A stretch of 40,431 nt of DNA from a virus, in IMG/VR virus record IMGVR_UViG_3300025132_007292, positions 1-40,431 of that record; one strand, given 5' to 3'. The position numbers and the translations under genes were made by a program. Of this stretch, positions 1-40,431 are shown in pieces. Below the pieces are notes generated by a model. The model made no database searches, was not told where the DNA came from, and saw only the letters and a list, made by a program, of their open reading frames with translations. Position 1 is the stretch's first letter. Each line of letters begins with the position of its first letter.

Positions 1-2034
1 GGTACATATACATTTGGTTCAAATACTACTTTAACAGTTAGGAGTTTTAATGCAAGTGGTACTTTTTATATAGATGATGTTTCTCTTAAAGAAGTAGGAG
101 TATCCTTAACTGGATTTGATACTGCTGTGAATGAACCTGTAGTTCCACAAGTACCATTGATGAAGTATAATCAGAAAATGATATTTGATAATAGCGATGA
201 TTATATAGACTTACCATCACCTATTTTAAACACAACACACTCTATATCTTTTTGGGTACATACAAGTAATTCTTCTGGTTTATTAATGCCATTTTCAGAA
301 GAAGATACGCACGAAGATGGGGTGCATATATATTTATATAGTGGTGGTATTTCTTACAGAGTTAATTCTGTAATTAAAACAGAAAGTTATACTTATGTAA
401 ACAAATTAATACATTTTTGTTGTACATATGATGGCTCTACGATGAATATTTATGCAAATGGAGCCGTTTTAGGTAGTGGAACAAGCAACTCTACTACTTT
501 AAGTGTTACAACAGCGGGAAATATTGGAGCAAGAGGCTATTCTCCTAATTACTTTTTTGATGGCATTATAGATGATTTTAGCGTTTTTAATACTGCACTA
601 ACTCAATCTCAAGTCCAAGAACTATTTAACGATGGTGTCGCATTAGATGCTACTACACATAGTAAAGCTGATGACCATCTATTAGGCTATTGGCGTAACG
701 ATGGTGTTACCACATGGACTGATAGAAGTGATATACAAGCAATAGGATTTGATGGTGTTAATGATAACATTAATCTAACAAGTGTTGGATACGCATTAGA
801 TAATTACGCAAGTGGTGCTTATTCTATATGGTTTTACGCACATGACCAAAACCCAAGCACTGCTCAATATGTTGTTGGTGGAAGAGATGGTGGTACAAAT
901 ACAAGAGTTTATATTCAATTAACATCAAGTGGATTAAAAATGGCACATGGTAATACTTTTGGTTCTGCTGTATCTTATTCTGCTAATCAATGGAATCATA
1001 TTTTTGTATCTTGGAGTTCTGGAACTGTTACATCTTACTTAAATGGAAGTCAATCAGACCAATTTAGTTTTAGTGCGAGTGGGGGTAATGATAGTTATTT
1101 TTTTAGATTAGGCAGTCATCACGAAGCAAGTGGTAATTATTTTAAAGGCAATCTTGGTCAATTTGCTTTATGGAATACTGCTCAAGATTCTAATGTATCA
1201 GCAATATATGCTTTAGGTCGTAAAGGTTCTTTATCTGCATATTCAAGTGGACTTCAAATAAACTATTTATTAAATCCTACTCATTCTAATCCAGACTTAA
1301 CAGGTACAGATAAAATACTTGACAGAAGTGGTAATGATAATCATGGAACACAAGTTGGTGGAGTCAGTTTTCTTGGTGCAAACGATGGCGATGTACAAGG
1401 CACACCAGATTCTATAACGATCAGAGAAGGACTTAACTCAAACAGAGATGGATTAGGGTTTTACTTTAAAGATAATATAAGTGGAGCATTGAGATTGGAT
1501 TCTATTGAAAATGTTACAATTCCAAATACTAAAACATTATCATTTCCATCAAGAGAAATGTCGTTAGAAGCATGGATAAAAGTTTATGATATTTCAGTAA
1601 CTGGTAACATTATTTGTAAAGATAATCAAAGTGGTTCAGTTCGTGAGTATTCAATGTTAGCTCATACAGCTAATGATAATATAAAAGTTTCTTTATATAC
1701 AGACGCATCTAATCATACCGCTTATTATTCTCCTAATAATTCTATTTTAGAAGATACTTGGTATCATATTGTTTTTACATTATCTGGAACTACAGGGATT
1801 ATATATATAAATGGAGATGCTGTAACAACAACTACTACAGGAAATAATTTTACTGGATTTAATACAACAGAATCAAATTTAGCATCCAATGTGCAAATTG
1901 GTAAAAATATAGCTGGTAGCTCTAATTCTTTTAATGGAATTATAGATGAAGTAAGAATTTATAATAAAAAACTTTCTCCAGCAGAAGTATCTAAAAATCA
2001 TAAGCATGACAAAGGAAAGCATAAAAATGACTAA
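1..2034 (+). CDS. LamG-repeat tail or adhesion protein, 5' end missing
   Basis: The frame is open from base 1, so the true start lies left of the window; 677 codons are visible. The first 40 residues end in a FYIDDVSLKEV stretch typical of the last strand of carbohydrate-binding beta-sandwiches. Three concanavalin A/LamG-like jelly rolls follow at about bases 175-660, 740-1215 and 1490-1970. Each begins with an F/L-D-x-x-x-D/E-x-I/V pattern and ends with a GIIDE/D or GQFALWN-type strand followed by a short helix. LamG folds bind glycans or surface proteins, so a receptor-binding or decorative virion role is likely. It is the first of a tightly packed + strand run. The tail-fibre assignment is inference; capsid decoration is also possible. 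Confidence 0.8.
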   Translation, partial: GTYTFGSNTTLTVRSFNASGTFYIDDVSLKEVGVSLTGFDTAVNEPVVPQVPLMKYNQKMIFDNSDDYIDLPSPILNTTHSISFWVHTSNSSGLLMPFSEEDTHEDGVHIYLYSGGISYRVNSVIKTESYTYVNKLIHFCCTYDGSTMNIYANGAVLGSGTSNSTTLSVTTAGNIGARGYSPNYFFDGIIDDFSVFNTALTQSQVQELFNDGVALDATTHSKADDHLLGYWRNDGVTTWTDRSDIQAIGFDGVNDNINLTSVGYALDNYASGAYSIWFYAHDQNPSTAQYVVGGRDGGTNTRVYIQLTSSGLKMAHGNTFGSAVSYSANQWNHIFVSWSSGTVTSYLNGSQSDQFSFSASGGNDSYFFRLGSHHEASGNYFKGNLGQFALWNTAQDSNVSAIYALGRKGSLSAYSSGLQINYLLNPTHSNPDLTGTDKILDRSGNDNHGTQVGGVSFLGANDGDVQGTPDSITIREGLNSNRDGLGFYFKDNISGALRLDSIENVTIPNTKTLSFPSREMSLEAWIKVYDISVTGNIICKDNQSGSVREYSMLAHTANDNIKVSLYTDASNHTAYYSPNNSILEDTWYHIVFTLSGTTGIIYINGDAVTTTTTGNNFTGFNTTESNLASNVQIGKNIAGSSNSFNGIIDEVRIYNKKLSPAEVSKNHKHDKGKHKND

Positions 2035-2575
2035 TACGTATTTAATATTAACAAAAGCAAAGTGGGAATCAGCATTACCTGCTAAACTTAAAACTGCTGA
2101 TAGATTGTCTTGGAATGAGTACACTTATAAAGATGTTGAGCGTACAGGCTCAAGAAATGTAAATGTGACACTTCCTACTGATGACAATTTAAAGAGCGAA
2201 ATAAAAGCATTTATGGACACTCATAGCATAGATTATAGCAGTAGTGATACTAAAGCAGAGTTACTTGAAAGCATTGATGAGTATGTTATGGAAAATGGTG
2301 TACCTCAAGAAGCTGAAGAATATAAGTACACAGAATCTGTGGTAGATACCACCACATTGCAATCGCCAACATGGAAAGAGTGTGCATTTAAACATGGAAA
2401 ACTTGGTAGTCCAAGATGGAATAATGATGGTAGCAAAGTATTAGTTAAATATGAATTACCTATAACAGATGGCACATTAGACGCAGTTAAAAGTACAAGT
2501 GGTATCACTGCTTTGTCTCATAGTGAATGTTTAGAAGAAATGAAAAAGGATGAATGGTCTGGTGAAAGCGAATGA
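2027..2575 (+). CDS. Small phage protein with HeH/LEM-like (SAP-type) motif
   Basis: A 182-residue protein. I take the ATG at 2027, which has an AAAGGA ribosome site ten bases upstream and overlaps the end of the LamG gene; an in-frame ATG at 2006 is also open but lacks such a site. Residues around SEIKAFMDTHSIDYSSSDTK followed by AELLESIDEY match the two-helix HeH/LEM or SAP-like motif found in many tail-region proteins, where it is thought to bind nucleic acid or mediate assembly. The rest is not recognised. Its position just after the adhesin suggests a virion-associated or assembly role, which is inference. Confidence 0.6.
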   Translation: MTNTYLILTKAKWESALPAKLKTADRLSWNEYTYKDVERTGSRNVNVTLPTDDNLKSEIKAFMDTHSIDYSSSDTKAELLESIDEYVMENGVPQEAEEYKYTESVVDTTTLQSPTWKECAFKHGKLGSPRWNNDGSKVLVKYELPITDGTLDAVKSTSGITALSHSECLEEMKKDEWSGESE

Positions 2576-2843
2576 GCGGAAATTATTATTTTGGTGGATA
2601 GTGATGTTATTAATGATTTTGGGAGTAATTACTACAATAACTGGATGTAATAGCGGATGGTCTATTGGGAATTTAGATATAAGTCCTTCCGATTCTATTT
2701 ATATAGATTATTTAATCATTACAGATCAAGATAGTTCTCAACATTGGTATGTAACTAATACAGTAAACAATGGAATTGTTATTGGTGAAAATTATTGTTA
2801 CAAACATCATATTTGGGAAGATGTGAGAAAGAAAAGTGAGTGA
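2550..2843 (+). CDS. Putative phage lipoprotein
   Basis: A 97-residue protein with a positively charged N-terminus, a hydrophobic stretch (LLFWWIVMLLMILGVITT) and then I-T-G-C, which fits a lipobox. The mature part would therefore be lipid-anchored in the envelope. It overlaps the preceding gene by 26 bases and the next by 8. Next to a run of one-helix membrane proteins and an endolysin, an outer-spanin-like lysis role is plausible, but spanin partners cannot be assigned from sequence alone. A superinfection-exclusion lipoprotein is the main alternative. Confidence 0.6.
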   Translation: MNGLVKANERKLLFWWIVMLLMILGVITTITGCNSGWSIGNLDISPSDSIYIDYLIITDQDSSQHWYVTNTVNNGIVIGENYCYKHHIWEDVRKKSE

Positions 2844-3153
2844 AAAACCGAAGACAGCGCGTAGTTACAGGACGGGAATTATTGATGATAATTTTTCCCT
2901 TCACATTAATATTAAGTGGCTTGCTCAGTTGTTTGTGGCTATCGCTGGTATTGTTTATGGATACTTACAAATTACAAATAGAATTGCAGAGCTTGAACGA
3001 GGAATGGAACTCGCTACTGCCAACATTGAAGAACTTGTAGATAAGCATATGTTAGAAGAACAGAAAGAAAGAGCAGCGATGGAAGAAAGAATATCTTTTT
3101 TTGAAAAAGAATTAAACTTAAATCCATTTAGTTGGAGAAAGAAAAAAAAATAA
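2836..3153 (+). CDS. One-helix membrane protein with coiled coil (copy 1)
   Basis: A 105-residue protein starting at GTG, overlapping the lipoprotein stop as GTGA. A single hydrophobic helix (WLAQLFVAIAGIVYGYLQI, about residues 29-47) is followed by a heptad-rich charged tail ending in basic residues (WRKKKK). The pattern of helix, then Y/W-G-Y-x-Q-I/L-x-N-R-I-x-x-L-E, recurs in the gene at 3538, so the two look like diverged duplicates. Inferred to be part of the lysis or envelope module: a holin or inner-spanin-like protein. A second frame at 2840-3040 also encodes a hydrophobic stretch, but the duplicate supports this one. Confidence 0.6.
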   Translation: MSEKPKTARSYRTGIIDDNFSLHINIKWLAQLFVAIAGIVYGYLQITNRIAELERGMELATANIEELVDKHMLEEQKERAAMEERISFFEKELNLNPFSWRKKKK

Positions 3154-3251
3154 TGCCATTACCATTTCAATGTATTTATTGTGGAAAACATGTTAAAGAA
3201 CCCATGAATGGTATTTGTGATAAATGTAAAAAAGAGAAAGAAAAAAAATGA
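3153..3251 (+). CDS. 32-residue zinc-ribbon miniprotein
   Basis: A short reading frame fits exactly between its neighbours: its ATG overlaps the upstream stop (TAATG) and its TGA overlaps the next start (ATGA). The product has two CxxC knuckles, CIYC and CDKC, separated by 12 residues, followed by a lysine/glutamate tail. This is the layout of a single zinc ribbon. The perfect coupling on both sides and the cysteine spacing argue that it is a real gene. Function unknown. Confidence 0.6.
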   Translation: MPLPFQCIYCGKHVKEPMNGICDKCKKEKEKK

Positions 3252-3541
3252 CTGAATTAGCGGATTTATATCTTCAGTTAGGAAGTGCGGGATTTATTGC
3301 CTTATTGTTTGGATTTATGATATATAATCTAATACAAAGTCAAAAAGAACAAAGTGATGATTTAGAAGAAATAAAACAAAGTATTCATAAAATGGAAAAT
3401 GTTTTAGATCAAAGTATGGGAATTAATGTCAAATTAATTGATAGAACAAATAAATCAGATGAAAAAAGAGAAGAATTTTGGAGACAATTATCTGATGACT
3501 TAGCATACTTAAAAGGTCGTATTAATGGAAATGCAAAATGA
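3248..3541 (+). CDS. Holin-like one-helix membrane protein (BhlA/UviB-like layout)
   Basis: A 97-residue protein with an N-terminal hydrophobic helix (LGSAGFIALLFGFMIYNLI, residues about 11-29), then a long amphipathic coiled coil (QSQKEQSDDLEEIKQSIHKM) and a charged C-terminus. This is the layout of BhlA/UviB-type small holins and related phage membrane proteins. It is start-stop coupled to its neighbours and lies about 1 kb before the endolysin. The holin role is inference from architecture and context; no definitive holin signature exists at this length. Confidence 0.5.
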   Translation: MTELADLYLQLGSAGFIALLFGFMIYNLIQSQKEQSDDLEEIKQSIHKMENVLDQSMGINVKLIDRTNKSDEKREEFWRQLSDDLAYLKGRINGNAK

Positions 3542-3816
3542 ACTCAAATAAACCAATATCAGATAGTAGCAGTTTAAATATTAGCTTACCAATGCTTATT
3601 CAAGCAGTAGGTTTAATTGGTGCAATGGTTTGGGGATATGGTCAATTAAATAATCGCATATCTTTTTTAGAGTATCAAGTAGCTATTAATGAAGAACATA
3701 TTGTAAGAATGGAAGAAGATGCAGAAGCAAATCAAAATGCAGAAATACCAGCAGATATACGCCAAAATCAGCGAATTGAATATTTAGAAAAAGAATTAGA
3801 CAGATTAAGGCAATGA
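3538..3816 (+). CDS. One-helix membrane protein with coiled coil (copy 2)
   Basis: A 92-residue protein that begins with an ATGA overlap. A hydrophobic helix at about residues 18-36 (LPMLIQAVGLIGAMVWGYGQ) is followed by NNRISFLEYQ and a coiled coil ending in RIEYLEKELDRL. The junction resembles that of the protein at 2836 (NRIAELE), suggesting tandem duplication. Probably an envelope-spanning component of the lysis module, but it could be any small membrane-anchored scaffold. Confidence 0.55.
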   Translation: MNSNKPISDSSSLNISLPMLIQAVGLIGAMVWGYGQLNNRISFLEYQVAINEEHIVRMEEDAEANQNAEIPADIRQNQRIEYLEKELDRLRQ

Positions 3817-4052
3817 AATTGAACACAAAAGTATCATTTGAAAATATGATTGCAATCGCAGTTCTTTTAATAACTGTAGCTGTTTCTTATGGAGCAATGG
3901 ATACCAAATTAAAAATAGTTCAAAAAACTGTCGATTTAAAAGCAAATAAAGAATTAATTGAATACAAAATTACAGTTATGATGAAAGACATAGCTGAAAT
4001 AAAAGAAACCCTTAAGCAAATAAAAGGAGAACTAAATGGACTTCGTAAGTGA
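3813..4052 (+). CDS. One-helix membrane protein with coiled coil (copy 3)
   Basis: A 79-residue protein with an ATGA start overlap. A single N-terminal helix (MIAIAVLLITVAVSYGAM) is followed by a lysine-rich heptad segment (IAEIKETLKQIKGELNGL). It has the same helix-then-coiled-coil design as its two left neighbours but little residue identity. Function not recognised; the context suggests the same membrane complex or lysis module. Confidence 0.5.
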   Translation: MKLNTKVSFENMIAIAVLLITVAVSYGAMDTKLKIVQKTVDLKANKELIEYKITVMMKDIAEIKETLKQIKGELNGLRK

Positions 4053-4284
4053 ATGGTTAAGTTGGTCTAACTTACTTTACATGGTAGGATTATGTATTGC
4101 AGGTTATGCGACTACTGTAACTGCTAAAAATAGAAACATCATTGTTCAGGTAGGTGAATTGGTCAAAGCCCTTGAAGAAGGATTAAAAGATAAAAAATTA
4201 ACAAAAGCTGAAAAAGATAGAATAATGAAGGAAGCTTTAGATGTCGCTAAAGCGGTAATTCAAAGTAGATGGAAGCTTTGGTAA
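4036..4284 (+). CDS. Small membrane protein upstream of endolysin, possible holin
   Basis: An 82-residue protein preceded by an AAAAGGAGAA ribosome site. One hydrophobic helix (LLYMVGLCIAGYATTVTA, about residues 13-30) is followed by a basic amphipathic helix (LKDKKLTKAEKDRIMKEAL). It ends two bases before the endolysin start, the usual place for a holin. The single helix and lack of a known signature leave the assignment open. A pinholin-type or phage-holin superfamily member is the most likely reading. Confidence 0.5.
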   Translation: MDFVSEWLSWSNLLYMVGLCIAGYATTVTAKNRNIIVQVGELVKALEEGLKDKKLTKAEKDRIMKEALDVAKAVIQSRWKLW

Positions 4285-4285
4285 G

Positions 4286-4777
4286 ATGTCTATTTCCCCT
4301 GCTGAAATAATTGCAAATGTAATTGAAAGAGAAGGAGGGTCAAAAATAACTAATGACCCTTCAGATCCTGGCGGTTTAACTAAATACGGAATTAGTAAGC
4401 GTTCTAATCCCGACCTTGATATAGAAAATTTAACATTAAATGATGCAGTTAAAATTTATAACAAACGGTACTGGATGCCTTCAAAAGCATATCATTTAAA
4501 AGAATCATTACAAGAAATGTATTTTGATATGGTTGTTAATATGGGTCAAAGAAGAGCGGTAAAAATTTTACAAGAGGCAATTAATCATAAAGGAAATTCT
4601 ATTAAAGTCGATGGCTTAATTGGTAAAAACACTATTAAAACATCTGATTCTTTGGAGTTAGATCGTTTAAAAGCTTTTCGAGTTAAATATTATTCAACTT
4701 TGGTTAATAAAAAGCCATCTTTATTAAAATTTTATTATGGATGGTTTAGAAGGGCAATTGAAATTGAAACAACCTAA
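4286..4777 (+). CDS. Endolysin, GH108 family N-acetylmuramidase
   Basis: A 163-residue protein with the GH108 N-terminal signature: EREGG, then NDPSDPGG, then TKYGIS. The glutamate of the EGG motif (residue 16) is the expected catalytic acid. The second half, with FDMVVNMGQRRAVKILQEA and VDGLIGKNTI, fits the PG_binding_3 domain that accompanies GH108. No signal peptide is seen, so export would need a holin, and candidates lie immediately upstream. GH108 enzymes cleave the glycan strand of peptidoglycan and are mainly found in Gram-negative bacteria and their phages. The length is normal for the family. Confidence 0.9.
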   Translation: MSISPAEIIANVIEREGGSKITNDPSDPGGLTKYGISKRSNPDLDIENLTLNDAVKIYNKRYWMPSKAYHLKESLQEMYFDMVVNMGQRRAVKILQEAINHKGNSIKVDGLIGKNTIKTSDSLELDRLKAFRVKYYSTLVNKKPSLLKFYYGWFRRAIEIETT

Positions 4778-5837
4778 TGGAACTACAAAAACTCCAACAA
4801 AAGACCCTGAAGGCAACATTGTTGGTTGTCCAAATTGTGAAAACAACGATATAAGAAAAGATGGTTGGCAATATTGGAAAAATAATAGAAAAAGACAAAG
4901 ATACCTTTGTCCAAAATGCAATAAAAAAACCATTGTGCCTAGAATTATAGAACATAATGAATTTTCTGTTCAAGACCTTCCTATTGATGAAATGGATATT
5001 GATGATATTATTAAATATCGAAATAAAAGATATAGTCAAAAATATGATGCTTATAAAAGCAGAAACCTTATCAATATTCAAATTAATGTTAAAGGAGTAA
5101 TCGGTATTTGTCATTTTGGTGACCCTCATGTTGATGACGACGGAACAAACCTTGCTGAAATTTATTCTTTGTGTGATTTAATTCGAGAAACAGATGGTTT
5201 ATTTGCAGGTAATCTTGGAGATGTACAAAATAATTGGGTAGGTAGGCTAACCTATTTGCATGGTCAACAATCTACAACGGCTAAAGAATCGTGGTTATTA
5301 TCAGAACATTTTTTAAATAGCGTTGATTGGCTTTATTTAATTGCAGGAAATCACGATGTTTGGTCAGGCGATGGTGACCCTTTAGAATTTATTATGCGCG
5401 ATAAAAAAGCAGTATATCAACAACATGGAGCAAGAATGAATCTTCGATTTCCTAATGGAAAAGAAATTCGTATCAATGCTAGACATCAATTTAAGGGCAA
5501 TTCTATGTGGAATACTGCTCATGCAATTAGTCGAGCAGTTCAAACAGGATGGAGAGATCATATACTTACTGCGGGTCATACTCACGTTTCAGGTTATCAA
5601 GTGCTTAAAGACCCTGCTAGTGGGCTTATAAGTCATGCAGTGCAAGTAGCTTCATTTAAAAATATGGATGAATATGCGAATAAACTTGGACTTGCAGATA
5701 ATAATATTTTTAATGCTCCTGTAACAGTAATAGACCCTAAATATGATGATAACGACAATCGTTTAATAACTATGTTTTTTAATCCATATGAGGCAGCTGA
5801 ATATTTACAATGGAAAAGAGGTCGAAAAAGTGCCTAG
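4764..5837 (+). CDS. Zinc-ribbon calcineurin-like metallophosphoesterase
   Basis: The N-terminal part carries a four-cysteine zinc ribbon (CPNC about residues 22-25, CPKC about 49-52) resembling those of transposase and helicase N-termini. The rest has the full metallophosphoesterase motif set: D-P-H (120-122), G-D (152-153), G-N-H-D (195-198), a histidine in ARHQ (241) and G-H-T-H (271-274). A dimetal phosphodiesterase or nuclease activity is therefore expected. I favour the TTG at 4764, with AGAAGGG nine bases upstream, although the frame is open from an ATG at 4737. It overlaps the endolysin and the tail gene. Its substrate, and whether it is a virion component, are unknown. Confidence 0.8.
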   Translation: MKQPNGTTKTPTKDPEGNIVGCPNCENNDIRKDGWQYWKNNRKRQRYLCPKCNKKTIVPRIIEHNEFSVQDLPIDEMDIDDIIKYRNKRYSQKYDAYKSRNLINIQINVKGVIGICHFGDPHVDDDGTNLAEIYSLCDLIRETDGLFAGNLGDVQNNWVGRLTYLHGQQSTTAKESWLLSEHFLNSVDWLYLIAGNHDVWSGDGDPLEFIMRDKKAVYQQHGARMNLRFPNGKEIRINARHQFKGNSMWNTAHAISRAVQTGWRDHILTAGHTHVSGYQVLKDPASGLISHAVQVASFKNMDEYANKLGLADNNIFNAPVTVIDPKYDDNDNRLITMFFNPYEAAEYLQWKRGRKSA

Positions 5838-8670
5838 AAAAAGCAAAGAAATAAATCCGTTTGATGGTGGCATAAATAACTATGCCAATCCAAGAGATAT
5901 TGAAGACAATGAATCTGCTTCATTATATAATTTATCTACATTAAAAAAAGGTGAATTAGCTCCGTTAAAAAATTGGAAAATTACTGCATTAACAGGAACT
6001 TCAAATTATCTTAATACAAAACTATGTACTGTTAAAAATGGTTTGTTTGTATATCAAAGAGATTTTACAACTGCTTCTTCTCCTGTAGATGGGAATACAA
6101 CTGTTTATTTAGTAGCTACAAATATTAGTAGTAATAAAAGCAAGTTATTTTTAGTTAATTCTTTAACTCAATCTGCAGTTGCAACAGAAGTATTTGAATT
6201 TGGAAATACAAGTGGAACGGTTACCATTCTTCCTTGCTATGTAAATGCAGATGGAAATATTCGTATTGGTGATGGTTCTTTTGCGACTAGAACTCATTTT
6301 TACGGTGCATTAAAAAAATACAATTTAGGCGGAAGTGTAGCTAATTATAATATTAATGAAACAAATATAATTAGTAAACCTGCAGGTGGAAATTTATATA
6401 CAGGTATAATGAATGAAGGTACGTCAACAACAACAGGAACCGTAAACCTACATATTAATACTGTAAAATCTTACAGTATTGATTTATTTAATTGGAATGA
6501 TAGTAGTGCTGTTACTTATCCTGATGCGTTAGCTTCTCATTTTGCAAACCCAAATATGTTAGGAACAAGTATAGGTCAAGCTTCATATTCTTATGCATTA
6601 TCGACAAATGATACAGATTTACAACAATATGGTATTGCAGATAATTTTCGAAAAAGAGCAAGTGATAATAATTGGAGCAGTACTTATTTGTATGCTCCTG
6701 GGCAAACTTCTTCTGGGGGAGATAAATTTCTTGCTATATCTGGATATGGAAATGCGAGTGGCGATTCAAGCAATGATCTTATTGTTCAATATACTCTTGC
6801 TTCAGGATTTGTTTTTACAGATAAATCAATTTATTTAAATATTTGGCTTACCGCAGATACATTTAACGCTTTACAAAGTACAGGAGTAAAAATTCGCATT
6901 GGAAGTGCAGTTTATAGTAATAATAGTAGCAGTAACGCATGTTATGTTTTTTCTTTTCCTTCTTCAACTTTTGCTTCTGCTGAAACATGGACAACATTAG
7001 AATGTGCTTTTGGTAATCATTCAGAAATAGAAGATAATAACAATGTTTTAAATTCAAATAATTGTCTTGATGTCGGCATAGAAGTTCATGCTACAAATGA
7101 TTGGAATGCTAATGGTGGACTTTGGGGATTTACTCATGCAGTGTCAAAAATAACAATAGGTACTCCAAATGAAGGTCAATGGGTAGGAAAATATAATTTT
7201 TATTATAATTGGGTTTTTGACAATAGTCAACATTCTGAAACTTATAAATTTGCAGGTCAAACCAATGCTTTAGAAACAAAAGGTGACATTTTAGAATTAA
7301 TGCCATATGTTAAAGATGGTAGCCCTAGTGGTTCTTATTTACGGAAGGTTGGTGGCTTAACTGCTTCTTCTGCTCGTATAACTGGAGCAAATGTATTTTT
7401 TAGTGAAGTAGATGATTCAGGTGTTGATGTTGATAAAGATAAAAATCATTTAATGGAATTAGATTTTGATCGTGGAGCAAGAACTTCTTTGTTTGATGAA
7501 TTTACAAAATTTGGTTCTACTGTAACTGCTGGAACAAAACTTACTGGTATTTTATCGGTTAAAAGTCCAAGTGTAATAGACACTTTTTCTACAATTACTA
7601 GTTTTTCTGAAGGTGATAAATTAGAATCTATTAATTTTTCTACAGGCGTAATGCTTAATCGTAGAATGTATGTTGGTAATGTTCAGATTTACGATCAATC
7701 ATCTCAAGCATTTAAATATTCTGACCGAATATATAAATCATTACCAAATCAACCAGATGTATTTACAAAAAATGGTTATGTAGAAGTTGCACCAAACGAT
7801 GGTGAGTCTATTACCGCTATTGCTACTTATGGTGATTTTCTTTTGGAATTTAAAGAAAACAATATGTATTTAATTAATGTGACTCAAGATGTAGAATATT
7901 TAGAAGAAAAATATCCATTTGCAGGGGTAAAAACTGAAGGCGGTGTTTGTTCAACTAAAAACGGAGTAGTGTGGGTAAATCGTTATGGATTGTTTTTATT
8001 TGATGGTAAAGAAGTCCAAAATTTATTAACTGAAAAAATAGATAGAGATTATTGGTATGCTCAAACAGCAACTACTCCTTTAATCGCTTATAATCCACTT
8101 GAAGACCAAGTGCATATTTCTATTCCGTATTCAGTTCAATTTATTGCATATAATTTTACAACAAAAGGATTTGAGCGTTATACTGGGTTACGAGTTACAG
8201 ATAGTGCAAGTGATGCTATTGGAGAAGATTATTGGACAAATATAATTACAGAACCTGATGGAAAGTTATCTGCTTTATTTAATGATGGCATTGAAACCAA
8301 TTTAATAAGATTAGAATCAGTGCCTACAGATGCAGATAAATATGTGTATGTAGAAATGATTACAAAAGATGACCCTTTAGGTGACCCTGCACAATTTAAA
8401 AGTTTAAAAAAGTGTTATTTAACGTATAAAATAAATAATGCTCAAGTTCCTGCAATTACATACAGAACAAATGGCTCTTCTACAGATAATGCATTTGATG
8501 TTGCAATTACCAATACTTCAGGAGTTTATACTACACTAGAATTAAAGCCAAATGTTCGGGCAGAAGCAACCAATAAACATAGTTATGTAGTGGTCATAAA
8601 AGGTCGCTCTCATGGAAGTTTAGTTATTAACGATGTTAACCTTGTTTATAGAGAAAAGAGTTTAAAATAA
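5830..8670 (+). CDS. Large tail protein (tail-tube/stabilisation-protein-like)
   Basis: About 946 residues. I choose the GTG at 5830, with an AAGAGGT site nine bases upstream and overlapping the previous stop; the frame is open from 5788. The N-terminus (NPFDGGINNYANPRDIEDNE) resembles the opening of podovirus-type tail tubular or stabilisation proteins, and the C-terminal third (YGDFLLEFKENNMYLI, then GVVWVNRYGLFLFDG) has the repeated beta-blade pattern of those proteins. The middle is beta-rich, serine/threonine/asparagine-rich and probably a carbohydrate-binding insertion. Structural assignment is fairly secure; the exact tail position is inference. Confidence 0.7.
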   Translation: MPRKSKEINPFDGGINNYANPRDIEDNESASLYNLSTLKKGELAPLKNWKITALTGTSNYLNTKLCTVKNGLFVYQRDFTTASSPVDGNTTVYLVATNISSNKSKLFLVNSLTQSAVATEVFEFGNTSGTVTILPCYVNADGNIRIGDGSFATRTHFYGALKKYNLGGSVANYNINETNIISKPAGGNLYTGIMNEGTSTTTGTVNLHINTVKSYSIDLFNWNDSSAVTYPDALASHFANPNMLGTSIGQASYSYALSTNDTDLQQYGIADNFRKRASDNNWSSTYLYAPGQTSSGGDKFLAISGYGNASGDSSNDLIVQYTLASGFVFTDKSIYLNIWLTADTFNALQSTGVKIRIGSAVYSNNSSSNACYVFSFPSSTFASAETWTTLECAFGNHSEIEDNNNVLNSNNCLDVGIEVHATNDWNANGGLWGFTHAVSKITIGTPNEGQWVGKYNFYYNWVFDNSQHSETYKFAGQTNALETKGDILELMPYVKDGSPSGSYLRKVGGLTASSARITGANVFFSEVDDSGVDVDKDKNHLMELDFDRGARTSLFDEFTKFGSTVTAGTKLTGILSVKSPSVIDTFSTITSFSEGDKLESINFSTGVMLNRRMYVGNVQIYDQSSQAFKYSDRIYKSLPNQPDVFTKNGYVEVAPNDGESITAIATYGDFLLEFKENNMYLINVTQDVEYLEEKYPFAGVKTEGGVCSTKNGVVWVNRYGLFLFDGKEVQNLLTEKIDRDYWYAQTATTPLIAYNPLEDQVHISIPYSVQFIAYNFTTKGFERYTGLRVTDSASDAIGEDYWTNIITEPDGKLSALFNDGIETNLIRLESVPTDADKYVYVEMITKDDPLGDPAQFKSLKKCYLTYKINNAQVPAITYRTNGSSTDNAFDVAITNTSGVYTTLELKPNVRAEATNKHSYVVVIKGRSHGSLVINDVNLVYREKSLK

Positions 8671-9593
8671 TGCCTTCAGATAAAAACAAAAGAGCGCAAA
8701 GACATCAAACTCAAGCTAGGCAAAATCTTACTAGTCCTACTAAGCGTACAAAAGTAACGGAAAAAACTGCAGGAAGTGGTTATAGAGAAGTTCAATATAT
8801 TGGAAATAAAAAATATTACACTCCTTTATCTGATGATCCAAATGTAAGTATATCAGGTACAAGCAATGTAACCATAAATGCATCAAGTACAGGAGCTACT
8901 TCTACGCAAATACCTACTCATGGAGGATTAGACGGATTAACAGATGATGACCATCCACAATATGTGCATACATCTACTGCTAGAACTGTATCTGCTACTC
9001 ATTTAAATACAGGAAATATTAAAGTAAGTGTTGACGCGGATGCGGATGATGTAACAGGAGATAGTGCAACAGGTAGAATTACAATGGGAATTGGTGAGGA
9101 TTTAAATCTTTATCATGGTGGTACAAATTCATATATCGTTAATGATACAGGCAATCTTGTATTAGATACTCAAAATGACATGCTTTTAGAGGCAAATAAT
9201 GACTTAACAATAAAATGTCATGGAGATGGTAATAACCCTGTAGTATGGTTACGAGATGGTAATAATCAAGTTCGTTTTGCTATTGATTTAGGTAGTACGG
9301 CTCAAATAAATCCTTGGGTAGCATTTAAACTTCATAATGTAAATGCGGGAAATATATTTGATGCTCATACTGGTTATACAAATAAATTTACAACTAATGA
9401 TGTAGACGTAGCTGAATTTGGAGCAAATATAAAATTAAAAGGATATGGTCAAAGTTTAGTAAATGATTATGTATTAGAAATAGCTACTGATGTTTATATG
9501 CTTACAATGGGAAAATCCGATTTAAAACAAAATTATTCAATGTTTTCATTTTACAAAGAACCTTCTTCTGGAGAACATGAGGCGTATTTATAA
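8670..9593 (+). CDS. Tail fibre protein
   Basis: A 307-residue protein, ATG overlapping the previous stop (TAATG). A basic N-terminal 35 residues precede a HGGLDGLTDDDHPQY motif, common where phage fibres join their attachment domain. The middle has fibre-type repeats such as DLNLYHGGTNSYI and GNLVLDTQNDMLL, typical of triple-stranded beta shafts. Probably trimeric and at the tail tip. No intramolecular chaperone or enzymatic motif is seen. Confidence 0.75.
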   Translation: MPSDKNKRAQRHQTQARQNLTSPTKRTKVTEKTAGSGYREVQYIGNKKYYTPLSDDPNVSISGTSNVTINASSTGATSTQIPTHGGLDGLTDDDHPQYVHTSTARTVSATHLNTGNIKVSVDADADDVTGDSATGRITMGIGEDLNLYHGGTNSYIVNDTGNLVLDTQNDMLLEANNDLTIKCHGDGNNPVVWLRDGNNQVRFAIDLGSTAQINPWVAFKLHNVNAGNIFDAHTGYTNKFTTNDVDVAEFGANIKLKGYGQSLVNDYVLEIATDVYMLTMGKSDLKQNYSMFSFYKEPSSGEHEAYL

Positions 9594-10744
9594 TGGGTAC
9601 TAACAATACAAATATTGGCGTAAAACAAGTTAAAAAATATATAAAGATACCTGATAGACGGTTAATATCGGGATTATTGTATGTAAATGTTGTTAATCAT
9701 GTCGATAATGATAATAGTGATGATTTTATGCAAGAAGTTGCAGATGCTAGTTCTTTACCTAACCCAATAAAATATTCTAATTCATTTACCGCGCAAGAAT
9801 CTGATGGGACATTTACGTCCAATATTCCTGGGTCTGCTAATCGAAATAGTTATAAACATTCGTTTGCAGATTATGATTGTTTTGTATTTTATGTTTGCGG
9901 AGGAATGTCTTTAACGGGAGGAGTATTTAATCCTCATTCAAATTATGCAATGAATATGCCTCAAGACGGAATCACGCGAGGTTTATTAGCGGAAAGCGGT
10001 GGAACAATAAGGTGGACAACAGATGGTAATTATCCAACTGGATTTGGAGCATTTACTCAAAATTGGGATAACGCAGATAATGCTGCAACTTGGTATTTAA
10101 ATGCAGAGCCAGGCGATAAATGCAGTCATTTTGTTAAACATCATTTGATCTCTAGAATTAATAATGGCTCTGGTCATAATAAAGATGACCAATCGGGTCG
10201 TTCTCAATTTTTTAAACATAGGGGTCAACCGCAAGTAGAATACAAAGCTTCTAGTATTTATAATGAGTCAGTGGCGCCAACAAAAACAAATACGAATGTT
10301 TTATCTCATGGTGTTTATGACATTGTTGATACTGCGGGAACTTCCATAGGAAGCGCAGGTCTTCCTACAAAGCCTGGAGACCCTGAAAATCATGATAGTT
10401 ATGAACAACCAACAAACTTAGGAGATTTTAGTGGCGATGACCCAAATACCTATTATGCTCCTGTAGATAAAATAGCTATTTATGGTACACATCGATTTGA
10501 GCCTGTGTCTCGTTCAACAAGTTATAATAGTGGGAGTAGTTGCTATTCTACAAATCATGCAGATGCAGTACATGTTACAGATTGGTGGGATTTAGTTATT
10601 GATATTGGTATTCGTGGAAATAATACAAATACAAATTCTTGGAATACATCAAAGCAATTATTTAAAACACAAACCAATGTATTTTTTCAACCTTTTGGAG
10701 AAACGGCTGATTTTGACATTTCTGACACAGCTCATACATCTTAA
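9593..10744 (+). CDS. Virion or tail-fibre-associated protein, unrecognised
   Basis: A 383-residue beta-rich protein coupled to the fibre gene by a TAATG overlap. It is rich in asparagine, glycine, serine and threonine, with many aromatic residues, and has no clear domain signature. The position directly after a fibre gene and before internal virion proteins, together with the composition, suggests a tail tip or fibre component. It ends with a soluble tail and has no membrane segment. Confidence 0.55.
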   Translation: MGTNNTNIGVKQVKKYIKIPDRRLISGLLYVNVVNHVDNDNSDDFMQEVADASSLPNPIKYSNSFTAQESDGTFTSNIPGSANRNSYKHSFADYDCFVFYVCGGMSLTGGVFNPHSNYAMNMPQDGITRGLLAESGGTIRWTTDGNYPTGFGAFTQNWDNADNAATWYLNAEPGDKCSHFVKHHLISRINNGSGHNKDDQSGRSQFFKHRGQPQVEYKASSIYNESVAPTKTNTNVLSHGVYDIVDTAGTSIGSAGLPTKPGDPENHDSYEQPTNLGDFSGDDPNTYYAPVDKIAIYGTHRFEPVSRSTSYNSGSSCYSTNHADAVHVTDWWDLVIDIGIRGNNTNTNSWNTSKQLFKTQTNVFFQPFGETADFDISDTAHTS

Positions 10745-10746
10745 CT

Positions 10747-10854
10747 ATGGTTTATATACAAAATATTAGTAAATTTATCAACCTAAAATGGGAGAAAGCT
10801 ATGCTTAAAATAGTCAATCCCGTCATATTCTCGTCCATAAGGCTCTATAAATGA
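10747..10854 (+). CDS. 35-residue putative miniprotein
   Basis: A short frame fills the only gap in this part of the operon. It starts two bases after the previous stop and ends with a TGA overlapping the next ATG (ATGA), so it is coupled to 10851. The product is basic and hydrophobic (KIVNPVIFSSIRLYK at the end). An internal ATG at 10801 with a GGGAGAAAG site could give only a 17-residue peptide. It may be a true small gene or a coupling leader. Confidence 0.35.
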   Translation: MVYIQNISKFINLKWEKAMLKIVNPVIFSSIRLYK

Positions 10855-11267
10855 GCTATTCTAAAGTCCAAAAAGCGATGATGTCTGCTGATTCTAACAG
10901 GAGAGATGCGCGTAAATGGCAAATGGGCGGTATGATTGCAGGAGATTCTGTTCAAAAATTGCTTGAACTTTTTGAAACCAAAAAAGAACGATCAAAACGG
11001 TACGATGAAATAGTAAATATTTTAGATAAGACGGGAAATAAAGATAATTATGCAATTCCAAGCAAATTCAAATATTTACTAGGCAAAGAAGAAGCAACTT
11101 TTACAGATAAAGAAAGTGGAGAATCACTTCCATTTAATATGAATTCTCTTTATGGATTAGGTCTTAGTCAAAATAAAAATGCTTTAGATAAGTTTATGAA
11201 TAGTCTTGGTATATCTCCTGACGAAGGTCTTCAAGAATATTTTGAAACTTTAGAAGGAGATAAATAA
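10851..11267 (+). CDS. Small virion-block protein, unrecognised
   Basis: A 138-residue, mostly helical, charged protein with no recognised domain. The C-terminal half (MNSLYGLGLSQNK, then GISPDEGLQEYFETLEGD) looks globular. It is coupled on both sides (ATGA upstream, TAATG downstream) and opens a block of helical proteins that ends with two giants. The position matches small internal core or ejection proteins of podovirus-like phages, which is inference only. Confidence 0.55.
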   Translation: MSYSKVQKAMMSADSNRRDARKWQMGGMIAGDSVQKLLELFETKKERSKRYDEIVNILDKTGNKDNYAIPSKFKYLLGKEEATFTDKESGESLPFNMNSLYGLGLSQNKNALDKFMNSLGISPDEGLQEYFETLEGDK

Positions 11268-12280
11268 TGCATCGTAGAGGACATAACAATATGGGATTTG
11301 ATGATTTTTTAAATACATATAATAATCCGCAAGATGCAATGAATAATTTTTTATCACCAACTATTGATAATTATAATAGTACAAATTATATGTCGAGCGC
11401 ATTAGGTTCTCCATCAAATACATCTTTTGATACTCCTAATGCTTCTAAACAAGTTCCTAATTTAGATAGTCAAAATAGAAATGTAGGAATGAATGCAAAA
11501 GAAATTGTTGCAAAAAATCTCAATGCAGGGGCATTAACCAATCCTTCCTCTACCTCGTATTCTAATAATAATGTCCCTGCACCCTCTGTTGCTGATACGA
11601 ATATTCTTCCTAAAGCAACAGGAGCATTACCTGAAGCAATGGAAGGGCAATCTCTAATAGAAACAACTTCTGCTGTTGCAGATGCAACAAAATGGACAGA
11701 TAAACTTGATATAGGCAATGTTCTTGAAGCTGGAATGATGGTTGGTTCCAATCTTATGGCATCTAAAAATTTAGATGATTCTATAGATGATATTAATGAA
11801 GGATTAGATGGCATTACAGGAATGATTAGTACTCAAAATATAGATACTTTAAATGAAATAGGTTCTATAAAAGAAAATGCTCGAAATACAATTGATGCAT
11901 CAGCTGATTCTGCAAATCTTCGTTTAGGACAAGCTTTAGATAGTATTAATCAATCCAATATAAGTACAGGTACTGTTCGTAGAATGGGCAATGAAATTCG
12001 TAAAAAATTAGATAGAAATCTAGACTCTACTGCTAAAAATGTATTTGCAAAAAGTGAATCAGCAATTGATAGAGTTAATGTTTCTAATCGTGCAAGTATT
12101 GATAAGATAAGAGGACTTCAAGAGCAATTAAAAGCTAAAAAGAAACAAGCTCAAAAAGATAAAAAAATGGCTCAATGGGGTACTGCTATAGGAGTTGGAT
12201 CAGTAATATCAGATGTTTTGCTTCCTGGCTCTGGTCAAGTACTTAGAAGTGGTTTTAATACGTATAGTAGGTATAGTTAA
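11267..12280 (+). CDS. Internal virion / ejection protein candidate
   Basis: A 337-residue protein. The N-terminal third is low-complexity (asparagine, serine, proline); residues about 180-290 form a long helical coiled coil with repeated N-x-x-x-I/A-D patterns. The C-terminus has a lysine-rich helix (KAKKKQAQKDKK) and then a hydrophobic glycine-rich segment (WGTAIGVGSVISDVLLPGSG). The combination of coiled coil and membrane-active tail resembles the small internal core proteins of T7-like phages. Assignment by architecture and position, not by a family signature. Confidence 0.55.
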   Translation: MHRRGHNNMGFDDFLNTYNNPQDAMNNFLSPTIDNYNSTNYMSSALGSPSNTSFDTPNASKQVPNLDSQNRNVGMNAKEIVAKNLNAGALTNPSSTSYSNNNVPAPSVADTNILPKATGALPEAMEGQSLIETTSAVADATKWTDKLDIGNVLEAGMMVGSNLMASKNLDDSIDDINEGLDGITGMISTQNIDTLNEIGSIKENARNTIDASADSANLRLGQALDSINQSNISTGTVRRMGNEIRKKLDRNLDSTAKNVFAKSESAIDRVNVSNRASIDKIRGLQEQLKAKKKQAQKDKKMAQWGTAIGVGSVISDVLLPGSGQVLRSGFNTYSRYS

Positions 12281-13527
12281 TGGCAGACCCTAAACGACCA
12301 CAAAATGTTGATATAAATGCTTTATTTCGTATGCGAAATCAACAAATACGTCAAGAAACTTCTGATATTGACAATTTAATGACTATGTTTGATGAAAATG
12401 CTTTAAAAACAGATACGGTAGAAGGGTACGAAACTGCTATACAAAATATTGATAAAATATCAGGAGAGCATTCATATAATAAGATTAGAGGTAATCTTTT
12501 AAAAGAAAAATTAAATCTTGAAAAATCAAATCAAATGGTTTTTGATGAAATTCAAACAAATGCTACAAATTTGTTAGGTCAAGTTAAAGGTGGTGCAACA
12601 GATGGAATGATAGATTTAATTAACAATTTTAGTACATCTATCACCAATAATAAATCAAAATTTAATGATAATGAAATAACTAGTCTTAATGAAACATTAG
12701 GTATGATTGAAAATTTAAATGTACTAAATCAAACAAAACTTACTAATACTCAACTAGATGCTATTGCTCCTCAAACTCCTGAAGACCAAGCATTAGAAGA
12801 TTTTGCACAAAATATTGGTAGCGTTTCAAAAAGTGTCCAATATACAGAAGCTCGAGTAGGTGATATAGGTGCAAGAAGAGAGGCACAAGCTAAAGCAGTA
12901 AGCGATAGAATAGAATCTAGTCAAGGTTATGCAGGTATTGGTAAAGAAAACTATCAAACAATGACTAAAAACTTAGTTGGAATTAATACTTCAGTACAGA
13001 ATTTAAAAAGAAATTTAGCAACTCAAGGATTTGTTATTCCAATAGATTTTGCGACAGAAAACATAGTTGGTGACGGTAAAAATGTTATTGATAAAACCTT
13101 TCCAAAAGATGTTTTAAAACAATATAATAAAGCTATTGTTTCTATTGCGGGTGCAAAAATGGTTCAAGAAACGAATAAAACTTTTTATGAGGGTGGTAAA
13201 AATTTAGCAATGAATCGTGATGGTTCTTATACGGAAGAATTTATTGATACATTAATAGCGCAAATAGAAGCAAAAGAAGACCCTGCAAAATTATCTGAAA
13301 ATTTAGAAAAAAGACTAGGTCCAAAAAGTTTAATGACTCCTGTTGGCAATAAAAGTGATTTTTCAGTTCAATTAACTTCATTTTGGAAAGAAATAACGTC
13401 TAATAGAAACGATATATTAGATATAATGGCTAATAAAAATCCTTCTAATCCATTAAATACAAAACAAAGCCAAGGTGGTTTTAATGTAATGGATTTAAAT
13501 GACGTAATTGGGATTGATGGTAATTAA
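12280..13527 (+). CDS. Coiled-coil internal virion protein candidate
   Basis: A 415-residue, almost wholly helical protein with no cysteine cluster, membrane helix or enzyme motif. The frame starts one base into the previous stop (TAATG). It precedes the giant RNA-polymerase-like gene by two bases. A structural core or scaffold role that supports ejection of the two giants is the best guess from context. Confidence 0.5.
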   Translation: MADPKRPQNVDINALFRMRNQQIRQETSDIDNLMTMFDENALKTDTVEGYETAIQNIDKISGEHSYNKIRGNLLKEKLNLEKSNQMVFDEIQTNATNLLGQVKGGATDGMIDLINNFSTSITNNKSKFNDNEITSLNETLGMIENLNVLNQTKLTNTQLDAIAPQTPEDQALEDFAQNIGSVSKSVQYTEARVGDIGARREAQAKAVSDRIESSQGYAGIGKENYQTMTKNLVGINTSVQNLKRNLATQGFVIPIDFATENIVGDGKNVIDKTFPKDVLKQYNKAIVSIAGAKMVQETNKTFYEGGKNLAMNRDGSYTEEFIDTLIAQIEAKEDPAKLSENLEKRLGPKSLMTPVGNKSDFSVQLTSFWKEITSNRNDILDIMANKNPSNPLNTKQSQGGFNVMDLNDVIGIDGN

Positions 13528-13529
13528 GT

Positions 13530-16500
13530 GTGCCTATACCTAGAAACGATATATCTAATACTCCTGAAGGTCTAGCTACTTATGAACAAATCATAAGTCA
13601 AGACGAGACTTATTTTCCTGAAGGAAACATTCCTTTAATATATAAGCCTACGCAAACTAGAGATAAAAGTGCGTATTGGCATGAAGATTTATTTCAAGTT
13701 TTAAATCAACAAATTGAACAGATTGACCCTGAATTACCTCGTTATAATTATCAAGAGGATGTAGTACAAGATTTAAAGAAAAACTACGTTCCTTTTAATA
13801 AATATCGAGCTATTCTTTCAGAGAAATCTACAAATATTCCTATTTTTTCTAGGTTAACACCTACTCATCAAAAACGAATTGTTGACCAAGAAGCTTTAGA
13901 TATGTCCGCTCTACATAACTATGTGATCTCTAAAATGCCTAAAGACATGGAAGATGATGATAAACGTCGTTTAATGAAAACGTACAATGGCTATTTTAAT
14001 CAAAATGTTTTGCCTCAAACAATAGATAGAATGAGAAGATATTCTGCTCGTGAATCTGTAGATGCATCTAATGATAATATTAAACAAAATTTTTTAACTA
14101 CCATACAAGGATTATTAGAAGGAGCAGGTAGTACAATAGAAAGAAAAGGAATTTTAGGCGTAAGTACTGAAACAGAAAAAGCATTAAATACAACATTTGA
14201 AGGATGGGCTGAAAATGTAAAAGGGTGGATTGGCGATTTAGAACAAGGCACAGGTATTTACTCAATGTCTGATGAAGAAATAGCAAAAGATATTGGTGAG
14301 CATAATTTATTATTTATGACTGCTCCTACATTTAAATCAGGATATTTGTTTAATAAAGTAGCAGAAGGATTTGCTCAGCAAGTAGTTACATCTGGATTAC
14401 CTTGGGCAGGTGGTGTTATGGGAGGCGCAATAGGAACTTCAGTAGGCGGTCCTGTAGGTGGTGTAATTGGATTTGGTATTGGTGCAGTTACATCTGTTAT
14501 TCCTGGGTTTTTAGTTGAGTCTGGTTCTTTTGAAGATGAAATGAGCGATAATTGGGAATCATTAAGAGAACATGCAAAACAAGCAAAAGAAGGCAATTGG
14601 TATTCTGATGAAAAATTTAAAGAAATGTTTACTGTGCCTTTAGATGAAGATGGCAATTTAAATATTACTGCTGACAAATTAACTGATAAAACAATTAAAG
14701 ATATTACTGAAAATTTATCTCAGCTTTATGCGTTAAAAGCTACTGGTTATGAACTTGCAGGTACTGCATTAACAGTATTAGGTGGAAAAGCATTTACTGC
14801 TTTACATGGACAAGCTATTAAAACTCATTTTATGAGTAAAATGGGTCAACGAGCTGCCGCCAATCGTTTTTTTCAAGCTGTTAAAAAGCCATTAGCTATT
14901 CCATCAAAATTAATATTTGATGTATCTCAAGAAGCTTATGTGGAAGGAGAACAAGAAGACATAAATATAAGCATGATGGAACCTTACATGGCTAATTATA
15001 ATAAGATGTCTGAAGAAGAAAAAGATAGGCGTATTAAATCAGCAAGGTTTCAAGGTGGTGTTATTGGTGCTGTTTTTAGTGGTGGTCAAATGTATGTTGA
15101 AAATCGAATGAAAAATCGAGCGATAGATACGGAAAACAGAGCTATTCAAATAGAAGATCAAGCCAACTACAAAGATATTACGATTATTGATGAACAAATA
15201 AAGGAATCTAAAAAGAAAGGCAATCTTTGGATTAATGATGATGATTTAGCAGTTCAAATTGCAATGTCTATTGACCCTACAATGTCTGAATTTAGAGATA
15301 TTGTTAGAGATAATAGTGAAGACCCCGCAGGAGTAGATAATTTAATTGTTTCAAGGACAAAAAATAATTATCAAATACAACATGGTAAAGCTTTAGGAAA
15401 GTTATTATTAAAAAATAAAACCAAAGCTAAAAAAATAATGAAGCAGTTAGGTTTAACTGCAGCTCATTTTGCAACTACAGGATTAAGTACAAAGGATTTT
15501 ACTTCATTGTTCGGTAAAAAATTAGCAGATACGCTACTAGACAAACAAACAATGGACAATTTAACAGATGAAACAACAAATGAGGATTTTGGAGACTATA
15601 CTCAAGAAAATCCAAATGATGTTTATGATGACCAAGAACTTAATCATGGAGAGCAAGTTGTCGATGAAGAAATGTCTAAACTTGTTAAGCAGTTTAATAA
15701 TCTTTCAAATGCTATTAGCAGATTAAAAAAACAAAAGAAAAAGCCTTCTCCTGCTCAAGAAAAAAAATTAAAACAACTTCAATCTCAAATATCTGCATTA
15801 AAAAAGTCTGGTAAAAAGAAAACTGCAATTAAAAATAATCAACAAAATGTAAATACAATAACAGGAGAATTAAATGAAAGTGACCCTACAAGTATTACTA
15901 CATTAAATCTTGATAATATTGTAGGTAAGAGCAAATCTAAAATGTCTTTTATTAAAGACAAAAAAGATGGTCAGCGTATTGATTTAAAGATTATATCTAA
16001 ATCAACAGAGACTAATCCTAAAACAGGTAAAAAAGAAACTGTATATGTTGTTGAGCCTAGTGTAGGTAAAGAAGCAGCATCTCAAGGGAGTAAACCTTCT
16101 GACTCTTCACAATTTAAATTATTTCAATCTGAAATTGATATTGCAATTACAAAGGTAGGTAATAATCCTCCTAAAAGATGGAAAGCTCCTATTCCTCAAG
16201 AAGAAAAAACAAATTATTTGAATGAGCAAATAACAGATGAAAAGAAATCAGAAACAAAAGAAAAGGGAATGACTTTTAGTTCTTTTGACCAACCTATTGA
16301 AGTGGGAGATTTAAAAAATACTACTACGGCAACTATTTCTGACCTTGCATACATAAGACCTAACTTTGAAACTATATTAAAAGCTTTTAAGAAAAGTAAA
16401 AAGAAAACAATGAAAGCTTTTATGTCTTTAGCTCCTCGCTTAATTGAAAATTATAGGCTTATTAAATCAGAAAGTGGAGATATACTTATATTAGAAGATG

Positions 16501-19500
16501 GAAAAGCAATTGGTGAAATAAAAGCAGACGAAACTGAAAAAGGATTAAGAACAGAAAGTTTAATTTTAGGAAAAGGTAAAAATGCAATAATAGTAAATAA
16601 TGTTGTCAGTGTAAATAACGCTGATACTCAAGTTGCTAAATACAACATACCACCTATTAAATCAGAAAAAACTACACAAAATCTTTCTAAGCCTAAAGTA
16701 AAGCCAACAAAAACCACTAAATCAGGAGTAACATTATATAAAAAATTATATTCTAATTTATCAAATCAGTTTGATGCATTTGCAAATTTAATAAAGCAGA
16801 CTATGAATGTTGTTGGTTTATCTAAAGGTGAAAGATTGTGGAATAAATATGCATCTTGGTATGGTGATGTAGATTATACCTATTCTGGCAAAACACATAA
16901 AATGCAAGAAATGCCTTCTGAAATTCAAGCTATTGCTAGAAATATAGAGCAACAATTAGGACTTGAAGAAGGGTATTTTAATAGTGCTTTAGCTAATGTA
17001 TTTCCTAAAGGTCAGCAATTAGGAGAACATGCGGATGATGAAAAGATATTTGTAAGAGATAATAAAACAATTGGAAAAGTTGCTACTGTTAGTTTAGGTG
17101 GCTCTACTAAAATTATAATTAGAAATATAAAAACCAATAAAAAAGAATCTATATTGGTTCAAGATGGTGATTTATATGTTATGCCAGGGCAAACATTTCA
17201 AATTGAGCATAAACATTCAGTAACTCCAACACAAGGTGAAAGAGTTAGTATTACTTTTAGGCATATTCCAGAATCTAGGTTACCTGCAAAAAAAGAAACT
17301 AAACTTACGTTAAATGAATTAATAGAGACTGGTTCTGCTTCTGATGTATTTATAGAAATTGCAAAATCAGGTAATGCAATATTTAGAGGAATTGCAACTT
17401 TTGTTGCTGAAAACATTGGCAATGTAAATATACGTTTTGATAAAAGAATTAAAGTTCAAGGCAAGTGGAACGGTAAAGAAATTATTATCAATCCTAATAA
17501 CATTGATAGTAGGGAAGCTTTAGAACAAACGCTATTACATGAGGCTATACACGCTACTACGTCTAATTTAATTAATAAATACTTAAAAGGTACTTTATCT
17601 AAAAAATCCTCTGTATATCAAAGCATAAAGGCTTTAGATGATATATTTAATGAAATTAAAGACGGACTTTCATCTACAGAAAAAGACAAAGTATCTACAT
17701 TACAAAAATTCATAGAACAATATAAGTCTGGAAAACTTTCTAAATCTGATATGGATTTAGCAGTTGAATTAAGAGAAGAATTCTATGGACTTGAAAACTT
17801 AAAAGAATTTGTTGCTGAGTTAATGACAAATGAAGTTTTTCAAGAAAAGTTAAAAAAGATTAAGTACAAAGGTGAGAATAAAACTCTTTATCAAAAATTT
17901 AAAGAACTTATTGCTTCTGTTTTTGGTGTTAAAGCTGGAAATAATGCTTTATATAATGGCTTAATCAATGCAATTGATGTTGTTCAATATAAAGGAGAGG
18001 TAGTTAAAAAAGCTCCTCCAATTACGCCAGTTTCAAAGAAAGATATGGGCAATGTTACTTTAAAAGATGAACAAGAATTTGATGATTGGTTTAACGATGG
18101 AGATGACACAAATCTAGATGATGGGTCTTTACTTGTAGATGAAACAATAGTAGGTCAAAACATTGTTGATAATCTTACCAATGTTGATCCTTTGTCTGAC
18201 CCTAATGTTCCTGAAGAAGATAATAGCTTTTTAATTAAATGGGGAAAGAATAAAGGTGTTTTAAATCGCAAATCTAAAAAGAGAGCTTATCGTGCATTTG
18301 AAAAAGGATTTGTAGATATTATTAGAAAACATGGACTTCCTTTAAGTTATTTTACTGAATATAGAAGGTCAATGAATGAAAAGCTTGAAAACATTGATTA
18401 TATTAAAAAATACTTCAATAAATGGGCAGATGATTATCAAGTAACCTTAGAAGAATATCCTGATAGATTATTTTCGTTTGATGTTCCTGACGATGAATCT
18501 TTTAATGCTATGGTTAAAAACGATAAAGCATTTAGTGATTATGCTGAAACTTTTCAAAGTGCATTGGATATGACTGAAGAGCATGTTCGTCAAGGGATTG
18601 GCATAGATAATGAAGGCAAATTAGAAGCTGATACTAAAGCAGAAAACTTTAATCAAATTGATACAGGATTTTTTAAAGCAATTGGTCTGTCACCTACCGT
18701 AGAACAAATGACCGTTATTTGGGAACTTTTAAATAATACGGATTTAGAAGGCTTTATTAAGGGAATGTCTGATTCTAAATTTATTCGTGAGAATAAACTA
18801 TTTTTAGAAAAAGGAAAAACATTATCTGAATTATTAGATACAGATATAAATGGTAGAATTAACAAGGTGTTAACTCGTTTTTGGGTTTCCAATTTAAGAG
18901 ATAATAGAACGCCTTCTAATAGAGGTATTAATCAAAAAGATTCTATACAAAGTTTATATGCTATTTACAGGGCTCCTAAAAAAGATGAAGATGGAAATAT
19001 AATAGAGCCAGGATATTTTACTTTTAAACCTAAAGACCAATCTGTTATTGAAAAGATAAGAGGTAAAATTCAGTTACTTTATAAAAATTTACCAAATAAA
19101 CTACGTTCAAGAGCTGTTGAATCATTATTTGGCGATGGGGAATTACGTTATATTTCTTTAAAAGATTTATGGAGATGGCAAGTTGAAGATTCAGCAGAAG
19201 AGGGAAAAAATAAATCATATCATTTAGTAAAAGATATAAAAAATTTAAATTCAGAATTATTACGAAATTTTATTCGTAGCTCACTTAAAACAGGAATGGT
19301 TCCTATTTTAGTTCGAGGAGATACTGATTTAATTCCAATGGTTCGTATTACAAAAGAGCATAATGATTTTGCAAGTGATAGAAATGTAAGAACATATTGG
19401 AAACGAGAATTAGACCTTGTACCTGATGATTTAAAAACAGATGTAAAACGAAATTGGATTATGAAATATATTGCTCAGTCTACAACAGATGATGTGCAAT

Positions 19501-22262
19501 GGTTTACGGGGTTAAACAACATATTATATGCTCGTAGAAAATACAATGCAGCAATGATAGCAAGGCATGAGGCGTATAAAAAGATTTATGGAGATGATTA
19601 TTGGATTCATTTAACCTCACACAATATGCTTCATCGAGCAAAACTGCCTTTTGGTGTCGGTAATTCTAATCCTTTAATGCCAAATAAGCGTATTATTGTT
19701 TTAAATCCAAGAATATCTGATGTTGGTGAAGTTAAAGAGGGAAAAATATCAAAAAGTAGAGCAGTTATTCGCAAAATATATCATGGTGGTACAGTTAATG
19801 AAATTCCATTAGTTCAAGAAATAGATGGGCAACTTCAATATATATGGGATGGAATGACCCTTACTTCTGAAAAAGTTCATGCTCAAGATTATCCTGAATA
19901 TTTTGGAACAAATGATAAAGCAAGAAGAGCAAAAACATTCTTTTACGAAAGAGGCGAAATAGGTGCATTAATTAATAAACATCAAGAAATGTCTCCTTAT
20001 CTTGAAGATGGTGTAGAAAAACTTGAAATAACCAATGGTTTTGGCGATGTAGTAGCCACTATATCTAAAGATTCTGATGGTTATGTAAATATAAAAGATG
20101 CAGAAGGTAATTATGTAGATTATTTATCTTCTCCTGATGAAACAAAGATTATGACTGGAGAATATGCAAATAAATATGACCAACCTATAGAAATTGATGG
20201 CAAATCTATTCGTCTTATTATGTATCCAAGAGATAATGATAAATCGTATGGTAAATTTTTTAAGCAGTTAATGAATTATTTTCCTGATTCAAGAATGCAA
20301 AATTTAGTTCGTGAGTTTTTTGATGATGCTGACCCTAGAAAAAAGTTTAGTCCTCGTAGTTTATTTAAATTATTTGTTGAAATTGCAACAAACCCAAAGA
20401 AAATGGATGAATTTAAACGTACTTATTCTAGTGCGACTATTGATGGACTTCCACTTGCAATGGCTAGAAATGCTGAACTTGGAGTTGGATTTCATCCTAC
20501 AGATTCAGGAACAAATGCAAATGTAGTTAAAAATGCAATTTTACAAGAAATATCTGAATTTAAGACATATGGTAGTAAGCTTGATTTTAGAATGGATATG
20601 ATGGGTCATTTAGAGGATAATGAAATTGTATTACCTAGTGACCATAAAATTGTACAAAATATTAAAAATATAACAGGATTAAGAACTAGAGATGAAATCA
20701 ATACTTGGCTTTTAAACAATGATTTAGAAGTACTTGCTATTCGTTCTCCTGTACCTTCACGATTTGGTTATCGAGTATTAAAAATCAAAAGTATTGAACC
20801 TATTGGAGATACTTTTATGGTAAATCCAAAGATTGTTAAACAAGTATTTGAAGGTGATGGAGATGGCGATACTGCTACAATTGTATTTTTAAATAATAAA
20901 CAAAAAGAATTGTTAAAAGAATTAAAAGACAGGCAAGAATTAACTGGAGGATTGGCACTTTCTGCATCAGATCAAAATATTGATATATCAACTTTAGAAG
21001 GTCTTGCTGAAGGAATTTCTATTATGCAAAATGGAAAAAGAGCAATTAGTCAAGTTGCAAATATTGCTAAAAATGTAGGAATTATGTCTACTTGGTTTAA
21101 AGAAATGATAGTTAATGATGGTGAGCGAAAAATTAAAATGAGAAAACTTACTGATGTTGTAGAAGATTCAGATATGGGTGAGTCTCACAGTATAGAAAAT
21201 TTATTAAGAATGTATTTACAAGCAGGAGCTGACCATGCAAAGTTGTTATTACTCGGTCCAGATCAATGGAATTACAGCGTAGAAAAATTATACAGTATGG
21301 TGTTTTATTATGAAGATGCTCCTAATGAATTAATATCTGAAGAACATTATAAAATAATAAGAAAAGAAATTTTAAGACCAATGACTAGAGCGGGTTCTGT
21401 ATTAAGGGGTCATGATATGGATAGTCAATTACGATTTGCAGATTATCTTGAAAGAAGTGAGGAGTATCTTGATTTTATTGAAAATAGAAATGAAATAATT
21501 GAAGAAAGTGAAGGAGCTATTATTAAAGGCAAAACTTCAATTAATCATGTATTAGAACATATTATTGTTTCGTTTGCAAAAGAAGCATATGCAAATGGTA
21601 TTGATGGTGACCAATTTACTACTCCGTTTGGAACTTCAAAGTATATTCATTCAACTACTGTTAAAAAACATGCTGAAAAATGGACAAAAGAAACAATGGA
21701 CATTGCTTTTGAGGAAGAAGGCTATGATTTAAAGAATATGACTAATGAAGAAAAAGACCAAGCTAGAAGAGTTATTATGCCTAAGATACAAACTGCAATT
21801 AAACTAGCACAGAATTTTAGTACACAACTTCATTTTGCTATTAAAAAACGTAGGGTAGAAGAAATGTTAGATGATGATGAAAATGCAAGAGCATTTTCTT
21901 CTAATACATTTATGTTTGACCCAAGAGCAGCTGAAGTGTTAGAACGATTTTTAGGTATTATGGATGATTTTGACTACACTAATTATATGAAACGAGCTTT
22001 TACTGCCTCATTTTTAAATGATACGGTAGATATATCGAAACGTGGAGCAAGTGCTGTAAAAAGTAAGTTAGTTATTCCACCAACTGACCCTGTAGACCCT
22101 AGAAATGCATTATTGGATAAAGACATTATGAAAGAATATTATGGCGATTATAATGCCCTTAGAAGCGATTTAGATGGTGTTATTAAAACAGAAGCACCTT
22201 CTTTATTAAAGACAATTGAATATGTAAAAGATGAGTTTGAGAAAAAAGGATGTATGATATGA
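13530..22262 (+). CDS. Giant multidomain virion protein: AlkB-like dioxygenase, HExxH peptidase motif, RNA-polymerase-like DPBB domain
   Basis: A 2910-residue protein from a GTG start. Residues 294-328 are a glycine-rich hydrophobic segment able to enter membranes. At about 720-765 lies a lysine-rich coil. Residues 1080-1250 match AlkB 2OG/Fe(II) dioxygenases: SWYGDVDYTYSG (1109-1120), H1167-x-D1169, H1229, and R1238 and R1244 in RVSITFR. At 1337-1341 is HEAIH, with a KEFVAE helix at 1425-1430 offering a third zinc ligand. Residues about 2100-2580 look like the catalytic core of two-barrel RNA polymerases: WDGMTLTSEK (2106-2115), LDFRMD (2351-2356), R2405-S-P, an N-P pair, the D2443-G-D2445-G-D2447 triad, and A2567-D-H-A-K2571. 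The nearest relatives by logic are YonO, QDE-1-type and crAss-like virion polymerases. Packaging in the virion is inferred from gene position. The middle of the triad is glycine where a bulky residue is usual. Confidence 0.75.
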   Translation: MPIPRNDISNTPEGLATYEQIISQDETYFPEGNIPLIYKPTQTRDKSAYWHEDLFQVLNQQIEQIDPELPRYNYQEDVVQDLKKNYVPFNKYRAILSEKSTNIPIFSRLTPTHQKRIVDQEALDMSALHNYVISKMPKDMEDDDKRRLMKTYNGYFNQNVLPQTIDRMRRYSARESVDASNDNIKQNFLTTIQGLLEGAGSTIERKGILGVSTETEKALNTTFEGWAENVKGWIGDLEQGTGIYSMSDEEIAKDIGEHNLLFMTAPTFKSGYLFNKVAEGFAQQVVTSGLPWAGGVMGGAIGTSVGGPVGGVIGFGIGAVTSVIPGFLVESGSFEDEMSDNWESLREHAKQAKEGNWYSDEKFKEMFTVPLDEDGNLNITADKLTDKTIKDITENLSQLYALKATGYELAGTALTVLGGKAFTALHGQAIKTHFMSKMGQRAAANRFFQAVKKPLAIPSKLIFDVSQEAYVEGEQEDINISMMEPYMANYNKMSEEEKDRRIKSARFQGGVIGAVFSGGQMYVENRMKNRAIDTENRAIQIEDQANYKDITIIDEQIKESKKKGNLWINDDDLAVQIAMSIDPTMSEFRDIVRDNSEDPAGVDNLIVSRTKNNYQIQHGKALGKLLLKNKTKAKKIMKQLGLTAAHFATTGLSTKDFTSLFGKKLADTLLDKQTMDNLTDETTNEDFGDYTQENPNDVYDDQELNHGEQVVDEEMSKLVKQFNNLSNAISRLKKQKKKPSPAQEKKLKQLQSQISALKKSGKKKTAIKNNQQNVNTITGELNESDPTSITTLNLDNIVGKSKSKMSFIKDKKDGQRIDLKIISKSTETNPKTGKKETVYVVEPSVGKEAASQGSKPSDSSQFKLFQSEIDIAITKVGNNPPKRWKAPIPQEEKTNYLNEQITDEKKSETKEKGMTFSSFDQPIEVGDLKNTTTATISDLAYIRPNFETILKAFKKSKKKTMKAFMSLAPRLIENYRLIKSESGDILILEDGKAIGEIKADETEKGLRTESLILGKGKNAIIVNNVVSVNNADTQVAKYNIPPIKSEKTTQNLSKPKVKPTKTTKSGVTLYKKLYSNLSNQFDAFANLIKQTMNVVGLSKGERLWNKYASWYGDVDYTYSGKTHKMQEMPSEIQAIARNIEQQLGLEEGYFNSALANVFPKGQQLGEHADDEKIFVRDNKTIGKVATVSLGGSTKIIIRNIKTNKKESILVQDGDLYVMPGQTFQIEHKHSVTPTQGERVSITFRHIPESRLPAKKETKLTLNELIETGSASDVFIEIAKSGNAIFRGIATFVAENIGNVNIRFDKRIKVQGKWNGKEIIINPNNIDSREALEQTLLHEAIHATTSNLINKYLKGTLSKKSSVYQSIKALDDIFNEIKDGLSSTEKDKVSTLQKFIEQYKSGKLSKSDMDLAVELREEFYGLENLKEFVAELMTNEVFQEKLKKIKYKGENKTLYQKFKELIASVFGVKAGNNALYNGLINAIDVVQYKGEVVKKAPPITPVSKKDMGNVTLKDEQEFDDWFNDGDDTNLDDGSLLVDETIVGQNIVDNLTNVDPLSDPNVPEEDNSFLIKWGKNKGVLNRKSKKRAYRAFEKGFVDIIRKHGLPLSYFTEYRRSMNEKLENIDYIKKYFNKWADDYQVTLEEYPDRLFSFDVPDDESFNAMVKNDKAFSDYAETFQSALDMTEEHVRQGIGIDNEGKLEADTKAENFNQIDTGFFKAIGLSPTVEQMTVIWELLNNTDLEGFIKGMSDSKFIRENKLFLEKGKTLSELLDTDINGRINKVLTRFWVSNLRDNRTPSNRGINQKDSIQSLYAIYRAPKKDEDGNIIEPGYFTFKPKDQSVIEKIRGKIQLLYKNLPNKLRSRAVESLFGDGELRYISLKDLWRWQVEDSAEEGKNKSYHLVKDIKNLNSELLRNFIRSSLKTGMVPILVRGDTDLIPMVRITKEHNDFASDRNVRTYWKRELDLVPDDLKTDVKRNWIMKYIAQSTTDDVQWFTGLNNILYARRKYNAAMIARHEAYKKIYGDDYWIHLTSHNMLHRAKLPFGVGNSNPLMPNKRIIVLNPRISDVGEVKEGKISKSRAVIRKIYHGGTVNEIPLVQEIDGQLQYIWDGMTLTSEKVHAQDYPEYFGTNDKARRAKTFFYERGEIGALINKHQEMSPYLEDGVEKLEITNGFGDVVATISKDSDGYVNIKDAEGNYVDYLSSPDETKIMTGEYANKYDQPIEIDGKSIRLIMYPRDNDKSYGKFFKQLMNYFPDSRMQNLVREFFDDADPRKKFSPRSLFKLFVEIATNPKKMDEFKRTYSSATIDGLPLAMARNAELGVGFHPTDSGTNANVVKNAILQEISEFKTYGSKLDFRMDMMGHLEDNEIVLPSDHKIVQNIKNITGLRTRDEINTWLLNNDLEVLAIRSPVPSRFGYRVLKIKSIEPIGDTFMVNPKIVKQVFEGDGDGDTATIVFLNNKQKELLKELKDRQELTGGLALSASDQNIDISTLEGLAEGISIMQNGKRAISQVANIAKNVGIMSTWFKEMIVNDGERKIKMRKLTDVVEDSDMGESHSIENLLRMYLQAGADHAKLLLLGPDQWNYSVEKLYSMVFYYEDAPNELISEEHYKIIRKEILRPMTRAGSVLRGHDMDSQLRFADYLERSEEYLDFIENRNEIIEESEGAIIKGKTSINHVLEHIIVSFAKEAYANGIDGDQFTTPFGTSKYIHSTTVKKHAEKWTKETMDIAFEEEGYDLKNMTNEEKDQARRVIMPKIQTAIKLAQNFSTQLHFAIKKRRVEEMLDDDENARAFSSNTFMFDPRAAEVLERFLGIMDDFDYTNYMKRAFTASFLNDTVDISKRGASAVKSKLVIPPTDPVDPRNALLDKDIMKEYYGDYNALRSDLDGVIKTEAPSLLKTIEYVKDEFEKKGCMI

Positions 22263-25200
22263 GGAATCGATGTAAAGACACAAAAGATATAGTAACAGAA
22301 TCATATATCGGTGCAAATGTAGAACGTAATTATACTGACCCAAATATGGAAAATTTAAATAAAGATAGTAGGGTTGGTGGATGGATTAAACGATTGTTTA
22401 AAAAATTTGAACATAAAGGCGAAGTAACTCAAGAAGAAGTAAAGAAATTTGCAGATAATTATTTTAAAACAGATACTGAAAGCACAAAGATACAGATTAT
22501 TTTGGCAATTACATCTGCATTGGGGAAAAGAAAAGATTTACGAGATTTATTCTATTACAAGCTAAGTGAAATTGTAAATGAGAATATGGCAAATTTACCC
22601 GACATTGAAGGTGGCTATATTTTATCTCGAATGGATGATGGTACTAACATATATAATATGTATCAACTTCCCTATTCTATGGTGTTACAAGCAGGTGTAA
22701 TGCTAGACCAAGATTTAATGTCTATGGATGAAGATTCTGATTTAAATATAAAATCGGGTTGGTTTGGTAATTTAGTTTATGAATTTATGCTACCTAAGAA
22801 TGTTGCTTATAAGACAACTACACCTTCATTAGTAAAATTTATTAAATCTATTACTTATTTTAATCAACGAAGAGAAGCGACGGAAAAAGAATACACTTCT
22901 TCTAATCCCAATGCTCCGTTAAATGATTATGAAATGGAACCAGAAAGAGATAAAAATGGCAATATAAGGTTAGATAAACAAGGCAATATCATTCGTTCTA
23001 ATATGCCTAAAAAATATAACCGTAATATGTTTGGCTTATCTCAGCTTTATAATTCTGAATTAGCAGAGGTTTTTAATCAATACGGGCAGAAATATTTTAA
23101 AGATGATGTAGCATTAATGGATTTTATTCATTTAACAATGATGAATTTGATAAAGATTGATAAAGATGGTAACGCATGGTTAAAAACAGAATTTGGGAAA
23201 TTATATGAGGGAGACAAGGTAATAAGGTATAAAGATGGAAATCCAATTATAAAACATCATAGTTTAGAGCCTTTAATTATAAAAGATGGTAGGATTGTCA
23301 ATTGGAATAAAGACCATAGAGATATTGTTAAAGAAGATGATAAAAATATAGCGGGTGAATCTGTATCGCAATTGCAATTTAATACAAAGATAAATCCAGT
23401 TACTAAAAAAGATGATTATGATATGATCTATGAACTTATAGATGGCATACAAGTAGCTTTATGGAATTTTGGACACCAAGTAAAATTTAAAGGTGATGAA
23501 CAATCTGCTAGATATAATGATTTATTATTAAGAGCAGAACAAGAATTGTCTGGAGCTGAACTTGCAGAATTTAAAACAATGGCTGACCAAATGTTTGAAG
23601 GTGAATTGTTTGGCATACATGGACTTACTCAATTTGAATTGCAAGAAAAGGACAAGCATTATTTCCCTAAAAAACTTACAGTAGGTAACAGAACCTTTTA
23701 TATGAGTAAAGCAGAAGAAAATTTGATGCAGAATATTGCAGATACTCAAATGAAAATCAATCAGCTTATGGATGACCCTAAGGCAAATAAGAAAAGAATA
23801 CCTTTATTAAGACAGCAATTATTTGATAATACTCGCGCATTAGAAATTATATCTGAAAAATTAAGAATTTTACATCATGGAAATACAAACTTTGATGAAA
23901 CAGGTTCGCAAAATCCTATCTTTTTACACAACTATGTAAAGAATTTTAAAAGCGTTACAAATATGATTCCTTATGAGGCATATCGTACAGATGAACATGT
24001 GGTAAGAGATTATATCAGTGAAACATCTCGTCAACTAGAGCGTAGAGGATTAGCAAATGATTTATTAGAAGGGTTTTTAGAAGCAAAAGGAAAGCCAAAA
24101 GCAAAATTATATATGATTAATATGTTTAAAAGGTTATTTCAATATCCTGATGCTAGAGGAATTATTGCTGGAATTCCAACAAGTGATGATAAGTTAGACC
24201 GTTTTTTTAAAAAATGGATGCCAGGCTATACAGGTAAAAAACACAATATAAATCGTTTATTTAAAGATTTTTCTGCATTGCATACTTCTACATTGTTAAG
24301 TGGAGCTGCTGATGGTTTTATGAATTATTTTTCTACTTTACAAGATATGGTAAATAGTGGTAAAGATTCATTTTTTGATGCATTTAGTGAATATACAAGT
24401 AATAAAAGTAAATGGGAAAATTTAGCTGAAAAAGCAGGTATTATTACATTTTCTAAATATTTAGAAGGATATGTAGATGATATTTTAAGAACTGAAGATA
24501 GAAAACAAGCTGTTGAAATAAAAAAGCAATTAATGGGTCTTGTTAATAAAATTGAGAATCATAAAGGGAAAATACCTCTTAGTCAAAGAAAGTTTTATTT
24601 ACGATATAAAAGAGATATAGACCTTATTAATGCGCAATTACCTTCGAAATTTCAAGTATTAACAGGTACATTAGCTAGATATGCTATTAATCATCGTATA
24701 GAAACATCTAAATATGAAAAAGGATTTTCAAAAAGATTAAAAGATGTAACGGGTGCTTATACAATAGCTCCTTCTATACAACAAACAGAACAAGTATTAA
24801 GAACAATATCATTTATTATTGGATGGAAAAATGCAGAAAAAATAACTAGAGGTTTTCCTAATATTAATGAAGCAGATAAAATACAACTTGCTAGAGAATA
24901 TGTATATTTTACTCAATTTGGGTTGGAAGCTCATTTGGTAGGTGAAGCAACAGGTAGTTCATTTACAAAGTTTTTAAATGGAATTACAAGTTTTAGAAAA
25001 CAAAGAACAGGATTTGATGTACGCAAAAACAGAGAATGGTTACGCACATTTTGGAATCCTACTAGTTTAATTGATTCATTAAATAAAAATATTAAAACAG
25101 ATAAAAAACAATTATATAAAGCTAGATTATCAGCTAGTGCTGGTGCTAAAGCATTATTTAGTTTGCTTAATTGGAGAGGTACAGGTTCTAAAAGGTCAAA

Positions 25201-25756
25201 ATTATTGCGAAAAGCAGTTCCTTCTGCAGCTCAAGGTGAATCTATGTTTTTTATGTATGGAGCTGGTTCTCTTTTTATGCATTTTGTAATATTTGGAAGT
25301 GCAACAACTTCAATTATGGGAACATTTATTAAAGGTATTTTTATGAAAAATAATATGGTTCAAGCGGGAACTGGTTTTACTTCACCTTATTATATGGGTA
25401 TATTAGCCACTGGTAGCTTGACTTATGCATTAGCAAAAGATGCATTAAGCGATGATGAAGAAGACGATATTAGGTTTTATGATTTTTATCGATTATTTAG
25501 GGGGATGTATGGTACAGGATATATGGATTTATTTTCTATCGTTTACGGAATTGCACAAGCAACGAGGAATTATATAATAGGCGATATGCCTGAAAAAAGG
25601 GATTATTATAATGACCCAAGTAAACATGTTACGTTTAAACCAGATTGGTTTAATCCAGTTGGATTTGTTAGAAAGGCTACAGATGCAACTATTGATTTGG
25701 GTAAAAAATGGTATGAAAGAGAAAAATCTGAATCATATCGTTTTAGGAATTATTAA
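22259..25756 (+). CDS. Large internal virion / ejection protein
   Basis: About 1165 residues. The ATG at 22259 overlaps the previous stop (ATGA) and has an AAAAAAGGA site eight bases upstream, so I prefer it to the ATG at 22250, which is too close to that site. The chain is mostly helical. A KDKHYFPKKL stretch near residue 460 resembles a motif I have seen in other large ejected proteins. The C-terminal part has hydrophobic helices at roughly residues 995-1025 (FFMYGAGSLFMHFVIFG), 1040-1060 and 1085-1103. No catalytic motif was found. Translational coupling to the RNA-polymerase-like giant suggests that the two act together, perhaps as an ejection conduit. It is the last gene of the rightward virion block. 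Confidence 0.6.
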   Translation: MRNRCKDTKDIVTESYIGANVERNYTDPNMENLNKDSRVGGWIKRLFKKFEHKGEVTQEEVKKFADNYFKTDTESTKIQIILAITSALGKRKDLRDLFYYKLSEIVNENMANLPDIEGGYILSRMDDGTNIYNMYQLPYSMVLQAGVMLDQDLMSMDEDSDLNIKSGWFGNLVYEFMLPKNVAYKTTTPSLVKFIKSITYFNQRREATEKEYTSSNPNAPLNDYEMEPERDKNGNIRLDKQGNIIRSNMPKKYNRNMFGLSQLYNSELAEVFNQYGQKYFKDDVALMDFIHLTMMNLIKIDKDGNAWLKTEFGKLYEGDKVIRYKDGNPIIKHHSLEPLIIKDGRIVNWNKDHRDIVKEDDKNIAGESVSQLQFNTKINPVTKKDDYDMIYELIDGIQVALWNFGHQVKFKGDEQSARYNDLLLRAEQELSGAELAEFKTMADQMFEGELFGIHGLTQFELQEKDKHYFPKKLTVGNRTFYMSKAEENLMQNIADTQMKINQLMDDPKANKKRIPLLRQQLFDNTRALEIISEKLRILHHGNTNFDETGSQNPIFLHNYVKNFKSVTNMIPYEAYRTDEHVVRDYISETSRQLERRGLANDLLEGFLEAKGKPKAKLYMINMFKRLFQYPDARGIIAGIPTSDDKLDRFFKKWMPGYTGKKHNINRLFKDFSALHTSTLLSGAADGFMNYFSTLQDMVNSGKDSFFDAFSEYTSNKSKWENLAEKAGIITFSKYLEGYVDDILRTEDRKQAVEIKKQLMGLVNKIENHKGKIPLSQRKFYLRYKRDIDLINAQLPSKFQVLTGTLARYAINHRIETSKYEKGFSKRLKDVTGAYTIAPSIQQTEQVLRTISFIIGWKNAEKITRGFPNINEADKIQLAREYVYFTQFGLEAHLVGEATGSSFTKFLNGITSFRKQRTGFDVRKNREWLRTFWNPTSLIDSLNKNIKTDKKQLYKARLSASAGAKALFSLLNWRGTGSKRSKLLRKAVPSAAQGESMFFMYGAGSLFMHFVIFGSATTSIMGTFIKGIFMKNNMVQAGTGFTSPYYMGILATGSLTYALAKDALSDDEEDDIRFYDFYRLFRGMYGTGYMDLFSIVYGIAQATRNYIIGDMPEKRDYYNDPSKHVTFKPDWFNPVGFVRKATDATIDLGKKWYEREKSESYRFRNY

Positions 25757-25760
25757 CTTC

Positions 25761-25961
25761 CGTTACAAATACGTTACAAATTATTATTGAAAAGTAGGAT
25801 AATATTTAGGATTTATAGAGAATTGCCTGGGTGGTGGAATTGGTAGACACTACGGACTTAAAATCCGTTGGCAGCAATGCCGTAAAAAGGCTCATTTATA
25901 GAGGGTAAAGTAAGGTAGGTTGGTATGCCTAAATATGTCCCGTTACAAATACAGGACAAAT
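25761..25961 (+). repeat. CGTTACAAAT repeats, putative integrase arm-binding sites
   Basis: Copies at 25761-25770, 25772-25781 (11-base spacing, same face of the helix) and 25941-25950, all in the same orientation, plus a degenerate GGACAAAT at 25954-25961. They flank the tRNA core at distances typical of arm sites. Isolated GTTACAAAT copies also occur at 27155 and 35851 and may be chance in this AT-rich sequence. Confidence 0.6.
25825..25883 (+). tRNA. Truncated tRNA-Leu(UAA): 5' acceptor strand to variable arm only
   Basis: The segment starts with GCCTGGG (acceptor 5' strand), has a D-arm typical of leucine tRNAs (GGTGGAATTGGTAGACAC), an anticodon arm ACGGA-CTTAAAA-TCCGT with anticodon TAA, and a class II variable arm GGCA-gcaa-TGCC. 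The T-arm (GGTTCRA) and a 3' acceptor strand complementary to GCCTGGG are absent; after 25883 the sequence is AT-rich. So it cannot be a working tRNA by itself. It most likely is the attP core that recombines with a host tRNA-Leu gene, the host supplying the 3' part. Confidence 0.75.
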
Positions 25962-25962
25962 C

Positions 25963-26919
25963 GTGGCAAAAAAGAGGGATAAATTAAAAAAGAATTTTTA
26001 TCTTACGGATGATGGTACAATACAATTCCGTAAAATGATTCGTGGTAACCTGATTACTGGTAGGACAGGTATGACCGATATACATCAAGTAAATAAATAT
26101 GCTGAAGAAATTAGACATCAGCTTATTTCCCAACATTATAAATTAAAATCTCAAAAAAGAAAAAAAGCCAAACTTGGTTCTTTAATAAAAAAATGGCTTA
26201 TAACAAAAGAGGGATTAGAAAAAGAAACAATTCGGACTTACAAAGACAATGCTACTTATTATATAAATAATGGACTACCTAAGAATTGCAGCCCTAGTAG
26301 AATTAAATCAGTTCGTAGAGATTATAATATTTTTGCAAGATGGTGTATTAAAAAAGGGTATGATGTTGAGGAGTTAAAAGGAGAGACTGAATCAGAAGCA
26401 AGGATACGAGTTTTAAATGATGATGAGATTAAAAGATTTTTTAAAGCGTGTGATCAAACTAATGCACATTGGAGATACAAGAAAAAACATCAAGACTTTA
26501 AAGATTGTATGGAGTTTATTCATTATACAGGTGCAAGGAGAAAAGAAGCAAATGCACCAAAAAAAGAGTGGCTTAGAAAAAATAACAATGATGAATATTA
26601 TTTGGAAGTGATAAAAAAAGGTGGGAACAAAAGAGTAATACGGATTAATGAACAAGCTTTAGAGGTTTTAAAACGTAGGAATTTTGAATTTTGGAATTAC
26701 GATGTTCAATGGTTAACTAAGCGTTATAAACATCTATGTAGACAGGCGGGTATTTATGACACACAACTTCATGATTTACGAAGAACATTTGGGTATAGAT
26801 TATTAGTGGGAGGGACTGATATAGCTATTGTAGCTAGATTATTAGGTATTAGTATAAAGGTGGCATATAAGCATTATACACCATTAATGGTAAGCGAAAT
26901 AAAAGATTTCATTATATAG
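25963..26919 (+). CDS. int: Tyrosine recombinase integrase
   Basis: A 318-residue protein from a GTG start at 25963, right beside the attP-like site. The N-terminal part is a basic arm-binding domain (FYLTDDGTIQFRKM), followed by a SAM-like core-binding domain. The catalytic domain has R192 in HYTGARRKEA, a lysine in the IKKGGNKRVIRI beta-hairpin, H270-D-L-R273-R, and the nucleophile Y305 in AYKHYT. The usual second His/Trp position is occupied by the LLGIS stretch, where LGH is more common. It would integrate the phage into a host tRNA-Leu(UAA) gene. No excisionase-like gene is obvious next to it. Confidence 0.92.
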   Translation: MAKKRDKLKKNFYLTDDGTIQFRKMIRGNLITGRTGMTDIHQVNKYAEEIRHQLISQHYKLKSQKRKKAKLGSLIKKWLITKEGLEKETIRTYKDNATYYINNGLPKNCSPSRIKSVRRDYNIFARWCIKKGYDVEELKGETESEARIRVLNDDEIKRFFKACDQTNAHWRYKKKHQDFKDCMEFIHYTGARRKEANAPKKEWLRKNNNDEYYLEVIKKGGNKRVIRINEQALEVLKRRNFEFWNYDVQWLTKRYKHLCRQAGIYDTQLHDLRRTFGYRLLVGGTDIAIVARLLGISIKVAYKHYTPLMVSEIKDFII

Positions 26920-26964
26920 ATTAAAAAGAAGTAAGTTTAGACTTCTGAAGGTGGCACTTTAAAA

Positions 26965-26996
26965 GATTAAATAAAAAATTAGGGGTTCTCCCTAAT
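26965..26996 (-). terminator. Rho-independent terminator, leftward
   Basis: A perfect 7-bp stem ATTAGGG/CCCTAAT (26978-26996) with a five-base loop. On the minus strand it is followed by TTTTTTATTT. On the plus strand there is no T-run, so it serves leftward transcripts and also protects the integrase gene from read-in. Confidence 0.7.
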
Positions 26997-27110
26997 CAGT
27001 TCCTTGCTTCTAAAGTAAGGGTCTGTTGCTTAAGGTTTGTGGGGGACATAATTCTCTTCCGTCCAAGTTGAGGTCATGTCCCCGCAACCGCCATATCTCC
27101 TATATATAAA
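26978..27110 (-). ncRNA. Putative structured small RNA between integrase and regulator
   Basis: The gap between integrase and regulator (26920-27218) holds no convincing gene. Its middle is GC-rich against its surroundings and folds well on the minus strand: an 8-bp stem GGGGACAT/ATGTCCCC (27042-27083), then AAGCAACAG, a second hairpin (27002-27020, CCTT-CTT/AAG-AAGG) and the terminator. GTTGC/GCAAC (27025-27029, 27084-27088) could close the first stem. A 15-codon frame (MTSTWTEENYVPHKP, 27077-27030) lies inside it. Could be an antisense or regulatory RNA of the lysogeny switch, or an attenuated leader. Confidence 0.45.
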
Positions 27111-27130
27111 TTATTTATAAATATTTTTTT

Positions 27131-27174
27131 AGTCAAACTAAAAATTTGACAAAAGTTACAAATATGTTAAATTT
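27131..27174. promoter_or_regulatory. Dyad operator with probable divergent promoters
   Basis: GTCAAA (27132-27137) and TTTGAC (27145-27150) form a dyad with a seven-base centre. Read rightward, its right arm gives TTGACA (27146-27151) with a TAAATT 16 bases on, suited to the regulator gene. Read leftward, its left arm gives TTGACT, with AT-rich -10 candidates, suited to the structured RNA. A repressor on this dyad would block both -35 boxes, so autoregulation by the neighbouring HTH protein is the natural inference. Confidence 0.5.
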
Positions 27175-27218
27175 ATTATAGAATACTTATCTGTTTATTT
27201 TAGTTAGGAGGTAGCAAT

Positions 27219-27944
27219 ATGAATGAACAGCAAAAAATTGTTAATTGGTTACAATCAACAGAAATACCAATATCTAGTATATCAGAAAATACTGGAATTT
27301 CAAGGCAAACACTTTACAAGTGGATGCAAGCAACAGTCCCAATTAAAATTCATAAAAATAAATTAAAGGCAATATACAAAGTATATGTTGGTGATATTGA
27401 GAAGGAGGAGAATATGAGTTATACAATAGATGCTCAAAAAGAAACAATTAAATTATTAAAAGAAAAAGTTGAAAAATTAGAAGTTGATTTATCGAAACAC
27501 GAAGAATCGCCTTTTCAATCTTCTGTGTGGAATGATTTGCAATTTCATTTATATAGTGAAGTAGTATTAACTTTTAATTTTCCTAGTATTGTAGGAAGAA
27601 AAATGATTTTATTAACAGGGAGGAAATACATAAAGCAATTTTTAGGATACAATGATAGAGAAATTGATTCTTACTGGCAAATAAATAAGCATTATAAAGA
27701 TTTTAATAAACACCCTATAAATAATATTTTATCTGGAAAAAGTAAAGATACAATTATTGAGAAAGTAAAAACATTACCTGCTGTATTTGAAAGTTTAAAA
27801 CATATGGTTGGTAATCATTACATACCAGTACCAATTACTTTTAAATGCAAAAATGGGGAGTTCTTACATACAATCGCATATAATAAAATTGATTGGTCAA
27901 ATAAAAAAGTTCAAACTAAAACTGAATTTATTTTAGGTCAATAA
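27219..27944 (+). CDS. HTH transcriptional regulator with coiled coil and possible PAS-like C-terminus
   Basis: A 241-residue protein with a strong GGAGG site. The N-terminus has a helix-turn-helix (ISSISENTGISRQTLYKWM, about residues 18-36); residues about 68-92 form a coiled coil (IKLLKEKVEKLEVDL), suggesting dimers. The C-terminal 140 residues, with FLGYNDREIDSYW and later CKNGEFLHTIAYNKIDW, look like a PAS-type fold. No LexA/CI serine-lysine peptidase motif is visible. As the only regulator at the int locus, with an operator-like dyad upstream, it is the candidate lysogeny repressor. Its gene converges on, and overlaps by 17 bases, the leftward early block. Confidence 0.65.
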   Translation: MNEQQKIVNWLQSTEIPISSISENTGISRQTLYKWMQATVPIKIHKNKLKAIYKVYVGDIEKEENMSYTIDAQKETIKLLKEKVEKLEVDLSKHEESPFQSSVWNDLQFHLYSEVVLTFNFPSIVGRKMILLTGRKYIKQFLGYNDREIDSYWQINKHYKDFNKHPINNILSGKSKDTIIEKVKTLPAVFESLKHMVGNHYIPVPITFKCKNGEFLHTIAYNKIDWSNKKVQTKTEFILGQ

Positions 27945-28269
27945 TTTTTAATTGTTCTTTTAATTCTTTTAATTCTTTAATTCTGTCTATCCAAGTGTCG
28001 TAGTTTTCTACAACTAAAGGAGTGCCCCTATCTTCTTTAATTACTTGTATGTCTACTTCATCAGAAGGTAGCATCCAATTTGCAATTGCTTTACGGCACT
28101 TAGCTTGAACTTTTATTGTATCTTCAATTAAAAGGTCTACTTCTTCATGCCATCCGAGTGATCTACCATCAGAACCCCAAGCTCTAATACATTTAAGACC
28201 TATTCCTTTTGTAATATCTCGTATAAGATATTCAAATCGATTACCTTTAGCTTTTGATTTACTAGCCAT
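27928..28269 (-). CDS. Holliday-junction-resolvase-like PD-(D/E)XK nuclease
   Basis: A 113-residue protein. I use the ATG at 28269, with GGAG eight bases upstream; a longer frame to 28296 lacks a ribosome site. The N-terminus SKAKGNRFEYLI places an acidic residue (E13) as in archaeal Hjc-type enzymes. D45 in HEEVDLLI and Q55-x-K57 in VQAKCRK complete the PD-(D/E)XK core. A basic coil ends the protein. It probably resolves branched DNA made during replication and recombination. It is the last gene of the leftward operon. Confidence 0.7.
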   Translation of the reverse strand: MASKSKAKGNRFEYLIRDITKGIGLKCIRAWGSDGRSLGWHEEVDLLIEDTIKVQAKCRKAIANWMLPSDEVDIQVIKEDRGTPLVVENYDTWIDRIKELKELKEQLKIIDLK

Positions 28270-28390
28270 TATTATTTCTCCAATCTGTAAGTACATTTAC
28301 ACTTATAACAAATGCAACACTTCCTATTCCTACACATAAAATGCTAAATGATATAATTAACATTGCTACTAACCATTCTGCTATTATCAT
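28262..28390 (-). CDS. 42-residue one-helix membrane protein
   Basis: A short frame with an AAGGAG site ahead of its ATG. It consists almost entirely of one hydrophobic helix (LVAMLIISFSILCVGIGSVA) and a short polar tail (LTDWRNNNG). Its stop overlaps the start region of the resolvase gene. Ribosome site, coupling and composition all favour a real gene. Function unknown. Confidence 0.6.
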   Translation of the reverse strand: MIIAEWLVAMLIISFSILCVGIGSVAFVISVNVLTDWRNNNG

Positions 28391-28391
28391 A

Positions 28392-28691
28392 TTATGACTC
28401 CTTATTTAGTTTATTTATATATGTTTCTATTAAAGGTGTTGTAATAGAATTTTCTGCTTCTCCAAGAGTTGAAAAATATTGATTATCTTTATTATCATCA
28501 TAATAATAGACATAATATCTAATTTTGTCATCTATACTTTCAGCAACAGTTCCTTCTTCGTAATGAGAATAATGTATTACAGGAATTGGATGGTCAGTTA
28601 AATGCCCATGATGATGTATTAAATAGCCTTCTCGTGTTTCTTTCCATTTCCAAGTAAGACTTTTAATGTATTTTTTTATTTGTTTTTCCAT
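28392..28691 (-). CDS. Small acidic/aromatic early protein, unrecognised
   Basis: A 99-residue soluble protein rich in tyrosine, histidine and acidic residues (IHYSHYEEGT, YYVYYYDDNKDNQ). The layout, a few strands followed by a helix, resembles small single-domain phage early proteins. No motif recognised. It lies in the same leftward transcript as the resolvase. Confidence 0.5.
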   Translation of the reverse strand: MEKQIKKYIKSLTWKWKETREGYLIHHHGHLTDHPIPVIHYSHYEEGTVAESIDDKIRYYVYYYDDNKDNQYFSTLGEAENSITTPLIETYINKLNKES

Positions 28692-28696
28692 TTTTA

Positions 28697-28939
28697 TTAC
28701 GGCACAACCTTTCCATTAAATAGTTCAATGATGTAAGCGGTTATGTTTTTCTCCTCTTTGGTTTTTGATTTATAAATAAATTTGTCGCATCCAAAATCAA
28801 CGATGTGATTGGGTATTAATTGTTTTGTTTTACCTATGATTTCAAAGTACATGCAAAATCCTAAAAATGTTTTATGTTCTTTAAGACTTTGATATTTACA
28901 ATTCCAACAACTTTTTTTGATTTTTGTAGGTGACTTCAA
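28697..28939 (-). CDS. Cysteine-motif small protein
   Basis: An 80-residue protein with CWNC near the N-terminus, then FCMYF and GCDKF. This is the C-x2-C ... C ... C pattern of a small zinc-binding domain seen in many phage-encoded proteins. The best start is a TTG at 28939, which lies inside the right arm of an inverted repeat (28938-28947); no ATG is available. So the repeat could hide or expose the start. Function unknown. Confidence 0.5.
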   Translation of the reverse strand: MKSPTKIKKSCWNCKYQSLKEHKTFLGFCMYFEIIGKTKQLIPNHIVDFGCDKFIYKSKTKEEKNITAYIIELFNGKVVP

Positions 28940-28993
28940 CTGTTGGTTTAAGACACATAAAGGATATTATATATGTTAAAGCCACCCACAGTT
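28938..28993 (-). repeat. Inverted repeat around a start site, with TATAAT inside
   Basis: AACTGTTGGT (28938-28947) pairs with ACCCACAGTT (28984-28993), one mismatch in ten. On the minus strand the enclosed stretch contains TTTAACATATATAATATCC, with a good -10 hexamer. The stem would hold the TTG start of the downstream gene. It may be a promoter with an operator, or an RNA leader. Confidence 0.4.
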
Positions 28994-29124
28994 TATTTTT
29001 TAAATACTATTTTATGACCACTAGAATTTCTCCAAGGACCTGGATAAGGAGTTGCTGAATGTTCAATCCCTAATCCTTTTTTTAGGTATTTATAAACAAT
29101 TAGTATTTCTGTTTTTTTATTCAA
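28993..29124 (-). CDS. 43-residue putative protein downstream of dnaB
   Basis: The frame begins with a TTG at 29124 overlapping the helicase stop; the C-terminal part (GIEHSATPYPGPWRNSSGHK) has a composition unlike random AT-rich translation. A longer open frame to 29193 runs inside the helicase gene and is less likely. There is no clear ribosome site, so coupling would be needed. Function unknown. Confidence 0.35.
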   Translation of the reverse strand: MNKKTEILIVYKYLKKGLGIEHSATPYPGPWRNSSGHKIVFKK

Positions 29125-30541
29125 AAGATACCGACTCTTGTTTACCTTGAAACTTTGAAATAACATTAGATAATTCATCGTGAGAATGAACATGTACTTC
29201 TTTTATTCTGTTTTGAAGTTCAGGTATGTTTTCATGATAACAAACTTTATCGTGGTCTACTCCAATAGTAAACATTCCACTATTACCATAACGAACTTTG
29301 GCAGCTACTATCTGTGATTTTAGTTTACCAAGATTGGAATTTTGATAATTCACTTTATAATCATAGTAAATAAATAAGATGTTTTCTGCTACTTGTTCAA
29401 TAGATGAACCTTCAGCTAAATCAGACATTTTAGGAATAGGGTCAATTCTGCGTTCTATATCTCTATTTAATTGAGATAGAAGAATAGGTATGATCTTGTA
29501 TTTTTTAGCTAACCATTTATATTCTTGCATAACCGATTCAATTTCAAAACGTCTGTCTTTTTTATCAGATACTTTTACAAGCTGTATATAGTCGTCAATT
29601 ACAACATCAGGTCTTATTCTTGATACTAAAGATATAGTTTCGTTTAAACTGCTAACATCATCATACATAATTAAATTATCAGAATAGTTTGCTACTATTT
29701 CTTTTTGTGATTGCTCTATTTCTTTTGCACTTGCATCTGTTAGATTTCCAGTACGAATAGAGTGATAAGACACTTTACCACTATTCAAAACCATTAGTTT
29801 TTTAAGCATTTCTTCATTGGTCATTTCACGATTCATAACCAATACTTTTAATCCTTGGTCTAATAGTTTTTTAGCAAGATTAATACTAAAGGTTGTTTTA
29901 CCATGCCCAGGTCTTCCTGCAAGTACAGTAATTTCACCTCTAGTCATTCCACCTGCCATGCCATCTAAAGCATTATAGCCAAATGAAACCAAATTCTTTG
30001 ATTCCCCAATAGATTCAATTGCTGATTTTGTAAGTGATTTTAAATCAAATTCAGCAACAGGTTTAGTATCCATTACTTCTTCATTTAAATCACGAACTTT
30101 TTCGATTAAATCTATAAAACCAAATGTATCACTATACGCAATACGTTGAATTTTATAGGTTTGTCTTATGATTTCTCTATGAAGATGCTTTTCATAGACT
30201 AATTTAGCATGTGTTTCAATATGTGCTGTTGTGGGAAGGTCTGTTACAAGTCCTGTTAACCAATATGCATTTACAACTTCTTTTTCTTTTTCATCTAATC
30301 TAGCTAATACTGTAATAATATCAGCATTGACTTCATCTTTTATTAAAGATTTAATTGCTTTAAAAACAATTTGATGTTTTTTAAGATAAAATGCTTTGGG
30401 TTCAGGTATATGTCTTACAACTCTATCATAATTAAGATTGTCTGTTAAGATAGCCGCTAAGACAGATGCTTCTGCATCAATTGCATTAGGCATCATCTTT
30501 ACAGATTCATTATTGGTGCTAATGTATTGTTTTTTTGACAT
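29117..30541 (-). CDS. dnaB: Replicative DNA helicase, DnaB family
   Basis: A 474-residue protein of normal length. I choose the ATG at 30541 with a TGAGG site; an ATG at 30553 lies further inside the upstream gene. The N-terminal domain (AEASVLAAILTDN, then WLTGLVTDLPTTAH) is the DnaB primase-interaction fold. The RecA-like domain has Walker A GRPGHGKTT (about 209-217), MNREMTNEEM (H1a), Walker B VVIDDYIQL (about 313-321), and SQLNRDIERR with the following LAEGSSIEQVAE (H3/H4, arginine finger region). It unwinds DNA at the phage fork. No phage helicase loader or primase is evident in the window, so it may use a self-loading mode or host partners. Confidence 0.95.
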   Translation of the reverse strand: MSKKQYISTNNESVKMMPNAIDAEASVLAAILTDNLNYDRVVRHIPEPKAFYLKKHQIVFKAIKSLIKDEVNADIITVLARLDEKEKEVVNAYWLTGLVTDLPTTAHIETHAKLVYEKHLHREIIRQTYKIQRIAYSDTFGFIDLIEKVRDLNEEVMDTKPVAEFDLKSLTKSAIESIGESKNLVSFGYNALDGMAGGMTRGEITVLAGRPGHGKTTFSINLAKKLLDQGLKVLVMNREMTNEEMLKKLMVLNSGKVSYHSIRTGNLTDASAKEIEQSQKEIVANYSDNLIMYDDVSSLNETISLVSRIRPDVVIDDYIQLVKVSDKKDRRFEIESVMQEYKWLAKKYKIIPILLSQLNRDIERRIDPIPKMSDLAEGSSIEQVAENILFIYYDYKVNYQNSNLGKLKSQIVAAKVRYGNSGMFTIGVDHDKVCYHENIPELQNRIKEVHVHSHDELSNVISKFQGKQESVSFE

Positions 30542-30758
30542 TTTTAACCTCATTTAGTTTGACCACTTCGGTATGTGGAGAGATTAATGTTTTACCCAAT
30601 CGTATATCAGTTGGGTCAACATCTTTTAGGTATGATTCATAACGCACAGAACAACTGCCTACGTTTATATCAAGAAGATAACCTTTGCAAAAAGCAGTTT
30701 TAAAATATTGTCCTATTTCTAAGTCTTTTAAAAATACTTTCCCCTTAGATGGAGTCAC
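30519..30758 (-). CDS. Small early protein, unrecognised
   Basis: A 79-residue protein with a GTG start overlapping the upstream stop (GTGA). Pattern FLKDLEIGQYFKTAFCKGYLL suggests a small beta-barrel. It overlaps the start of the helicase gene by 23 bases, so the two are coupled and may act together in replication, which is inference. Confidence 0.5.
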   Translation of the reverse strand: MTPSKGKVFLKDLEIGQYFKTAFCKGYLLDINVGSCSVRYESYLKDVDPTDIRLGKTLISPHTEVVKLNEVKNVKKTIH

Positions 30759-30949
30759 GATAAATGCTCTTTAATTTCTGTAATTGCATTTAACAATGAT
30801 TTGGTTTGAGGAGCGTTGTCTACTCCTTTATTTTGAAAGTCATTAACAACTTGTACTAAGACTTCAGCTTCTTCTTTATTAATGGATAAAAGATATTGAG
30901 AATTTTTAATTACATCTGCAAAATCTTCAAATGTGGTAAGTTTTTTCAT
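30755..30949 (-). CDS. Small helical early protein, unrecognised
   Basis: A 64-residue helical, acidic protein with an AAGGAA ribosome site. It lacks motifs. It opens the short 30949-29117 group that ends in the helicase. A 17-codon upstream frame stops one base before its start codon, so its translation may be coupled to that leader. Confidence 0.5.
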   Translation of the reverse strand: MKKLTTFEDFADVIKNSQYLLSINKEEAEVLVQVVNDFQNKGVDNAPQTKSLLNAITEIKEHLS

Positions 30950-30950
30950 T

Positions 30951-31004
30951 TCAGTTCCTTTTTAAACTGCAGGAGAAAGGCGCCAACCAAACAAAATCTT
31001 TCAT
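30951..31004 (-). CDS. 17-codon leader peptide candidate
   Basis: ATG at 31004 with a GAGG site seven bases upstream encodes MKDFVWLAPFSCSLKRN and ends one base before the start of the 64-residue protein. Its distal half overlaps the left arm of a 10-bp inverted repeat (30968-30977), so ribosome movement would open that stem. This is the layout of a translational or attenuation leader. Confidence 0.35.
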   Translation of the reverse strand: MKDFVWLAPFSCSLKRN

Positions 31005-31070
31005 TTGTCAGCCTCTTTCTTTCAAATCTTTTTTTAAAAAAACTTTGTCAAAAGAGACACTTCTCCTGCA
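30968..31070 (-). repeat. Perfect 10-bp inverted repeat enclosing nested stems
   Basis: TGCAGGAGAA (30968-30977) and TTCTCCTGCA (31061-31070) are perfect inverted arms. Inside, CTCTTT (31013-31018) faces AAAGAG (31051-31056), and a T7A7 palindrome sits at the centre (31029-31042). One arm carries a Shine-Dalgarno-like AGGAGA on the minus strand and the other its complement. Probably a structured leader of the helicase operon; a DNA palindrome bound by a protein is the alternative. Confidence 0.5.
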
Positions 31071-31091
31071 ATATTTTTTAGTATTACTTAT

Positions 31092-31124
31092 CTGTTGCTT
31101 ACGATGGGAAACCGTCCTTTTCCC
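31092..31124 (-). promoter_or_regulatory. Short hairpin followed by AAGCAACAG motif
   Basis: GGGAAA (31106-31111) and TTTCCC (31119-31124) form a hairpin with a seven-base loop; five bases downstream on the minus strand is AAGCAACAG (31092-31100). The same order of hairpin and motif occurs at 27023-27083 and 39759-39818. It lies 20 bases downstream of the DUF932 gene and upstream of the helicase group. Confidence 0.4.
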
Positions 31125-31144
31125 GTTTTAGGCGTGAGATTAAT

Positions 31145-32071
31145 TTACGATAAGAGGGTATTTAATGCACGATTTTTAATCATATGACCTCTACCAAACG
31201 AATTCCAGCCTCGTTCAATTTGTTTTTTAGTAGCATTATGGTCAATAACATGTGTAACTGCATTAAATGTAGCATATCGATTATTTCCACCAACTTGTTT
31301 TACATATCTATCATATGCCATATCAAATTCCATAATCATATTATTCAATCTGGTACTTGCATTTTTAGGATGTAAATCCATTTTACGAAATGTCTTATTA
31401 AAGAATTTAAAGTTATCTTCTTTTTTCCAACTTTTATTCTTTAATCGTTCCATTTGCATAAGATAATCTTGCAAACCAATAGAAGCAGAATTGATACTTG
31501 CTTTAATATCAGCCCATTTAACTTCAAAATTAGGAAGATGTTTGCCTTGAAATAATGCATTTGCATTTAGGTCTTTTAAAGCAATCAAGTATGTATTTTT
31601 ACAAACGATTCTTACTACAGTTAATCCAATAAGCCAAGGAGATGTTTTATCATGGCTATTGATCATTGTAATAAAACCTGAATGTTTATCATCAATAGAA
31701 ACTTCTTTATCTGTCAAAATTTGACTGGTAAGAGCTTCAGTACCAACACCTTCATTCTTTAATTGAACAGAAAGTTTTCTGCCTTCATCAAATTCTCTTA
31801 CTTGAGGTTGTTTACTTCCAACATCAAGAAAAGAATTAACAATGTCCGCAAAACGTCTATTATAAAATGGAGTATATCTGTCTGATACAATAGAAAGACA
31901 TTTGTTATTATCTGTTCTTGCTAACGCATGTCTATTTTCTACAATTATACTTCTATTATCATGTCCATTAGGATAATATAAAAGTGGTTTCTTTTCAACA
32001 TCCCAAGAAAACTTAAATTCTTGATTGTCTTCTTTTAAAAGTAACTTTTGGGGGTTTTTTACTAGGTTCAT
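31145..32071 (-). CDS. DUF932 family phage/plasmid protein
   Basis: A 308-residue protein with an AAGGAG site. The sequence HALARTDNNKCLSIVSDRY and later FITMINSHDKTSPWLIGLTV, VRIVCKNT match the DUF932 family (YfjQ-like), common in phages and plasmids. Its biochemical role is not established; it is often found near recombination genes, as here. It overlaps the upstream gene by 59 bases. No gene follows for about 140 bases on this strand, where structured elements lie instead. Confidence 0.75.
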   Translation of the reverse strand: MNLVKNPQKLLLKEDNQEFKFSWDVEKKPLLYYPNGHDNRSIIVENRHALARTDNNKCLSIVSDRYTPFYNRRFADIVNSFLDVGSKQPQVREFDEGRKLSVQLKNEGVGTEALTSQILTDKEVSIDDKHSGFITMINSHDKTSPWLIGLTVVRIVCKNTYLIALKDLNANALFQGKHLPNFEVKWADIKASINSASIGLQDYLMQMERLKNKSWKKEDNFKFFNKTFRKMDLHPKNASTRLNNMIMEFDMAYDRYVKQVGGNNRYATFNAVTHVIDHNATKKQIERGWNSFGRGHMIKNRALNTLLS

Positions 32072-32468
32072 CTTTTTCTCCTTTATGTGTTATTTGATTA
32101 ATATCGGGAGGATTTGTTCCTCTCATTTGCTGTTCTGCTGTTTCATTAGCAGATTTTGTTTCGGAGATATTTCGTATAATAGCTCCAAAATAAGTAAGTG
32201 TTTTTCCTTGCTTAGAATAATTAGCTCTATTCCAAGTAGATATTCCTCTACGGATAGATTCTACATCTACAGGGGATATACTATATAAAAATCTATATTT
32301 GTATTCAATTGGGATTTTGCCAAAATAAATATGTTTGTTTACTTCAGCTATAATTTGTTTAAGGTTTTTTTGTATGTCTTTGGGAAAGTTTTTAAATATC
32401 ATTGTGGTTTCCATTAATGCTTCTTGTTTATTAGGCTGATAACCACAAGCAGGACATTTATATTTCAT
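32013..32468 (-). CDS. Small protein with N-terminal C-x2-C knuckle
   Basis: About 151 residues from the ATG at 32468, just after the upstream stop (TAATAATG); a GTG at 32477 is also possible. It begins KYKCPACGYQPNKQEAL, one zinc-knuckle half, followed by a helical domain (IISTWN-like segment GISTWNRANYSKQGKTLTYF) and a basic, disordered tail (SKKPPKVTFKRRQSR). The middle resembles a phage replication-accessory helical fold, but I do not recognise a family. Likely binds nucleic acid because of its basic tail, which is inference. Confidence 0.5.
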   Translation of the reverse strand: MKYKCPACGYQPNKQEALMETTMIFKNFPKDIQKNLKQIIAEVNKHIYFGKIPIEYKYRFLYSISPVDVESIRRGISTWNRANYSKQGKTLTYFGAIIRNISETKSANETAEQQMRGTNPPDINQITHKGEKDEPSKKPPKVTFKRRQSRI

Positions 32469-32470
32469 TA

Positions 32471-32656
32471 TTAACACTCTGGGTCATTTTGAATTCCTTT
32501 TGATATACCAAGGTCTTTTAATCCTATTGGATTATCATTTGGTTCTTTTATAATTGCATTTTGTTTACAGCGATTGCAATAAAATTGAATATTATTGTTT
32601 ACTTCTAATTTTTCATTAATCACTCCGCAACTACATTTTATTTGTTTAACTGACAT
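32471..32656 (-). CDS. Com-like zinc-finger protein
   Basis: A 61-residue protein: IKCSCGVINEKLEVNN, then FYCNRCKQNAII. The C-x-C ... C-x2-C spacing and the surrounding residues resemble Mu-like Com proteins, which are zinc-finger RNA-binding translational activators. There is no mom-like partner in the window, so a different target is likely. It overlaps the upstream 55-residue gene. Confidence 0.55.
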   Translation of the reverse strand: MSVKQIKCSCGVINEKLEVNNNIQFYCNRCKQNAIIKEPNDNPIGLKDLGISKGIQNDPEC

Positions 32657-32813
32657 CCCAATCTCCTTTTTTATCTAAATAGATTTTTAAATGAATTGTT
32701 TTTCCGTCACTATCTTTTGATTTCCAATTGTGTATAGTGCCGTCTTTTAATTGAGATATGTCTAGGTTACTTAATGGAATTGCAATTTCTTTTAGATTAT
32801 TATTATTTTTCAT
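32646..32813 (-). CDS. 55-residue early protein, unrecognised
   Basis: A short complete frame: ATG at 32813, stop overlapping the start of the Com-like gene. The product has a beta-type pattern (TIHNWKSKDSDGKTIHLKIY) ending KKGDWDVS. Sequence character and coupling support it as a real gene. It opens the operon segment after the inverted repeat at 32831-32891. Confidence 0.6.
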   Translation of the reverse strand: MKNNNNLKEIAIPLSNLDISQLKDGTIHNWKSKDSDGKTIHLKIYLDKKGDWDVS

Positions 32814-32830
32814 AATATCTTTCTAGTAGA

Positions 32831-32891
32831 GTAGAGGCAGAACAGAGACTAACAATAACATGACGTGCTATATATAATATTCTGCCCCTAC
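32831..32891 (-). repeat. 12-base inverted repeat with a G-U pair on the minus strand
   Basis: GTAGAGGCAGAA (32831-32842) and TTCTGCCCCTAC (32880-32891) are inverted arms. Read as minus-strand RNA the only imperfect position is a G-U pair; on the plus strand it would be an A-C mismatch. The enclosed 37 bases contain TATTATATATAG, -10-like. It fills the 89-base gap between the SSB gene and the 55-residue gene. Confidence 0.5.
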
Positions 32892-32902
32892 AGGTTTATT
32901 AA

Positions 32903-33445
32903 TTAGAAGGGTAAATCACTGTCCTCTTCTGGAACATTTACTTTTTCTTTACCTTCCCATTTTTCATAATAAGTAACTTTACTGGTTTCAACAGTTTCAC
33001 CGTCTTTATTTTTGTAACTATCTTTCTTTGTACTTACAATGATTGGTTTTCCAACAATATGGTCAGCAAAAAGCTCATTTGCACCACGTGGTAACATTAG
33101 AACTTTTTTTGTTGTACCATTTATTTCAGCTTCTTCAGAATCAAGTGGGTAACTGATAGCTTCAAGAAAATAATAAAATGATGTGTTATCAGATGAACTT
33201 GGGTCTTTTCCATCAACTGATTTTGTAATAAATACATCAGCAAATAATTTTCTATCTGCATAATCAGGATGAGATTTTCCATCAATTGTTAATTCAAGTT
33301 TAAGAATATCACAATCTTTATTTTGTCTTGTTACTAGTGAAACAGGGTCTTTATATTTACTAATATGAGTGAAATATTTACCCTCTGGAATTGGTGTAAA
33401 TTCCTTTTTTTCTGTTGTTTCTGATGGATCAAAATGCATTGGCAT
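32903..33445 (-). CDS. ssb: Phage single-stranded-DNA-binding protein
   Basis: A 180-residue protein. The N-terminal part (FTPIPEGKYFTHISKYKD, then ILKLELTIDG, then KLFADVFIT) fits the OB-fold of phage SSBs of the DUF669-like type. The C-terminus is acidic and ends EEDSDLPF, the classic SSB tail that recruits replication and recombination partners. It is coupled (ATG overlap) to the annealing protein upstream, matching the usual SSB/SSAP pairing. Confidence 0.75.
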   Translation of the reverse strand: MPMHFDPSETTEKKEFTPIPEGKYFTHISKYKDPVSLVTRQNKDCDILKLELTIDGKSHPDYADRKLFADVFITKSVDGKDPSSSDNTSFYYFLEAISYPLDSEEAEINGTTKKVLMLPRGANELFADHIVGKPIIVSTKKDSYKNKDGETVETSKVTYYEKWEGKEKVNVPEEDSDLPF

Positions 33446-34113
33446 TAGTTGTTCTCCTTTGTTTTATTTTGTGTTTTTAAGTGTTCAATTTCCTCGAGCA
33501 ATGTATTCATTGCATCTTGAAAATCGCTTTGATATAATTCATTTAATTTGTTTGCCCATGTAGCTTGAGTTGTTAATGGCATTTTTGCTTCTTTAGCATC
33601 TTTTAATGCATTTTTAAAATCATATATTTGTGCATCAGTAAGAAAATCCAAACGAACTTGTTTGCGGTAAACATCATCAGCAATATGAGTTGCTCTATTT
33701 ACAGCTCGTTTAAAAGCATATGAATTAGCTGAAGCCACATTTTTATCAATATCGATTACATTTTCAGCAGTATGAGGTGCATTCTTTTTAAATTGAACTC
33801 TTGCAGCACCTGGACTGTAAAATCTTCTTCGTCTACCACTTACTTCTTCTGTGAATTCTAATACACCTGTTGTAATTACCCATTCAGAGCCTAGAAATTG
33901 CACAGGTTGATTTGGTGCGGGTAACCAAGACCAATCAGGATAAAGATTATCGAGTTTTGTTCTCATATATTCTTCTTTTACATAATCAAATCCATCTGCA
34001 CCTTTTTGATATATCATTTTTTTTGGTGTTGTTTCAAATGAAGTTTTTTTTCGTATTTCCAATGCTTGTTGCATTTCATTTATATCGACAACATCTGTTG
34101 TTTTTTTAGACAT
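33445..34113 (-). CDS. Rad52-like single-strand annealing protein
   Basis: A 222-residue protein. The order YMRTKLDNLYPDWSWL, WVITTGVLEF, RFYSPGAARVQF and NVASANSYAFKRAVNRATHI corresponds to the Rad52/22-type fold, with its aromatic strand, the G-A-A-R turn and the conserved A-x-K-R-A helix. Such phage recombinases anneal complementary strands in recombination-dependent replication. The C-terminal 60 residues are a helical tail. It sits between an SSB gene and a Fe-S exonuclease gene, the three usual members of a phage recombination cassette. Confidence 0.75.
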   Translation of the reverse strand: MSKKTTDVVDINEMQQALEIRKKTSFETTPKKMIYQKGADGFDYVKEEYMRTKLDNLYPDWSWLPAPNQPVQFLGSEWVITTGVLEFTEEVSGRRRRFYSPGAARVQFKKNAPHTAENVIDIDKNVASANSYAFKRAVNRATHIADDVYRKQVRLDFLTDAQIYDFKNALKDAKEAKMPLTTQATWANKLNELYQSDFQDAMNTLLEEIEHLKTQNKTKENN

Positions 34114-34882
34114 TAATAGCCTCCTTTTTAATGACTGTTTGTATTGTTGATTTTTTAATTACTCTTGTTGGTGAATCGCAATGAGATATATAAGGACAAT
34201 AACCTCTGCATTCCCAAGGGTAAGCAGGTGTCATGTCGTTTAATGCAGGTTTTTCACCATCATAGGCAAATAATCTTTGCCAATATTCTTGTGCAATATC
34301 AATAAAGTCTAATGGAGCTTCCATAATCTGCATATTGCCATTATCTTTATTAAAGTATGCATTTGCCATATATACCACTTCATCGCAGAACTTTTTAGTA
34401 TCATTTAAAAGCCAAGCATATGTACCTAGTTGAAATTGATAATTGGTTGCTGGATTTGGGTCAGGCTTTCTACCGAATAGCATTTTGTATTTATAACTAT
34501 TTGCAGTTTTAATATCGTATAAATATCCTTTTTTTGTTGATTTATCTACAAAAAGAACATCAAAATGTCCACTAATAGGATGTATAGGATGAACAATATG
34601 TTCTTCTGTATAAGTTTCAGCACTAATATTTTGATCTTTGAACCAATGAACTGCTTTTTCTACTTCAGCACCAAAAATTGTTCCAAAGTTCATTACTCGA
34701 AGACTTTTAACTGCAGTTTCATCTTGAGGAGTATTATTAACAGAAAACCAATGTTTTCGTAAACACATACCTGCTCCACTAGCACTATATCTACCATTAG
34801 AGTCTTTACTACGCTGAATTTGATTCTTTGCTTGTAAATGCAATAAATACTTATCAAAAATTTCTATTGGATTATGATTCAT
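34106..34882 (-). CDS. Cas4/RecB-like PD-(D/E)XK nuclease with Fe-S cluster
   Basis: A 258-residue protein. Nuclease motifs: D108 in GHFDVLF, D123-I-K125 in YLYDIKTAN, and Q151-x-x-x-Y155 in YQFQLGTYAW (motif III). C40 near the N-terminus plus C225, C229 and C235 (CRGYCPYISHC) give the four cysteines of a Cas4/AddB-type 4Fe-4S cluster. Expected to resect DNA ends for the annealing protein encoded next to it. No CRISPR array or other cas gene is present, so a recombination role is preferred. Confidence 0.8.
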   Translation of the reverse strand: MNHNPIEIFDKYLLHLQAKNQIQRSKDSNGRYSASGAGMCLRKHWFSVNNTPQDETAVKSLRVMNFGTIFGAEVEKAVHWFKDQNISAETYTEEHIVHPIHPISGHFDVLFVDKSTKKGYLYDIKTANSYKYKMLFGRKPDPNPATNYQFQLGTYAWLLNDTKKFCDEVVYMANAYFNKDNGNMQIMEAPLDFIDIAQEYWQRLFAYDGEKPALNDMTPAYPWECRGYCPYISHCDSPTRVIKKSTIQTVIKKEAINV

Positions 34883-35138
34883 GATTTACTTTTTTAAGTA
34901 GCTTTATAGTATCTGCTTGTTTTTTCAATTCTTTAAAGACATCTGGGTTATCACAATCAGCAAGAATAGTAGAAGCAGTAGTTTTACTTACAAACAATGT
35001 TTTTGCTTGAAAATTGTTTGGTTCTTCTTTGCCTTCTATCGTTAAGCAGTGTCTATCTAAATCATAAGGATGAAATGTAATTTTTACTGCGACTTTATCC
35101 TCAATGATTTCATTTGTTACATCATCTAATATTTTCAC
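34872..35138 (-). CDS. Small early protein, unrecognised
   Basis: An 88-residue soluble protein: a beta-type N-terminal half (KVAVKITFHPYDLDRHCLTI) and a helical C-terminal half (VFKELKKQADTIKLLKK). It overlaps the Fe-S nuclease gene by 11 bases and the next upstream gene by 17. No family recognised. Confidence 0.5.
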   Translation of the reverse strand: MKILDDVTNEIIEDKVAVKITFHPYDLDRHCLTIEGKEEPNNFQAKTLFVSKTTASTILADCDNPDVFKELKKQADTIKLLKKVNHES

Positions 35139-35559
35139 GATTACCTCCTAATAATACGTTTTGAGCAGAATTGATTTGACGAACATTGCTCTTTTTATTA
35201 AGAACATATGTTTTCATTTTTCCTGCCATTTTTTGTTTGTATTTGTAATTTGAACCTCTCAGTTCAGGGTGTGATTCCATTACCAATCTTTTTGCTCTAG
35301 TAATAGATGAAAATGACTTGATTCTTTTATTATGTAATAATTCAAAGAAATCATTTACTGTCATTGGTTTTCCGACAGATGGTCGAAAAGAAGGAATAGT
35401 TTCTTGATAATATTTAAAACATAAATATGCATCACTATTCCTTGTTTCAGGTATAGTATGAAGAATGTCTTTTACTTTTTCATAAATGACATTTACTTGT
35501 TTTGTGATTAAGAGATTTACTTGATTAGAGTTGTTCTCCGTTTTGTCTGTTGCTTTCAT
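35122..35559 (-). CDS. Phage early protein with R-A-K/R helix pattern
   Basis: A 145-residue basic protein. The order HTIPETRNSDAYLCFKYYQ, then a helical segment and SSITRAKRLVMESHPELRG resembles a family of small phage proteins carried in replication modules (pattern P-E-T-R-N-x-D, then I-x-R-A-x-R/K at the C-terminal helix). The basic surface suggests DNA binding, which is inference. Its first codons contain AAAGCAACAGACAAA, the same word found in the intergenic motifs; see the findings. Confidence 0.5.
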   Translation of the reverse strand: MKATDKTENNSNQVNLLITKQVNVIYEKVKDILHTIPETRNSDAYLCFKYYQETIPSFRPSVGKPMTVNDFFELLHNKRIKSFSSITRAKRLVMESHPELRGSNYKYKQKMAGKMKTYVLNKKSNVRQINSAQNVLLGGNRENIR

Positions 35560-35749
35560 GGTATCTTTTTATTCCTTGTCTGGTTTTATTTACTTTTTCG
35601 GTTTTATGTATGATATAATTTGCTTTTTCTCGTAATTCGTAGTTTTCTTTTGTATTTGGGATTGCATCTTTTAATTCATCAACAACAGATACAATTTTTT
35701 GCACTGTTTTTGAAGATAAAAGCGTTACATCTAGATTTGGTTTATACAT
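35525..35749 (-). CDS. Small helical early protein, unrecognised
   Basis: A 74-residue charged helical protein, last part very basic (RQGIKRYHESNRQNGE). It starts directly after the structured region 35760-35980, with AAAGGAATATT ahead of the ATG. Function not recognised. Confidence 0.5.
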   Translation of the reverse strand: MYKPNLDVTLLSSKTVQKIVSVVDELKDAIPNTKENYELREKANYIIHKTEKVNKTRQGIKRYHESNRQNGEQL

Positions 35750-35769
35750 AATATTCCTTTGATTTGCCT

Positions 35770-35832
35770 CCGAAGAGAAAGTAGTTATAAAAGAGCCTGT
35801 TGCTTGGTGTAAATTTACTAAATTCTCCTCGG
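35770..35832 (-). promoter_or_regulatory. Stem with G-U pair enclosing AAGCAACAG, leader of 35749
   Basis: CCGAAGAGAA (35770-35779) pairs with TTCTCCTCGG (35823-35832). As minus-strand RNA all ten positions pair, one as G-U. The loop holds the 18-base segment 35797-35814, which recurs with one change at 39759-39776 and includes AAGCAACAG. The minus-strand 5' arm contains AGGAGA. TATAAC lies further in. Likely a leader or promoter element of the 35749 gene. Confidence 0.5.
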
Positions 35833-35861
35833 AAAAACTATTTTGTTGCAGTTACAAATAA

Positions 35862-35974
35862 AAGGGTAGACCACGCTTAACAAGACTACTCCGATGCTGT
35901 TAGTAGCTTTACTCATGAGTTCGGAACTTGTATTAACGGAAGGAGATATGGTGGTTTTAGCCGTAACTACCCTT
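35862..35974 (-). ncRNA. Five-helix nested RNA structure between parB-like gene and 35749
   Basis: A nested set of stems fills this gap: AAGGGTAG/CTACCCTT (35862-35869, 35967-35974), CCAC/GTGG (35871-35874, 35951-35954), TTAA/TTAA (35877-35880, 35933-35936), CAAG/CTTG (35881-35884, 35927-35930) and CCGA/TCGG (35891-35894, 35921-35924), with an ACTCATGAGT palindrome in the apical loop. GC content is above that of the flanks. It starts about six bases after the ParB-like stop and on the minus strand ends in CCTTTTATTT, so it may be a processed or terminated RNA. Not a recognised ribozyme or riboswitch. Confidence 0.5.
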
Positions 35975-35980
35975 ATTTAT

Positions 35981-37681
35981 TTATGAACTATATGATTTTA
36001 ATGAATTAGGACCACTTCCTTTGTCAGTACATACTAAATCAATATAAGGTATTTCCTTTAATTTTTTAGACCATGTACAAGTTAAGTGAATTTGTTTTGT
36101 TTCACTTTTAGATTGTCCTGAAAATTCTGCTAATTCATCTTTAGACAAGATATTAAAATAACTTTTTCTTGTCTCTTCATTATTAGCATTAAACTCATCA
36201 CTTACTATTTCTATACATGATTTTAAACCAAGTTTTTGAAATAATACATCAAGTCCTTTATAAGAGCTTTTCATATAATGTTCTTTAAACCAATACAATG
36301 TCATTGATTCAAGTAATCGTTTATCACTTTTTATTTTTTCATCAAGTAATGGATGAAATTCATGATCATCAATGCCTTCGTATCTATATGGTTTACTAAT
36401 TAATAAATCTTGCTCTCTATCATTAATTAACCAATCAAGTACGATGAGATTTCCTTTTTTATCTGTTTGTAAAGGAAATACATTTTTCTGTATATATTCA
36501 TCAATAATAGGTGCTGCCCATTTATTAAACTTATTGTATTTAAGTGCATGAGGGTCTTTTGGCTCTGCATCGTAATCATCTTTGATAATTACTTCATCAA
36601 CAACTTGATTTTCTTCTGGTCTATCACAATACAATTCTGGTTGAAATATGTTTCCATTCCAACCTACGATAATCACATCTTTTAATGCATGGTCTGTGTG
36701 TTTTTTTACTTTTGATTTAAGTGTACTTACTTTGTTTTCAAATGAAAAGGATACATGCCAAAAACCATAACCACCATCATCGGTTACATTGTTATCTTTT
36801 AAGAATTGACCAATTTCTGTTTCATTAAAGAATACTTCTTCAAGAAATTTCCAATCTTGACAGTATTGTGCATCTGCAAATTCTTCAAATAGAGCATTTT
36901 GATAGGTATATTTAACATCATGTTTCTTTTCATATTCTCTAAATGTCTTTTCACCAATAACATCACAGATAAATTTCCATTCGCTTTCATTGGTTCTTAA
37001 TCGAGCAGATAATCTAGCAAAGAACTCTTCTTGATTATCTTCTTCACCATAGCAATCATAATCATTGATTAATTCAGCGATATGTTCATCAGTAATTGAT
37101 TCATCTTCATCTAAATGAGTGTAATCATTAACCATTTCTGTTAATTCATTTTCTTGAAAATTAATAGGAGATTTAGATATTTCAGTTAAGAATGTAGGTA
37201 TTGAATCTGCTTTATTCATTCCATGGTCTTTAAAGAAAGTTTTAATCCAAGGATGTAAGTTGCAAAATGCTAATGCTGTATCTACCCACGCTACACTTTT
37301 ACCAAACATTGCAGATAATTGCTTTCTAGTATTAATAATACCTTTATCTATCATCTGTTGTATGGCAAAAGAAGCATCTAAATGAGACATTCCAACTGTA
37401 AACATATTTGTAGACAATTGTTTTGTCAGATCATCGACCTCTCCATTGCTTTCAAATGCAGGAATTTCAGTTAACTTTAAATCCTTTGCAATTGATAGGC
37501 GTTGATGCCCATTTATGACGACAAATTCGCCCTTATCGTTCTTTCTATAACTAATTGGGGTTAGGATACCAACTTTCTTAATATTGCCTTTTAAAGCTCT
37601 ATATTCAGCTGATTTCTTATCAGTTCCATTTACTCTGACATTACCTTCAGAAATAAACTTGTCTGTTGCTATTTGATTCAT
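35981..37681 (-). CDS. ParB/Sulfiredoxin-fold domain protein, large
   Basis: A 566-residue protein. I choose the ATG at 37681, which overlaps the previous stop (ATGA) and has an AAGGAAAC site. Residues about 25-75 form the ParB N-terminal domain: RALKGNIKKVGILTPISY and VVINGHQRLSIAK (GHQR box, about residues 58-61), where chromosomal ParB has GERR/GHRR CTP-binding residues. Residues 85-150 have a ParB-type HTH (TRKQLSAMFGKSVAWVDTAL). The remaining 400 residues are acidic, unrecognised and contain a WxxxF-rich domain. It could be a partition-type or transcription-like phage regulator, or a DNA modification helper, as ParB-fold proteins often are. Confidence 0.7.
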   Translation of the reverse strand: MNQIATDKFISEGNVRVNGTDKKSAEYRALKGNIKKVGILTPISYRKNDKGEFVVINGHQRLSIAKDLKLTEIPAFESNGEVDDLTKQLSTNMFTVGMSHLDASFAIQQMIDKGIINTRKQLSAMFGKSVAWVDTALAFCNLHPWIKTFFKDHGMNKADSIPTFLTEISKSPINFQENELTEMVNDYTHLDEDESITDEHIAELINDYDCYGEEDNQEEFFARLSARLRTNESEWKFICDVIGEKTFREYEKKHDVKYTYQNALFEEFADAQYCQDWKFLEEVFFNETEIGQFLKDNNVTDDGGYGFWHVSFSFENKVSTLKSKVKKHTDHALKDVIIVGWNGNIFQPELYCDRPEENQVVDEVIIKDDYDAEPKDPHALKYNKFNKWAAPIIDEYIQKNVFPLQTDKKGNLIVLDWLINDREQDLLISKPYRYEGIDDHEFHPLLDEKIKSDKRLLESMTLYWFKEHYMKSSYKGLDVLFQKLGLKSCIEIVSDEFNANNEETRKSYFNILSKDELAEFSGQSKSETKQIHLTCTWSKKLKEIPYIDLVCTDKGSGPNSLKSYSS

Positions 37682-37896
37682 TTTGTTTCCTTTTCTTCCT
37701 TTAACTCTTCGATTGTTTTGCAAGTATATTCATAATTCAAGAAATTGTATATATCTCCTGAAATAAGACCATTACTTTTTAGTTTATATGCTTTATCTAC
37801 AACCTTTTTACGTTCACTTTCAGCTTCTTCAAGCTTTTTATAGACATCAAGGTTATTTTCAAGCAGATTTTTGTTTAATTGGCTCTGTTTGTCCAT
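37678..37896 (-). CDS. Small coiled-coil early protein
   Basis: About 72 residues, from an ATG at 37896 with a GGAGAG site; the frame is open further upstream to 37950 but without a site. A charged helical N-terminal half (ESERKKVVDKAYKLKSNG) and an acidic end (EELKEEKETK). It overlaps the ParB-like start as ATGA, so the two are translationally coupled. Function unknown; possibly a partner of the ParB-like protein. Confidence 0.5.
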   Translation of the reverse strand: MDKQSQLNKNLLENNLDVYKKLEEAESERKKVVDKAYKLKSNGLISGDIYNFLNYEYTCKTIEELKEEKETK

Positions 37897-38089
37897 TTTC
37901 TCTCCTTTTTTTATGTTCTTTTGTTGCATTGCAATGAAAAAAGAAAGCATCTATGATAATTGTCATCATATGTGGGCTTAATCCTTTTTCATCCATAATT
38001 CTTGCAGCTTCTTGGTCGATTGCTTCATGTAAATCTTCAAATACATCTTTTGCAATTGCATCAACCATAATATCATGTTCTGTTATCAT
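37859..38089 (-). CDS. Small early protein, unrecognised
   Basis: A 76-residue, mainly helical protein with an acidic N-terminal half (FEDLHEAIDQEAARIMDEKG) and a basic C-terminus (KKRRENGQTEPIKQK). It overlaps its neighbours on both sides. No known motif. Confidence 0.5.
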   Translation of the reverse strand: MITEHDIMVDAIAKDVFEDLHEAIDQEAARIMDEKGLSPHMMTIIIDAFFFHCNATKEHKKRRENGQTEPIKQKSA

Positions 38090-38348
38090 AAATACTGCCT
38101 CCCATTGGATATTTTTTCTTTATTTCTCTATATTTTATTGGTTTAAACTCTTTATTAAGCCTTGCACCTGCTTCAACGATCTCTGGAAGCATAAAAGAAC
38201 CTAATTCATTGTATAAACCAACTACATATCCATAATAATAGAGTCCATCTTGACTCATTACAAACCATTGCCACCCTGATAAGTGATAATAGTGTTTATG
38301 TATAGTAGGATTTGCCTCATTTTCAATTTCAGCTAGTTTTGGTATCAT
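38073..38348 (-). CDS. DUF2958-like small protein
   Basis: A 91-residue protein. The centre WFVMSQDGLYYYGYVVGLYN, followed by ELGSFMLPEIVEAG, follows the pattern of DUF2958 proteins, small beta proteins of plasmids and phages (trp-x-x-x-E/Q, fG, E-x-G, L-x-E-I). No enzymatic motif. Overlaps the downstream gene. Confidence 0.55.
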   Translation of the reverse strand: MIPKLAEIENEANPTIHKHYYHLSGWQWFVMSQDGLYYYGYVVGLYNELGSFMLPEIVEAGARLNKEFKPIKYREIKKKYPMGGSIYDNRT

Positions 38349-38544
38349 TTTTTCTTTCTCTTTCTTGTAATTCTATTAATTCTAGTATTTTTGCTGTCAT
38401 ATAGATAATTCCGTCAAGTAATTCTTCTAGTGTTTCAATTAACCAATCTCGACCATCATGTACATTTAAATCATCGGGATATTCTCTTTTTCCATGTTCA
38501 AGTCTTTCTTGAACTAGTTTTACGATTTTTTCATTGTATTTCAT
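38329..38544 (-). CDS. MazG-like helical protein with LEELLD motif
   Basis: A 71-residue helical protein: HGKREYPDDLNVHDGRDWL, then ETLEELLDGIIYMTAKILEL. The EExxD metal-binding pattern of all-alpha NTP pyrophosphatases is present, although the domain is shorter than usual MazG. It may sanitise nucleotides or be a remnant of such an enzyme. Confidence 0.5.
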   Translation of the reverse strand: MKYNEKIVKLVQERLEHGKREYPDDLNVHDGRDWLIETLEELLDGIIYMTAKILELIELQERERKNDTKTS

Positions 38545-38701
38545 TTAATGACTCCATATAATTATCCCAACCACCTGCTTGTGTACATTTCACGCAATCA
38601 CAATGAATGATACTACCACCATCTTCGCTAAAGGATACATCCCACCCAGGACAATCATTTTTATTAACAGTTTTTTTAAGTTTTACTTTTTTAGTCTTCA
38701 T
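38531..38701 (-). CDS. 56-residue cysteine-containing protein
   Basis: A short complete frame: ATG at 38701 inside the end of the upstream gene, stop inside the start of the next. The product has C17 and a C-D-C-V-K-C cluster (34-39), a GGWDNYMESL end and a basic N-terminus, so a small metal-binding domain is likely. It fills a gap of about 150 bases with no other gene. Function unknown. Confidence 0.6.
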   Translation of the reverse strand: MKTKKVKLKKTVNKNDCPGWDVSFSEDGGSIIHCDCVKCTQAGGWDNYMESLNEIQ

Positions 38702-39131
38702 TTTCTATATCCATTTTTTTTGCTTCATCTTCAATAAATTGATACCAATCACGAATTTCTCTTTCTTTTAGAAGTGTTTGATACAACCAATAAACTTTAT
38801 TGTGAGAATCAGAATATTCTAATACAGGAACAAATTCAGGGTCATCATTATTTAACCATCTTTCTTCTTCTTGTTCTAGTGCCAAACAAGCCCCGTCTCC
38901 ACGTGGAGCAAAAGGACCCATCCAAATATTATTCATTACTTCTAGTTTATAAAAAGCGGTGTCAATGACTTTATTTCCCCAATTTCTTTCAAAATAAGCG
39001 ATTGCATTATTTAAATGGCTTTCTTCCATATCCATTACTCTTAATGGAGGTTCATTTTTAGGATGCCACATTGTAATTGCTCTTTTATGGATTTCAGGTA
39101 TTTTATCTTCTATATTTTTTATAATTAGCAT
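38691..39131 (-). CDS. Early protein, unrecognised
   Basis: About 146 residues from the ATG at 39131 with AAAAAGGAA eight bases ahead; an open frame to 39164 lacks a site. Mixed alpha/beta sequence with MWHPKNEPPLRVMDMEE and an acidic C-terminal helix (YQFIEDEAKKMDIENED). No family recognised. Confidence 0.5.
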   Translation of the reverse strand: MLIIKNIEDKIPEIHKRAITMWHPKNEPPLRVMDMEESHLNNAIAYFERNWGNKVIDTAFYKLEVMNNIWMGPFAPRGDGACLALEQEEERWLNNDDPEFVPVLEYSDSHNKVYWLYQTLLKEREIRDWYQFIEDEAKKMDIENED

Positions 39132-39132
39132 T

Positions 39133-39342
39133 TTATAATTCCTTTTTATAATCATTTTTATCAATTTTTACTATATGAGTAGATTGACTATCTATTTTTC
39201 TAGAATTATTTAAAAAACAATTTTTTAAGATAGTTTTGCTTTGTGTTTCATTATCAATAAGCTTATTAAAGAATGTATCAGTCACTATCATTTTAATGGT
39301 TGTACTTACACTAACATATACTCTTGGTCTAACCTTTCGCAT
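39133..39342 (-). CDS. Small basic protein, unrecognised
   Basis: A 69-residue basic protein starting MRKVRPRVYVSVSTT, with a serine/lysine-rich second half. ATG overlaps the upstream stop (TAATG). The short length and basic charge are compatible with nucleic acid binding or a host-takeover peptide. Function unknown. Confidence 0.45.
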   Translation of the reverse strand: MRKVRPRVYVSVSTTIKMIVTDTFFNKLIDNETQSKTILKNCFLNNSRKIDSQSTHIVKIDKNDYKKEL

Positions 39343-39500
39343 TATTTTGTCTCCCCATAAATTGCATTATATTCTTTTTTAGTTATTTTTATTGGCATCC
39401 CATTTGAAAGGGTAAACTTCCAATTTTTACCGCTACTACATTTAGTTTGATGTATTTTATTATCTTCTCTGATTAGTTTAACTATGATTAGTCTTGACAT
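39342..39500 (-). CDS. 52-residue early protein, unrecognised
   Basis: A short complete frame, coupled on both sides (TAATG upstream at 39500, TAATG downstream at 39342). Product: basic N-terminus MSRLIIVKLIREDN, then CSSGKNWKFTLSNGMPIKI, which reads like a small beta sheet. Coupling makes it convincing despite its size. Function unknown. Confidence 0.6.
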   Translation of the reverse strand: MSRLIIVKLIREDNKIHQTKCSSGKNWKFTLSNGMPIKITKKEYNAIYGETK

Positions 39501-39736
39501 TATTTTATTCTCCCTTGGTTTGTTTTTTTGTTTACTAGTAGATCAAAACACTTATTACAGAATGCCCATTCATGCATTTCAGTTTCAGGGTAATATGTTC
39601 TGCAATTATTACATTGTATTTTGACATCTAGCTTATTTTGTAACTCTGTTGCTTTTTTATTGATTTTACGGTAGTAATACATTTCCCATGCTAATGGCAC
39701 AAGAATGATTCCACCTAGTATTGCTATTGCTGTCAT
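39500..39736 (-). CDS. Membrane-anchored zinc-ribbon protein
   Basis: A 78-residue protein with an AAAGGAAC site. An N-terminal hydrophobic helix (AIAILGGIILVPLAWEM) is followed by a coiled segment and a zinc ribbon: QCNNC and FCNKC. It sits directly after the GC-rich structured region at 39759-39905, which could be its leader. Function unknown. Confidence 0.55.
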   Translation of the reverse strand: MTAIAILGGIILVPLAWEMYYYRKINKKATELQNKLDVKIQCNNCRTYYPETEMHEWAFCNKCFDLLVNKKTNQGRIK

Positions 39737-39758
39737 TGGTTTGTTCCTTTGGTTTTAT

Positions 39759-39905
39759 CTGTTGCTTGTTGTAAATCTTTGGGGCAATCGGATGTATGCG
39801 GAATCCATAGACTGCCCCTTTGAGAATGTTTCAGGTGGGGGGAAACAAACAAAAACCCAGAGTTCATCTTTACAGGCTTGAACTCCGAACTTACCTGTTT
39901 GGGGA
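39759..39905 (-). promoter_or_regulatory. GC-enriched structured leader with H-type pseudoknot
   Basis: The 236-base gap 39737-39972 has G/C-rich runs unlike its surroundings. Minus-strand order: a pseudoknot (stem 1 ACAGG/CCTGT, 39894-39898 with 39872-39876; stem 2 GAGTTCA/TGAACTC, 39879-39885 with 39860-39866), then a long hairpin GGGGCA/TGCCCC (39781-39786, 39813-39818) with an inner GGAT/ATCC pair, then the 39759-39776 segment containing AAGCAACAG. The next gene starts 23 bases further. This could be a riboswitch-like or protein-binding leader. An open frame crosses it but has no ribosome site. Confidence 0.5.
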
Positions 39906-39972
39906 TGCGTAGTACATTCAACAAACAGACCGATCCTGATTTTTTATTGTTCATTGAATTGTATTTTATACG

Positions 39973-40191
39973 CTAAAATATTTTGCAACACTTTTTATTT
40001 TTCTTACCACTATTACAAGGACAAGGCTCATTTCGCCCTATTTTCTGTGTCGCTCTTTTATATGGTGTTTTATTATAATTATCGAGCCATTTTTCGTAAT
40101 ATTTATAACCACCTAATAATCTGATGAACTCTCCAAGACTACTTGCAACTTTTTTATCATAAGGTCTTTTATTAGTATGGTGTGATTTCAT
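39973..40191 (-). CDS. SEC-C motif protein
   Basis: A 72-residue basic protein whose C-terminus has the SEC-C zinc motif: [19 protein letters not shown]. The N-terminal 45 residues are basic with aromatic residues ([13 protein letters not shown]). SEC-C motifs bind zinc and are found in SecA and many small phage and bacterial proteins. The target here is unknown. Start follows a TAA (TAA-A-ATG) of the small membrane gene upstream. Confidence 0.65.
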
Positions 40192-40192
40192 T

Positions 40193-40288
40193 TTAATGTG
40201 TTCTTATATATAATTGAATTAGGTCTATTATCATTGCAAGGAGTACTATACCTAAGTATGATATGATTATTTTATCTAGCTTATTCAT
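40193..40288 (-). CDS. 31-residue one-helix membrane protein
   Basis: A short frame coupled to its neighbours: its ATG overlaps the upstream stop (TAATG) and its stop sits directly before the SEC-C gene. The product is one hydrophobic helix ([18 protein letters not shown]) with basic/polar ends. Coupling and composition favour a real miniprotein. Confidence 0.5.
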
Positions 40289-40407
40289 TATTTAATTCTC
40301 CTAGTGATATAAGCCAATGACCAAGTAATAGGTCTAAGTATTGCTAGGACTATAACCTTGGCAGTTAGATTGATGATGTTAATTAGTAGTGAAAAGTATG
40401 TAGTCAT
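40288..40407 (-). CDS. 39-residue one-helix membrane protein
   Basis: ATG at 40407 with an AAAGGA site eight bases upstream. The product has a long hydrophobic stretch (LTAKVIVLAILRPITWSLAY) and a basic end (TRRIK). Stop overlaps the next miniprotein start. The operon probably continues to the right beyond the window. Confidence 0.5.
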   Translation of the reverse strand: MTTYFSLLINIINLTAKVIVLAILRPITWSLAYITRRIK

Positions 40408-40431
40408 ATTGTTTATATCCTTTCCTCGATT

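Follow-up and report, generated by a model that had tools for sequence, protein, structure and literature searches.

The window analysed here is the whole of a 40,431-base virus record, which is from an uncultured bacterial virus that probably integrates. An intact open reading frame of 2910 residues begins with GTG at position 13530 of the forward strand and runs to position 22262. The features of this gene and its neighbours are as follows, with residue numbers referring to the 2910-residue protein.

11267 to 13527, + strand: two genes (337 and 415 residues) between the tail-type genes and the giant gene
13530 to 22262, + strand: giant 2910-residue protein, with an N-terminal module, an AlkB-like domain, a zincin-like domain, and then a predicted C-terminal two-barrel RNA polymerase
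14454 to 14519, + strand: hydrophobic, glycine-rich, membrane-segment-like stretch (residues 309-330)
16249 to 17295, + strand: mobile AlkB-containing module, 97% identical in DNA to the relative L001
17367 to 17984, + strand: zincin-like metallopeptidase domain (residues ~1280-1485), with HEAIH at 1337
18897 to 22136, + strand: predicted RNA polymerase module (residues ~1790-2869), matching QDE-1, RDR2, and gp66 in structure
19647 to 20294, + strand: predicted first double-psi beta-barrel, DPBB-A (residues ~2040-2255), with WDGMTLTSEK at 19845-19874
20556 to 20954, + strand: predicted second barrel, DPBB-B (residues 2343-2475), in which LDFRMD comes early (from the model and VIA alignment)
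20742 to 20870, + strand: catalytic block, from R2405-S-P to the putative magnesium-binding triad D2443-G-D2445-G-D2447
20994 to 21095, + strand: long helix in the model (residues 2489-2522), a candidate bridge helix
21219 to 21242, + strand: QAGADHAK, with Q2564, A2565, and D2568 invariant in the family alignment
22251 to 22253, + strand: C-terminal cysteine 2908, kept in every family member whose C terminus is present
22250 to 25756, + strand: 1168-residue partner gene, 3' of the giant gene

The giant gene lies in a morphogenesis block, 3' of tail-type and internal-protein genes and 5' of the 1168-residue gene, after which comes an integrase gene. The 337- and 415-residue genes may encode further ejection proteins. 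A leftward early block at 27.9-40.2 kb encodes a DnaB-like helicase, SSB, a ParB-like protein, and others. Neither Rfam nor ARAGORN identified RNA genes in the window.

An earlier note on this DNA had proposed an RNA-polymerase-like catalytic barrel in the C-terminal half of the protein, and the motifs that it relied on are present. RSP begins at residue 2405 (nucleotide 20742), and DGDGD, which is the only DxDxD in the 2910 residues, occupies residues 2443-2447 (nucleotides 20856-20870), 38 residues past the start of RSP. An N-P pair ends ten residues ahead of D2443, TATIVF follows the triad at residue 2448, and WDGMTLTSEK and LDFRMD lie upstream at residues 2106 and 2351. Downstream, ADHAK, which had been likened to an A-V-D motif, is found at residue 2567, and several relatives have A-V-D-N at this site. 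The proposed analogy in spacing also holds for a phage enzyme: P23-45 gp96 has R-N-P-V and the identical 38-residue step to DFDGD. Similarly, phi14:2 gp66, the polymerase of a crAss-like phage, carries R-I-P, G-D-T, and DFDID.

When the protein was shuffled 3,000 times, R-x-P-x(35)-DxDGD never arose, and a looser form (x32-41, DxDxD) arose 41 times. Patterns including E[GA]DGDGD matched at least 599 stretches in IMG/VR, just 8-9 of which encode relatives of this protein, so the triad string alone is weak evidence. The presence of the string alone in hundreds of viral stretches with no relation to this protein would also fit a calcium-binding loop (dockerin- or EF-hand-like) whose likeness to a polymerase is coincidental, a reading to which we return with the predicted fold. 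Conservation among the relatives is a stronger test of the motif than shuffling.

By scanning IMG/VR, we found ten relatives (L001, L003, L004, L015, L016, L018, L019, L020, L022, and L025), which are 22-48% identical to the window's protein over the last 1200 residues. A scan of genome contigs found none, and a scan for further relatives of L025 returned only L025 itself. All ten keep R[SV]P[VI], E[GA]DGDGD, and Y-x2-DG-x4-S, even at 22% identity; across the 11 homologues (window included), the R, P, E, D, G, D, G, and D of the block and the upstream Y..DG....S are invariant. In the numbering of our structural model (add 1710 for window numbering), the positions invariant in 11 of 11 include R695, P697, E731, and D733-G-D-G-D737 near the triad and, upstream, D397-G398, S403, K425, K440, D493-E494, K496, Q536, and N539. 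The glycine within the triad, which had been called unusual, falls at the x of DxDGD, a position that varies, and every member of this family has it. In L020, the residues preceding the triad are LHPLLIFKDLEGDGDGD, much like LHPLV...NADFDGD of bacterial beta'.

This conservation bears on whether the protein might keep the barrel fold without polymerase activity and now be a structural or DNA-gripping ejection protein. The extreme divergence of the family and its long, mosaic gene could be read in this way. However, even in relatives as distant as 22% identity, the triad, R-x-P, and several lysines, aspartates, glutamines, and asparagines stay unchanged as other positions drift, and we consider a loss of activity very improbable.

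The polymerase half has no significant match in Pfam, PHROGs, or PDB sequences, or in phages by tblastn. For gp66 in particular, neither tblastn nor a profile search (hmmsearch) of PDB sequences that included gp66 gave a match. Comparisons to the crAss and P23-45 polymerases with hhalign were not significant (P of 0.05 to 0.7). The alignment to the crAss polymerases (P of 0.05) places IRSPV...IGDTFMV...DGDGDTATIVF on YRIPN...MGDTIVA...DFDIDKMYVML, and the non-significant match to a combined P23-45 profile is in the correct motif register as well. One relative, L022, has a weak match to the RdRP family of Pfam (E = 0.014). Because of the lack of significant similarity to polymerases, we view these proteins as an unlabelled, divergent family. 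Many two-barrel families have little sequence in common outside the triad (PMC10770324), and the invisibility of this polymerase to sequence searches agrees with that.

An AlphaFold2 model of residues 1711-2910, built from the 11-row alignment, has a mean pLDDT of 81 and a pTM of 0.77. It has 16 matches in the PDB at E ≤ 1e-3, every one of them a single-chain polymerase with two barrels. QDE-1 (E = 3e-11) and phi14:2 gp66 (E = 2e-10) lead, and P74 gp62 (E = 1.7e-5) and phage gp64 (E = 7e-5) are among the others; cellular beta' chains rank after the single-chain enzymes. With VIA-align, the Z scores of the model were 14.2 for maize RDR2, 13.5 for gp66 (817 residues aligned), and 13.0 for QDE-1. 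TM-scores over the whole model are low (0.33-0.41 for the top matches) and the rmsd is large, so the agreement is limited to the cores. Among viral predicted structures, A0A516LSI3 and A0A516LUR1 are close, unnamed relatives (TM 0.73-0.81), and many crAss-like proteins match too.

Both barrels could be matched, separately or by range, which supports the single-chain two-barrel fold that had been proposed. The segment that holds the triad (residues 2343-2475) fits the beta' barrels of AR9 (2.5 Å over 126 residues) and M. smegmatis (2.6 Å over 123 residues), so there is a predicted double-psi barrel where the earlier note had expected one. The triad thus lies in a predicted beta'-like barrel instead of a calcium-binding loop, and the top structural matches are all polymerases; on the predicted fold, we reject the calcium-loop reading of DGDGD and give it almost no credence. 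Several of the beta' alignments run beyond the long helix at 2489-2522, in the region past DPBB-B where enzymes of this type have a bridge helix and trigger loop. The other barrel, DPBB-A, is N-terminal to DPBB-B in the same modelled chain and includes candidate active-site lysines (K2135 and K2150, which are invariant, and K2242, which is nearly so). When residues 2031-2275 were folded alone (pLDDT 81, pTM 0.79), the top Foldseek match was gp66, which was weak (E = 0.06); upon re-alignment, gp66 residues 885-1343 had a Z of 11.0 (149 residues), RDR2 had 7.8, and the RNAP beta subunit had 4.5, with the scores for gp66 and RDR2 well above those of unrelated proteins. The modelling therefore supports both barrels, and the identity of the C-terminal half as a polymerase is well supported.

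The N-terminal half is built from other domains. The AlkB-like 2OG-Fe(II) oxygenase core spans residues 1108-1244. The zincin region has matches among phiKMV-type internal virion proteins (phiKMV gp37 included) and in a structural protein of a Flavobacterium phage, and the virion RNA polymerase of EcP1 matches it weakly. HExxH is present in most of the family's giant proteins whose N-terminal sequence extends far enough. Otherwise the N-terminal halves vary: the window and L001 have AlkB, L020 has an SF1/PIF1-type helicase, and L025 has a GHKL ATPase. Such chains, with several enzymatic domains that are shuffled between relatives, are typical of phage polyvalent or injected proteins. At an equal cut-off, no relative has a membrane-segment-like stretch like that at residues 309-330.

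We think it quite probable that this protein is a single-chain two-barrel DNA-directed RNA polymerase (residues ~1790-2900) on an ejection chassis, most likely packaged and injected for early transcription. Its likely role in the virion, with injection alongside the DNA, is suggested by the position of the gene and by a zincin domain that is common to internal virion proteins. By homology, DPBB-A would provide lysines, DPBB-B would provide D2443, D2445, and D2447 for the catalytic magnesium ions, and R2405 would lie close to the substrate. The N-terminal half would be the ejection chassis, with the zincin peptidase and the AlkB-like oxygenase. The chain would most likely be packaged with the neighbouring internal proteins and threaded into the cell alongside the DNA, where the polymerase could transcribe the leftward early block (27.9-40.2 kb) without the host's RNA polymerase. 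The zincin may cut the polymerase loose from its chassis or may target the envelope, and repair or protection of incoming DNA or RNA is a possible role for the AlkB domain.

Alternatively, the two-barrel enzyme might not act from the virion: joined to a multidomain protein of the conflict type, it could work inside the infected cell, either as an RNA polymerase that is made late or is absent from virions, like P23-45 gp64, or as a primase-like synthase of RNA. Among phages, several polymerases with two barrels are not virion enzymes (PMC10770324), and our search for an early-promoter motif upstream of the early genes came up empty, as the best 9-mers shared by these regions were no more common than in shuffled sequences. 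On the other hand, the gene is within the structural block, the zincin occurs in annotated internal virion proteins, and gp66 and gp96 both belong to large virion proteins (PMC10770324, PMC7886860). We consider a non-virion enzyme unlikely. We also considered whether the 1168-residue protein might be a second polymerase subunit. Its counterpart adjoins the polymerase gene in 9 of the 9 relatives with downstream sequence; it has no family match, and its one similarity, weak and local, is to phi14:2 gp67, whose gene comes after that of gp66.

The relative L001 provides a natural experiment on promoter specificity, via the swap of a cassette between near-identical phages. The flanking DNA of the window and L001 is 93-96% identical on both sides, and the early DNA is ~96% identical. 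Between ~12,667 and 25,750, similarity is confined to the AlkB module (97%) and some short stretches: the polymerases are 34% identical and the partner genes are 29% identical. In L001, the AlkB module is on the opposite side of the zincin domain, and because this rearrangement keeps the reading frame, a simple artefact of assembly is less likely. If the polymerase reads early promoters, then almost the same DNA must serve two widely diverged versions of it, which would be awkward if the enzyme were promoter-specific. Exchange of the ~13 kb cassette as a block, if it took place, would suggest early transcription without tight matching of polymerase to promoter.

With a virion polymerase, a phage can begin transcription ahead of host takeover, and the two-barrel examples with data so far are from crAss-like phages and P23-45. 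It is an even call whether our family represents sequence-invisible two-barrel virion RNA polymerases in integrase-bearing, non-crAss phages, with an N4-like ejection chassis and a ~13 kb cassette that is exchanged as a block. The family would extend the QDE-1/crAss branch and so is relevant to how RNA-interference polymerases arose. The polymerase prediction could be tested with one purified fragment.

Among known systems, phi14:2 gp66 (PDB 6VR4) is similar in having a single chain with DPBB-A and then DPBB-B, the R-x-P/GDT/DxDxD motifs, a place in the virion gene block with another very large gene next, and the top match to the isolated DPBB-A. The sequence similarity is not significant, however, and the window has DGDGD where gp66 has DFDID. 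Other differences are the AlkB domain and a genome that in one relative is ~55 kb and has an integrase; among the best matches for the relative G003, those of TerL, portal, and head proteins are from non-crAss phages and not recognisably crAss-like. P23-45 gp96, a virion polymerase fused to the tape measure, is also a two-barrel single chain with the same R-x-P spacing, and the two-barrel single chain gp64 of that phage matches our model in structure (PMC10770324). In gp96, however, the polymerase is at the N terminus of the tape measure protein, whereas in the window's protein the zincin and AlkB domains come first and the polymerase last, and no gene could be firmly assigned as a tape measure. 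QDE-1 and plant RDR2, which are RNA-interference polymerases, have the top structural scores for the whole model, and L022 has its weak match to RdRP, but they are eukaryotic RNA- or DNA-templated enzymes and are not from phages. YonO of SPbeta, compared by its description, is a single-chain enzyme of the multisubunit-RNAP-like type from a temperate phage (PMC5467207), but it is ~100 kDa and without the virion chassis.

N4 gp50 (Schitoviridae) is a giant ejected protein with both a polymerase and a zincin (PMC5512222, PMC12633501). It shares with our protein an HExxH zincin in the polymerase chain, but its polymerase has the unrelated T7-like single-subunit fold and its domain order differs. 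Our family thus adds an architecture, in which the kind of zincin that N4-type phages pair with a T7-like enzyme is paired with a two-barrel enzyme. Since one kind of zincin goes with either type of polymerase, injected proteins look like chassis onto which different polymerases can be bolted. Overall, the identity as a polymerase has good support and a role in the virion is likely. The enzyme would work like crAss gp66 and P23-45 gp96, but at the sequence level it is a member of neither family.

The window and its relative L001, which encodes the same polymerase family, come from phages that are about 96% identical outside the polymerase cassette, the block that holds the giant polymerase gene and its 1168-aa partner gene. 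At 12667-25750 of the window, this cassette of about 13 kb has been swapped between the two phages, whose versions are 34% identical. The N-terminal part of the giant protein also differs in its modules. The DNA of the AlkB module (16249-17295) is 97% identical to its L001 counterpart, its flanks can hardly be aligned between the two, and its order relative to the zincin domain is opposite. In two other relatives, the N-terminal half of the giant chain contains an SF1 helicase (L020) and a GHKL ATPase (L025), respectively. At the other end of the protein, a cysteine 0-3 residues from the C-terminus (22251-22253 in the window) is retained throughout the family wherever this end is complete.

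Immediately upstream of the integrase, the stretch at 25826-25905 resembles, by our own reading, the 5' half of tRNA-Leu(UAA); neither ARAGORN nor Rfam gave a call for it. A core of 41-47 nt is 90-96% conserved in the relatives L003 and L004. This stretch is likely an attachment site. An imperfect repeat, CCGTTACAAATAC, occurs at 25760 and 25940.

Elsewhere in the window, a series of short ORFs with hydrophobic stretches (2550-4284), which we describe as holin/spanin-like, adjoins the endolysin (4286-4777).

Finally, in the relative G003 (pieces L004, L006, L010, and L012), the 55-kb contig starts and stops within the giant gene; this suggests a genome that is circularly permuted and nearly complete.
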